Origin: Polytrichum commune
Lineage: Eukaryota; Streptophyta; Polytrichopsida; Polytrichales; Polytrichaceae
Assembly: GCA_950295325.1 (NCBI GenBank)
Contig: OX485805.1
Location: 40,721,501 to 40,785,500, forward strand
Direction of reading: 5' to 3'
Length of the DNA stretch: 64,000 bases
Positions 1 through 64,000 of this stretch are shown in pieces (position 1 is the stretch's first letter; each line of letters opens with the position of its first letter). The notes under the pieces were generated by a model, which worked only from the letters and a program-made list of their open reading frames with translations, was not told the DNA's origin and did no database searches. The position numbers were made by a program, and so were the translations under genes.

Positions 1-425
1 GGGAAGACTCCTCAATGATAGTAGGTAGTGGTATTGGTTGAGATCGAGTGACTCGCTTACCGGGGCAAGGGCGAGAGAAGTTGACGGTATCGGGGCGGTG
101 AGTCTCGCCATCATCACCAATTGGAGTGTCCGGTCTTCGCTTCTGCGATCCAAACACCTCGGGGCCCTCAAGGTGTGGATCGCGAGTGCAAAACTCTTCC
201 CCACCGGGCATGTCAAGCAAGACCTTTAGCAACACTGTGGAGTCGCCAGTACGCTGAGCTCGACGTTGAGCTCCCCTGAGCTTCAGTTCTTCTTTGCTTG
301 GACCATCACCGCCAATTCCACCTTTAAGGAATTGGTAGTATGCAACAACTTGTAAGAAGGCGCGAATGTAGTCGTCCACCGTAGCCACTTGTGAGCCCAA
401 AACAATGTCCACATGGGTTGATTAG
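1..425 (-). CDS. MULE-type transposase, 3' part, runs off left edge
   Basis: Seen: the minus strand is open from about 425 to the window edge. It aligns residue by residue with the C-terminal half of the transposase gene at 2947-6700. Shared blocks include VDDYIRAFLQVV (here) against VDDYVRAFLQVV, RRAQRTGD against RRAHRTGD, and HRPDTVNFSRP in both. The SWIM zinc finger expected further downstream would lie outside the window. Unlike the second copy, the stretch around 330 (YYQFLKGGIGG) keeps a single frame, so this copy shows where the other lost a base. Inferred role: DNA transposase of a Mutator-like element. No start, splice site or terminal inverted repeat was found for it here. It could equally be a domesticated relative; the window does not decide. 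Confidence 0.6.
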
Positions 426-2946
426 CCTTTAAAGTTGTTAGAATTTAGACTTTGATTTTTCATGAATTGTTATAAAACATAAACAGAGTGTAAACTTTGA
501 AGCTTGTGCTAGAATTAAGTTTGAAGCTCAAAAGATAGTGCTAGATGGTTTGGGGAATCAGTTGGGATTAATTGAAATTAGTCAGGTGTGAGTCCAAAAT
601 TGCGCTCACCGGTGTTCTTTATCCTCAAATCATTAAAAGGTTGGGCTTGGGTATTGTCTTAAAAGCTCAGGAAAAGATAAAAAAGAGTGAAGCATAGTGT
701 AGGACTTGCAATTGAAGTTAGAAATTAGATTAGGAATTATGTTAGAGCATTAGGTTAGAAGGGTGATGTTAATGATTCAACAGTGGGAAAATGAGACTTA
801 GAGCTAGGGGGGGGGGGGTGAATTCTGGCTTAATGCTCCGCGAGTAAGGGCCAGGCTGGGATTATTGTTTGATTAAGGCTCAATTCGGGTTAGTTTAGGA
901 AAGGGGACTGGGTTGACTTTGGATAAGGAAACTGGTCGATTCAGGGGGAACCTCTGTTCGGTCCAGAGAGCTTCATGCTCTCGGGAGGAGACTCTCGGCG
1001 CTCGGGACACCCAGACCAGGGGGAATATTAATGCGGCGACTGGAGAAGCAGGGGAGAGGCACGCAGAGAAGCAGCCAGGGGATCTGAGCAAGGAGTAGAG
1101 GGAGGAAAACTCTGCTTTTGTAGGATGGGAGGTAGGACGTAAGGATGGCGGCTGGAGTGGAGGGCTCTGGCTTATCCGTCAGCCAACAAGCGGGACTGAG
1201 CCAGCTGCCAGGGATGCGGCCGCTACCTGGTTTTGGGCGACTGAGGTAAGAGTAGAGCAGGTCGCATTCGGAGGGCGAAAAGGGTAGCTGGGAGATTTGG
1301 GTCTTCGGAGCTGAAGCACGTAGCGAGTGGTGGCTGCATTGCTGCATTGTTGCATTGTGAGGAGAGAGCGCATGGACCTGGGCAACCATCGACGCTATCA
1401 ACTGGGATGATCCTGGATGCTCGGTGAGGAGTTGTGCTGTGGGGGAACCGAGAGTCTGCCGAAGGGGGATTCCGGTAGCTGCGGGGCCAGATCACATCTC
1501 AGTCCCGAGCTGTCAACCAGAAGATCGCGGCGCGGCATCACCTGATTCCTGAAGCTCGGGGGTGGCTGGTAAAAATCTAATTCGGTGCGTTCACAGAAGA
1601 GGTTGTGCGGTTAGCCAGGGGTAAGATGTTTACACTCCGAGCAGAATCTTGGGAAAAGGAGTCAATTGCATTCCCCTGGGATCTGATCTTTTGTGGCAGC
1701 GAGGGGGATAGGAGACTGGCTGGGGTAGCCAGAGTTTTCACTGGCTCGGCGATGAGGAGGTGGCAGCGGGACTGACCCTGATGCGACTCAACGGGGATTG
1801 CACGACAGTAAGGACTGAGGTGGTTGCTAATGCGGTCAAGGCTAAAGGGCATACCCAACCTAGACTCAATGATCTTGGGCAACCAGGCTGTGAGGGCGAT
1901 AGAGGCAGCGTTGGCTTCAGCTGCAAGGAGGCACGGAGTTTAGCAGTCAACAAAGCTGGTCACGTGGCAGAAGCACAACGGCTTCATAGCCACTGATGGG
2001 CAAGGTCCAATTAATTGGGGAGCAAAGGCTAGCATTTAGCAGGGTTTAAGTAGAATTCTCTCACCACGATGGTGAGAGGAGAGGCCTTGTGAGGAGCAAG
2101 GAGGATAGAATGAGAACGTGTTGCTTGGATTGAATAGTGTGGATTTGGTGACTAAGGGGCAATTGTTAGGTGTGATTGATGTGGCCTCAGGACCAAGGAT
2201 TTTGGTTCGGTGGTTATGTAAGTGTGTGTGTGATTAATACATTCAACACAGGAGGGGGAGTATTCTTAAATACTTGTCACCTCTTGCTAATTGAATAAAA
2301 ACACTGGGGTTCAATGTGGAAATTGTGGAATCATGAAGCCCAACTGTGAGGGGCTAAGTATGTGGGCCATGAACTTTCACCCGGACTACGACGCAAAGGG
2401 GTGGGAGTTTGTGGCTGACACCCGGGTTTGCCGAGGTTAGAATATGCCTAACTTCCTCAATACTTGCTCGAATGGGGCAATAGAATAGTCCATTGGCATC
2501 GGGCGTTGCTAGGGCATGAGCGTAGAGCGTAGATTTTCTGAATTTCGAGCGGAGACTTTTTATTTTTAGTAATAAAATTTCCAAAAATAAAAACATTATT
2601 ATTTTTAATGGTATATTCCTCATAATATCCAAATATTTGAGCCTTATGGCCGTGGAATTTAGTACCCATAACCGTGCAAAATGGGCTTGACATATGGAAA
2701 AAATTTATATGTGACTGAGTTTTGGAGGAAATAGCTGACTTCATTGAAGAGAACTACAAGGACACATGTTCACGGAAGAGCACAAGTGATTCATAAATTT
2801 AACATAGCGAAAAAATAATATATATATATAGATATATATTTATATATACGTATTCACTAAATTGTGAAATTACATAGAGTGACGTGTGTCATACATGTTT
2901 ATGAAAAAGAACATATATATGAGACTAATAAATAAAGTTGATTACT
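426..2946. other. No gene recognised; mixed repeat-like DNA
   Basis: This stretch has only short overlapping open frames on both strands and no recognisable protein motif. It contains a poly-G run near 810, a purine-rich, GC-richer part (about 900-2000), and an AT-rich part with a TA dinucleotide run near 2818-2850. A purine tract at 2252-2262 (aggagggggag) resembles a polypurine tract, but no LTR could be matched next to it. It is probably decayed transposon DNA between the two MULE copies. Confidence 0.4.
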
Positions 2947-5900
2947 CTAAACTGTAGCATGGGCTAAGATCCCCCTTTCAAGAATTGTTTTCACCTCCAA
3001 GAAACTGAGGGTAGGCGCATGCATGAAGAGGTCATGGTCGGCCTCTAGTTTGCAGACTTGTACGTATATATAGTAAAGATGCTTACAAGGTCGGAATGGA
3101 CACCCGCGTCTACCCAGCTTAGCCATTGTCTCTTTGAACGCCGGGCAATTGCAGTCTGGGTAGGCACTGATTGAGAGATGGTAAACTGACTCCGTGGGAG
3201 CTGGTTTAGATTGCAAAGTTACAACGCATCCAAAACCGGGTTGAGGTATCATTACTACCTTCAGAATACTTGCCTTCATTGCTCTAGCGGAATCAATGTT
3301 CTGCATGTGCTTCGAACTGGCACAAGTGATTGAACGGCGCATGTTCTTTGACTTTCGTGTTTTAGGATAAACGTCCGCATTATCTGGCATTGGAACCTGT
3401 GACAGATCCGGTGGCGGTGCTGAACTGTTGAACGTGCGGCTCACAGGAACGCTTTGCTTTTGGGGAAGTTGAAATCCCGCATTCTCCAACGCCTCAATCT
3501 CGGAACGTGTGAGATTGGTCCCTATCTTCACAGGCCAAACCGACGGGATGGGAGGTCGTTCCTCGTAATCCGAAAATGGCTCTATCCATCGTCGATGATA
3601 CCCCTTCACACACCTCTCAATATCGTCAGCATAGAAAAAAAACTGCTCTACCACCTTCTGGTTGCCTTTTTGAGGGTGGGTCCAAAGGCCAGTGTATGTG
3701 GGAGCTGGTGTGCTCTTCCCGTTTTGGACGATACGGGCTGTACATTTTTTTCGAGTGACAGCCATTTGCGCCCAACAAGCCTTCGCAAAAACCTTATTAA
3801 TTCGGGCAATGTGCCATAGCTTCTCATTCACACGAGTCTCCTCCACGGCTGTCACCCGTCCAATATCTATGCCAGTTGAGGCAGGGGGCTGTGTTGGGCG
3901 TTCCACTTCCACGTGAACTTCCTCATGGATGGTACTCAAATTTTGAGCACGAGCACGTGTCACCTTCCGACCCACTCGAGGACGTGAAAAATTAACAGTG
4001 TCTGGCCTATGAGTTTCTTCTTCGGCGCCAAGGGGAAGATCCGGCTTCCGTTTCCTCGACCCAAAAACCTCAGCTCCTTCGAGGTGTGCGTTTCGAGTAC
4101 AGAAATCTTCGGCTCCGGGCATGTTCAAGACGGCTGCGTTCAGGGTAGTCGGATCCCCGGTTCGGTGAGCTCGGCGTTGGGCTGTGCGAAGTCGAAGTTC
4201 TTCTCTCGAGGGTCCAGAGCCTCCCGCTCCACCTTTGAGGTATTGAAGTACCCCACCACTTGCAGGAATGCTCTAACGTAATCGTCGACGGCTGCCACGT
4301 AGAGATCGCCACCCCTATTGCCGGACGCTTGCAACCATTTGTTGTGAACGGTCTCAGCAAGGTTGCAAGAGGGCATTTCAGCTAGTTCATCTAGAGAATA
4401 TTTCTTCTCCTATACGAAGGCAACTGTTTAGAAAATGTTCGGAAACTCAAGTGAGCAAGGAGTAGTCGTGGTGGGCCATGCCATTTAAAAGCAAAAGATT
4501 TAATATTGTTTAGATACTACATTAGACGCAGAGAAAAGAATGCAAACTTAAAGAATTAAATAATTTGAATGAAAGAGTGTATACTTACCAGTTCCATGAA
4601 TCCACCCCACTGCCTGTATCGGAAATGCCAAAACGCAAGCCAGTGGTTCAAATGGTGGAGGCCAGCATCAGAGGTGGCACCCGAAGATGTCCACCAGGCT
4701 TTGATTGCCAAGTAACGTGTTTCAGCCTCTGCCACAAACCATGCATCTTTGTACTGCATACACAATTTCTTGTGTTGATCTTGCAATTCGTGCATGATGT
4801 ATTGTTTGGTGTGTTTTTCTAGGGATTGCGCCCAGTGGAAATAACACGTTCGCTCGCAGCCTTCCATGGGTATCTTTGGGTCTCCGGATCCGTAGATGAT
4901 GCGCACAGCGTTCCAATTGGCTTGCGCACTATCAGCCATGAAACCTTTGAACTGCGGCTTGTGTATTCCATGCCTACCCATGACATGGTTAAGGTTCTTC
5001 CAGAAAACGAGTTGAGCATCTTTGTCCTCAGACTGGAAATCACAGCAAGCAATGGTGAGTACACGTTGGTAAGAGGAGTCGTACACGTGGCAGGCCATGG
5101 TGGTCCAATTGGCAACTCGTTTGACGTGGTCGAACATCATCCAGGAGTGCTCTAAATCGCCGCTAGGTTGCATTCGGCGGACAAGGTCAACACCGCTGCT
5201 AGGTCCCACCTCGGACATCTTGAATATGAAGACCTTGTCGGAGTCGTCACCTTGGCCTGGAAACATGTTTCGTTGCACGTAGGCCGCATCACTAAGCCCT
5301 CTGAGCTTAGTGATGCCATCAAGAACGCCATATCTGCGCAAATACTTGAAACTGTAGACACGGTTTTTTAAGTTAGGGGAATTGAGCTCCTTGCAGCATT
5401 GGAAGATAGGCTCTAGCTGTTCGAGAGAAAGTAAGGTGGGAGGGTCGTCTTCTTCGCGGAGCAAGACGTTACCTAAAACATCCTTGGACGTTTCCAAGAC
5501 TATTTTGGAAATGGTAGCCTGCGGGTTGCGCTCAACATGTTGTTCGATAAAATCGTCGATTATCTTCCGCGTGCCCCTATAGTCTCCTACCTTGACAGGA
5601 TGTTTATGGTTGCCTACATGGATGCAAGCACGCTCTTGCGTATCATCTCCAAAAACGTAAAAGATTTTTGCATCACAAGAAGCTACATAAACAGGAGGTT
5701 CTTTACAGATCTTACACACTAATGTTGAAGTTGGAGGTGGAGCGTCTGCAACAGGGAAAACATCTTTGGAAGAACCTTCGAACTCGACCTCGTTCACTCC
5801 ATATGCGCGTTCAAGCCGCTGCAGAAACCCACATGTGGGATTGTGGCATTGAAGATGACCTACACAGTTAGACGACCGGAATGACAGCCCCAGCGTGTTA

Positions 5901-6700
5901 CTGATGTTAGTAGTCATAGTCTTTGTCCATATATGGCCATCGTAACGTTTGTCCATACCTTCCATAGATTTAGCATTCTTATGGAGGGCAAATGGAAGTG
6001 TGGGAGGAAGAATGAAGATTACATCCCCATTGAACGACGGTGGCAGGAAATCTACAATCTCAGTACGGATGGAATCATAATTCAGCTTTTTAAGTACTGA
6101 CTTGCTTCCAGGCATACTACCCAGGGAACGAAGGGAGGGAAGAATGTTTATGAGTTTAGTAGTTTGCGAAGGTATAAGGGAAGGAGTAGTCCTACGTGAA
6201 TCTTGAGAAGATGAGGGAGATGGACGCTTAGCACTAGACCGGATTGATGGATGGGAAGGCCTCCCCTCTTCATCAGAAGAATCAGACAAATCGATGCTAA
6301 CGCGGAGACCTGGTTCGATCTTGACACGAGACAGTAAGGGGGCTTCAGTGCACAGTGTGGAGGAACTGCGAGGAGTGAGTAGGACTGTAGTCGCGTTCAT
6401 GGACTCCGACAAGCCAAAGACGCGATACCTTCCGGGCTTGAATTTCCAAACGCGAGCATTATTGTCTAACGTTACGGGCTGGACGTATAAGGAATAAAAG
6501 ACATTTCGAGTATCCGGATCGACAACATCTGTCTCTAACCACAAGCTATCAGCATCGAAACCATAACGAATGGATAGCCACTGGGGAGTGAGATCAGCGG
6601 TTCCATCAGGGCCAGGAGGTATGCATGTAGGGATAAGAGATCCAGGAGAAACAAGTTCGATGACATCGACGAGTGGAGCTTGGACAGCAGCGGAAGACAT
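2947..6700 (-). pseudogene. MULE-like transposase with SWIM zinc finger, frameshifted
   Basis: Start is taken at ATG 6700 (MSSAAVQAP), inside a longer open frame beginning at 6817. Exon 1 is 6700-4589. An intron at 4588-4410 has a GTAAGT donor and TATAG acceptor and joins in phase to exon 2 at 4409 (EKKYSLDELAEM). Counting from 6700, the DDE-type core shows Asp at about residue 541 (HVYDSS), Asp at about 590 (FMADSAQAN) and a Cys-x2-His (CYFH) at about 619-622, as in MULE transposases. The third acidic residue was not assigned. The C-terminal part has a SWIM finger at about 3080-3153 (CNC...CKH). The reading frame shifts once at 4236-4250: compared with the copy at 1-425, one base is missing between the VVGYF and GSGPSREELR blocks. 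Known family role: cut-and-paste transposition in the nucleus. The frameshift suggests a recently dead copy. Terminal inverted repeats were not identified. Confidence 0.75.
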
Positions 6701-6893
6701 TGAGAAACAATTTGACAATGTAATGGGAGAGGGAATTTGCAAAAGAGGGATCGAAAAGAAACAATGGGATATATACATGAGAGGTTGATGAAGACGTTGG
6801 ACATCCCAGACATGCACAGAATGTAGTCAGAAAATGTTTGGTTAAATATGAGAAATAATAATAACCTGTATGAACAGGATTGTGAACAATAAA

Positions 6894-7325
6894 TCATGGA
6901 GTGCTAGACGAAAATGGGGCCTTTGCCATATGGGGCCCTTTGCCATATTTGTCACCGTCATGTTTATGACAATGGTCAATCCCTAAACTACGAACTGCAG
7001 TGCATCCTGCGCAATCGAGTTTCTGACCTTTGGCACTCCTGAATATGGATCTAGAGTAAGTGCCAGGTTTAATAACACCTGCTCTAGAATATGCATGAAT
7101 CTTGAAAGTAGACTTGTTCTGTATCAGTGTTGCATCAACTGCCTGTAATGATGGAGTCTGTGGTTTAGGAACGACGACCGCCGGAGTAACTGAGCAGTCA
7201 GGTGGGTTGAGAATCTTCAGGTTGTTGACGCCTGGAGAACCATCGAATGAAAACGTGGTGTGAATTTGCGATGAACTAGGAGCACCTAATGGAGCAAGGC
7301 TTGGGAGACGTGAGTCAGTACCCAT
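6894..7325 (-). CDS. Hypothetical 143-residue protein with Cys/His cluster
   Basis: The open frame is on the minus strand with ATG at 7325. The N-terminal two thirds are Ser/Pro/Thr-rich. Near the C-terminus is a Cys/His cluster (CAGC, then IDHCHKHDGD) that could bind a metal; IDHCH resembles the zinc site of HNH/endonuclease VII-type proteins, but this is resemblance only. A TATATAAT-like box on the minus strand at about 7378-7386 lies some 55 bp upstream of the ATG, with a CCAAT-like sequence (ATTGG) closer in. It ends about 200 bp upstream of the MULE start on the same strand, so it may be an accessory gene of that element or a separate small gene. No family is assigned. Confidence 0.4.
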   Translation of the reverse strand: MGTDSRLPSLAPLGAPSSSQIHTTFSFDGSPGVNNLKILNPPDCSVTPAVVVPKPQTPSLQAVDATLIQNKSTFKIHAYSRAGVIKPGTYSRSIFRSAKGQKLDCAGCTAVRSLGIDHCHKHDGDKYGKGPHMAKAPFSSSTP

Positions 7326-7377
7326 TGGAGAAGAATATGATGAGATGACATGAAAGAAAGGGTACCAATAATCGGGT

Positions 7378-7386
7378 ATTATATAT
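7378..7386 (-). promoter_or_regulatory. TATA-like box upstream of the 143-residue ORF
   Basis: The minus-strand TATATAAT motif lies about 55 bp upstream of the ATG at 7325. The position is plausible for a short 5' leader, but the region is AT-rich, so chance is possible. Confidence 0.3.
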
Positions 7387-7837
7387 ACCTTGGGTAGACA
7401 CCAATACCCAAATACATGACAACCTATGAGATCAATTAATAGTCAATATTTATTCATGTCAATTCTAGACAACATGTTTCATGTAGGATTAGAATGTACT
7501 CCAGTAATAGTCATTACCTTATGGCCCCTAAATATGATACATGTCAGTATAGACTAATTTTCCTACGGACTAAAAAATAACTCATTCTTGATAACCTAAT
7601 ATATGCTACGCCGAAATGATGAAGGTAAACCCTAAAGGTGTATGAACCTTTTATGGAAACATATGATAATTTGAAAATTTATGGAGGCTGTCATTGTCAA
7701 GGGAGATGCGTAAATATATCAACAAATTCAAAATAGATTAGTAACCGATGTCAGTGTTGTCAGTGACCTAATCTCGGATACCGCGTTTTATTAAACGCGG
7801 GATTATAATTCGATGACGTAGCTTCCTAGAAATTAAA

Positions 7838-7843
7838 TATAAA
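7838..7843 (+). promoter_or_regulatory. TATAAA box upstream of the acidic-protein gene
   Basis: TATAAA on the plus strand lies about 100 bp upstream of the ATG at 7945, with no in-frame ATG conflict. The spacing suits a plant core promoter. The evidence is position and motif only. Confidence 0.4.
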
Positions 7844-7944
7844 GGAAAGGGATTCGGTGGACTAGGTCATTCAAATACAAGTTGTGTTGTAGTTCGGTTT
7901 AGGGTGTTATCATTGTTCTACAAATTTGTGTAGTTTGATCAGCT

Positions 7945-8631
7945 ATGGAGCCAACTATGGAGGGTACGAGTAGTAAAACAGACAAAGTGAATGAGGGAGG
8001 GCGGGGGAGGAAGAAGAAGAGAGGTGGTATAAAATTCAGTGGAGCCAAGGCTTTGCGACGGAACGCGTTGCGGAAGAGGGATGCCTCGGGTTCTTGCGAA
8101 GACGATCGAATAGTAGATGAAGTAGATAAGAACGATGAGGACGAGCCAGGAATGTTTAGAAAGACTATCGAGATGCGGCCGTTGAACTTGGATGCTGTTG
8201 TTGAAAATGTTGATGGTGAAGAAGAAGACGATGGAGGGGAAAAGGACAAAGAAATTGAAGAGCAAGAATGTAGAAGGCCCTCATCATCGAGGAGTGATTC
8301 TTTGGGATTCAAACATGACAGTGACGAAGAAGGGATCGATAAAGTTGTAAATTCCAAGACCCTAAAGCCTTGAAAGATGAGTATTAAACCTAAGTCATAT
8401 TCTACCTTGCGTTGATGTGTATAGTACGAAGAAAGTGAGACACTGGTTGGTGAAATTTTTGGGCAGCAAGACGAGCACGGAAGTGTTGCAATTGAGGGCG
8501 CACCCAATGAAGATCAAGTCGAAGAACGCGATGTGATGGACTGCAAGAAACTAGGAGAGGAAGAAGAATTAGATGAAGGATTCCTGGTACTTATCCCAAA
8601 CCCTGGAAATTTGATGTTTATGATAATTTGA
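7945..8631 (+). CDS. Hypothetical acidic protein, two exons, about 202 residues
   Basis: Exon 1 is 7945-8346. An intron at 8347-8424 (GTAAAT...TATAG, 78 bp) joins in phase to exon 2 at 8425-8631, ending in TGA. Residues about 20-50 are basic (GRGRKKKRGG, ALRRNALRKRD), a possible nuclear localisation signal. The rest is strongly acidic with Glu/Asp runs (GEEEDDGGEKDKEIEE; EEEELDEG). No catalytic motif or known domain was recognised. The intron removes the stop that otherwise ends the first frame, and exon 2 then stays open for 68 codons, which supports the model. It could be a small chromatin-associated protein or a gene carried by the neighbouring transposon. The function is unknown. Confidence 0.45.
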
Positions 8632-8953
8632 CAATGGATTAGGAACACATGTTGGGTAGATGTCATAAGGATATATTACGATTGTTTATATCGATTGTTG
8701 GTCACCTGATTATAGATGTCTTTCTTAGGCAGTTGACAATGAAACGATGTTACTCCATTATTTGCAAGTTTGACTCTATAAATGTTAACAGATGGAATAC
8801 AACCATAATATGGATGATAAAAAATACACATCCAGTAAAATCACATATGGTGATTGTGAGGGAGAGGATTGTAAGGTGGAACCCATTCCATCTTATAGTG
8901 ACTTGCAATCTAGTTCTGGTAGCATTAGAAGGGGTAGGCATCTAGTTCTCTTG

Positions 8954-9405
8954 CTGCCTGCCCGGAGGGGCGGGGCAGGGTTCGGGAGACTTTGGAACTC
9001 AACCAGCTAAAATCCGGCCCTTCACAACTTATACCGGTTTTTCCAGAATTTGTCCGGTTGCAAACTTGTTGCCATTAATTAGGACTGGCCAATATCCTAT
9101 AATTTTTTTTCGAGTGCCGGTTAATTTATTCTTCATTGTAATGACAACCGGCCAAAAACTTGGGCATGTGTTAAATAGGAGCAACACATGCCCAAGTTCT
9201 TGGCCGGTTGTCATTACAATGAAGAATAAATTAACCGGCACTTGAAAAAACATATTATAGAATATTGGCCGGTCCAAATTAATGCCAACAAGTTTGCAAC
9301 CGGTCAAATTCTGAAGAAACCGGTAGATGTTGGGAAGGGCCGGATTTTAGCTGGTTGAGTTCCAAAGTCTCCCGAACCTTGCCCCGCCCCTCCCGCAGGC
9401 GGCAG
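8954..9405. repeat. Large foldback (inverted repeat) with about 220-bp arms
   Basis: Arms 8954-9172 and 9183-9405 are nearly perfect reverse complements around a loop of about 10 bp at 9173-9182. The outer ends are GC-rich (GGGGCGGGGC against GCCCCGCCCC). The inner part is AT-rich, with repeated CCGGT/ACCGG boxes. Transcribed, it would form one long hairpin. It resembles a foldback transposon or hairpin MITE. No clear target-site duplication was found. Confidence 0.85.
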
Positions 9406-9424
9406 TGTCCCAACTCTGTTTGGG

Positions 9425-9560
9425 AGTTCGGGACGAAGGAGGCCGAGGGAAGTGGAGGTAAGGCGAGGGGAAGTCGGAGGAGGGAGGCGAGGGGACGTCA
9501 GAGGAGGGAGGCCGAGGGGAACTGGAGGTAAGGCGAGGGGACGTCGGAGGAGGGAGGCCG
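9425..9560 (+). repeat. Purine-rich GC minisatellite
   Basis: Imperfect tandem copies of a GA/GG-rich unit (ggcgaggggacgtcggagga and variants, about 30-40 bp) lie between the foldback and the 170-bp satellite. The strand is almost purely purine with embedded ACGTC boxes. No coding sense is apparent. Confidence 0.7.
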
Positions 9561-9564
9561 ACGT

Positions 9565-12030
9565 TAGATTTTTCAAAAATGGAGAGACCAGAGGTGACAT
9601 TTTTCAAAACGTTTTTTTTTTCTTCATATTTGATTTGCAATTACAATAGGGACATGAGGTTAGGTCAGTTAGGTTCATGAGCTCCAAAGGGTTTTTTTTC
9701 TGGGTTCCAGAGTTTGCTCTTGAAAATGAAGAGACCCCTGCGCTAGCGCAGGGGTCCTTAGATTAGATTTTTGAAAACATTTTTTTTACTTGATATTTGA
9801 TTTGCAATTTCAGTAGGGTCATGAGGTTAGGTCAGTTAAGTTCATGAGCTCCAAATGGTTTTTTTTTTGGGTTCCAGAGTTTGCTCTTAAAAATGGAGAG
9901 ACCCCTGCGCCAGCGCAGGGGTCCTGAGGTTAGATTTTTGAAAACATTTTTTTTTCTTGATATTTGATTTTCAATTTCAGTAGGGTCCTGATGTTAGGTC
10001 AGGTAGGTTCATGAGCTGCAATGGGTTTTTTTCTGGGTTCCAGACTTTGCTCTTAAAAATGGAGAGACCCCTGCGCCAGTGCAGGGGTCCTGAGGTTAGA
10101 TTTTTGAAAACATTTTTTTTTTCTTGATATTTGATTTTCAATTTCAGTAGGGTCCTGATGTTAGGTCAGGTAGGTTCATGAGCTGCAATGGGTTTTTTTC
10201 TGGGTTCCAGAGTTGCTCTTGAAAATGGAGAGAGCCCTGCGCCAACGTAGGGGTCCTTAGGTTAGATTTTTGAAAACATTTTTTTTCGCTTGAAATTTTG
10301 AATTGCAATTTCAGTAGGGTCCTGATGTTAGGTCAAGTAGGTTCATGAGCTGCAATTGGTTTTTTTCTGGGTTCCAGAGTTTGCTCTTGAAAATGGAGAG
10401 ACCCCTGAGCTGGGGCATGGGTCCAGAGGTGACATTTTTCAAAACGTTTTTTTTTTCTTCATATTTGATTTGCAATTTCAGTAGGGACATGAGGTTAGGT
10501 CAGTTAGGTTCATGAGCTCCAAAGGGTTTTTTTTCTGGGTTCCAGAGTTTGCTCTTAAAAATGGATAGACCCCTGCGCTAGCGCAGGGGTCCTTAGGTTA
10601 GATTTTTGAAAACATTTTTTTTTTCTTCATATTTGATTTGCAATTTCAGTAGGGACATGATGTTAGGTCAGTTAGGTTCATGAGCTCCAAAGGGTTTTTT
10701 TTCTGGGTTCCAGAGTTTGCTCTTGAAAATGGATAGACCCCTGTGCTAGCGCAGGGGTCCTTAGGTTAGATTTTTGAATTTTTGAATTTTTTATTGATAT
10801 TTGATTTGCAATTTCAGTAGGGTCCTGATGTTAGGTCATGTAGGTTCATGAGCTGCAATGGGTTTCTTCCTGGGTTCCAGAGTTGCTCTTGAAAATGGAG
10901 AGACCCCTGCGCCAGCGGAGGGGTCCTTAGGTTAGATTTTTGAAAACATTTTTTTTTTGCTTGATATTTGATTTTCAATTTCGGTATGGTCCTGATGTTA
11001 GGTCAGGTAGGTTCATGAGTTGCTATGGGTTTTTTCCTGGGTTCCAGAGTTGCTCTTGAAAATGGAGAGACCCCTGTGCTGGCGCAGGGGTCCAGAGGTG
11101 ACATTTTTCAAAACGTTTTTGTTTTCTTCATATTTGATTTGCAATTTCAGTAGGGACATGAGGTTAGGTCAGTTAGGTTCATGAGCTCCAAAGGGTTTTT
11201 TTTCTGGGTTCCAGAGTTTGCTCTTGGAAATGGAGAGACCCCTACGCTAGCGCAGGGGTCCTTAGGTTAGATTTTTGAAAACATTTTTTTTGCTTGATAT
11301 TTGATTTGCAATTTCAGTAGGGTCATGAGGTTAGGTCCGTTAGGTTCATGAGCTCCAAATGGTTTTTTTTTTGGGTTCCAGAGTTTGCTCTTGAAAATGG
11401 AGAGAGCCCTGCGCCAGCGCAGGGGTCCTTGATTTTCAATTTTAGTAGGGTCCTGATGTTAGGTCAGGTAGGTTCATGAGCTGCAATGGGTTTTTTTCTG
11501 GGTTCCAGAGTTGCTCTTGAAAATGGAGAGACCTCTGCGCTGGCGCAGGGGTCCTTAGGTTAGATTTTTTAAAACAATTTTTTTTTGCTTGATATTTGAT
11601 TTTCAATTTCAGTAGGGACATGAGGTTAGGTCAGTTAGGTTCATGAGCTCGAAAGGGTTTTTTTTTTGGGTTCCTGAGTTTGCTCTTGAAAATGGAGAGA
11701 CCCCTGCGCTGGCGCAGGGGTCCTTAGGTTAGATTTTTGAAAACGTTTTTTTTTTGCTTCATATTTGATTTTCAATTTCAGTAGTGTCCTGATGTTAGGT
11801 CAAGTAGGTTCATGAGCTGCAATGGGTTTTTTTTGGGGTTCCTGAGTTGCTCTTGAAAATGGAGAGACCCCTGCGCCAGCGCAGGGGTCCTGAGGTTAGG
11901 ATTTTGAAAACATTTTTTTTTTGCTTGATATTTGATTTGCAATTTCAGTAGGGTCCTGATGTTAGGTTAGGTAGGTTCATGAGCTGCAATGGGTTTTTTT
12001 CTGGGTTCCAGAGTTTGCTCTTGAAATTGT
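9565..12030 (+). repeat. Satellite of about 14 units of about 170 bp, each with a GC palindrome
   Basis: A unit of about 165-170 bp repeats about 14 times. Each contains a pyrimidine-rich block, a TTGATATTTGATTTGCAATT-like block, an AGGTTCATGAGCT box, GGGTTCCAGAGTT, and a palindrome with arms GACCCCTGCGC and GCGCAGGGGTC. In the first unit the palindrome is a perfect 24-mer (9733-9756). The palindromes recur near 9745, 9910, 10075, 10235, 10400, 10570, 10740, 10910, 11078, 11240, 11410, 11535, 11705 and 11875. One unit near 11410-11535 is shortened. Variants of the box (GAGCTCC against GAGCTGC) alternate, suggesting at least two subfamilies. The array stops just before the ParB/methyltransferase-like gene. 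Confidence 0.9.
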
Positions 12031-12271
12031 TGACTTTGCTCTTGAAATTTGTGTATTTATTTGTGATTTCATGATGGCGCATTTTTTCTAATCTATATTG
12101 GTTTAATTCTTATGTGCATGCTTCTATAGATAGAGTGCTTTGAGCGGAGATTGACTACAACATTGTGTTCTCCAAGTTGCTTTGCCGTTTTTCCACTTTC
12201 TTAGCTAGTCGTCGTTTATACTACTTCATACTTTTTCTAAGTGTTTTGTGTTTCGTTTACCTACCTTTCAG

Positions 12272-15200
12272 ATGACACTATCCGATGTGCCCATGCCTGA
12301 TCAAGTCCCACCTCCGTCGATAGATTCCGTGGAGGAGGATTCTAGCATTTCCCCGGACAGTCAACATTCTCGAAGCCCAGATGTTGCCGAAGTGGAAGAG
12401 GATGTTCCTCCGAATGTCCCATCCTCCGATCATCACACTTTCGATATTAGCCATCATGTGGCGGAAGCCGATACCATACAAGATGCCACTCAAGAAACGC
12501 CCGATTCAAGCGACAAACGCTCAGGTAAACCCTTACTTCCTCATGGTGGTGTTGAACTTGGCATTGTTCACATGCCCCCTCATCTGCAGGACAAGGACCC
12601 CATGTGGAGCGCAAATGAGATGAGATTGCTGCAGAAGAGTGACTACAATAGCGTCATCTCCAGTCTTTGCACCTAACCCATTAAGAAGTCTCGATTCCTA
12701 ATTCCTCTGTGTCGTCTCAAGACCTACCCGAAGGTTCGTCCAATTGTCGATTCGGACGTCGAGATGTTGGCGAATGAGTTTGTCAAAGGGTATCGAGAAG
12801 GAGATCGAATTTTGTATGTGTCTCCTTTCGACATCGCGGACAAGGACCTTGCGGTTCGAGTGGATGACGCCATCTGGTCTAACCCGCTATGGAAGGCTGC
12901 TAATGATGAATTCGAAGAGTACTTGTCCTCTGATACTGATCTCCATCAGTTTCGGAATAAATACTTTTACGTTTACGAAGGCAATCACCGCGTGACGGCG
13001 TGGATGGGTTATATCCACAAGTACCATTCCAATAATCCTGACTGGTACATTTCTGTTGACTGTATTGTTCTCGACGCACGTGGGGAATGCTCAAGGCTCC
13101 TCAACGCCATGAACGATATCAACTGGTACGTATAGTTCCAAATCCATTTGAATTAATTTCATATTGCATTTATTCAGGGAAGCCTTGTTTTAATACTCAT
13201 ATCGTCACTCACAGGTCGACGGAACATGATCATGTTCAAGACAGTACTATTGCCAAGTTGCAAAGAATTCGAACCTTCGGCGCATTCAAACTTTCTCATT
13301 TCAAAGGTCTTATTAGCAAAGAGGACATGACTATTTGCGAGGCTTATAAACCCCGTGTACCGTCATGGTATCCACTCACCATGGACATTTTTGTGAAATT
13401 CCTTCACGCGGTAAGTTTTCTAAAGTTATGTGCTTATCGTTTTCATATTATGAATTGCATCATGCGTTTCTTGCATCTCAATTATTTTCGTACAGAGACA
13501 ATGCGCTGCTGCATCCGACGCTGCTTGCTCGAACTATTACGAGACCGTGCCCGAGAATAAAATGACTGGTCCTGGAGTCTGGAGCGCGATGGACAAGGCC
13601 ATCACGAAGTGTGTCAAGTATTGGCGCAGCCAAAGGTTTGACAAGATGGTTGCAATCGCCAACCCAGCCAATGGAGAGTTATTTGAACAAGAGGTATTTT
13701 CAACTCTCAACTCTCAACTCTCATCTCACCTCTCAACTCAACTCTCAACTCTCAACTATCAACTCTCATCTCAACTCTCAACTCCCAACTCTCAACTCTC
13801 AACTCAACTCTCAACTCTCAACTCTCATCTCAACTATCAACTCCCAACTCTCAACTCTCAACTCAACTCAACTCTCAACTCTCAACTCAACTCAACTCTC
13901 AACTCTCAACTCGCAAATTTTCTAATATAAATATCAATTTTCCACCCAGCTCAATAAACACTATACTAGCGGGAAATCATTGGACTTGACCGTTGAGCGT
14001 CTTCATAAAATTGAAACCACCAAGGTCCATCCAGACTTCAAAGGAAAATGGTTGCAATTGTGGAACGGAACGGACGAGGAATGGGCAGCCTACCGATTTC
14101 CTCTAGATCGTCCAATGAAGGACAAATTCCTCGACGCCTGGTTGCCAAGGGCTTCTCTCTGGTCTCAGGTATGACGATACTTACTTCCTCTAGGCTCTTC
14201 ATTTTTAATCCGTTGTAATCGTCGTTACTTCTAACACCCATCGTTTCATAATGTATGTCAGTTGTCTACTTTCCTTAATGACCACATCGACAACTATGTC
14301 GCTAAACTTAAGATCAACATTGAGTGGAGCTCCGTTGTTCTCAAGCCGGCGGAATACGTGGAGAAATGGAGGTCTCTATTGTGGAAGAAGGCTTTCCCCT
14401 TCTACCTCTCGGAAAATGCAAGCCCAAGGTTTCTGAAAGGTTCAGACCTCCTAAAGATTGAAGGTGGAATTTTAGCGGGCCACTTGTTTTACAGGTTTGT
14501 ATGATTTGACTTCTTGTTTGATTCAGTGTTCTCTTTGTCTCTATCACCCTTACTAAATGTAACGCATATATGCAGGTACATGAAGCAAGAGCTCATCGCC
14601 AAACGTGCTCTTGCGGCTTGGAAAGTTCCGGCTCATGTTGAGCTCAAACCGTCTACCCAAACGCCTATTGATGAACTTTGGACCGAAGACCAACGCAATC
14701 GATTTCCCAATGATGTGTTGCTCACAGGTGGTTGGTTCCTCGAGTGCCCACCAAACTTCGATCCTGAGGAGGAGAAACACCTCGTCCCTGTCCCGGAACC
14801 ATCTGCAGGAGGAGCGGCTCCTATGGTCACTGACTTAAACGACGACGACGAAGAGGAGGCAATTCAGCCTGAACCTGCTCCGAAGCCAAAAGTTGAACGT
14901 CGAGGGAAGGTTCGTTCTCGCGATGGTTCCGTTGTTGCAGCCTCACCTGCAGGAGTTCAAATTCCGGCAGGACCTCCTTTGGCTTCGACTCAGACTTCGC
15001 AACGCACGGTTTCTAATCCGCCATCACCTCCACGTTCCAACTTGGATGTTCAATCTAGCCAAACTCATCATGTCACACACTCTGGCCGTGGTGTACCACC
15101 CCCGAAAGGTGTAGGTGTCATTTCGTCTTCGCCGTTTAAGACGACCCTACCGATGTTTCTTGAGCATGGAAACTTCTGTGCCTTGCTTAACCAGTCTGAA

Positions 15201-16647
15201 CACCAGAAATTCATGGATCGGCAACTTGTCCGTATCGTAGACCACATTATCAAGGTCACACAATCCCATATCTCACTAACACTATCAATTTGACAATTTT
15301 CTTGGACTAGTGAGGTTTTTTATTATCGGTAACTCATGCTTTCCACTACTCTTATTCATACAGATCGGGGTCGGCCATACTTATCCTTGTGAATCGATGC
15401 AAATGCGGCCTAGGCATCCTGGAATTGATCTCGTGATTGTTGACGCTCCCGAAGACTTGGTCGTGCCTGTCATCTCCCCCATGTCCGTACCATCGTGGAA
15501 CAAGCGAGAGATAGACTACTTTGACCAACTCTTCGCCTTCGCAGATTGTCACTTGACCGATGACGGAGTTGTTCTACTCTTCCATCCCAAGGACCGTCGA
15601 ATCGAGAAGAAGTTAGATAGTAAAATCAAAATCTATGATTTTACGATTGTCCGGGATTGGTGGGGCTATAATCCCATTCCCATGGCCTCCTCCCTTCCAC
15701 ACCAGAAAGAGGTATTATCTTTTATGTTCATAATTTGAATTTCTCAATCCGACAATCAGTTTCAATATCTACTTATCCTTGAGGTTGTCTTACAGACCCA
15801 TAACTTCAACATTAAGGTCTTTGCACGCCTTAGTTCCAAGTTCCGCACTCGCCGATTGCGACCACAGTTCGTACAAATGGAGATCCTTCCTGAAGAGCGC
15901 GACGACTTGACGAACTTCACGACAACCGAGTCCCAACTTCTACGCCCTAGCGGACTTCCTTGGCGTGGCTTGCGTGAGAAGGACCCATCCTTTGTTCAGT
16001 GCTTCATCAAGTGTCTTACAGACGAGCGTGATATCGTCTGCGACTGGAGCCCTAGTACAGGTTTTCAATCTCTCCCTTCATCGTTTACAACAGCTGAAAC
16101 TGAATTCCACTTTCTAAATTCCGTTTTCCAAACTGCAGGTGCTTCTGTCATTGCTTGCCAACGTTCAAACCGACACCTCATCGCGTTGGAGCCGGATTCA
16201 GAAATCTTTGAGGCGCTTCTCAAGCCTTACGTGGATGCGATCCCGCAACCAGAAGAGCGCGCGGATTCAACCACAGACTCTGATTCTGAGGAAGACATTG
16301 CGCCAAAGAAGAAGAAGGGTCGCAAGTATTGCGGTGCGTCTTAACTCCATGTCTTAAGTCTCTCAAACATGTAATGTATTCATAGAATTTGTCATGCTGA
16401 CTTTGTTTTATTGTTTAGTGACGCAGGTCTCGCACGACGTTTGATCCGCCACGCTGATGTCTACATGAGTCCTCCTACTTCGTTCGCCTTACCTTCATAT
16501 GCCGAACGTATAGCACAGGATTTCATACGCGCCCCATCTCCAATCCTTTCAGATTCTCCACGTCAACTTTTCAACCCTACAGTGCTTAGATACATGGATG
16601 TCGAGGCTGATCAATGTGACCAGAGTTTCGATGTTGGTTCACCTTGA
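12272..16647 (+). pseudogene. ParB-like / beta-class DNA methyltransferase-like fusion, ten exons, one stop
   Basis: Exons: 12272-13125, 13215-13410, 13496-13693, 13950-14168, 14262-14494, 14576-15254, 15364-15711, 15796-16060, 16139-16333 and 16427-16647. All introns are GT-AG and all junctions keep phase, giving about 1135 codons. One in-frame TAA at 12674-12676 (codon 135) breaks it; an ATG at 12764 follows. Residues about 165-280 are ParB-like with YEGNHRVTAW at 235-244. A Ser/Pro-rich linker lies in exon 6. The C-terminal part has the beta-class methyltransferase order: motif IV position LVIVDAPED (DAPE 820-823), motif V-like LTDDGVVLLFHP, then CDWSPSTG (991-998) where DPFxGSG is usual, then the motif II acid in ALEPD (1015). 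KKKKGRK (1054-1060) may be a nuclear signal. ParB-methyltransferase fusions are known from bacteria and phages. The altered catalytic motifs make enzyme activity uncertain. ATG 12272 directly follows an acceptor-like TTTCAG, so an upstream exon is possible. Confidence 0.7.
13698..13918 (+). repeat. Intronic minisatellite, CTCAACT unit
   Basis: A tandem array of the 7-base unit CTCAACT with variants (CTCATCT, CTATCAACT, CTCCCAACT and a five-base ACTCA form) fills most of intron 3 (13694-13949) of the ParB/methyltransferase-like gene. It is pyrimidine-rich on the coding strand and lies about 30 bp upstream of the CACCCAG acceptor. It produces long open frames by chance that are not genes. Confidence 0.9.
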
Positions 16648-16726
16648 TCATGACTATCCATATGTTTGTTTCTTTTCTCTCGCCACGTGCATAATGTAGT
16701 CATTTCAAATGGCCATTTTTTTTTAA

Positions 16727-16732
16727 AATAAA
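16727..16732 (+). promoter_or_regulatory. AATAAA polyadenylation signal
   Basis: AATAAA lies about 80 bp downstream of the TGA at 16645-16647, next to a T-run. It suits the 3' end of the ParB/methyltransferase-like transcript. Confidence 0.45.
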
Positions 16733-18464
16733 ACATCTACAAGTTTCTTTGTGTCATAGCTATTGTAGACTTGTCAAAGAAGTTCAAAGAAGTTGAAGTT
16801 TGAAAGTTTGAGTTAAGCCATTTGCACTGAAATGCATGTGCACACTTCAAACTTGAACATTGAATTGACTCTATCTAACAAAACCTAGTAAGGACATGTC
16901 TTCGGTTTTTATGTCAATTGTATATAAATTGTTGAAGTGCATTTTGTTTATTTTAAAGCTTAGAAATATATACATATATATTGTATTCTTCCATAAATGC
17001 TACCGTTGTTGAACCCTAGTTTCAACTCATTTCTTCAATTGGATAATCTCACTAGAAGGACAATGCATTTCCTTCAATGGTTATTTTGCATTTTTTAAAA
17101 TATGAATAGCAGTTTAACACAAAAAAATAAGTTTTATTGCCTCCAAACACCCGTGGGGCGTTTGGTTATGTTTATGGGCTCATGCTGCCAATTTTAATTG
17201 CAGCATTGTACTAACTGAAAAAGCTGAATGATTGCCAACCCTTAAAAGTTGCCTAAGTTCAGAGGGGGCCTTGGCGAGAATAATAATGAAAATTCTTGTT
17301 TATACTCCATCTTTAGTCGTTTCTTAAAGAAGCAACCTGTCATAGAATATTTTAATCTCCTTAACGAGGTAAATTCTCCATTTAAGTACTAAGTTGAAGT
17401 CCATATTTATGGTGTAAATATGGTCAAGTGCATCATATAATTTAGCATATAGTTCTAGCATCAATGTCAAAATTTGTGATGTATGGGAGGGAATTATGAA
17501 AATAAGGAGTGAGAATTAAAACTCAAAACATCCATTCTTTAGGGTTTTGAGATATAAGAAGCAATGTCAATAAGGAGGTTAATACAAGAGACTTTATAGT
17601 ATATTGCATGGGAGAGTCAACAATTTAAATAAGTTACATTGGAGTGTGTTATTTGAATACATTTTTTCGAGGTGGCACCTATTCATAATTAGTTTGTATA
17701 GTCTAGATAATGTATGGATGAAAGTTATGCTCGTACGTGATAATCACCCTTTTCTAGCCACTTCAAAAGAGCCATGTGTCAAGAGGTTTTGGACTTAAAG
17801 TAGACGTGCTTAATTCAGTTGCTTATCTTAATGAACACCTATCTTTGAGTGGTATGTGGTTAGATGTAGCTACAAAAATGGAAACCCAAACAAATAAAAA
17901 AGATCGGACTATATACTCTATAGTATGATCCCCATCCTAGACGCAATACCTAATGAACATATTTGAGGGGACCTACCTACATGACCGATTAACAAGCACA
18001 AGAATATTCACTTGTTGGATTGTATAAACTTCCCCATTTAAATTATTGTTTCGAGGATGCTAGCCCTAATTACGCCCTTAGCCTTAAACACTAAAACAAA
18101 TTTGTGAATTAATTAAAACACAATTTCATTTCAACCTTGAACGGTCCTCATTTAAATCACCCTTTCATATAAATGATGACATCAGCCCTAATTTCACTAT
18201 ATATATAATAACAAAAATTTGCAGTAGGACCCCTTCCACGGATTTGGGGTACTCTTTTCCCTAAAAATATACATTTACAATTTTCTCCGGACCAAATTCA
18301 GTGGTAATAGGATCCTTATGTTTCAATAAATTTTTTAAAAGCGAGCGGAGAAATTCACGAAAACATGACGCTCACCGCTCTACGCTCATGCTGTAACTTT
18401 CCCCCTCATTATGTCACTTAATGGCCTAACTACCCCCCCTCTACACTAATAATGCTAACTGCCC
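16733..18464. other. AT-rich spacer without recognised genes
   Basis: There is no supportable gene and open frames are 64 codons or shorter. The 3' LTR of the downstream minus-strand retrotransposon would be expected here, but nothing matching the candidate LTR at 25483-27399 was seen. A minus-strand polypurine-like tract (18432-18443) is the only possible remnant. Confidence 0.5.
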
Positions 18465-19775
18465 TCAGTTAGTATGATATACTTTAAGACGATTGCCATT
18501 GATGCGAGTAGCTAGGGGTCGGCCTTGAAAATCTTCTAGGTCGCACGAGCCATTGTCGTAGGCCTTAACCACCTTATAGGGTCCTTGCCAACGAATTTTA
18601 AATTTCCCTGGAAATTTCTGGAAACGACTATCGTAAAGTAAGACTAAGTCTTTTTCAGAAATTATTTTGTTTTTAAGCTTGCTATCGTAATATGTTTTAC
18701 GCCATTTTTGGATAGCAACCGTATTAAGGTATGCTTGACCACGTATTTCATCCAATTTCTCTAGCATTGCTATTCGTTCGTTCAGTGACTCTGAATTGTC
18801 TAGGCGTTCTTCCAATGCTATGCGTAAAGAGGGTAATTCTAGCTCAATGGGTAGAATTGCCTCTTGTCCATATACCAATTGGAATGGGGTGAATTTTGTG
18901 GTAACCTTGTAGGCTGTCCGATACGCCCATAAGGCGTCTAATAACTTAACATCCCAATCCACCATAGAGCCTTGGACGGTTTTGGTTATAATTTTACACA
19001 AAATTCCATTTGTCTTTTCTGTTTGACCGTTTGCTCTCGGGTGGTATGGTGTTGTGAGTCGATGTTTAATTTTATACTTCTCCGTTAGCAATTTAATGAC
19101 ATCGTTCACAAAATGAGTACCTCTATCACTAATCAACTCTCGTGGGCATCCAAAGCGTGCTAAGATATTAGTTTTAAGAAACTTGGCAACTGTCTCTTTA
19201 TCATCACGTTTAGTGGCTTTAGCCTCAGCCCATTTAGTGGCATAGTCTGTAGCAACTAAAATGTAACGATGACGTCCACTCTTACTAGGGGGGTTAATTG
19301 GACCCACAAAATCTATCCCCCATTTCTCAAAGGGCGCTAATGCTAGAATAGGGTGTAAGGGCATAGCGGACGTGCTTGTGGGCTTGCCGATTCTTTGACA
19401 CGCGTCACATTGTCTAGCATAAGTGACACAGTCGTTAAACAAGGTGGGCCACCAGTACCCGGCCTGTAACACTTTTCTAGCAGTGACATTGCTTGCAAAA
19501 TGACCTCCTGCAGGATCACTATGACATCCCAAAAGAATTAAGGGTATTTCTGAACTCATAATACAACGTCTTAGTACACCATCTTTGCCCTTTTTATACA
19601 ACGTGTCGGCAATGATCGAGTATGGAGCCGCTTTAAATATTAGACGCTGTTGTTGTTTCTTAGAGAGTCCTTCAGGAAATGTGTTGGTTTGTAAGTAATT
19701 AACTATCTCAGCATATTCAGGAGACACCTTTTCAATGAAAAATAGATCAGCATCAGGGAAGGAGTCATCAATGGG
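18465..19775 (-). pseudogene. Integrase part of the Ty3 polyprotein
   Basis: This part is in the same frame as the upstream RT/RNase H, separated by one TAA at 19776-19778 (context DALGT-stop-PIDDSFPDAD). It shows an HHCC zinc-binding region (LLGCHSDPAGGH ... CDACQ) and a DDE core with WGIDF, then a second Asp in ISDRGTHF, and a Glu in ANGQTEKTNG. A GPY/F-like module follows (RWQGPYKVV) near the C-terminus. The protein ends at LKVYHTN with no chromodomain. Known role: insertion of the cDNA into the host genome. Length and motifs look full; the preceding stop separates it from the rest of pol. Confidence 0.9.
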
Positions 19776-22700
19776 TTATGTTCCCAACGCGTCGCTTAAC
19801 CGTGATAAGTGGTCTGTGTTAGCATGACTCTTACCAGGTCGAACTTGTATGGTAAAATTGAACTCTTGTAATAGTAAAACCCATCTAGCTATCCTCCCAC
19901 TCAATTGGGGTTTGTTTATCATGTATTTTAGGGCATCATGATCTACGTGGAATACGAACTTATACCCTAATAGGTAATGTCTGAATTTTTGTACTGAGAA
20001 GATCATTCCTAAGGCTTCTCTCTCCGTGACTGTATAGTTACGCTCGGCTTGGACTAGCTGACGACTAGCAAAGTATATGGGGTGATCGTGACCTTTCTCA
20101 TCCTTTTGACTTAGCACAGCTCCAACCGCTACATTTGACGCATCCACATATACTTCGAAATCCTTCTCCCAGTTAGGTGCCACTAATATTGGCGTAGAGG
20201 CTAGTTTCTTTTTAAGGGTGTTAAAAGCCTCCGTACACGCCTGAGTCCAGACGGGTGGGGTATCGGTCCTCTTTAACAACTCAGTCAAGGGCATTGCGAT
20301 GACCGAGTAGCGAAAGATGAAACGACGATAGTATCCGGTGTGTCCTAAAAAACCCTTGACCTCTGAAACGGTGGTTGGTAAAGGCAATGAAGCAATAATT
20401 GCAATTTTCTCTGGGTCAGTGGCAACTCCTTGCTTTGATATTATATGATCCACTAACCTACCAAAGGGTACTAGGAATACTGACTTTGCTGTATTGATAG
20501 AAATCCCCACTTTCATGCATTCATCAAAGCACTCTTGAAGGTGTTGTGCATGTTTCTCTCTTGCACTATACACTGCAAAGTCATCTAGAAAGACTTCCAT
20601 CGTGCGATGGAGGTATTTCTGAAATGTATTAACTCCTAATCTGGAAAAGGTCCCAGGGGAGTTACACATTCCAAATGGCATACGGGCATGTGCAAAGACT
20701 CCCCATGGTGTGGTAAATGCAGTTAAGGGACGGTGGGGTGGATATATGGAAATTTGGTTATATCCTGAGAATCCATCCATAAAGGAATAACAATCATAAC
20801 CCGCTACTTCGTCCAACATATTGTCTGTGAATGGTAAAGGGAAGTAGTCATTTTTGGTGACATTGTTTAACTTCCGATAATCTACACATATCCGTAGTTT
20901 ACCATTTTTCTTGGGTACTACGACTATGGGTGACACCCACTCACTGTATGGGATAGGGTAAATTATATCGACTTCCAATAACTTATCCACTTCTTCCTTA
21001 ACCAATAGGGAATACTTTGGATTCATCCTGTACTGTCTTTGCCGAACGGGAGTTGTTCCTTCCTCTAATACAATCTTATGCTCACAAATCTCTAGAGGTA
21101 CTCCTCTCAAATCTTTATACGTCCATGCAAAGACTTTAATGTTCCGTTTAAAGAAATCTCTCCAAAACTTCCACTCGACATCTGTTATTTTCTCATAGAC
21201 TTTGATAATGCGGGGTGTGTCATTATCACTCAAGTCCATGTCCTTACACACATTCTTAACAACATAATTCTTAACGGGTTGGTCAGACTCAAACATGGTA
21301 GACTCCCATTTCTTAGCCAACTCATCTTTAACCAGTATTCGAGGTTGTGCCTCTTCTTGCAGAATATGCACTAGTTTTAGTTGGTCAAACTTAGGGGTTC
21401 TTGTATTGCTGACCCTGTTTACCGGTACGGTATTCTGCCATGCTAAAATAGCATCATCAGAATCTCCATCCCCAAGTGCACAGAAATATTCTCCCATTCC
21501 TATGGGGCCATACTGAAAGGATTTGTCATTTACTCGATGTATGGACTCACTAACAGTAGTCTCTCTCTCCGTTTCATACCCATCATCACTGGTGAATTCA
21601 GTCTCCTCTTCTTGGGTCTCACCATGATATTGAGTAGGAAATAAGGGTAGAATTATTTTCTTTAACCCACTTCCAATAGTCAGTGTACCCTTTCCCCAAT
21701 CCTCTTTGGCTTGGGCATCTAGTAACCAAGTGCGTCCAAGAAGACCTGGATAAGACTGTACACCGTCCATTGTTTTAAAAACAACATAATCAATCTTGTA
21801 CTCAATATTGGCTACGAGAGTTGGAATTTGTTCCAGTACTACTAAGGGTTTCACTCGACTGCTATCTGCCATTTTTAATATGATGGTGGTAGAGACTACG
21901 TTAGATATGCCTAACTCGTTCATGGTTTCCACATTCATCAAATTGACACTTGATCCCGTGTCAATTTGGAATCCTGGTATAAGAGCACCTCCTATGATGA
22001 CATCAACTGTTGGGGCTCCTGGGTCTCTACTTAACGTAATGTCGTGTACCATTGCCGGTTTAGGCCATCTACGTATCATGGATGAACTCAAGGAACTACG
22101 ACATTGTGGTGCAACAACCAACAATTGTTTCATTGTGATAGTTGGTTGTATTTTATCTAGATCTTCCATGATATCATAGGGTTTAAGATCTTTAGATAAC
22201 ACCATTGTTCGAGATGATCTAGATGATGTTGTCTTAACTTTAGGCCTTTCTCTTCTTGCAATGGTCTTTAGACGGGGTTGAAGAATATTAGTGGGTAAGA
22301 CAGGTGCATGGTTGAAAACTGGAGGAGCGTTGACAACATGTGGTGATGGAAAGTAAGCCTTCTCTGGAATTATCGTTGGCACAACGTTAGCTTCCACAGT
22401 TGTTTTATCCTTTGGAGTTCTAATCAAGGGTGCTTGGGAATATTCAGAAAGACTTGTCTCCACATCACTATGTTGTTCATTAAACCTCTCGGTGCTAGAT
22501 CCATTGTGTTGTATTAAAGGTGGTTTTCGGGATCTAGTGGTCACTACACTCACCTCCTCATCTAATTTCTTAGAGTGTTGAACTCTATGAACATTACGAT
22601 CTTGTCTTTCTTCCTCTTGTATGGTCACATGCTTACCCTTCTTCCAATCCCTATCGGATGGTGGACCCTCCTTCCGGGGTTGGTCACACTCGGCTGTAGG

Positions 22701-23672
22701 ATGTCCTGCCTCTTTACAATTCCCACACAATGGGATATATTGTTGAATCTTTCTAGGATTGGGACAATCCCCTGCATAATGACCTATCTCTCCACATCGG
22801 AAACACACTACGTACTGATTAGGCATAGGTGTCTTATAATTTTGGGTGCGGGGGTTATATGGAGGACCCCTCCAATTTGGTGGTTGGTTGGTATCACCCC
22901 AAGTTGGTCGATTCCCAAAACTAAGAGGCACTTGCCGACGGTTAAAATTTCTTTTGGGATTATATCCTGCGTTGGGTCCATCGCCCATTCGCTCTTGTTG
23001 CCAACGTCGTGACTGATTGGTGTCTATTTGGTTGACTGCACGACTTCTAGACAAATTCCAACAGTCATTGACCGAATGATTCCCTCCGCAAAAGGTGCAT
23101 TTAACTCTCAAACCCTTTGGAGTGGGACACTCATTGGGTAAATGACCATGACCTTTACAATTATTACACCACACATTGGTTCTTTCCTCACTTGGTTGTG
23201 GTCGTTTATTAGCTCCTCTGGTAATTTTGACTTCCGAGTCTGCTAACTTCTTGGTTATATCCATAAGAGCTAACTCTTGGGATGTAGATTGAGCAACCGG
23301 TGGAGGTTTTAATATGACCTTGGGGGGTTTAAACAAATCTGCGCTAGGGTGTTTGAACTGTGTGGCATCTATCATTGGCTTAGCACCCGGGTATGTTAGA
23401 GATTGACCAGGTAAAACATGATAGTAAGTCTGATCCTTCAGGGGCCGGTCGTAGAGGTCATAATTGTAATTCTCAAAAGTATATTGATCTTCCACACGAG
23501 ACTCCTCCCAAGCTTTTGCTAAATTAAATGCATCCTGTGCAGTAGCTGGGGTACGCTCTCTCACATATAATTTCAACTCAAAAGGGTACAATCCTCCTAT
23601 GAATATATTCCTTAAGAAATTGTTGGGAATTTGGTGCACACCCATTCTCAACAATATATCACTCATTCTTCC
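19776..23672 (-). pseudogene. Gag C-terminus, zinc knuckles, protease, RT and RNase H
   Basis: One long open frame of about 1296 codons, in frame with the gag segment upstream. Four CCHC-type knuckles are visible: CNNCKGHGHLPNEC (about 23128-23172), CTFCGGNHSVNDC, CFRCGEIGHYAGDC and CGNCKEAGHPTAEC (about 22690). The protease has DTGSSVN (near 21950). RT has LRICVDYRKLN, then FMDGFSGYNQI and the catalytic FLDDF (about 20580-20592). RNase H has YVDAS, a Glu in VTEREALG, and HVDHDAL. The frame ends in TAA at 19776, where related pol proteins continue into integrase. Known role: reverse transcription and processing of the element. Confidence 0.92.
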
Positions 23673-24416
23673 TCAATAACTGTCAACAACCTCGCTTATA
23701 CCCATACGAATTGTCCTCAATCTTTCCATCAGACTGTTTTCAAACCCCAAGGGTCTGAAGTAGACAAGAAATGCATCTTTAAGGGCATCCCAGTCGGCAA
23801 ATGGTGTTTGGCAGGAATACCATAAGAATGCATTCTCTTGCAACGTTGCTGCAAATACCTCCATCATTTTGTTCTGAGGTACACTATTTGCAGCACATGC
23901 AATCTCAAATTTCCTCACATGGACATCAGGGTCTGTCCCTGGTCTACCCTGAAAATAGGGCAAATTCACTACACTATTAATTCGAGGTGGATTAGCTGCC
24001 ATATTGAATAATGGTGCTACGTGTACTGGTGGAGTGTATGGTGTAAATAATGGGTTGCCTTGTACATTAATATTTAAACTGATATGAGGAGATGGGGTGC
24101 GTTCATAAGCAGTAGCCCACAATGGGGGAGTAGATGAGTCCTCTGTAGCGAATAGAGCTTTTGGGGACCAAAAATCTCTCTCACCACTTGTTGTAGGTCT
24201 ATCTGAGGATGTTTCACGTTCACCTTCTGTAGTATCACCAGAATCTCCCTGCACCACCTCTAAAAATGGTTTAACCCAGCTTCTTCTCTTTTCACGTAAT
24301 TGTCGTCTATATTCTCTAGCTGCCGCTCTATCTTCTCTAGCTTTAGCGTTAGCTGCCTTCCTCACGGATGCAGTTTGAGAATGAGACTTTTCATGAGCGG
24401 GTTCCTGTTTGACTTC
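23673..24416 (-). pseudogene. Gag core of the Ty3 element
   Basis: The frame continues from the leader segment past a TAG at 24417-24419; ATG at 24365 (MRKAANAKARED) is one possible start. The N-terminus is basic and Arg/Ala-rich. The retrotransposon gag core is recognisable at ADWDALKDAFLVYFRP ... MERLRTIRMG. It ends in TGA at 23673-23675 in the context VDSY-stop-GRMSD, where gag proteins usually have Trp, so TGG to TGA is the likely change. Known role: capsid-like particle assembly. Confidence 0.8.
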
Positions 24417-24908
24417 CTACAAGCATATTGTTCTAAAATCAACGGGGTTAAAATACAAGGGATTTCGGTCTATGAAATCAGGTATAAAAGGTGTGGCCCT
24501 TAGATTCGGCTTTCCAAACACAAATTCATACTCTGTTCTAGACAACTTAGTCCCTTGCCAGGTTCCGTCAACTGGTGGCACTACTTCTGATGTTATCTTC
24601 TTCAATTGCCCATAAACAGAAAATAAAAATCTAAGGGACAAAGGTAAGACAGGGGAATTGTTGTCAACAATTACTCGTCTGTATCCCTTCCCGTTGTTCC
24701 AAATTCGATTAGTAATGTTCCGTTGTAAGTCTAAAGGTAGTGCTACGAATGATTCGATAAAGTCTTTGGGTAAGGCTACATCAGGAGTAATATAGATTCC
24801 GTTCCCGTGATAGCTGAAGCGGAAAAATCTATATAAAGCTGAGAATAAATATCCCCCTGAATAAATTTTGTGTTTGGCAGAGTCCGGGACTTGCCAACAC
24901 CACTCCAT
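24417..24908 (-). pseudogene. Leader ORF of the Ty3 element, in frame with gag
   Basis: 163 codons from ATG 24908 to TAG 24417, in the same frame as gag. No known domain is recognised; aromatic and hydrophobic stretches are present (YLFSALYRFFRFSY). Either gag once started here and a Gln codon became TAG, or an intron ends at the acceptor-like TTGTAG just before GAAGTC. The two alternatives cannot be separated from the sequence. Confidence 0.5.
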
Positions 24909-24922
24909 TAATTCGTCAAGAA

Positions 24923-25405
24923 TTAACTAGAACAATAATGACATTGAGTTATGTCGATGGTTCTAGGTTTCCCGTTTGACTCAGTCAAATCATCTCTATA
25001 ATATCCTCTACGGTGTTTAGGTCGAACTCTAATTGGATCACTCGACACACTGATCCCCTCTCTAAAGTCTTTCACTTTCCCTCGCTGAATTTGGTACCAC
25101 AGTGCTTCTGCACCTGGAAGATTATCCTCTCGGTATTTATCTTTCTTTAATCTCTCCGCCGTGTTATAAACGTAATGTTCTAATCTAGTGAGTCTATCAG
25201 TGAATACACTTAAAAGTTCGTAGATTCGGTTGTCAACTCTCACAATGGGTTCTTGCAATGGACAAACTTTGTAAGGTCTAGGAGGAAGGGTAGGATTAGA
25301 CACAGGTGGGTCGTATTGGTTTTGACTTCTACGAACTCGTACCTTATTTCTATTACTACAACCTCTAGACCTCCATGGGTTGGTTGTGTTCATTATGGGT
25401 GACAC
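24923..25405 (-). CDS. Unrecognised 160-residue ORF between primer site and gag
   Basis: ATG at 25405 lies about 55 bp inside the primer-binding site, so this is the first ORF of the internal domain. It is basic (RVRRSQNQY, RPKHRRGYYRDD) with no recognised domain. It is in a different frame from the gag-pol frame. It may be a 5' exon of gag or an extra small ORF of the element. Confidence 0.4.
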   Translation of the reverse strand: MSPIMNTTNPWRSRGCSNRNKVRVRRSQNQYDPPVSNPTLPPRPYKVCPLQEPIVRVDNRIYELLSVFTDRLTRLEHYVYNTAERLKKDKYREDNLPGAEALWYQIQRGKVKDFREGISVSSDPIRVRPKHRRGYYRDDLTESNGKPRTIDITQCHYCSS

Positions 25406-25460
25406 CGACCATTTGTTATTAGTTCCTTCCCAATTTAACCTTAAAAGACGACCACAACCT

Positions 25461-25478
25461 TCCCCGGCAGCGGCGCCA
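25461..25478 (-). promoter_or_regulatory. Primer-binding site, Asp-tRNA type
   Basis: On the minus strand the motif is TGGCGCCGCTGCCGGGGA, five bases inside the end of the candidate LTR. It matches the primer site of plant Athila/Tat-type elements, which pairs with the 3' end of tRNA-Asp, with one apparent difference (C for T). Confidence 0.8.
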
Positions 25479-25482
25479 AAAA

Positions 25483-27399
25483 TGTAGTTAGTTTTTGCTA
25501 TGGCTCAAAATAACAAAACCCAGGGAACAAAGTCTCTAGGAAGACTGAGATAGTGTCTATAAGGGTTAATGTCACTTTGGATCAAGGTTCTTAATAACAT
25601 CTTAAGGGTATTCTCATTCTTTACTCTCTTCAATGTTAACCTATCCCATTCTTTTTCCTTCCTCTTATTAGTTCATTCGTGAGGGTTCCGTAGTGAGTGT
25701 TGTCTGTCCTATCTCCAAGGTAGGTGCTATCACTCTAAAGCTCAGACCTAATTCCGTCGTGAAGCTCAAAAGCTTGGCAAGTGGTCAACTAACTCTTAGG
25801 TAGGACAACATGTCCAAAATACGTCTTTGAAGTAGCCATCTTTGTCTTTATGTGTTATGAATTATGCTTGCGATCAATTTAAATTAATTCCACTTAGTTT
25901 TACTTACAGCTATCGGCATTCCTTCAGAGACTGTAACCACCTCCATCACTTTCCAATCCACCTGGTAATCCATCTCAAAGAGTATCCATTCTGTCAATGT
26001 ATAAGTTATATGTATAACTTTAACAAGCTAAATCCTTTAGTTCACAAGTTCTTATCACTTAGAAAGATTTATATGCAAACAATTTCATCTCACCGGGTAA
26101 AGTCTTGCTTCTACCATGCGGGTGTTGTTTTCAGTATTTTCTCTATTTCAGTCTATAAATTCTCTCATACCTAACTGGCGATATTCTATCAGGCTTACCC
26201 AGGCGATATCCTATTGTGGGGTAATTACCCTAAGGTGAGGTCAGCCCTCATCCTCGTACTAGGCTGTAACTCCTCACATTCTCTCAGGTAGGGTCTTGCC
26301 TCCCTCAGGCTTCTACGTCTGTGATTCCTCTACTGGCTATTGCCCTTTCGTCTCTCTGTAGACTGTTGGCCTTGCCATGACCACTCTCTGGTCTTGCCTT
26401 TACCCTTCCAGCCTCATACTATGGCTTTACTCACTCATCCGTCTCTATTCTCCATCCCAGGGTAAGTGGCTATGCTCTCAAGATTATTGCCTCTTAATCT
26501 TTCTTTCACTCACATCTTGACTCCCTCATGCCCTCAAACCTGACTCCATAGCCAACTGCTTGGGATTTCGCACTCTTCCTCGTACATCAAACTCTTCTTG
26601 CTTATGTGTCCTCTTTCGGCGCTCACAGCCTATTGCCTTTCCAGCGCATCTTGGTGTCTCTACCTCGGAAAGGCTATTGCCTGAGTATGCTTGCCTTTTC
26701 TAAGTATCTCATTCAATCACACGCTTCTCTCTTGTTCTTACAACTTAAGAGCACTCTTGACTATGCTTCCAAACTACTTTGCGCTCTTAACAGCTTATAT
26801 GTCTATTTCAATGCTCACGATTATCGCCATTGCACTTCATCACTCCACATACTTTCTTGACATTATCTTCACACAAAAGACTAACTCTCATCATTCTTAC
26901 GACCATTGCTCACAACACCTCTTGACTCCAGCCAATTTGCACTGACTCACACGACCACAAGTATCAGTAAAACTTCATTGCACATACAACCAGATTACTG
27001 CTCATCACGATAACACTTCACTTATATTCAAATGTAATGTTGCCCAAAGACTGTATCACACAGTTCTTCTTTGCCTATTGCTAATACTCCTTCTCGGAGG
27101 AAAACAAATGACACTCAGACTCAATCACTGAGCTCTGATGTCGCTAAAGCCTATTGCCAAACACTAGGAGACTATGCCTGATTTCTAACTCTGAAAATAG
27201 CCTGCCTACCTTCTGCTTCGCCTCCTCCTTGAGCTGACGAAGGAGGAGAAGTCGGTTAGGGATTGTAACCGATTCTTGACGGCGATAGCCCTTCGATGAC
27301 GCTGCGGATGGCATTCCAAGATCATTAGCCAGATGAATGTCATCACTTTTCAAAAAGTGGCCCACTTCCGGTAGGCGATAGCCAAAAATTGGTCTCACA
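25483..27399 (-). repeat. Candidate 5' LTR, 1917 bp
   Basis: On the minus strand it starts TGTGAGACC and ends ACTAACTACA, the canonical TGT...ACA form. The end lies directly before the primer-binding site. The start coincides with an abrupt composition change at 27400. It is pyrimidine-rich on the plus strand and has no gene. The second copy that would prove it is an LTR was not found in the window. Confidence 0.55.
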
Positions 27400-29477
27400 A
27401 AAGCCCAACCACATTTGACGAATCATGTCAATGCCTAGGGTGGCTACTCTTTTATATTTTGTATGCGATGGTGGTAGTATGGTCTTACTTGGTTTTGTGG
27501 GTGTGGATGTAGCGGTGTAGTCGTCGGCCTTTCGTCGTTTGGTAGTTTGGCTCTCCGAGGCATCCTCTATGCGTGGGTTACGGTATGGTAGAGTTGGTGG
27601 TGTGCCTCCGATGGTGTGTATGGACTTGTGCGGAGTCGTTTGTGCGGCTTGGATGGAGTGTCGTTCGGATGACATTTGTAAAGAGCTCCCTCCACGCTCC
27701 GGTGAAACATTTTCTAATTGGGCGTCCATATCGAGGTCCTCCTCGGCAGCTAAATCATGGATGTGACTGGGTTGTTGTGACGGCTGAGAATTGTGAGAGG
27801 TTGGCGGCTGGGCTTGAATCCGTTGCTGGAACTCCATGTATTGGTTGGCCAGGTTGTGTGGCGGCTGGGCCATGCTGTGGGAAGATTGGGCCGTTGGTGT
27901 CTTGTCGGCCCCTGGTGTGTTATATTGCATGCGATGGAAGGTTGTTTTGGAGATGAACAGTGTGGTGGTTTGGTGCTTTGGATGTTGGGTTGTTGTGGCA
28001 GTTCGGGCTGGGTCCCTGTCGTGTCTGTTTGTTGAGTCGTTTCGGTGTCTTGGGTTTCGTAATGCCGGGGGGATGTGTGTCTTGTCTGCGGCTGTTGTGT
28101 TGGTTTCGTTGTTGGGTGTTGCCGGTGGGTGAGTGCGTATGATAGTCTGGCAGGGCCCGGGCTCCTTGGTTGTGTTGTCCGATTGTCTTGATCTGCAAGG
28201 GCCACTTTTGTTAGTGAATTTGCTGTTTGATCTGTATTGCATGAATTGCCAGTGTGGGAGTTATGTGTGTACCTTGTGTTTTCTGGGGTGTAATTGAGTG
28301 CCTGGATTCCTGAGTTGTGATGTGGTGTGTGTAGGTGAGGTGTGCCATTGGGGTGGCGTGGAGTTGGTTGCGCAGACGATGCCGAGTGGAGTTTGCTGCT
28401 TTGTCGAATTGATATCTGGGCGATGGCATGATCCGTTGGTTGGTGTCGTGTCGGCGACCTGTGGGTTGTGATGTCGTTGGTGATTGGTGTGGGGTTGATC
28501 CGTGGAGGTCAGTCGTGTCTGTCGTAGTTTTCTGTGTGACCGAGTTGGATTGGTAAGTATGATAGTGGGGGCATAATGTTTGAATTGATAGCGGGGGGGA
28601 TCGTTGCTTACCTTTGTGTTTTTGTGAAATTGGATGGCGATGTTGCAGCTGCTGTTGGGATGTGTTGATGGGTTGGTCTGCAGCGCGGTTGTGGTTCTGG
28701 TACCGTCTGGTGTTGATGTTCGGGCAGGTGCGGCACTGTGTGGTCTCCTCCTTCGGAGAGGGTGTGTTTCGCTGCTTATTGCTCCCGGGCGAGTGCGGAT
28801 TCGTTGTGGTGTGTGGGGTGAGCTGGGTGTGGCCACTGATCTCTGGTGGAGTTGAGGGAGCAGCTCGTCTTTGCTGTTGCTTGTCCTGGTCCGAATGCCA
28901 CCTGAGTGTGCAATAGGGGGTGAATGTGAAGGGGGTGTGAGAGGGAGGAGAGTGCGAGAGTGGGGACTGAGTGCGGACCTGTGTGTAGGTAGAGAGCGTT
29001 GTGTGTTGTTGGGTTGTGTGAGTCTTGTGTTAAGTAATGTTGTGAATTGTCTAATGTGGGTGTCTGTGCTTAGTTGGCTATCGGCGGTGTTTAGCCAGTG
29101 GCTGTTTGTGGAGGTAGCTTGGTGCGGGGTTTGCAATGGCGGCGATCTGAGGCGGCATGGTGTTAGCTTTCTTTGGGTGGGGGATGTTTTCGGGGAGTTT
29201 AGGGTTATGAGCGGAGGGTTTGCAGTTTTGTATATAGGGGTTTGTGTGTGTCTGTGAGATGCGATATTGTGGGTGGTGGCGGTTTTTTGATTGGTGTGAA
29301 TGTCATTGGGGTGCTTCTGTTGGGTGATGGGATTGGTGTTGGGCTTCTTCTGCTGTATGGAGGTTGTGTGATGTTGGTGTATTGTTAGTACATCGAATTG
29401 CGGTCTGTGTGTTGGATTGTGTGTGTGTGGGCGGGTTGTGTGCTGTGTGTTACGGGTTGTGTGCTGTGTGCTGTGTA
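27400..29477 (-). other. Strand-biased G+T-rich block with Pro/Thr/His-rich ORFs
   Basis: The plus strand is strongly G+T-rich (many TGTG and GGTTG words) from the LTR edge to 29477, where typical AT-rich duplicated DNA resumes. Minus-strand frames of 291 codons (29136-28261) and about 280 codons (28242 to the LTR edge) encode Pro/Thr/His/Asn-rich low-complexity sequence. A less biased segment (AEEDLDMDAQLENVSPERGG) sits inside the second. That second frame runs straight into the LTR start, so the retrotransposon may have inserted into it. No protein family was recognised. It may be a transposon gag-like region or a biased repeat. Confidence 0.5.
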
Positions 29478-31081
29478 ATTATTTAGAGAGGCTAAGTTTT
29501 GGCATCATATTTCTTTTTAATAAATCGTGTTAACACCAAATAGTGGACGGAATACTATAGCATTGCAAAATGGACTATGTGAGCAACAAACATTCCATAC
29601 CATCCATCTTGTCATTCAATTAGTTTCATTTAGTTATGCCAATCCTAAACCATTCAAAGTACCATTCAAAACACAACCAATAGCATTTGGGTACTAGTTA
29701 AAGGGTTACCAATAAACATGGAGATAACAAAATATACAAGCTAACATAAACAAGTTGTAAACACGGATAAAAAAAAACAAGAATTATAATCAGTTGTGAC
29801 AAAACATAGAATTTTGCACAAAAGATAAACGCATTCAAATACAAGAAAGTTAAATACAAAAGCCATAATTATTGTATTGATCCTACTACACACTTTGAGG
29901 GGGATCCAATATCTATAACCTTTTTTTTTTTTACTGATTACTAAAATGAAGGAACTATTCACTACCTTATTTTACATATAATCATGTAGGGGACATATTT
30001 CCAATGCTATGGTAGATCTAACAAATTTATAATTTTTACCCTCAACGAATTAAATTGATATTTATTTTTAATTTTTAATCTCACGTGATTTCTAAAATTC
30101 TGATAGTCACCTCCCCGAGCATTTCTCTCATAAAATTTGGAGTTCATTTGAATATCTTATGCATTATGAATGTGAATATGCTCGATCAAAATGAATAGTC
30201 ATTTGGACTCCCCCAATTCAAAAAAACTATTGAGCTGTGGCTAGAAAATGCAATTCAATTTCACCAGGCAGGCACATTATATTCAGATCGGAATTCATTT
30301 AATTATAAACTAAACACCATCGTCAATTTAACTTGTGCTTTTGTGCTTCATGGTGTAGGGCTTTCCCTTCCTGATTCAGAACTAATTCTCTCTCTTGGTT
30401 TTTGGTTATGTTGCATTGCACAGGGTATAGAGAAAAAGAATAAGGTGCTATTTTTTAGTTCCTTTGCAAATAAATAATTAGGGGAGTATCTTGTTTTTTT
30501 TCTGTACAGTGCAGATGTCTTCCTTTGTATGGTTATCCTTGAGCCAAGTGCAAAGGCTGAACTAATTGGCTCCAGTGATTTTGAGTTAGGCCCCGGGGTG
30601 GCAACTAGTGCAAAATAATTTGTAACAGATAATCCATCCATTTTAGTCTTACAGTGTAATAATACATGAATAATTTGAAAATAACGTGGACTTTCTCTTG
30701 GACGGGGGGTTCGTTCAAAATCTGGTCTCCATCAAACCTAATTAAGAATCTATGTAATCTGCAAAAAAAATTGAATAATATACATTATACATATACATTA
30801 TAAAAAAGATAATATACATAAAATTGACTTGTAAGCCCTAACCCTAACTCTCTTTCTGACTTCTCTGGGTGGTTTCTGTTCCGCTTCTCTTCTGAAACTC
30901 TTGAATCTAAATAATCAGAAACATAATCTAGATTATATGTACATAATCTATGGCTTTGTAAAAAAAATTGTACGAGTCCCCCTGTAATTATTTGTTTGAG
31001 GTGCGACCCCGGGAGTAAGGCAAGATGTTGTCTACATTTAAGCACATGCTTGTAGAAATGAGTCTTGTTGAGTGACCGTTT

Positions 31082-31309
31082 GTGTTTTGGGATGCTATCA
31101 ATAACTGCAAGATAAACCCAAAACTTGAAGGAGTGGATGACGTGTGTACATGTTTCTTCACTATCCCTGCTTTAGATGTCGCTCTTGACCCAGCTAAGCG
31201 TCAAGTGCTTTATGGCACAGCGTTTGTATCCACTTCGCCTGAGCAAACTCGAATGATGTTGAAAATAATGGAGCTTGTGGATTCTGATGATATTGGCCTC
31301 CCACTTTAA
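31082..31309 (+). other. 75-codon open frame, probable gene remnant
   Basis: The open frame begins MFWDAINNCKINPKLEG. Its 3' half (about 31190-31309) recurs in the duplicate near 59886-60005 but with frame-changing differences, while the first half is absent there. It looks like a fragment of a decayed gene or transposon; no family was recognised. Confidence 0.3.
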
Positions 31310-32392
31310 ACAAGTGGGCCATCACGTATGGGGTCTGATGAATCTGGATTGGAGTCCTAGTTGACATCAATTCTTACTCCCCTTGAAGCTTTGCAAAGAT
31401 ACATGTCTAAAAGATATATAATTTAAATATAACAACCATATTTAAATTCAGCAATAAACCATCATTCCATGCTTACAATTGTTAAATTTTGAGGTAGATT
31501 CAAGCACATCATTAGTCAATTGCACTTTGTTTCAACTCCACATTCATATTATAGTATGGAAAATTGATCGATTTATGCTTAATTACCATGATTACATGAT
31601 ACTAATACATGTGTTCCCAAATAACTGTCCTCCTTCACCACTTGCATAATTAGTTCCCTCTATTTAATCGGTGTGTGGTTTAGTGAGGATCAATGAACAA
31701 ACACCATAAACACACATTTTTTTTCAAAATATTGAACCACGTCTTGAGAATTTATCAACTACTCCACACTTAATAATGAACACAATTGGAAGGCCCTATG
31801 TATTCAGCTAAGAAATCAACAAACATGCACTTTTGATCCGGTTTTCAATCCAATTTTTGATACTCCTACATTGTAGATGTGCTAATGCAACACGAATTGC
31901 AAATGTCCAACCAAAGGTGACACAAATTGGAAATGATAATCATTGAATTGCATGATCATTATGTGAATCCTTTTTCCAAAGTAGAATTGTAGTTTCAGGT
32001 TATTCAATATTGATGGGTGCACTAAGGATGACAACCTAGATTTGTGGTAAATTCATAAGCTTGTTATAAAACATGAACTTGTCATGTTTCATAGTTCAAG
32101 TTTGAATTTATGGTTGAGGTGGATGCCAAGAAAAAACATTTAATGAGGAAATTTAATAAGGTGGGCCACTATCCATTTTCAATAAGATACCAATCAAATG
32201 GATATTTTCCATTCCATGTTTGTCTTTGGAAAAGAAAATTCTCCTCTCATTGTTCAAACTTCCTGCTCAGACAACATATGTGGTTCTACCTATATAATTT
32301 CAATTATACCACATTCCGAATTCAACCAAAGCCACCTTACTTTCTTACCAAACTTCATATCATTTCCATGCTTCAATAAATGACATAATTAT

Positions 32393-32976
32393 CTACATTC
32401 CTCTAACCCTTCGACGATGTTCAAAACCACCTAATCCTCTCCGAATCTTTTTCAAGGATTTGCATCCACCAAAATGCAATTCCTTGAAGCCACACGGGTA
32501 GACACTCCCGCTCAAAATTCTTCCAAGGCCTCGCAATTTTTCATGTAGAGTTTCTTCAAACATGTCAAACCCCCTAATCCTTCCGTAATCTTCTTCAAGG
32601 ATTTGCATCCACCAAAATGAAATTCCTTCAATGCCACAAGCATGGACACTCTGATGGCAAATTTCAACAAGCCCTCACAGTCCGACATGTGAAGTTCCTT
32701 CAAACCTGTCAAACCCGTTAATCCTTACGGAATCTACATCAAGGATTTTCATCCATTAAATGCCAAATCCTCCATCGCCACAGGTAAGCACTCTCTATAC
32801 AAGAATTCTTTAAAGCCTTGCATTTCCCCATATGAAGTTCCTTTAAACATGCCAAACCCATTAAACCTATCCGAATCTTTTACAAGGATTTGCATCCACT
32901 AAAATTCAAATTCTCCAACACCATGAGTGGGGACAGTCTGTATTGCAAAGCTCCAGAGGCTTCATAATTCTACAAG
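32393..32976 (-). pseudogene. Decayed LRR tail downstream of the PNL stop
   Basis: The minus strand still shows LRR-type words such as FHFGGCKSLKKITEGLGGL and CLKKLYMKNCEALEEF, but frames shift and stop repeatedly. The same decayed pattern is present downstream of the second PNL at 62467-63050, so the decay largely predates the duplication. It is the former C-terminal LRR region of the receptor. Confidence 0.75.
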
Positions 32977-35075
32977 TCATGTCAAACAACCAAATCCTTC
33001 CGGAATCTCCTTCAAGGATTTGCATCCATAAAATGCTAATACCTCCAATGCCACGAGTGTGCACACTCCGGAGGGAAATTCTTCCAAGGCCTCGCATCCC
33101 TCCATGTAGAGTTTCTTCAAACTTGTCAGACCCCCTAATCCTTCCGGAATCTTCTTCAAGGATTTGCATCCACCGAAATCCAATTCCTCCAACGCCACGA
33201 GCGTGCACACTCTGGATGGAAATTCTTCCAAGCCCTCGCATTCCCACATCTGGAGTTTCTTCAAACTTGTCAAACCCCCTAATCCTCCCGGAATCTTCTT
33301 CAACAATTTGCATCCACCAAAATTCAATTCCTCCAACGCCACGAGCGTGCACACTCCGGATGGAAATTCTTCCAAGGCCTCGCATCCATCCATGTAGAGT
33401 TCCCCCAAACTTGTCAAACCCCCAAATCCTCCCGGAATCCTCTTCAAGGATTTGCATCTAGAGAACTGTAATATCTCCAACTCCACGAGCGTGCATACTC
33501 CGGATGGAAATTCTTCCAAAGCCTCGCATTCCCACATGTACAGTGTCTTCAAACTTGTCAAACCCCCTAATCCTCCCGGAATCTTCTTCAACAATTTGCA
33601 TCCACCAAAATTCAATTCCTCCAACGCCACGACTGTGCACACTCCGGAGGGAAATTCTTCCAAGGCCTTGCATCCATCCATGTAGAGTTCCCTCAAACTT
33701 GTCAAACCCCCAAATCCTTCCGGAATCGTCTTCAAGGATATGCATCTAATGAATTGTAATTCCTCCAACTCCACCAACGTGCACACTCCGGATGGAAATT
33801 CTTCTAACGCCTCGCATTCCCCCATGTAGAGTATCTTCAACCTTGTCAAACCCCCTAATCCTCCCGGAATCTCCTTCAAGGATTTGCATCTAGACACCTG
33901 TAATTCCTCCAACTCCACCAGCGTGCACACTCCCAATGGAAATTCTTGCAGGGCCTCGCATTCCGCCATGTAGAGTTTCTTCAACCTTGTCAAACCCCCT
34001 AATCCTTCCGGAATCTTCTTCAATGATTTGCATGTAGGGAAACTCAATGTCTCCAACGCCACGAGCGTGCACACTCCCGATGGAAATTCTTCCAAAGCCT
34101 CACATTCCCACATGTAGAGTGTTTTCAAACTTGTCAAACCCCTTAATCCTCCCGGAATCTTCTTTAACGATTTGCATCCACCAAAATTCAATTCCTCCAA
34201 CGCCACGAGTGTGCACACTTTGGATGGAAAAATTTCCAAGGCCTCGCATTTATACATGTAGAGTTTCTTCAAACTTGTCAAACCCCTTAATCCTCCCGCA
34301 ATCTTCTTGAACGATTTGCATCCACCAAAATGCAATTCCTCCAACGCCACGAGCGTGCACACTCCAAATGGAAATTCTTCCAAGGCCTCGCATTCCCACA
34401 TGTGGAGTTTCTTCAAACTTGTCAAACCCCCTAATCCTCCCGGAATCTTCTTCAACAATTTGCATCCACCAAAATGCAATTCCTCCAACGCCACGACTGT
34501 GCACACTCCGGAGGGAAATTCTTCCAAGGCCTTGCATCCATCCATGTAGAGTTCCCTCAAACTTGTCAAACCCCAAATCCTTCCGGAATCGTCTTCAAGG
34601 ATATGCATCTAATGAACTGTAATTCCTCCAACTCCACCAACGTGCACACTCCGGATGGAAATTCTTGCAGGGCCTCGCATTCCCCCATGTAGAGTTTCTT
34701 CAACCTTGTCAAACCCCCTAATCCTTCCGGAATCTTCTTCAATGATTTGCATCTAGGGAAACTCAATTTCTCCAACGCCATGAGCGTGCACACTCCCGAT
34801 GGATATTCTTCCAAGTCCTCGCACTCCCCCATCTCAAGTACCTTCAAACTTGTCAAACCTCCTAATCCTCCCGCAATCTTCATCAACGATTTGCATCCAC
34901 CAAAATGCAATTCCTCCAACGCCCCGAGCGAGCACACTCCGGATGGAAATTCTTCGAGGGCCTCGCATTCCCACATGTGGAGTTTCTTCAAACTTGTGAA
35001 ACCTCCTAATCCTCCCGGAATCTTCTTCAACAATTTGCATCCACCAAAATCCAATGACTCCAACGCCACGAGCGT
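32977..35075 (-). pseudogene. LRR continuation beyond the premature stop, with one frameshift
   Basis: After the TGA at 35076-35078 the LRR frame continues to about 34575. There a run of C is one base shorter (aaaccccaaa at about 34569-34577, where sister units read aaacccccaaa), which moves the frame. The rest stays open to TGA at 32977-32979 (ending GFGCLT). The second PNL ends at the same point (FGSLT then TGA at 63051), so this is probably the original stop. About 28 further 24-residue LRRs lie here. Confidence 0.8.
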
Positions 35076-36940
35076 TCACACTCCGGATGGAAATTCTTCC
35101 AAGGCCTCGCATCCATCCATGTGGAGTACCTTTAAACTTGTCAAACCCCCTAATCCTTCCGGAATCTTCTTCAAGGATTTGCATCTAGAGAACTGTAATT
35201 CCTCCAACTCCACCAACGTGCACACTCCGGATGGAAATTCTTGCAGGGCCTCGCATTCCCCCATGTAGAGTTTCTTCAACCTTGTCAAGCCCCCTAATCC
35301 TTCCGGAATCTTTAGCAACGATTTGCATCCACCAAAATTCAATTCCTCCAACGCCACGAGCGTGCACACTCCGGATGGAAATTCTTCCAAGGCCTCGCAT
35401 CCATCCATGTAGAGTTCCCCCAAACTTGTCAAACCCCCAAATCCTCCCGGAATCCTCTTCAAGGATTTGCATCTAGAGAACTGTAATATCTCCAACTCCA
35501 CGAGCGTGCATACTCCGGATGGAAATTCTTCCAAAGCCTCGCATTCCCACATGTACAGTGTCTTCAAACTTGTCAAACCCCCTAATCCTCCCGGAATCTT
35601 CTTCAACAATTTGCATCCACCAAAATTCAATTCCTCCAACGCCACGACTGTGCACACTCCGGAGGGAAATTCTTCCAAGGCCTTGCATCCATCCATGTAG
35701 AGTTCCCTCAAACTTGTCAAACCCCCAAATCCTTCCGGAATCGTCTTCAAGGATATGCATCTAATGAACTGTAATTCTTCCAACTCCACCAACGTGCACA
35801 CTCCGGATGGAAATTCTTGCAGGGCCTCGCATTCCCCCATGTAGAGTTTCTTCAACCTTGTCAAACCCCCTAATCCTTCCGGAATCTCCTTCAAGGATTT
35901 GCATGTAGGGAAACTCAATGTCTCCAACGCCACGAGCGTGCACACTCCCGATGGAAATTCTTCCAAAGCCTCGCATTCCCACATGTAGAGTGTTTTCAAA
36001 CTTGTCGAACCCCCTAATCCTCCCGGAATCTTCTTCAACAATTTGCATCCACCAAAATCCAATGACTCCAACGCCACGAGCGTGCACACTCCGGATGGAA
36101 ATTCTTCCAAGGCCTCGCATCCATCCATGTGGAGTACCTTTAAACTTGTCAAACCCCCTAATCCTTCCGGAATCTTCTTCAAGGATTTGCATCTAGAGAA
36201 CTGTAATTCCTCCAACTCCACCAACGTGCACACTCCGGATGGAAATTCTTGCAGGGCCTCGCATTCCCCCATGTAGAGTTTCTTCAAACTTGTCAAACCC
36301 CCTAAGCCTTCCGGAATCTTCTTCAACGATTTGCATCCACCAAAATTCAATTCCTCCAACGCCACGAGTGTGCACACTGCGGATGGAAATTTTTCCAACG
36401 CCTCGCATCGCTCCATGTAGAGTTTCCTCAAACTTGTCAAACCCCCAAATCCTCCCGGAATCGTCTTCAAGGATTTGCAACTAAAGAAAATCAATTCCTC
36501 CAACGCCACGAGCGTGCACACTCCGGATGGAAATTCTTCCAAGGCCTCGCATTCCCACATGTAGAGTTTCTTCAAACTTGTCAAACCCCCTAATCCTCCC
36601 GGAATCTCCTTTAACGATTTGCATCCACCAAAATTCAATTCCTCCAACGCCACGAGCGTGCACACTCCGGATGGAAATTCTTCTAACGCCTCGCATCCAT
36701 CCATGTAGAGTTTCCTCAAACTTCTCAAACCCCCTAATCCTCCCGGAATCTTCTTCAAGGATTTGCATCCACCGAAATTCAATTCCTCCAACGCCACGAG
36801 CGTGCACACTCCGGATGGAAATTCTTCCAAGGCCTCGCATTCCCACATACGAAGGTCCTTCAAACTTGTCAAACCCCCTAATCCTCCCGGAATCTTCTTC
36901 AAGGATTTGCATTGTATAATGCATAATTCCTCCAAGGAGA
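32977..36940 (-). repeat. 144-bp tandem LRR array with higher-order repeats
   Basis: About 27 units of 144 bp (two LRRs each). Longer blocks recur: 33452-33750 is almost identical to 35467-35765 (offset 2015 bp, i.e. 14 units minus the one-base deletion), and about 35040-35220 matches 36048-36228 (offset 1008 bp, exactly 7 units). The antisense strand also has open frames because the unit is a multiple of three. Confidence 0.9.
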
Positions 36941-37340
36941 TCATGCTTTGAAGTTCATTTGGAAACTCATCCAATGTTTCACACCCTACAAAGTGTAATG
37001 CTTTCAAAGTTGTGAAATGGAAAACATCAAATGGAAAAGAGATTGTGATTTGACATTTGTATATTTCAAGTACACTTAATTTCTTCAAATTTTGTTTCGC
37101 AATCTCTTTGAAATCATTGTTGAATGTTTGTTGCGTTGCTAAATAATCATCACATTCGGTTTTGAAATGGATCCTCAACCTTTTGAGTTTGGCGGTTCCA
37201 TTGAGGATAGCAAAAAGAAGGTGCACGTCCTCGCAATTGTGAACACTTAACAATCGTAGATCATGCACTTGTACAATTGGTGCAAATGTCACTCCTTTCT
37301 CAAAATTTGTAAACGACATGCCTTCAATTGATTTTGTGTC
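35076..37340 (-). CDS. PNL exon 3: linker and about 26 leucine-rich repeats
   Basis: The exon starts at 37340 after a CATGCAG acceptor (DTKSIEGMSFTNFEKG) and ends at TGA 35076-35078. After a linker of about 130 residues there are irregular LRRs, then strictly periodic 48-residue pairs made of two 24-residue units with consensus LVALEELNFGGCKSLKKIP and GLTSLKKLYMWECEALEEF. Units are near-identical in DNA (144 bp), showing recent homogenisation. The stop replaces the Cys codon of SGVCTL (TGC to TGA). Known role in NLRs: ligand or effector recognition and autoinhibition. Even so truncated, the receptor keeps a long LRR. Confidence 0.88.
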   Translation of the reverse strand, partial: DTKSIEGMSFTNFEKGVTFAPIVQVHDLRLLSVHNCEDVHLLFAILNGTAKLKRLRIHFKTECDDYLATQQTFNNDFKEIAKQNLKKLSVLEIYKCQITISFPFDVFHFTTLKALHFVGCETLDEFPNELQSMISLEELCIIQCKSLKKIPGGLGGLTSLKDLRMWECEALEEFPSGVCTLVALEELNFGGCKSLKKIPGGLGGLRSLRKLYMDGCEALEEFPSGVCTLVALEELNFGGCKSLKEIPGGLGGLTSLKKLYMWECEALEEFPSGVCTLVALEELIFFSCKSLKTIPGGFGGLTSLRKLYMERCEALEKFPSAVCTLVALEELNFGGCKSLKKIPEGLGGLTSLKKLYMGECEALQEFPSGVCTLVELEELQFSRCKSLKKIPEGLGGLTSLKVLHMDGCEALEEFPSGVCTLVALESLDFGGCKLLKKIPGGLGGSTSLKTLYMWECEALEEFPSGVCTLVALETLSFPTCKSLKEIPEGLGGLTRLKKLYMGECEALQEFPSGVCTLVELEELQFIRCISLKTIPEGFGGLTSLRELYMDGCKALEEFPSGVCTVVALEELNFGGCKLLKKIPGGLGGLTSLKTLYMWECEALEEFPSGVCTLVELEILQFSRCKSLKRIPGGFGGLTSLGELYMDGCEALEEFPSGVCTLVALEELNFGGCKSLLKIPEGLGGLTRLKKLYMGECEALQEFPSGVCTLVELEELQFSRCKSLKKIPEGLGGLTSLKVLHMDGCEALEEFPSGV

Positions 37341-37483
37341 CTGCATGAAAAACAAACATTAGACTACGGAACATTTCTTTTAAATCTTAATTAATTATTG
37401 CTCATGGTTACAATTCTCAATTTCAAGACATAACTTCATATATGATATTAGTAAAAACAAATGCCTACGTTTGTGTGACATAC

Positions 37484-38542
37484 CTTTTGATTACAATAAT
37501 CAATGAACGTTGATGAAGAGAAATCCCATATTCGAGAGCCTTGGTATTCTTTTTCCACAATCATACGACCCATATTTCGCAATTGATCATGCATATCCAA
37601 AACACCACCTTCATCAATTTTAAACAACGATTTGTCTTGCAGCTTCTCAAAAACGCGTTCTATAATGTCTTCATCATCATCATCAAAGCATCTAAGTATT
37701 CTCTCCTTTGTAAATGGCAAGCCACCAATACTTGAGTCTTTGCAAAAGAAACAACATATATCTATGAACATGTTTTTTTCCCTTTCATCTAGCTCATCAA
37801 AACTGATTCTCAATGTGTTCCAAATTCTTTCATCTTCACTTGGATCATGCCTTGCCCTCAACAATCTTTTCATTCTTCGCTCCCATATTCTTAAACGTCT
37901 CTCCCCATTTAGGGAACTACCCATCACCTCCAAACTCAACGGGAGTCCATCACAAGCCTTCACGATTTCGTGAACAACATATTTCAAGTAAGACGAGCAT
38001 GGTTGGTTGGTTGTGCAAAATGCATGCATCGAAAATAATTCCAAAGATTGTTGCCCATCAAGGGTTTGCACCTCTACTTTCCCAACCAGGGGTACGTATG
38101 CTTCCAAGGAATTCCATTCACGAGAAGTGGCAATGAATTTACTTCCATCACCATGTTGGAATTCATGATTGCCCAATAGTTCCTTGACTTGGCTTGCTTT
38201 ACCAACATTGTCTGCAACAATAAGAATTTTTTGCGCGTGTTGCAATTGGGTCAAAATCTCTCGTCCTTCTATTAATGTTATGGTTTTGGGTAAAGCTTTC
38301 ACATCTTGTAACTTGTATCGCACTACCAAACTACAACTTTCATCTTTGAAGTCATTTACAAAGACCATCGCATCAAATTGGTTGGAGATTTGATCACTTA
38401 AAGCAACCGCAAACGTTGACTTGCCAATTCCGCCCATGCCCACAAACCCCAAACTACCAACATCTTGAAGGAGTTTTTCCAATTTTGGTATCTTTTCTTT
38501 CAAGCCAATCAATTTGGATTCCCCATTTGTGTTGTTTTCCAC
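37484..38542 (-). CDS. PNL exon 2: NB-ARC nucleotide-binding switch
   Basis: 353 codons, both ends in phase 0: the acceptor TTGTAG precedes GTGGAAAAC at 38542 and the donor is AAAAG/GTATGT at 37484/37483. Motifs in order: P-loop GMGGIGKST (residues 35-43 of the exon), kinase-2-like ILIVADNV (here DN rather than the usual DD), RNBS-B-like GSKFIATSRE, GLPLSLEVMG, RNBS-D-like MFIDICCFF, and an intact MHD in LDMHDQLRNMG. Known role: ADP/ATP-driven activation switch of NLR immune receptors in the cytoplasm. All key motifs are present, so the switch looks functional. Confidence 0.92.
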
Positions 38543-38705
38543 CTACAAGAATGTCAATATACCAAGTTAATTCAATGATATTGAACAAAACTTATAAATC
38601 ACATGAGGTCTTATATTGTTTTGCACTATCAAGTTTTTAATATTACCATTGATTAAGATACATCCAACTTGCTTTGCAAATAAATATTGACAAAGCAAAA
38701 TTCAC

Positions 38706-40523
38706 CTCATGTAGCGTTTGATTCGACAATATGGATTTTGTTTCCTCTTCGATTCTTGATAATGAGGTGTTACTACCAAGCTTCAAAACTTTGAATGTAA
38801 ATTGTGATAAGCATTGGCTGAAGGTGATATACATACGCCACAAGAAAAAGATGACCCACAAAACACGTTGAAAAAATTCATATTTGAGCCTTCTCCACCA
38901 TTCCCTTGGATGTGTGATAAAACTCAAAGGAAACGTGGGGTCAATGAGTTGCTTGGGGGTTGCAACATCATGGATAGTCTTGAAGATTGCATCATTCTTT
39001 AATATTCTCAAAGTCTTGAGAATATCAAGAAATACCGGCCTTTTTGAAGGTTCTGTGGACCAACATTGTTGTATCAATGATTTCAATCCTTCTGAACAAG
39101 CTTGAGGGAGTTTGGGTCTCTCACCTTTTAAGATGGAGTTATTGTAGTCACGAAGAAGAACACCATCAAAATTCCTCTTTCTTAAAATGATCTCAGAGCA
39201 CATCATGCCGAAACTAAACACGTCTGATTTGAATGCATCTACCTTTGAACTTCTTTCAAAACCCTCAGGTGCCATATACCCACAAGTTCCATATATGTTC
39301 CCACCAATAAGCACCTCTGAAGAGCTTGTCACTTCAATTTTGGAAATACCAAAGTCAACTAGCTTCACATGCACATATTCCATACTAGTTGAATCATTTG
39401 AAGTTAGGACGACATTATCGGGCTTCAAGTCACGATGGGCGACTTTCATATCATGAAGGTAGCACATTCCACTTGCAATTTGCAACATGATATCAATGGC
39501 ATTTTCTTCATTGGACATAGGTTGTTGATGTAAGAACTGTGACAAGTCCATAGTTCCTCGTTCAGTGACGATTTCAAACTCTTTATTTTCTTTGCCTTGA
39601 TTGTTGTCCCTCATAAAGCCACAACAAAACAATTTGATGATATTCGGATGATTCAATCCTCCCAATATACCCGCTTCTTTCCAAACAAGTGTATCATGCT
39701 CTAGGCCAATGACTTTGATCACCTTTGTGACAGTCTCCATTCCTAACCATTGTGTGGAATATACCTTTCCCGATGCACCTTTACCCAAGCGAACACGTGG
39801 CTTATCATATTCGGGGCGAGGATAGTCATGAGGAAAGATAATGCTATCCAATTCACCACCTTCGGCCCTTGCAAGACCCTTTACTCGTCCCATTAGATAC
39901 CGTACAAGCATGCAATCTCTGCAACTTGCACTTTTGCACATTTCCAAGTGCTTTGAAAACCTTTCATACATTGAATTATGGTCCTCTGCAACTTCATCGA
40001 TGCATGTTGGAAAAAATGTCGTAGAGCTTTCAATCTTCAAAATTTCAGCTTCTCGACTAGGAAAAACATGGCGAAGTATGTTGCACATTGTGTGGAAAGA
40101 ACATTCAAAGTCCTCCAGAAGCTCTCTAAAGGTCTCTTTGTTATTCATTTGCTTCACCACAACCCAACACCAATCATCCTTGCAACATTCTTCTATCACA
40201 TGTTTTGCCTTGTTCACAACGAGGAGCATGTCTTCCTCCACTCGATGAAAGACTTTCCCGTGTGAATTATTGGTGATCGTTTCAATTGCTTGCACACCCT
40301 TGCGTAAATTGTCCAATAAATTTTCACATTGCCGTCTATTCAAAACTTCCTTTGACAATGATAATTTGGGAAAATTTGCAATCTCCATTGGTACCCGTAG
40401 AAAGTTTGTCATTTTCAACACCGGTGTTTTTTGTTTCCAAAAATCATTGTTGTCAAAAATACTCTTTGTGAAGAACGAGTAGGATACACCTGCAAGCACA
40501 ATCACAATGAGATGCAAAATCAA
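38706..40523 (-). CDS. PNL exon 1: N-terminal protein kinase of a kinase-NB-LRR receptor
   Basis: 606 codons from ATG 40523, ending LHE at the donor GAG/GTGAAT (38706/38705). A 163-bp intron leads in phase into the NB-ARC exon. Residues 40-230 are a moss-type N-terminal region rich in Cys/His (not a known domain to me). The kinase spans about 243-508: glycine loop GKGASG (247-252), Lys in VIK (270), HRDLKPDN (363-370), DFG (390-392), GYMAPE (415-420), and Arg in KRP (495). All catalytic residues are present (RD kinase). A hydrophobic stretch VLWVIFFLWRMYITF (about 554-568) could anchor to membrane. An acceptor-like CTTGCAG at 40496-40490 leaves open an upstream exon instead of the ATG. Known context: kinase-NB-LRR (PNL) receptors of mosses. 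Confidence 0.9.
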
Positions 40524-43240
40524 GGGTTATGATCAACTTTAGAAGATGAGTTTCCAATATACAAGGCTTCTTGATATACTTCAATAAAATATTGTGCTAA
40601 CAACCTCAAATCAAGTATGGTGACATTCAAATGCTCACATGGAAATAATATTAAAAAGATGGTTCTATTACCTCATAAAAATAAAAATTGACATGATTAT
40701 AGGAACCCCTAAGGACTTGGGAGGCCACACTCCAGTCTCAAGTTCTTTTGCATTATTTTTGGTGTGGAGAATTTTTGTTTTTATTGGATTTCTTCCTCCC
40801 ATAGCTGGTATACAAAAATTTAATATAAATACCCAAGGTAAGAAACCCAGATTTGGAGTAGTATTATTTTTATATTTCATTTCTTACTTACAATGAGTTA
40901 CCAATTATATAGATGTAAGCTCAGTAAACATTTTTTTAAATGTTGTCATGAACTCAACCATCTTGGTGTTGTCATGAGATAACAAGAAACTTGTTGACTA
41001 CACTCACAAAGCATTAACATATCGAACAATTAAGAGATGTGGCAAAATTCGAACCTAATAAAGTGAAAGATCTTGGAAACTTGATTGAAGCAAATAGCTT
41101 CCCTTTGGTGCTCTTGGTCTTTGAAGTCTCATGTTCACCATGGAGAATGCTCAACAGTCGTTATAAAGTGAGCATAATTCATATTCAAGCTCAACATCAA
41201 TTGTACATTTTTGTAGCTTAAAACCATGTTACCTAAACAAGTTGGCTTAAAGACATTGTTGATTTGCGTGCTATGAAATCATTCGCATATGACTTTTGAT
41301 TTTTGAGTTTTACAAACATCTGCACATGGTCATTATTGAATGTAAGCTAAAACCATCTATAGAAATGCAATGGTAAAACTGCTAGTTTGTCTCATGCAAC
41401 TAAGCTCAACAAAGCAAAGCTCTCTTCCCAAATTTGTTACGACAACTACCTCATTACCTAATGAGGACAAATTACACATCACTCATACTACTTTAGGTCA
41501 AGTGCTATGCATCAAGAAGGAATGCTCCCTACATCCCACAATCTACACATGTATTACAGAGACAAAGAATGAACCTTATACAAGCCACATGAAGACCACC
41601 TTCATAACACCAAATCAAGAATTTCATGTTGGTCTCTTAATGAGTCTTCATAACATGTAAAAACATGATAAACAAGTATTAGCAAGTCCTCATAAACCAT
41701 CCCCGGCTAGGATGAAAGCAAACATGCATAGAATGGGACTCTAGGTACTAGGTAGCAAAATTTATAACAAACATAGTCGAATGCACATGGTAATCCAATG
41801 GGGGCTACACCAATCTCATCATTGTGCTACGTCCAAGAAGGAAACCCCCGAAGTAGCCATGTTAAGGGTCCATTAAGTAATTTATTAAGCCATGTATAGA
41901 TTTATAGTTGACTTATCCCACTACACTAATTTGGGATCTCTAATATTGACTTTGGGTTAAAATTTGCTCAATTTTTTTTTAAATAAATATGGTACATGGG
42001 ATTCTAAAGTTTCAAGTTCAACTTACGAGGCTACCAAAAATTCAAGTTTGAACTTATTTACCAATAGATTGGAAGCACATTGCAATGCATTCATATCACT
42101 ACAATAGAGGTCGCATATTGGTTAACTAGAGACTTCATTAAATATGTTACCCATAATCGACTATATGCTACTCAAGTCATCCACCTACTTCAGTATATTA
42201 GTTGTATGGCCACAAATCAAACACTCACCTCTGCACCAGCTCCACATCAAAAACCTTTGTTGCCATGACATAATTTTAAAAAAAAATACATTTTGTGGCT
42301 ACATGGTTCTGAGGGCTTATCTAGCAAAAAGATGTGAATGAATGTCTTGAACTCCTTTGCAACAATGTATGTTCTCTATCTATTGACTAAAGCTCCTTCA
42401 AATGTATGCACCGCATAAAACCTAGCGTAAGTAAATTTAACTATCAATATGGCAGTGGAAGGAATGAGGAGCATGTGTTGCAGAGGCTTACTTGGATGAG
42501 GTGGGGTCGGAAGTGACAAAATCGGCGAAGGAAAGGAATCCACTTTAAGCAACAACTTGAGCAAGTATTGCTTTCTTATAGCATCAAGCATAAATCCAAA
42601 CAAGTTCATTCATTATTCCCTTTGACTGCTCTCGTCTATGATCAAGTTTTCCAGGTTCCACCATCCCGTAGCTAAAAGACTCCAAAACCCCGGCGCCAAG
42701 CTTGCAAATGGACAAGGTTAGGCGAGTTGATTGCTCTCTCTGTATCCAATGGCCTGCAAATTCCCTCAAACTTGCACAAATGCAATCCCCAAACTTTGTC
42801 CTCGCATTCTACCACTTCGAGTCACCTTCTGAGTTGCGAATCATCAGATCATACGGGAAAAAAATATATGCACGTGAATCCCAACAACGCGTCCCTCCTT
42901 CACTTCACTTGAATCTCCATAATCTGAGATCTCCATAATCCTTTTGCAAATGAAAGCTTCAGAAGAAATTCAGTCTTTGCTACACCACTGTCCACACATA
43001 CACTTCAGCGACAACCAGACGTTGAAAGATGAAGAGGATTTGCAAGATGGAAAAGAAATAATGGAAGCATCGACTCCCAGAAGAGGCGACCGGACACACA
43101 GACTTCAGCAGCTTAGACTTGTCAGTCTGTACTATGTTTGGGATGAATCATCACGCTACATATGATAAATTTACTGTGACTTGGTCCACTTTATACGCAG
43201 TCTGCAGCAGGATGAACGGGGAGAACTGACCAATACACTG
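40524..43240. other. Upstream region of the PNL gene, no gene recognised
   Basis: This AT-rich DNA holds the promoter or a possible 5' exon of the PNL gene near its left end. A GC-richer part at 42400-43170 has overlapping frames of 60-80 codons on both strands without motifs. No TATA box could be tied to the PNL start with confidence. Confidence 0.4.
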
Positions 43241-43675
43241 TGAATGTTATTTAGTGTCACCTACACTATTTGCGAAAGGCCTAAACTAGATGCCCTGAGG
43301 TCTCACAGTGTCATGCCAGCTAGTTGCCAATATGATTCCATTCGCAGTAGTGCAAATGTCCATTCCACTATCCTAGTAGTGCAAGTCCCAAGTCCCACTC
43401 ACGTTAGCAAGTCCCAACATGGAGGTAAGGTCCCAACTTTTGAGCCTCAAGACATCACTAAGAAATGTTTGAATACCATTGAAGTTGGCTCCATATCATT
43501 TCATGCAAGAATATTTGCGGGACTTGTGTTGAGAATTCGACCAAACACAACATAACAATAAGTACAAAGTCGGATTGCACATTGAAATCTCAAGCAATGA
43601 AATTGTCGACCAGCTAGCAAACGAAGGAACCACCCACCATAAACCCACAAACAATAAGTGACACTAAATAGCAGT

Positions 43676-44240
43676 CTCTCTCGTTGTATCTGTGCCAAAC
43701 GCTCCCAGGCCCACAAGGCAGGCTGAGAGCTCACGACATGCATGCGAGGTGCATGGGGAAACCATCCACTCCACTCTTGGGACTTGATTAGACTTGGTCC
43801 GTGCTCATCTTGTTAGTCTGTACTATGTGTAGGATTTAGGGTTTAGGGTCAGTCTGTAGTGTACTTGGGCCTTCATTAGACTCAGCTTGTATTTAACTTG
43901 TCAGTGTGTACTATGTTTGGGATGGATCACCATGGAACATTTGATAATCAAATGCGACTTGGCCTGAGCTAGTTGGCTCTTCAATGCTTACTTTCTCCAA
44001 CTACTGTATGGTAGGAATACAAAAAACGCTGAAAAGAAGCTGACTGGGCCAGACAGAGGGGATTGAAATTTGTGCGATATTTTTCAACGACCGATTAGGG
44101 ATGCATGTTTGACATATTCCATTTGACGTTCGACTTCAAATCCAAAGTGTTATGTGATGTTTTCAAACAAAAGTGAATGTCAGTCGACATCTACATTTTC
44201 ATTTAAAATGTCATCTCATTGTCACATGCCTAGTAGTACA
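43676..44240 (+). repeat. Telobox repeat family, copy A
   Basis: Starts near GTGCCAAACGCTCCCAGG, then CCACAAGGCA, CTTGGGACTTGATTAGAC, a telobox (TTTAGGGTTTAGGG, about 43835-43848), AGTCTGTAGTGTACTTGGG, then GATGGATCACCATG and GGCCTGAGCTAGTTGGCTC. Related copies are at 48628-48812, 49268-49452, 49613-49990 and 52545-52885. This is the most complete one. It is non-coding and probably a non-autonomous element. Confidence 0.75.
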
Positions 44241-44299
44241 TGTCCTTTCCATTCCTAACATGTCAATTGACTTGTGGGTCAATTTTCTTCACAAGTCAT

Positions 44300-46923
44300 A
44301 CTACATGTCAAATTTCAAATAGTCCATACATTTTATATTTTTGTGTGATAGTTGTTACGTGTGAAATGTCAAGAACTTACTATTTTAACTAAATTAACTA
44401 AGTGGCACTCAAAAGCAAATATTTCATTGATCTACATGGGCTAAACTCACACATGGAGATCAAGAAGGAAAAATGTTACCTTGGAAAGAAAACAAAATTT
44501 AAACCACCAAAAAGGCATCACAAACCGAGGATCACATTTGGGCACACACTTGACTCTCCCACCATTGAAATATTCACAATGAAAGTGCCCTCAAATGATA
44601 TAATAAAATAGGAATGGTCCTCAATACTATTGTATTCCATTTGTGCAGGTGACTTGAGAAAAATCACGAACAAACACTTGTCTAACATCGATGTTTGAAA
44701 ACATGCAAAACGATACACAACTCTCTTTGCTCTCTCCTTTAGGCTCAAGTATGTCATTTTTCAAAAGTGGCCATAATTGTTTTTTCCTTATGACTTTGTT
44801 TGCTTGAGCTCAAGCTCTTCACAATGTGATTTTATTTCTCTTGAATGAATGATACTCAAATACCTTCTTTGTTGAGATGGTAGGGAATGCACATAGTGTT
44901 TTTACACATAAAGGAAAAAATGTTACAAAATACTTGAAGATTACCCTACGTGCATGTTAGTTTTGTACATGATTAATTATATCCATGAATGTCTACCATC
45001 TCAAGTGCCACTTGTCATGTTGACATTGGTTACAAGAGATTACACATCCCATATGGCACCTTGAAAATTAAGTATTTTGTCACATGGGTGTCCACAAGAT
45101 ATAACGTAAAGTAAATCCACACATTTGACAACTTAGGTTTACATCTTGACATGCCAAGAGATTGCTTGTTGTATTTCAATCATGAACATTCCATACCAAG
45201 GTATGTAACGATACAATTACATCGCAAGGCTTAAAAAGAAGTTATGTTGAACATACTTTACCGTATTTGCATCCCAAATTAAACATAACCCTTCTATGGA
45301 AGAAAAGTCATTAGATGAATAAAGTTATACTTTTATTAAGGGTATTTTCTAAGTAACCATTGAGGATGAAGTTAGCATGAACAAAATTTCATTATCATGG
45401 TCTCAATTTTAAGGTTGAACATGATCATACCTTCTCATAGGTTTGTCTAGAACAATAAGCAAATTGAACGAAGGTCAAAGAAATTGCTAAGCCAAAGTTA
45501 CATGCTTGAAATTACCACATTGAGTAAGTTGATACATTAAAATGTACAATCATCTTCATCAATACTTAGAGAATTCAATTGAAACGATTGGTACAAAAAT
45601 TATAATGAAGAAAATTTTGAATGTAGGATGCAAATTCAATCAAGTACATTGAGAATACATTGTTTCAAAGCCTTGGATTACAATTGCAATATATAATATC
45701 TAGGTGTAAATTGTTTATGATCACAATCCAATACATTGTTCCTTGGCATGTCGAGATTGAAAAGTTAACTCTCAAATGTATGGATGTCAATTTCAAGTAA
45801 TTTCTAAGAAAAAAATGTTCCTTAATTTGAGAACAATATATGCCAACATTTCCTTCCATCTCAAGAAGAAGAAGAAGAACAACAACAACACACACACACA
45901 CCCACGCGCACGCACGTTGGGAAGAGCATGAGCTCAAATCGAGTTGGAGGCATGATTGTTTTAAAAAAAATTTAAAAACAAACAAAGAAGCATAACATAA
46001 CATAACATTACTCAACACCTACTATTTATTTAGTGGCCCCTTGGAATATAATAGTCAGATGTTTAAAAAGTTGAGCAGGAGATTTAGCTTTCCAAGCATT
46101 TGACTGCTATATTTCGAGGGCCAACTAAACAAACAATAGGTGTTGTGTAATGTTTTGAACTTGGCCACACTTGAAAATGACATAAAAGGCTTATGGAGGG
46201 GAGGGTGAGGACCTCATCACATATGAGGTCCCAAGCTCAGTAGGAGTAGAGGCATTGTCCATGAGATTCTGGCTATAATTGGTGAAAATCCTAGTGTTTC
46301 CAAGTCCAACTAGTTACACTCCAACCTCCCTAAGATCACGTGTTTGACAACCAAAGTGCATGTGATATCAAGGAGGTATGCAGTGTTAGCATGGGTTCGT
46401 GACAATAAAGAATTAGTATAGCGTGTGACACTATGGAATAACACAAAGTCAACAATGCAATAATGACAATAATGACAATGAATACAATGTGGTGCGTGCA
46501 AGCTTATGGTTTGAATTCTTCGGTGATTATTTTAATGTCAAAACCTATGATATAAGAGAGGGAAATGTAACAACAAGGAAGGAGATTTAAATTGAGAACA
46601 TTTGTTCCCTACGGTTTCATGATATAAGAGAGGGAGTGACATTACCGAGAGTGACATTATAGAGGTTAGGGTGTACATCTTGTGATCTTTTGTTTTAATT
46701 TATCATTTGAGGAGAATTTTATAGATTCTTATGAAATAATGGGTAGTTTTCTTGAAGTCTTGAACTTCCACCAGTTATTTCTCAAACTCAACATGTTCAT
46801 TTATAAATGTGTACATTGTTTGTCTAATAAATGTGCATTACCATTTGGAGTTTACGTGTTGCTATAACATTTTACTAAGAGTATCAGTTTTTACCAACAA
46901 AGTTATATAATATTCTTCAGTGC
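44300..46923. other. AT-rich spacer, simple repeats only
   Basis: No gene is supported. A short GAA/CAA/CA simple repeat lies at about 45863-45915. Open frames are short and without motifs. Confidence 0.4.
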
Positions 46924-47074
46924 GCCATAGCATTATTCAGATCCATAACAATGTTATGTGGGATTGACAATATCCAACAGATTATTCCTCACATTACAAC
47001 TGAACGTGGACAATATTCTGCAAAATATTGCCAGTCCCACAAAACTTTATTATGGATCTGAATAATGTTATGGC
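46924..47074. mobile_element. 151-bp MITE with about 50-bp terminal inverted repeats
   Basis: The left end GCCATAGCATTATTCAGATC and the right end pair over about 50 bp as imperfect inverted repeats, leaving little internal sequence. A related single end lies at about 60223-60290. No clear target duplication. The autonomous partner is not in the window. Confidence 0.7.
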
Positions 47075-47097
47075 ATACTAACTACACTAAATATGTT

Positions 47098-47470
47098 ATT
47101 TAGTGTCATATGGCATTTAGTATCACTGTGGTAAGTTTTCGGATGACACTTCTTACGAATAAGAGGATGAATATTGTCATGGATGATGGATGAGTTCATC
47201 CATTGGCCAAAACCCTACCTTCTCTTGTCAGCAACTTGTGATGAAATATTGTCATGCATGATTGAAGTTTGGATGAAAAATCACTTGATAAGTGACAATA
47301 ATTGCAACACTCTAAATCGACAATCGCCCAAACTGTTTACAAGGAATGACAAATAATGTTGGGTCAGCATTTAGTGTTGGTGACACTATACCACGGTTTA
47401 CAATTAGTATTGAGCAAGACAACTAGAATTGGTGACACTACATAAAATATTCAATGTAGCTTTCTTTGGA
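47098..47470 (+). repeat. Dispersed repeat, copy 1 (TGTCATATGG family)
   Basis: Matches 47938-48330 in the same orientation: both begin TGTCATATGGNATTTWRTRTC, contain TTTGGATGAAAAATCACTT, and end with GAATTGGTGACACTA. Non-coding. Confidence 0.65.
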
Positions 47471-47937
47471 ACTACATTGTGTATGGTATTTTGTGTCACG
47501 TACATTGTTTGCGAAGGGCCTAAACTAGATGCCATTTAGAGTAGCCCATTGAGACTTGAGATGGTAGGCTTGTGTTTTAATATGCAAGGGGAAAGATCTT
47601 TTTGAGCGTTCAAATGGCAAGTGTCATGTGTTTACGTTTTCGTATGCAAGAGGAAATATTGCTTAGCACATTAATGCCAAGTGTCATTTGTGTACACTTC
47701 AGTCACCTTGTAGACCATTTTGCAACACATGCATGCACCTCATAACACTATTGAACATACTCATGCCAAGATATTAATAATCGCACTTGAACGCCAAGTG
47801 TCATGAGGTGGCACTTGTGGTGAAGTTGTTAACCACCAATGTAACGTAGCATATGCCTCAAAATAGGGTTAAGTGACACTATTATGCACGTGACACTAAA
47901 TACCACAAACGGTGTACACAAAATAGTGTATTTTAGT

Positions 47938-48330
47938 GTCATATGGTATTTTATGTCATTGTGGTAACTTTTCTAGGACACTTTATATGAAAAAGGTTAT
48001 AAATATTGTCATACCAACTTACTTTCAGCTCATTCAAATGCCAAGTATTGAAACAAAGTGTGATATATTCCACATCCTAACATTTATGTGATGAGACATT
48101 GTCATACATGATTGAAATTTGGATGAAAAATCACTTAGTAAGTGACAAGAATTACAACATTGTAAACCTACGATGCCCAAATGTTTATTTTTATTTTTAT
48201 TAGGAATGACAAATAATGGTAGGGTTACAATTAGTGTCGGTGACTCTACACAGACGGCTTACAATTCATATCGAGTGAGACAAATAGAATTGGTGACACT
48301 AAATACAATATTTAGTGTAGTGCGTTTGAG
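47938..48330 (+). repeat. Dispersed repeat, copy 2 (TGTCATATGG family)
   Basis: Second copy of the repeat at 47098-47470, with about 20 bp extra from an ATTTTT run near 48186. It ends in an ACACTAAATA/TATTTAGTGT palindrome at about 48297-48322. Confidence 0.65.
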
Positions 48331-48627
48331 CTAAAAAGAGTTTCTCCTGCCCTCAGCATCCCTTTATGCCAAAGACACTACACTAAATATTGTATTTAGT
48401 GTCACTTACTAATCGGAACTACGCAATACTATATCCATTAATCAAATATCTCATACTCTACCAACAAATGTCAGATTGGATTGTTTGGACATAATAGAAC
48501 ATTATCAACTTTACTGTATAAAACCAATTCCATCAATCGTAACAGATAAAGCACTGTGTAACTGCAAACAGTAAGTGACATTAAATATCAGATTTAGTGT
48601 ACATTTAGATTCTATTTTCTTTCGGTG

Positions 48628-48812
48628 GGTCTCTCTCTCTCTCTCTCTCTGTGCCAAATGCTCCCAGGCCCACAAGGCGGGTGCGTGGGGAAATCATGCA
48701 CTCCACTCTTGGGACTTGATTAGACTCGGTCTGTTCTTATCTTGTCACTCTGTATTATGTGTAGGATTTAGGGTTTAGGGTCAGTCTGTAGTGTACTTGG
48801 GACTTAGGGCGG
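48628..48812 (+). repeat. Telobox repeat family, copy B (5' part)
   Basis: A CT dinucleotide run precedes GTGCCAAATGCTCCCAGG; the telobox is at about 48767-48780. Only the first part of the family consensus is present. Confidence 0.7.
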
Positions 48813-49094
48813 CTTTACATCTAGAGGATGGGCCAATTCCCCTTGAGGTTGATTGCATGAAATTGCAGCTCTTTTTGGGTTGGAGGCCGGCTTCAACTAC
48901 ACATTATAATAAGATTATAATGGGGGCCAATTTTCCCATATGTAAATGCCTTAGGGTCAAGAGGCTAGGCTGATTCAATAATTCTAGCATAATCTAACAG
49001 ATCTAGCATAGAGTCGTTCATATTTTCACATAATCCAATGGATGTGGTTCGCTGGAAAAATCATATGTTGTTAAAAGAGTTTATCTTTTCATTG

Positions 49095-49596
49095 AAATTT
49101 GACATTGGCCCCGAGGCCAAGTATTGGCCATTCATTTTGGGTGCACCCAATTCAATGAGCTTGGGCCATGTCATACCATGCATTTTTTGATTTAAAAATT
49201 CATACCACCAAATCGGCCCGGCCTCTAGGTGTACATTTAGATTCTGTTTTCTTTTGGTGGCTCCTTGCTTGCTTCTTCCCCCTCTTTCTCTGTGCCAAAC
49301 GCTCCCAAGCCCACAAGGCACGTGTGTGGGGAAATCATCCACTCCACATTTGGGACTTGATTAGACTCGGTCTGTTCTTATCTTGTCACTGTGTACTATG
49401 AGTAGGATTTAGGGTTTAGGGTCAGTCTGTAGTGTACTTGGGAGTTAGGGTCGCTTTACACCTACAGACCAGGCCAATTCTAAAGGCCGGGCCGATTTTG
49501 GTGGTATGAATTTTTAAATCAAAAAATGCATGATATGACATGGCCTGAGCTCATTGAATTGGGTGCACCCAAAATGGAAGGCCAATGTCAAATTCC
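49095..49596. mobile_element. About 500-bp element with about 140-bp inverted arms, containing a telobox copy
   Basis: Arms 49095-49236 and 49457-49596 are imperfect inverted repeats (AAATTTGACATTGGCC against GGCCAATGTCAAATT; GGGTGCACCCAATTCAATGA in the left arm with its complement on the right). Between them sits telobox repeat copy C (49268-49452). It looks like a foldback transposon that captured, or grew around, the telobox repeat. Confidence 0.75.
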
Positions 49597-49612
49597 AAGA
49601 AAAAAAAACTAA

Positions 49613-49990
49613 GACTCGGCCTGTGCTTACCTTGTCAGTGTGTACTATGTTTGGGATGGATCACCATGCAACATTTGATAATCGAATGCGACTTGGCCTG
49701 AGCTAGTTGGCTCTTCAATGCTTACTTTCTCTAACTACTGTATGGTAGGGAAACAGAAAACGCTGAATAGAAGCTGACTCGGCCAGACAGAGGGGATTGA
49801 AATTTGTGTGATATTTTCCAACGAAGGAGTTAGTGTGTATGTTTGACAAATTCCATTTGATGTTCAATTTCAAATCCGGAGTGTTACGTGAAGTTTTCAA
49901 AAACAAAAAGTGAATGTCACTCGACATCTACATTTTCATCTAAAATGCCATCTCATTGTCACATGCCTAGTAGTTCGTGTCCTTTCTATT
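49613..49990 (+). repeat. Telobox repeat family, copy D (3' part)
   Basis: Matches the 3' half of copy A: GATGGATCACCATGCAACAT, GGCCTGAGCTAGTTGGCTC, TAGAAGCTGACTCGGCCAGA, then GTCACATGCCTAGTAGT. It lies directly right of the foldback element, which may have split a full copy. Confidence 0.7.
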
Positions 49991-50442
49991 GTGGGTTTCT
50001 TTCTTCACAAGTCACACTACATGTCAAATTTTTAATAGCCAGTACAATTTTTGTGTGTGCAAAAACTTGCAATTTTTTTGTCGAAAATATACACAAGATG
50101 GAATAGAGGAAATTATGAGGAATGCAAGTTGCCTCATAATTTTATTCCATGTAAATAATAAGTTACATTTTCCCAAAGAGGCAAGTTAGTCAAACTCCCC
50201 TACTTGTATAATAAATTATATACATCATATGTGCAATAGTCAAAACAAAAATATCCTATTTACAACAATGCTATATCCATTAAGTAAATATCTCATATTC
50301 TACCAACAAAGGTCTGATTGATTGTTTGGACACAATAGAACATCAACAACTTTACTTGATAAAACAAATTCCATCAATAGTAATAGATAAAATATTGTGT
50401 GATTGCAAACAATAAGTGACACTAAATATCATATTTAGTGTG

Positions 50443-52361
50443 CAGTCTAACCTCATTAGCACGACACTTGTTTATACGACACCTTTGATATTATGACACA
50501 TTTTTGCGCTACCAAACTTTTTAGTTCCAAACTCTCTCTTTTACACAACTACAACACTCGATAATACAACATTTAGAATCTTTGTTTTGTCATATTAAAG
50601 AGGTAATTGCTATTAAAATTCCTTTCATCTATGTTATGTACATCTGAATATTCATCCATTTGCACTTGAGAACTACTTGGGAACTTCATTTATCATTGGG
50701 AACTTAATGATAATTAGAGTTACTAGTGTAGAATGGACATGGCCCGGGTACGCAACTCCCGTATTATATGGTCCTGATTATAATCACTTATAATGCGTTT
50801 TAGTCCAATATTGAGTGATACAATTTGTTTTAATGTAGGAAACCCTTGTAGCCCTTCTAACAAGGAATCCAAAAATGTAATCATATATAGGAAATGAATA
50901 TATTTTGAAGCATATAATGGCATTAAAAACCTAATTATATGATTTTTTTAATACATGTACCATAGGTCAAACTACCCAACTTTTTGGACTTTTTAATAAA
51001 ATTTTAACATTGTGAATAACTTATAATTTTAATGGGAGGCAACTATTCGTGGCTTATAATTTTAATGAGAGGCTTAATAAATATGCAACCCAACTTTTTT
51101 TTTCATCTCATTTATTTAATTTGGTCTTCACCCAAATTTTTTTTCATCTCTTTTTATTTAATTTGGCCTTTACCCAACTTTTTTTTCATCTCATTTTATT
51201 TAATTTGGTCTTCACCCAACTTTTTGATCATTTTAATTTGATATAATATGATATAATTTTTACAAAAGCCGTCCTCTAAGCCGTTTTAAGTACGATGCCC
51301 CCTGCGTATAATATGGGAGTTGCGTACCCGGGAGACATGGTTGGGGTTAGAGTGGCCTCCTTCCTATTTTTTTGTCAAATTATGAGCATGAAGATGTTCA
51401 CAACATGGATGAGACTGGATTTTATTGTAGAGCACATCCTAATAAGACATCAACACAAGGGAAGGTGAAGGGTCGGAAGTTACAGAAGGAGCGTGTAACA
51501 CTTGCTCTTGCTATTAATTCAATTGGGACCGATAAATTGAAGTTGCTTGTGATCTATACATCTAAGCAACCACGATGTTTTGGAAGGTGGCAACCTCACG
51601 AGTATGTTTGGTGGCACTCAAATAAAACATCATGGATGAAGGGGGATAAATTTGAGTCTTGGATTTTGCAGCTCAACAATCAATTCAAAGGCCAAATTCA
51701 AAAGGTGACCATGATTCTGGATAATGCATCTTCACATGTTAGCTTTGCCAAAGTTGGTAAGTCTCGTGGTTTTTCAACCTTGGAATTGAGCAACATGACT
51801 TTGGCATTCCTTCCTCCCAATGTTACAAACGTAGTTCAACCTTTGGATCAAGGTATAATAGCATCTTTCAAAATTAAAATCAAGAAGAAACTTTTGCAAT
51901 GGGTTTTATTAAAATATGATGATGCTACATTATAAGATTTAAGGAAGGTGGTGCCCAACATCACACATGCTATCATATAGAGTTATCAAGTATGGAGTGA
52001 GTTGGATGGCGTGTATATTACCTGCATTTAGATAGAAGGGGAAGAGAGTATTGAGCTAGAATTGAGTACTGATGAATTGGTGGATGTTGCTTTGGGAATC
52101 AATCATGCACAAGGCTTTGATCTTAATGTTGATCTACATTCAAAAGATGTGGATGATGTTGCTCCACCTACGGTAAAACTTAGCAATGCTAAACATCATG
52201 CATCATTGTTGTCTAATTTCTTATTAGACAACTCTTTTCATTTTGGTGTTAATGAAATGATTAGTTTTCAAAAGCTAGTAGGGAATTTAGATGAGATGGC
52301 AATTGCTAACTTGGGTAGGCAACACCAAAGATCTTTGAACTCCTATTTCAAGAGTTCTTGA
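50443..52361 (+). pseudogene. pogo/Tigger-like transposase remnant, with nested insertion
   Basis: One frame runs from 51372 to 52361 and is recognisable as the DDE_1 core of pogo-type transposases: NMDETGFYCRA (first Asp), MILDNASSH (second Asp), LPPNVTNVVQPLDQGI (third Asp). Three in-frame stops break it (TAA 51933-51935, TAG 51978-51980, TAG 52029-52031) but no frameshift is needed. The N-terminal CENP-B-type DNA-binding half is missing; the DNA left of 50743 (CAGTCTAACCTCATTAGCAC at about 50445) could be the element's 5' end. Known role: cut-and-paste transposition at TA sites. Dead copy. Confidence 0.8.
50743..51332. mobile_element. 590-bp non-autonomous element, hAT-like, nested in the pogo copy
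   Basis: Terminal inverted repeats begin CCCGGGTACGCAACTCCC at both ends, 25 of 26 bases matching. Flanks are GGACATGG (50735-50742) and AGACATGG (51333-51340), a 7-8 bp target duplication as made by hAT transposases. Inside, a unit of about 50 bp (CATCTCATTTTATTTAATTT plus CTTCACCCAAC and a T-run) repeats three times at about 51090-51230. No ORF of its own. Confidence 0.8.
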
Positions 52362-52544
52362 GAATATTTATATTTGTTTGGAGTTATAAGTTATCATTTC
52401 ATACAAACCATATTGCTTAAACCTGTTGTATACATATTTTAAGCTCATATTGCCTATGTTTTTTGTATTCCCTCAATAGAACGACAACTTTACGCCAATT
52501 GTCATATCAACGAAAAGATCACACCTCGATCATACGTGTCATCT

Positions 52545-52885
52545 GTGTCTGTGCCAAATGCTTCCAGGCCCACAAGGCAGGTCACGACATGCATGTGAGG
52601 TGCATGGGGAAATCATCCACTCCACTCTTGGGACTTCACCAGACTTGGTCTGTGCTTATCTTGTTAGTCTGTACTATGTGTAGGATTTAGGGTTTAGGGT
52701 CAGTCTGTAGTGTACTTGGGACTTCATTAGACTCGGCCTGTGCTTACCTTGTCAGTGTGTACTATGCTTCGGATGGATCACCATGCAACCTTTGATAATT
52801 GAATGTGACTTGGCCTGAGCTAGTTGGCTCTTCAATGCTTACTTTCTCCAACTACTGTATGGTAGCTAGGGAAACAGAAAACCAA
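52545..52885 (+). repeat. Telobox repeat family, copy E
   Basis: GTGCCAAATGCTTCCAGGCC, telobox at about 52686-52699, then GATGGATCACCATGCAACC and GGCCTGAGCTAGTTGGCTC. It combines both halves, as in copy A, but is shorter at the 3' end. Confidence 0.7.
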
Positions 52886-52889
52886 TGTG

Positions 52890-54800
52890 TATGTTTGACA
52901 AAGTTTTTGCAAGTTTTTGACATTTGACACGCACAAACTTGCACAAAAATAAAATGCATGTCAATTGACACGTACAATTTAGAGTTTGACATGTAAAGTG
53001 TGGCTCGTGAAGTCTCATAACATTCAACAACTCACAAAGGATATTGAGAGAAAAAATTAATGTTTTTTGAGTATAGAGAAATTGTATATGTATTGAGAAG
53101 AATGCCTTGAAGGAGGTGAGTTATAAGATAATTTAAATTATTGTTTGACACTCAATCTTAAGATAATTTTATTGCTATGGAAAGAGGTGTTTCTCCCCAA
53201 AAGTCTCTCTCTATATAGTTTTTCTTCTTCTTCTAACTATAATCAATTTTCCAATTGATATTCATTGTCTTACTCTCTAGATCCTATTTTATCTCTAACA
53301 CTCCTAGAAGAGTCTTTTTTCATATTGTTACAACCGTTAAGCCTCTTGGATGTTCAAAATCCTTAATTTCTACTTTCATCTTTACTATGACTACATATTC
53401 TAATTTCTGTATAAGTACAAATATACCAATATATTTTACTAACACAATTGGTAGTTACCAATCCTCAAGGTATAGGTGAGGTGGGTTCAATATTGATTGA
53501 CTTGGCAAAATTCCTACTTAATGTGTGGTAACTTTATATCCCTCATATTATAGTTTAACCTCCTAATTTGTTCTTCCAAAATGATGGCCTTGATCTCTAA
53601 AATCTCTTTTTATTCTTATATTTTGTTCCTTCAAAATGTTGGCATTGATCTTTAAAATCTCTGTGCCTATCCTATCTCCATGGGTTGTATATCCTATCGC
53701 CGTGAATCTTTCTTCTAATCTTTGTGGCAACATGTAATTATGTGGTGGCTTTTAATTCTCCATGAGCTCTCTCGCTCCTTCTATTGCTAGTTGGTCCCTC
53801 CACCTTCGCTTTGGCTACGGACATTATTGTTGTGCATTCCTTGTATTGGCTTTTGGCTTTTGGTGTGCCGTCTTATCCTCGTCTTTTGGCTTGATTTATG
53901 TATTCACACTTATCCATGTTAATGTTGAAGTACAAAGTTTGGTATCTAGTTTGTCACCACATGTGAAGTTGTAAAATATCTTCCAAGCAAGACCGTATCA
54001 AGAAATATGGAGTATGTGTTCGGAAAAACACATGGCTTCTTGTTGTTCGAGCCATGTAAATCATAATTCACTCAATTTTTTTTTTTCACGAAACTTTACA
54101 TGATAATTTTATACCTTATCAAGACCTCACATATCAAATTTAATGGCTAGATGACCTTTGTAGCATGTGGCGAGTGTTTCTCTCAAACTAACTTTCTAGT
54201 TTGAACATTGCTTCAAATACTTGGTTGCATTCATGTTTTTATCTCCCAATTTATAAGTTCTTTGTACTTAAGATTTTGACACGTGTTAGAAAAGATATCT
54301 CAGTAGCTATCTTTCAAGTCTCGTCCTCATATTCACAATATTCACCGAGAACCAAAATCTCAAAATTAAGCCACTTAGCTGCCTTCGTCTCTAGATCTCA
54401 TTCATTTCAAGACTCCAATGTTCCTTCTATAGCAAGAACCAAATCCTCCAAATTTGTAAACTTCACTAGTAACTACAAAAATATTCGCCAATGAGGCTTC
54501 TATTCATACTTCAAAATGATGGGTATGCTTCAGATAACGTGTAATATATCTCACCAAGAACACATCTCAAAAGTTTCATCTCAAGATCCCATTCTAATCA
54601 TTCATAATACACCAAAACCAATATCCAAAATAATATTTCTTTATCGATCAAATGTAAAAGATTTAACTATTGCAAATGTATAAGATATCACTTCATTGTC
54701 AAGTTGAACAGCACATGTGGCCAGAGAAAAATCTACTTTTTGTAAGTTGCATCACCAAAATGGGTCAAAATTTTCTCAAAATGTTTTCATGAGTAGATAT
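52890..54800. other. AT-rich spacer without recognised genes
   Basis: Only open frames up to 97 codons without motifs. No repeats shared with the rest of the window were noticed. Confidence 0.35.
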
Positions 54801-54810
54801 ACATGGTATC

Positions 54811-55095
54811 TCGGGGGGCTCACTCCCTCTTATATTTTGTATACACGTGCGTTCGGGACCTATTTATTGGGGGGCTATTTTACCTTGCAAAAAAGATTAT
54901 AACGTATGATACTTTTCAAAATAAAGGTGTGATGGTATTTTACATGTGATGTTATTTTACATGTAATCATTTTTCACTATTTTAAAACCCCCTATATTAT
55001 ATGTAGGTTTTTTGTAAAATTTATCTACAATGAATATATTAGACCCTATTTTTTATCGCACGTTGTTCTACGATTTTTGCCAGTGAACCCCCCGA
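54811..55095. mobile_element. 285-bp MULE-type MITE with perfect 10-bp target duplication
   Basis: Ends TCGGGGGGCTCACT and (reverse complement) TCGGGGGGTTCACT. Flanked on both sides by ACATGGTATC (54801-54810 and 55096-55105). A 9-11 bp duplication is the hallmark of Mutator-like transposition. The interior is AT-rich and non-coding. A MULE transposase copy is at 2947-6700, but its ends were not matched to these. Confidence 0.85.
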
Positions 55096-55797
55096 ACATG
55101 GTATCTATTACTTAGTAATAAATGGTAACCACATTTGTTGATCTTTTAAAACACACACACACACATACAGTAATGGTGCATAATTGAACTTAAACAATTA
55201 CTACTTAAAATGAAGATGACTAAATTTTTTTTAAAAAATACAACATATATTATCAATAATCATATATATGTAGGAAAAATATCATAAATTTTAAAATTAT
55301 CTATGGCATATAATATAGGAGTAATGGAACTTGATTGCATGTGGTGTTCAACTTGACAATGGAGTGACCACCCCCCCCCCCCAACGGTTTGGCCTTGATC
55401 CTATTTATAGAAGAATAGTTGACAAAAAGCTTGGACAAATCTCCTATGGCAGTCGATTACCATTGAATCATAATTTGTGTATTTGCGTCATTATTTAGAG
55501 GAGGGATCAGTTGGGGATTGATCATTTGATTTATGGGATTGCAAAAACATGTGCATTTGTACCAAACTAGAATAGTTCAATACATCTTGTGACAAATTGC
55601 ATGTAATGTTGGTTACATATGTTTCTCCCGATTGCCAAAAGACATAGGTGTGTTGAAGCTTTTGCTTCCACATTTGACAAACCTCCTTTCCTCTCCGTCA
55701 ATGGCATAGTGGAAATCACATAGCCTTCAGAGCCCATGCCCCCACTTGCATTGTATAGGGTTTAGGGTGATGCAAGTGAGTTTGACCACTTGTAACC

Positions 55798-55989
55798 TTG
55801 TTGCCTAAAGAGTTCTATGAGGAGTATAAGAGAACATTCACTAAGTTAAAAAAAGAGCTTCACTCCATCACACGAGATGATCACGTGTGGTTTTTGGAGT
55901 CTTGGGATTTGAACAACCTCCATGTTGTTAAATTGTTTTGTGTCAAATGCAATAAGGACTTTGGATCAAACAATGGCGACTACAATTAG
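55798..55989 (+). other. 63-codon open frame, possible gene fragment
   Basis: Encodes an amphipathic stretch (YEEYKRTFTKLKKELHSI) followed by HVVKLFCVKCNKDFGSN with one Cys-x2-Cys. Composition looks protein-like rather than random, but no start context, partner exon or family was recognised. Possibly a transposon or zinc-finger gene fragment. Confidence 0.25.
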
Positions 55990-58083
55990 ATAACTATAAT
56001 CAATTTATTTGCTAATCTCAAGACAAGCCAAATCATGTCAAATGCTTTAGTAGGGAATTGAAGGGAATAGTAGGAATTTTTTTTGTCAAACGCCTAAAAG
56101 TATAAGCAAAGTGTTGTTTAAATTATGTTCTTTTTCATGGCGCTCTCTATTGTTGTGTTAGGTACTCAAATATAGAATGTCAAGATGACATCTTCAAAAA
56201 ATTTCATTAAAATTACTGCTCAAAAGGTAATGACTAAATCTAGTTTTGGACATATATTTCATGACCTTAAATATATTGAAGTTGGATTTTTTCTCATATT
56301 CTTGAACTCATTGTAAAATTAACAACATCGTTACACAAATTTTTAGAAAAAAATTCAATTTACTTTAATTTTATAAATTTGTAAACTAATTTTAGTCAAT
56401 TAAATCCAATATATCTACTCGCACAATATTTAAGCCATCTTCCAAAATATGTAGACTTTGTCTGGAAATTTCCTTGTCAACATAAAATACTTGAGTTTGT
56501 AGATCAATGTGTCTTTCAAATGCTTATGGTTTTTTCCTTCACAAAATTCAAAGTTAGTATATGGTTTTGGATCACTTTCACTTAAACCTATGCAGATAAT
56601 GGAGTTGTGTACTGGACCCTCCTTGTGCCCACCTAGCTCATGTACCTTCAACTTTTGTATGATTTCCCTTTTTAATTTTGCAAAACCCCGATGCCCTCTT
56701 GTGACACTTTGGCTCCTAATTTCATTTCGAGCAACTTTGAACTTGTTTTCCTTGGGTTTCTTTCAATCTTGTTTGCTATTGTTTTGCTTAGGGTTTCAAT
56801 GTGTGTTCTTGAGCATGTGTCCAAGTTGTTACGCTTGATCTCATTGGTGAAGAGGAAGGTGGCTACATTCCAACAAGAGTTGAAGTGAATTCATGGGTTG
56901 CATTCATGCCGATAAAGAGAATGCAAGAGAATTGCGGAAGCATGGAGGCAACACTATTGAGGAGCCGTACAAAGCACGTGCCTTACAATTTTGTTTGAGT
57001 GTTGGTTCTATGGGATGTTGAGGAGATTCAAATGCCACATGCCTACATGCATTAACAACTTCTGGATTTGAGGCGAGAAACTCCAGAAATTTTTGGCACA
57101 ACTAATTGTGAGTTTTTCCTTGATTTGTGCCACAGCGAGAGGCGGTGCTCGTGTCATCTATGGATACATAACCCTCCCACATGGACATTGAAACTAGTGG
57201 TGATTTTTTTGATCCCGTTTCTAACCTTGAAAGTGCAGCTTTGAGAGGTTAGATATGGCACCATAATTAACATTCGGAACTTGTTGCACAAATATGTATG
57301 TGTCAGAACATGAGGATTGAGCTGATGCCAAGAGTGTGATTGGAATTATTATCGTATTTTATGTAGAGATTGGAGAGGGAGACACTCTCATAGGGACCTT
57401 GTTCAAGCTAGTTTGTTCTATAACACGTGTGATTACCCACAACGGTCAAGTCAAGAGCAATATGGACGTCTTGAAGAGATGAAACTGCCAAGTTTTGGAG
57501 ATCCCGCTTGGCCACTTCTAGATAGGCTTACAATTGAATCCTCTCAAGCATAGATGTGCTTGGATTTTCTAGTGGCAATGAGAAAATCCGACAATAATCC
57601 ATGGAATTATCTTATATTCCATATTGTTGTTATGACTTTTAAAAGTCAATTTGTTGGTTAAATATAGGTTCCCAATTAAGACAAGTATTTGAAACATGCA
57701 CATAGATACCTTATGTCAATGGCCTCCCCTCAAAGTGGGCACGTCTCCCTTGGTTCTTAATGCATTTGGCGTTGACCTTTTGGCCTTCTATCTCAAAAAA
57801 TAAACATAAATGAATGCTTTAATATACATAAATGATTCATGATTTCATATCATCCGAGGCCACAAAGATCAAAATAATGCAATCGATGCAAGATGATTAG
57901 CAAATCTAAGTTGCATATATGCATTTCTCCTTGGGGCGATCACCACCCCCCTTAAGTTTTGTAACGGCGTGCGATAATAAGATAATTAATGGGGGATATT
58001 TATGCACCTCTCGATATTTTTTGCCGCCCTATTTGTAGATATAAAGCTACTTTGACGTATTTTTTAGCACACTATATTTATTT
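55990..58083. other. Spacer, decayed coding-like patches only
   Basis: AT-rich with short frames. The stretch 57180-57600 has a few protein-like words broken by many stops. About 57920-58080 contains a degenerate CCCCCCTTAAGTTTTGTA patch reminiscent of the MITE ends at 54811. No intact gene. Confidence 0.35.
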
Positions 58084-61000
58084 GTGATTATTTAAAGAGG
58101 TTAATTTTTGGCATCATATATTTTTGTTATAAATCGTATTAGTACCAAATAGTGGACGGAATACTATAGCATTGCAAAATCGACTATGTGATCAACAAAC
58201 ATTCCATATCATCCATCTTGTCATTCAATTGGTTTCAATTAGTTATACCAATCCTAAACCATTCAAAGTACCATTCAAAACACAACCAATAGCATTTGGG
58301 TACTAGTTAAAGGGTTACCAATTTACATGGAGAGAACAAAATATACAAGCTAACATAAACAAGTTGTAAACACGGATAGAACAAAACAAGAATTATAATG
58401 AGTTGTGACAAAACATAGAATTTTGCACAAAAAAAAATTGCATTCAAATACAAGAAAGCTAAATACAAAAACCATAATTATTGTATTGATCCTACTACAC
58501 ACTTTTAGGGGGATCCAATATCTATAACTTTTTTTTTTTTTTTTTTTACTGATTACTAAAATGAAGGAATTATTCATCACCTTACTTTACATATAATCAT
58601 GTAGGGGACATATTTCCAATGCTATGGTAAATCTAACAAATTTATAAATTTTACCCTCAACGAATTTATTTATTTTTTATCTCGCATGATTTCTAAAATT
58701 CCGATAGTCACCTGCCCGAGCATTTCTCTCATAAAATTTGGAGTTCATTTGAATATCTTATGCATTATGAATGTGAAGATTCTCGATCAAAATGAATAGT
58801 TATTTGGACTCCCCCAATTCAAGAAAACGATTGAGCTGTGGCTAGAAAATACAATTCAATTTCACCAAGCAGGCACATTATATTCAGATCGGAACTTATT
58901 TCATTATAAATTAAACACCATTGTCAATTTAACTTGTGCATTTGTGCTTCATGGTGTAGAGCTTTCCCTTCCTGATACAGAACTAATTCCTTTCTCTTGG
59001 TTTTTGGTTATGTTGCATTGCACAGGGTATAAAGAACGAGGTGCTATTTTTTTTTAATTCCTTTGCAAATAATTAGGGGAGTTTCTTGTTTTTTTTCTGT
59101 ACAGTGAAGATGTCTTCCTCTGTATGGCTATCCTTGAGCCAAGTGCAAAGGCTGAACTAATTGGCTCCAGTGATTTTGAGTTAGGCCTTAGGGTGGCAAC
59201 TAGTGCAAAATAATTTGTAACAGATAATCCATCCATTTTATCCTTGTACATTCATACCCCAAAGAATAATCTTACAAAACTTAGAATGGGGTGATGTAAT
59301 GCACATCGAGACCGTCCATAACACATAATAATTTATTAGTTTGAACATGTCTATGTGTTATAATACATGAATAATTTGAAAATAATGTGGACTTTCTCTT
59401 GGACCGGGGGGGGGGGGGGGCTCGTTCATAATTTGGTCTCCATCAAACCTAATTAAGAATTTATATAATCTACAAAAAAATTGAAGATAATATACATTAT
59501 ATTGACTTGTAAGCCCTAACCCTAACTCTCTTTCCGACTTCTCTCGATGGTTTCTCTCCCGCTTCTCTTCTGAAAATCTTGAATCTAAATAATCAGAAAC
59601 ATAATCTAGATTATATGTACAATTATGCCTTTGTTAAAGAATTGTACCAGTCCCCCTGTAATTAGTTGTTTGAGGTGCGACCCCGGGAGTAAGAGCCACT
59701 TCACACATGAGCCAAGAGCTGTGACCTTGTAATGGTGAGGACCGTTGACTCTCATCCAAAGGCCATACCATGGGTGTTGGGAAATCCGTGTAGTCACGGG
59801 CCCTCAAACATAGTGTGAAGTGAGAATGGACCATATTGCCGGACCATTGTATATTTTGTTGGTGGAAAAAGAGGGGAGAATTTAGCTAAGCGTCAAGTGC
59901 TTTATGGCACAGGCTTGGTATCCACTTCGCCTGAGCCAACTTTAAACTCAAATGATGTTGAAAATAATGGAGCTTGTGGATTCTGATGATATTGGCCTCC
60001 CACTTTCAACAAGTGGGCCATCACGTGTTAGTGGGTCTGATGAATCTGGATTGGAGTCCTAGTTGAAATCGATTCTGACTCCCCTTGAAGCTTTGAAGAG
60101 ATACATGTCTACAGAGGGGAGGTTGACGTTAGAAGTAAAATATATATCATTGTATGGGGCAACCGGTGAGTTTGAGAAATAACCGGTCGACATTCAAGGC
60201 TTCAGGAAAATTATGGATCGTATAAGGGGAGTCCATAACATTATTCAGATCCATAGCAGTGTTGTGTGGGACTGATAGTATTATGCTCAATATTCCTCAT
60301 AAGGGAAGCTAAGATGCGAGGGCTGAGCGGTGAATGGTATTTTGTGAGCGATCAGCAATAACATGTGAGCATTCAGCGTGGAGGAATGAAATTCTTAAGG
60401 GTATAGGGTTTATAGTGTAAATTTAACAATGGATTTGACAATTTCTTTTAATCAATTATCGATTTAATAAAATCAAATTGCACACATGAAAAAGTGCCTT
60501 TTACCATGCATTATAATTTGCGTGGTCAAAAGATAAAGTGCTTTATCAAAGTCCCAAATTGATTATGGCTTGTAACCAATTTAAATACAAGCATGAAATG
60601 TCATTTAACTGACAATAAAAACATATGGATAAACCTTACAAATCAATTCTTGCAAGTGTTCCACAACTCCGGCAAGTTCAAGATGTTGCATGATCTCGGT
60701 GTAGGTGTAGTTGGGTTAAGAATGAGTTTGTTGATCTTGAAGTCCACCTTGCATAGAAATTTGAACACATAATAAAGGTTCTTGCAATAAACCCATTTTC
60801 CTCTCTTGTCCAAAGCTATAGAACACATATTGGACCCTTCTTGGTGAATTGGAGCCTTGTGCATTGCGGGATATCGGCGATGACTAACTGGTTGGACTTG
60901 TCCTTCTATGAAACAATGGTGATGATTGTGACTCCGATGAATATAAATGTTGGTCCATGAGTCATGTGCTTTGGTGTTTTTTGTAATGTTTCCACAATGT

Positions 61001-63050
61001 TACTTGATGTCATCTTAAGACGTTGCTCTAGTGTCAAGTCGTGTGCAAGTTGGGTGTATTAGTCTTCTTCATTCATATTAAACATGGCTATTGTGTTTCG
61101 TGTGTGTAAAAATACAAATTTTGGACGTCACCTCCTAGCTTGTTGGTTTTCCCATATATGTTCCAAGGGTTGCAAAGGTTATGAATGCCACCTCGTCATT
61201 GGTTCCTCACCATAAGCCTAAATCTTACGATTGCCACATGATCATCTTCCTCAATTCATTTGTCCAACTTCCATGATTTAAAATTTAAAAAGAATAAAAA
61301 ATTACATGGTTAATCATTGGAATGTTTGGCTTTTGTTCAACCCTTCCTTATTCAAATGTCTAAATATGATTGTTACACATAATTGGAATGTTCGACATTT
61401 GTTTAAAGATATTGATTATTGTTTTGGTTTATTATAATAATTTTTGTTGTTGTTGAAGTGGTTCATAGTTTGAATTCAATAAGGTTGTCATGGTAGATTT
61501 AAATATAACAACCATATTTAAATTCAACAATAAACCATCATTCCATGCTTACAATTGTTAAATTTTGAAGTAGATTCAAGCATATCATTAGTCAATTGCA
61601 CTTTGTTTCAACTCCACATTCATATTATAATATAGAAAATTGATCGATTTATGCTTAATTACCATGATTACATGATACTAATACATGTGTTTCCAAATAA
61701 TTGTTCTCCTTCAACACTCACAGAATTAGTTCCCTCTATTTAATCGGTGTGTGGTTTAGTGAGGATCAATGAACATACACCATAAACACACATTTTCTTC
61801 AAAATATTGAACCACATCTTGAGAATTTATCAACTACTCCACACTTAATAATGAACACAATTGGAAGGCCCTATGTATTCAGCTAAAAAATGAACAAACA
61901 TGCACTTTTGATCCGGTTTTCAATCCAATTTTTGATATTGCTACATTGTAGATGTGCTAATGCAACACAATTTGCAAATGTCCAACCAAAGGTAACACAA
62001 ATTGGAAATGACAATCATCGAATTGCATGATCATTATGTGAATCCTTTTTCCAAAGTAGAATTGTAGTTTCAGGTTATTCAATATTGAGGGGTGCACTAA
62101 GGATGACAACCTGATTTGTCATAAATTCATAAGCTTGTTATAAAACATCAACTTGTCATGTCTCATTGTTCAAGTTTGAATTTATGGTTGAGTTGGATGC
62201 CAAGAAGAAAAATTTGATGAGGAAATTTAATAAGGTGGGCCACTATCCATTTTCAATAAGACACCAATCAAATGGATATTATCCATTCCATGTTTGTCTT
62301 TGGTAAAGAAAATTCTCCTCTCATTGTTCAAAGTTCCTGCTTAGACAACATATGTGCTTGTACCTGTATAATTTCAATTATACCATATTCCAAATTCAAC
62401 CAAAGCCACCTTACTTTCTTACCAAACTTCATATCATTTCCATGCTTCAATAAATGGCATCTTTATCTACATTCCTCTAATCCTTCGACGATGTTCAAAA
62501 CCACCTAATCCTCTCCGAATCTTCTTCAAGGATTTGCATCCACCAAAATGCAATTCCTTGAAGCCACACGGGTGGACACTCCCGCTCAAAATTCTTCCAA
62601 GGCCTCGCAATTTTTCATGTAGAGTTTCTTCAAACATGTCAAACCCCCTAATCCTTCCGTAATCTTCTTCAAGGATTTGCATCCACCAAAATGAAATTTC
62701 TTCAATGCCACAAGCATGGACCCTCTGGTGGCAAATTTCAACAAGCCCTCACACTCCGACATGTGAAGTTTCTTCAAACATGTCAAACCACCTCATCCTT
62801 ACGGAATCTACGTCAAGGATTTTCATCCATAAAATGTCAAATCCTCCATCGCCACGGGTAAGCACTCTCTATACAAGAATTCTTTAAGGCCTTGCATTTC
62901 TTCAAATGAAGTTCCTTTAAGCAGGCCAAACCCATTAAACCTAACCAAATCTTTTACGAGGATTTGCATCCACTCAAATACAAATTCTCCAACACCATGA
63001 GCGGGGACGTTCCGTATTGCAAGGCTCCCAAGGCCTCATAATTCTACAAG
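58084..63050. repeat. Right copy of the duplicated PNL 3' flank
   Basis: Counterpart of 29478-32976, same orientation. It carries extra DNA at about 59695-59885 and an insert of about 1.4 kb at about 60110-61490. The insert includes one end of the MITE family seen at 46924. The poly-G near 59406 is expanded relative to the left copy. Confidence 0.85.
62467..63050 (-). pseudogene. Decayed LRR tail of the second PNL copy
   Basis: Same broken LRR words as at 32393-32976 (FHFGGCKSLKKITEGLGGL, CLKKLYMKNCEALEEF), immediately after the stop of the second receptor. Confidence 0.75.
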
Positions 63051-64000
63051 TCATGTCAACGAACCAAATCGTTCCGGAATCTTCTTCACACGTATGCATC
63101 CATTAAATACAAATTCCTCCAACGCCATGAGTCTGTGCACTTCGGATGGAAATTCTTCCAAGGCCTCAAATCCATCCATGTGGAGTTTCTTCAAACTTGT
63201 CAAACCCCCTAATCCTCCCGGAATCTTCTTCAACGATTCGCATCTACTAAAATACAATTCCTCCAACGCCACGAGCCTGCAGACTCCGGATGGAAATTCT
63301 TCCAAGGCCTCGCATTCCCACATGGAGAGTACCTTCAAACTTGTCAAACCCCCCAATCCTTCCGGAATCTTCTTCAAGGATTTGCATCCACCAAAATTCA
63401 ATTCCTCCAACGCCACGAGCATGCACACTCCGGATGGAAATTCTTCCAAGGCCTCGCATCCCCACATGTAGAGTTTCTTCAAACTTGTCAAACCCCCCAA
63501 TCCTTCCGGAATCTTCTTCAAGGATTTGCATCCACTGAAAATCAATTCCTCCAACGCCAGGAGCGTGCACACTCCGGATGGAAATTCTTCAAAGGCCTCG
63601 CATTCCCGCATGTCGAGTTTCTTCAAACTTGTCAAACCCCCTAATCCTCGTAGAATCTTCTTCAATGATTTGCATCGAGCGAAATTCAATTCTTCCAACG
63701 CCACGAGCGTGCACACTCCGGATGGAAATTCTTCCAAGGCCTCACATTCCCACATGTGAAGTTCCTTCAAACTTCTCAAACCCCCTAATCCTTCCCGAAT
63801 CTTCTTCAACGATTCGCATCCACCAAAATTCAATTCCTCCAACGCCACGAGCGTGCACACTCCGGATGGAAATTCTTCCAAGGCCTTGCATCCCCACATG
63901 TCGAGTGTCTTCAAACTTGTCAAACCCTCTAATCCTTCCGGAATCTTCTTCAACAATTTGCATCCACTAAAATTCAATTCCTCCAACGCCACGAGCGTGC
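63051..64000 (-). CDS. Second PNL-type receptor, C-terminal LRR part, runs off right edge
   Basis: Open frame of at least 313 codons ending TGA 63051-63053 (RFGSLT). It consists only of 48-residue LRR pairs with the same consensus as the first receptor (LVALEELNFGGCKSLKKIP and GLTSLKKLYMWECEALEEF), with no stop or frameshift in the visible part. Its NB-ARC and kinase exons should lie to the right of the window. It lies in tandem with the PNL gene at 32977-40523, in the same orientation, and shares its 3' flank. Inferred role: recognition domain of a paralogous immune receptor. Confidence 0.85.
   Translation of the reverse strand, partial: TLVALEELNFSGCKLLKKIPEGLEGLTSLKTLDMWGCKALEEFPSGVCTLVALEELNFGGCESLKKIREGLGGLRSLKELHMWECEALEEFPSGVCTLVALEELNFARCKSLKKILRGLGGLTSLKKLDMRECEAFEEFPSGVCTLLALEELIFSGCKSLKKIPEGLGGLTSLKKLYMWGCEALEEFPSGVCMLVALEELNFGGCKSLKKIPEGLGGLTSLKVLSMWECEALEEFPSGVCRLVALEELYFSRCESLKKIPGGLGGLTSLKKLHMDGFEALEEFPSEVHRLMALEEFVFNGCIRVKKIPERFGSLT

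Follow-up and report, generated by a model that had tools for sequence, protein, structure and literature searches.

A gene encoding a ParB-like domain and an N4/N6 methyltransferase domain has already been reported as an accessory gene of Sola1-1_Ec32, a transposon of the brown alga Ectocarpus; the available part of that report cites green and red algal cases (Iyer 2011, Petroll 2025), and its authors predict that the brown-alga protein is a working methyltransferase (PMC12477816). In bdelloid rotifers, replacement of the Ser and Tyr of the SPPY motif of N4CMT by Ala abolished its activity, according to the available text of PMC8885841. The locus described here was put forward in an initial annotation as the best candidate in the window for an undescribed system, but its kind is not undescribed because the algal transposon genes are in print (PMC12477816). 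A literature search for a Marchantia 4mC enzyme turned up no paper on such an enzyme, and PMC3493329, considered as a paper connecting ParB, moss and methyltransferase, was rejected as a chance coincidence of abbreviations.

The window, i.e., the whole stretch of DNA that was analysed, comprises 64,000 nt of Polytrichum commune (GCA_950295325.1, contig OX485805.1, 40,721,501–40,785,500). Its ten-exon gene is almost certainly the plus-strand gene of a DNA transposon with many copies in this genome, because near-identical copies are dispersed, have common ends and are flanked by target-site duplications. Both the defined ends in dispersed copies and the target-site duplication expected of a DNA transposon of the cut-and-paste type were thus found. 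Within this transposon, the ParB-like and methyltransferase-like gene lies opposite a transposase-like gene, which is the arrangement of the algal accessory genes. We therefore favor, with reasonable but far from complete confidence, an explanation in which a moss DNA transposon of two genes carries this one as its accessory gene, the product of which would be an accessory factor acting on the element's own array. The features of the element and its surroundings are as follows.

2501..18404, no strand: whole DNA transposon (15,904 bp), delimited by copies sharing ends; left end GGGCGTTGCTAGGG..., right end ...TAACTTTCCCC
2501..2529, plus strand: left terminal inverted repeat, imperfect, from alignment of both ends
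18376..18404, minus strand: right terminal inverted repeat, from alignment of both ends
4559..6826, minus strand: transposase-like gene, main open frame of 756 aa, from genome matches
2950..4272, minus strand: predicted downstream frame (441 aa), probably of the same transposase-like gene
9592..12026, no strand: array of tandemly repeated 167-bp units, lying upstream of the ParB-methyltransferase gene
9733..11889, no strand: 24-bp palindrome GACCCCTGCGCNNGCGCAGGGGTC, 14 copies with at most 3 mismatches; none in 100 shuffles
1..388, minus strand: fragment of another, divergent member of this superfamily, sharing 92.5% DNA identity with element f1

A genome search with exon 1 gave 19 matches, six of them at 98–100% and spread over 5 contigs. 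Four of the five copies approximately 98% alike to the window align from 2500/2501 to 18404–18410, and an 88% copy aligns, with gaps, from 2492 to 18404. A 10-bp target-site duplication was found for five of the six copies with both ends read; no such 10-bp duplication was detected at the ends of the window copy. The terminal inverted repeats contain CATGAGCGTAGAGCG at 2515–2529 and its inverted counterpart at 18376–18390, and the last 11 bp of the right end, TAACTTTCCCC, also terminate the divergent elements f3 and f7. Mutator-like (MULE) transposons generate target-site duplications of about 8–11 bp, a length that the 10-bp duplication fits. These copies, ends and duplications bear out the suggestion of the initial annotation that the gene is carried by an unknown transposon, and contradict at this locus its alternative of an ancient transfer followed by intron gain as a host gene.

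The 441-aa frame contains a SWIM-like CxC...CxH at about 3079–3153, and the 756-aa frame contains conserved aspartates in a DDE-like setting, both assigned by eye; the SWIM-like motif is degenerate in the transposase copy of f1. A Pfam search with the two frames gave no family above chance, and placement in the MULE superfamily by Pfam was rejected, as no MULE-type match was obtained on them. The MULE transposase domain PF10551 was found neither at the window element nor at the fetched copies; 142 genome matches to it were listed, with 150 of 271 candidates scored. The genome search with the transposase, which scored 59 of its 2354 first-look candidates, listed 60 matches, consisting of 25 at 91–100%, 34 at 58–60% and one 33-aa fragment. 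The places of the ParB-like exon were the 150 scored of 1187 first-look candidates, all with E ≤ 8.2e-42. A listed ParB-like exon lies within 30 kb of 44 of 59 transposase matches, against a random expectation of 1.3 on average and 6 at maximum (1000 runs), and 42 of these 44 pairs are oriented head-to-head. For the other 15, no ParB-like exon was found within 30 kb among the 150 listed of 1187 candidates.

Judged from its splice sites and alignments, the ten-exon gene at 12272–16647 is real. Nine GT-AG introns separate exons with joined phases, and the spliced frame has 1135 codons when the internal stop is counted and the final stop is left out. All exons lie on the plus strand.

12272..13125, plus strand: exon 1, ParB-like domain, with TAA at 12674–12676 and the box YEGNHRVTAW at 12974–13003
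13215..13410, plus strand: exon 2, matched in f1, f3, f7 and L043
13496..13693, plus strand: exon 3, matched in f1, f3, f7 and L043
13950..14168, plus strand: exon 4, from the splice model and the P0001 alignment
14262..14494, plus strand: exon 5, from the splice model and the P0001 alignment
14576..15254, plus strand: exon 6, low-complexity linker (dN/dS 0.77), from the splice model and the P0001 alignment
15364..15711, plus strand: exon 7, methyltransferase motif IV candidate DAPE at 15442–15453
15796..16060, plus strand: exon 8, motif X/I region with DWSPST(G), which starts at 16042
16139..16333, plus strand: exon 9, motif II candidate ALEPD at 16183–16197
16427..16647, plus strand: exon 10, from the splice model and the P0001 alignment

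A protein of Ceratodon purpureus (P0001) aligns straight across every junction between exons 3 and 10 (49% over 803 positions), with gaps mainly in the linker, and the end of exon 1 coincides with that in P0006 and in f1, f3, f7 and L043, which are divergent elements. The ten in-phase exons proposed in the initial annotation, its fused architecture and its probable moss origin (the closest named proteins are from Ceratodon) hold. An in-frame TAA at codon 135 (12674–12676), which had gone unnoticed, breaks the window copy within alignable coding sequence. A short intron hiding this TAA was rejected, since the joins tried by eye met stops. All six other copies compared have a sense codon at this position, and 11 of 12 gene copies examined are interrupted (exon 1 alone was read for two). 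Between subfamilies, dN/dS was 0.31 across 1080 codons, with 0.16 for the ParB-like part, 0.16 for the methyltransferase-like part and 0.77 for the linker, showing that both conserved domains are under purifying selection. Near-related copies exhibited relaxed selection, with overall dN/dS of 0.44–0.78.

The box [YW]EGNHR..AW of exon 1, which we take to be a ParB/sulfiredoxin-like motif, is invariant in the window, P0006, f1, f3, L043 and P0007, a fern relative of this half. The model phrog_1033 matches at the right place with a sub-significant E of 0.53. Together they hint that the N-terminal half is ParB-like. The box was correctly noted at the outset, but no ParB family model of Pfam or NCBIfam matched this half, and phage P1 ParB gave no alignment with it (hhalign P 0.1). 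Searches of this half against phages and of P0006 against plasmids gave no match at E 1, and tblastn confirmed 0 of the 14 IMG/VR stretches fitting the peptide pattern of the ParB alignment.

Profile comparison places the C-terminal domain among the beta-class amino-methyltransferases (hhalign P 96.4, E 1.1e-9), while 60 column shuffles gave P ≤ 0.7 and the reversed profile 0.9. PHROG DNA methyltransferases match it at E 2.5e-5. The Pfam match to PF01555 (N6_N4_Mtase) itself, at E 0.0024, falls short of the model's cut-off. The motifs quoted in the initial annotation are present and their beta-class order is right (IV ... X, I, II), with motif X-I-II conserved, but DAPE lacks an aromatic residue and DWSPSTG is degenerate in this family. 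At motif IV, the families read all carry D-x-P-[E/D] (DAPE, DIPE, DVPE, DVPD), where Asp and Pro are invariant and Glu or Asp occupies the position of the catalytic aromatic; the consensus [DNS]PP[YFW] was found in none of them. Because of this motif, canonical amino-methylation has probably been lost or altered. The motif I GxG for AdoMet is retained in f1, f3, f7 and L043, and its first Gly is lost in the window family and Ceratodon (SxSTG or SxNTG). In searches with the methyltransferase alignment, 38 stretches of IMG/VR and 15 of GTDB fitted the peptide pattern, of which tblastn confirmed 0.

The protein could nevertheless be a working amino-methyltransferase, of which the ParB-like half binds its own element and 4mC or 6mA marks it as active or protects it, as has been proposed for the algal proteins. 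The beta-class domain with conserved motif X-I-II, the GxG of f1, f3/f7 and L043, the invariant Asp and Pro, the purifying selection between subfamilies and the prediction made for the brown-alga protein (PMC12477816) are all consistent with this, but they are set against the acidic residue in every motif IV read, the Gly lost in the window family and Ceratodon, and the inactive SPPY mutant of N4CMT (PMC8885841). We consider such a marking enzyme unlikely, and canonical N4/N6 methylation by this protein equally doubtful.

The favored explanation, an accessory factor acting on the element's own array, draws on the DNA upstream of the gene. An array lies there in four families, with dissimilar units of 167, 127, 75 and 94 bp. 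The palindrome is common to two of the four, namely the 167-bp units and those of 127 bp in c6b, the 88% copy; it is absent from the units of f1, f3 and f7, which contain no significant palindrome (p 0.88, 0.14 and 0.09). In copy c6a, a single palindrome was found and no array exceeded the TRF threshold. In the window array, the palindrome is barely more conserved than the remainder (95.8% versus 91.8%, with 96.2% for the best stretch outside it); far better conservation of the arms than of the unit remainder was rejected as an artefact of unaligned units.

We infer that the gene product is an accessory factor that binds DNA, and it likely acts on the element's own DNA. The ParB-like half and the middle region would recognise the tandem array (palindromic in two families) upstream of their own gene, where the methyltransferase-like half would act in cis, keeping the element expressed or transposition-competent. 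Such a role, though not the descent, would be comparable to that of VANC of VANDAL elements. As read from the sequences, binding to the element's own array has a little under an even chance, and an action on host silencing is more tentative still. A bolder and rather improbable version holds that this transposon superfamily has a control centre of its own, resembling a partition system: the ParB-like and methyltransferase-derived fusion would bind a fast-changing, centromere-like (parS-like) array beside its gene and override host silencing in cis, either through new chemistry or as a pseudo-enzyme that binds AdoMet; the active site would then have been rebuilt with an acidic residue replacing the catalytic aromatic.

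That the gene is repeatedly paired with the transposase gene, in families 58–60% alike, would also suit a transposition cofactor for end recognition, synapsis or excision, with epigenetic state not involved, but every array read adjoins the accessory gene and is kilobases away from the ends, and we judge this improbable. Passive cargo, captured by the transposon and functionless for it, is very unlikely: most single copies bear their own lesions, as cargo might, but dN/dS is 0.16 per domain between two subfamilies and the same pairing occurs in anciently diverged families. A domesticated host gene lying by chance in repeat-rich DNA, to which the ten exons and the Ceratodon relatives might point, can practically be dismissed, given that near-identical copies are dispersed, share their ends and have target-site duplications, and that 11 of 12 copies examined are interrupted (exon 1 alone read for two).

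Taken as an accessory gene of a moss transposon, this locus adds land plants to the algae as hosts of ParB-methyltransferase transposon genes, here at high copy number and with recent movement. The natural variants of protein, array and ends are material for testing the role of accessory proteins, and if these proteins act on DNA, moss transposons hold a bacterial-type modification or anti-silencing system.

Phage beta-class amino-methyltransferases (L001–L005) share with the moss domain the motif order IV ... X, I, II and the D-x-P of motif IV, but have the canonical D-[L/P]-P-Y and GSG, and the five genes read are short and single-domain, unlike the moss fusion; Agrobacterium phage Atu_ph07 showed 22.8% identity across 84% of the domain, with a tblastn E of only 0.01. 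N4CMT is likewise a bacterial-type beta-class N6_N4_MTase in an intron-bearing eukaryotic nuclear gene, but it has the SPPY catalytic motif, demonstrated activity and a chromodomain instead of ParB, and the available part of its report does not describe it as part of a transposon, unlike the moss gene (PMC8885841). VANDAL elements of Arabidopsis also encode a second protein, VANC, and contain non-coding tandem repeats that differ from one related element to another and are variable in copy number. VANC has DUF1985 and is described, in the available text, neither as ParB nor as a methyltransferase; its anti-silencing was shown experimentally, whereas for the moss element we infer it (PMC5735166). 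The closest likeness is to Sola1-1_Ec32 as described in the available part of PMC12477816, which has ParB-like and methyltransferase domains in a gene encoded on the other strand from the transposase, a protein of similar length (1104 aa, against 1135 codons in the moss) and giant size (21.5 kb, against 15.9 kb for the moss element). The D-x-P-[E/D] of motif IV and the tandem, partly palindromic array are listed here for the moss element, but may be shared with the algae. The moss element differs in its transposase-like protein, whose features are DDE-like and SWIM-like, and in its 10-bp duplications, where Ectocarpus has a Sola1 element, and in its host, a land plant instead of algae (PMC12477816).

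The DNA of exon 1 matched the genome searched (408 Mb, nearly all of it in seven contigs of 42–78 Mb each) at 19 places, namely the window itself, 5 matches at 98%, 10 at 85–88%, and 3 near 70%, and 30 kb was fetched around six of these matches. Four of the five near-identical copies were collinear with the window from 2500/2501 to 18404–18410, and the alignment of the 88% copy (c6b) spans 2492–18404 and contains internal gaps. The fifth near-identical copy (C2) held only the array on its upstream side, and its match to the window ended at 15174. Of the six copies for which both ends were read, five carry target-site duplications of 10 bp (ACGAAACAAT, CTGATTTCCA, GTATGTGCGC, CCTCCGTAAC, and ATTTGCATTC). 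The flanks of the window copy (2491–2500 and 18405–18414) differ from each other and form no such duplication, yet its ends are complete; the copy was therefore probably rearranged after insertion, possibly by recombination with another copy. The ends of the element are imperfect inverted repeats with GCATGAGCGTAGAGCG in common, and the right end closes with the same 11 bp, TAACTTTCCCC, in the window copy, in five other copies, and in f3 and f7, two divergent elements of the same superfamily. The ParB-methyltransferase gene of the window is a transposon gene, and the suggestion in the initial annotation that an unknown transposon carries it is borne out by the dispersed copies, common ends, and 10-bp duplications. 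The two divergent elements f3 and f7 (L034–L037; C3:48.37 Mb and C7:23.42 Mb) are 99.4–99.6% identical over at least 15 kb, and members of the superfamily have therefore moved recently.

Several other features were observed in and around the element. A 450-bp near-palindrome (8952–9404, 89% self-complementary) lies within the transposon, and the match of copy c6a to the window is interrupted across it. An 88-bp stretch in mid-element (8747–8834) recurs inverted and 84% alike at 15317–15404 of f3, and it sits near the right end in both f3 and f7. A Gypsy-type retrotransposon coding region on the minus strand (18468–25504; integrase, RNase H, reverse transcriptase, and a weak gag match) starts 64 bp past the right end of the transposon. 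Approximately 4.5 kb, including 144-bp leucine-rich-repeat arrays, is duplicated piecewise at 29474–33926 and 58083–64000 with 82–91% identity, and an NB-ARC gene and a protein kinase adjoin the first copy. A DDE_1 transposase fragment from a different DNA transposon is located at 51351–51932.

The gene model rebuilt from sequence consists of 10 exons and 9 GT-AG introns of 78–256 bp, whose phases join into 1135 codons as annotated initially. An in-frame TAA at 12674–12676 (codon 135), which was absent from that account, breaks the window copy. The exon joints are supported because the Ceratodon purpureus protein P0001 aligns from exon 3 to exon 10 (49% over 803 positions), with gaps mainly in the linker. 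Two further Ceratodon proteins from other contigs exhibited 60–61% identity to the methyltransferase-like domain, the same as P0001. The protein P0006, located on a 2 kb contig, terminates where exon 1 does, and its reading frame is open where the window has the stop. Only one of the 12 gene copies inspected was uninterrupted; for two of the 12 (C2 and c6b), exon 1 alone was read, and each has a stop in it. Most of intron 3 (13694–13949) consists of about 31 tandem copies of the 7-bp unit TCAACTC, and the intron is approximately 140–150 bp shorter in copies c7 and c6a.

Between the uninterrupted copy and L040, a member of the 87% group, dN/dS by the Nei–Gojobori method was 0.31 over 1080 codons (0.16 for the ParB part, 0.27 for the middle, 0.77 for the linker, and 0.16 for the methyltransferase part), although the counts are small. 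Two other members of this group gave overall values of 0.33 and 0.36, and one of these two gave 1.82 across 11 linker codons. In the L040 comparison (window 12677–16230), synonymous divergence was 0.29 in the ParB part versus 0.07 in the methyltransferase part, an approximately 4-fold difference that suggests recombination or conversion between subfamilies or elements and therefore weakens the dN/dS estimate. Closely related copies exhibited dN/dS of 0.44–0.78, as expected for decaying copies.

For the methyltransferase-like domain, the best family matches of the Ceratodon proteins were phage DNA methyltransferases (P0001, E 2.5e-5), while their match to PF01555 (E 0.0024) fell below the cut-off. 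The window domain matched PHROG methyltransferases with E 7.6e-5, and the nearest solved chains were DpnA-type enzymes without significance. When a profile built from seven moss sequences was compared with five phage enzymes, the match scored P 96.4 and E 1.1e-9 over motifs X-I-II; 60 column shuffles did not exceed P 0.7 or improve on E 0.077, and the reversed profile gave P 0.9. The IDLxxxD-x-P segment falls on motif IV (less strict profile alignment; MAFFT), of which the aromatic residue is replaced by an acidic one in every family read: DAPE in the window and Ceratodon, DIPE in f3 and f7, DVPE in f1, and DVPD in L043, the latter two being further divergent elements. Motif I is degenerate in the window family and in Ceratodon, but f1, f3/f7, and L043 retain its GxG. 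From this profile match and the states of motifs IV and I, the domain is judged to be a conserved descendant of a beta-class enzyme with a non-canonical active site.

In all six sequences compared, the [YW]EGNHR..AW signature annotated in the N-terminal half was invariant; one of them is the fern protein P0007 (Adiantum capillus-veneris), which has this half in common with the window gene (28%, E 6.6e-8). No ParB profile matched this half significantly, and phage and plasmid searches with it found no relative. The name ParB is treated as a lead drawn from a sequence signature, strengthened because the authors of PMC12477816 call the algal counterpart ParB-like.

The partner gene is located on the opposite strand:

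6826 to 2950, minus strand, transposase-like gene consisting of a 756-aa frame and then a second frame

By eye, the 756-aa frame shows a DDE-like arrangement of conserved aspartates, and the second frame has a SWIM finger-like CxC...CxH, of which the CxC part is degenerate in the f1 counterpart, with a stop within the frame. A Pfam search of these frames gave no family above chance, and none of the at least 142 genome matches to the MULE domain PF10551 (150 of 271 candidates scored) fell at the window element or the fetched copies. The transposase frame had at least 60 genome matches (59 of 2354 first-look candidates scored), 25 at 91–100%, 34 at 58–60%, and one fragment; 26 of the 34 had no stop among the matches listed. 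The ParB-like exon was found at no fewer than 150 places, all with E 8.2e-42 or better (150 of 1187 candidates scored), and by our own count 131 of the 150 listed had no stop. Among the matches listed, at least 44 of 59 transposase matches, a lower bound, had a ParB exon within 30 kb, and 42 of these 44 pairs were head-to-head with a median spacing of 8.3 kb; 1000 random placements gave a mean of 1.3 pairs and a maximum of 6. Element f1 contains both partners, with amino-acid identities of 58% (transposase) and 54% (ParB), and no transposase match was detected within the 20 kb read around each of f3 and f7.

A tandem array lies directly upstream of the ParB-methyltransferase gene in all four families read, with unlike units of 167 bp (window group), 127 bp (c6b), 75 bp (f1), and 94 bp (f3 and f7). 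The repeat finder reported it in eight of the nine copies given, the exception being c6a; the 167-bp array varies in length, with fewer than 2 units in c6a and at least 40 in C2, where 92 palindromes occur within 30 kb. The sole part common to the 167- and 127-bp units is a 49-bp core, 84% alike, containing a 24-bp palindrome. No significant palindrome was detected in the units of f1, f3, and f7, and that of the window array is not clearly better conserved than the remainder of the unit. By analogy with VANC (PMC5735166), the encoded protein may be an accessory factor working on the element's own array; its array binding, silencing effect, and chemistry are putative.

No moss or other land-plant description was found among the top-ranked literature matches, a scope outside which most subscription papers fall. 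The suggestion of an undescribed system nevertheless gave way, since PMC12477816 already describes the closest published case, Sola1-1_Ec32 of Ectocarpus, in which a 1104-aa ParB-like and methyltransferase protein is encoded opposite a transposase. This source also cites green and red algal cases, and its authors propose that proteins of this type bind the transposon that encodes them and modify it. We place the moss gene with the algal ParB-methyltransferase transposon genes, as a variant of them.
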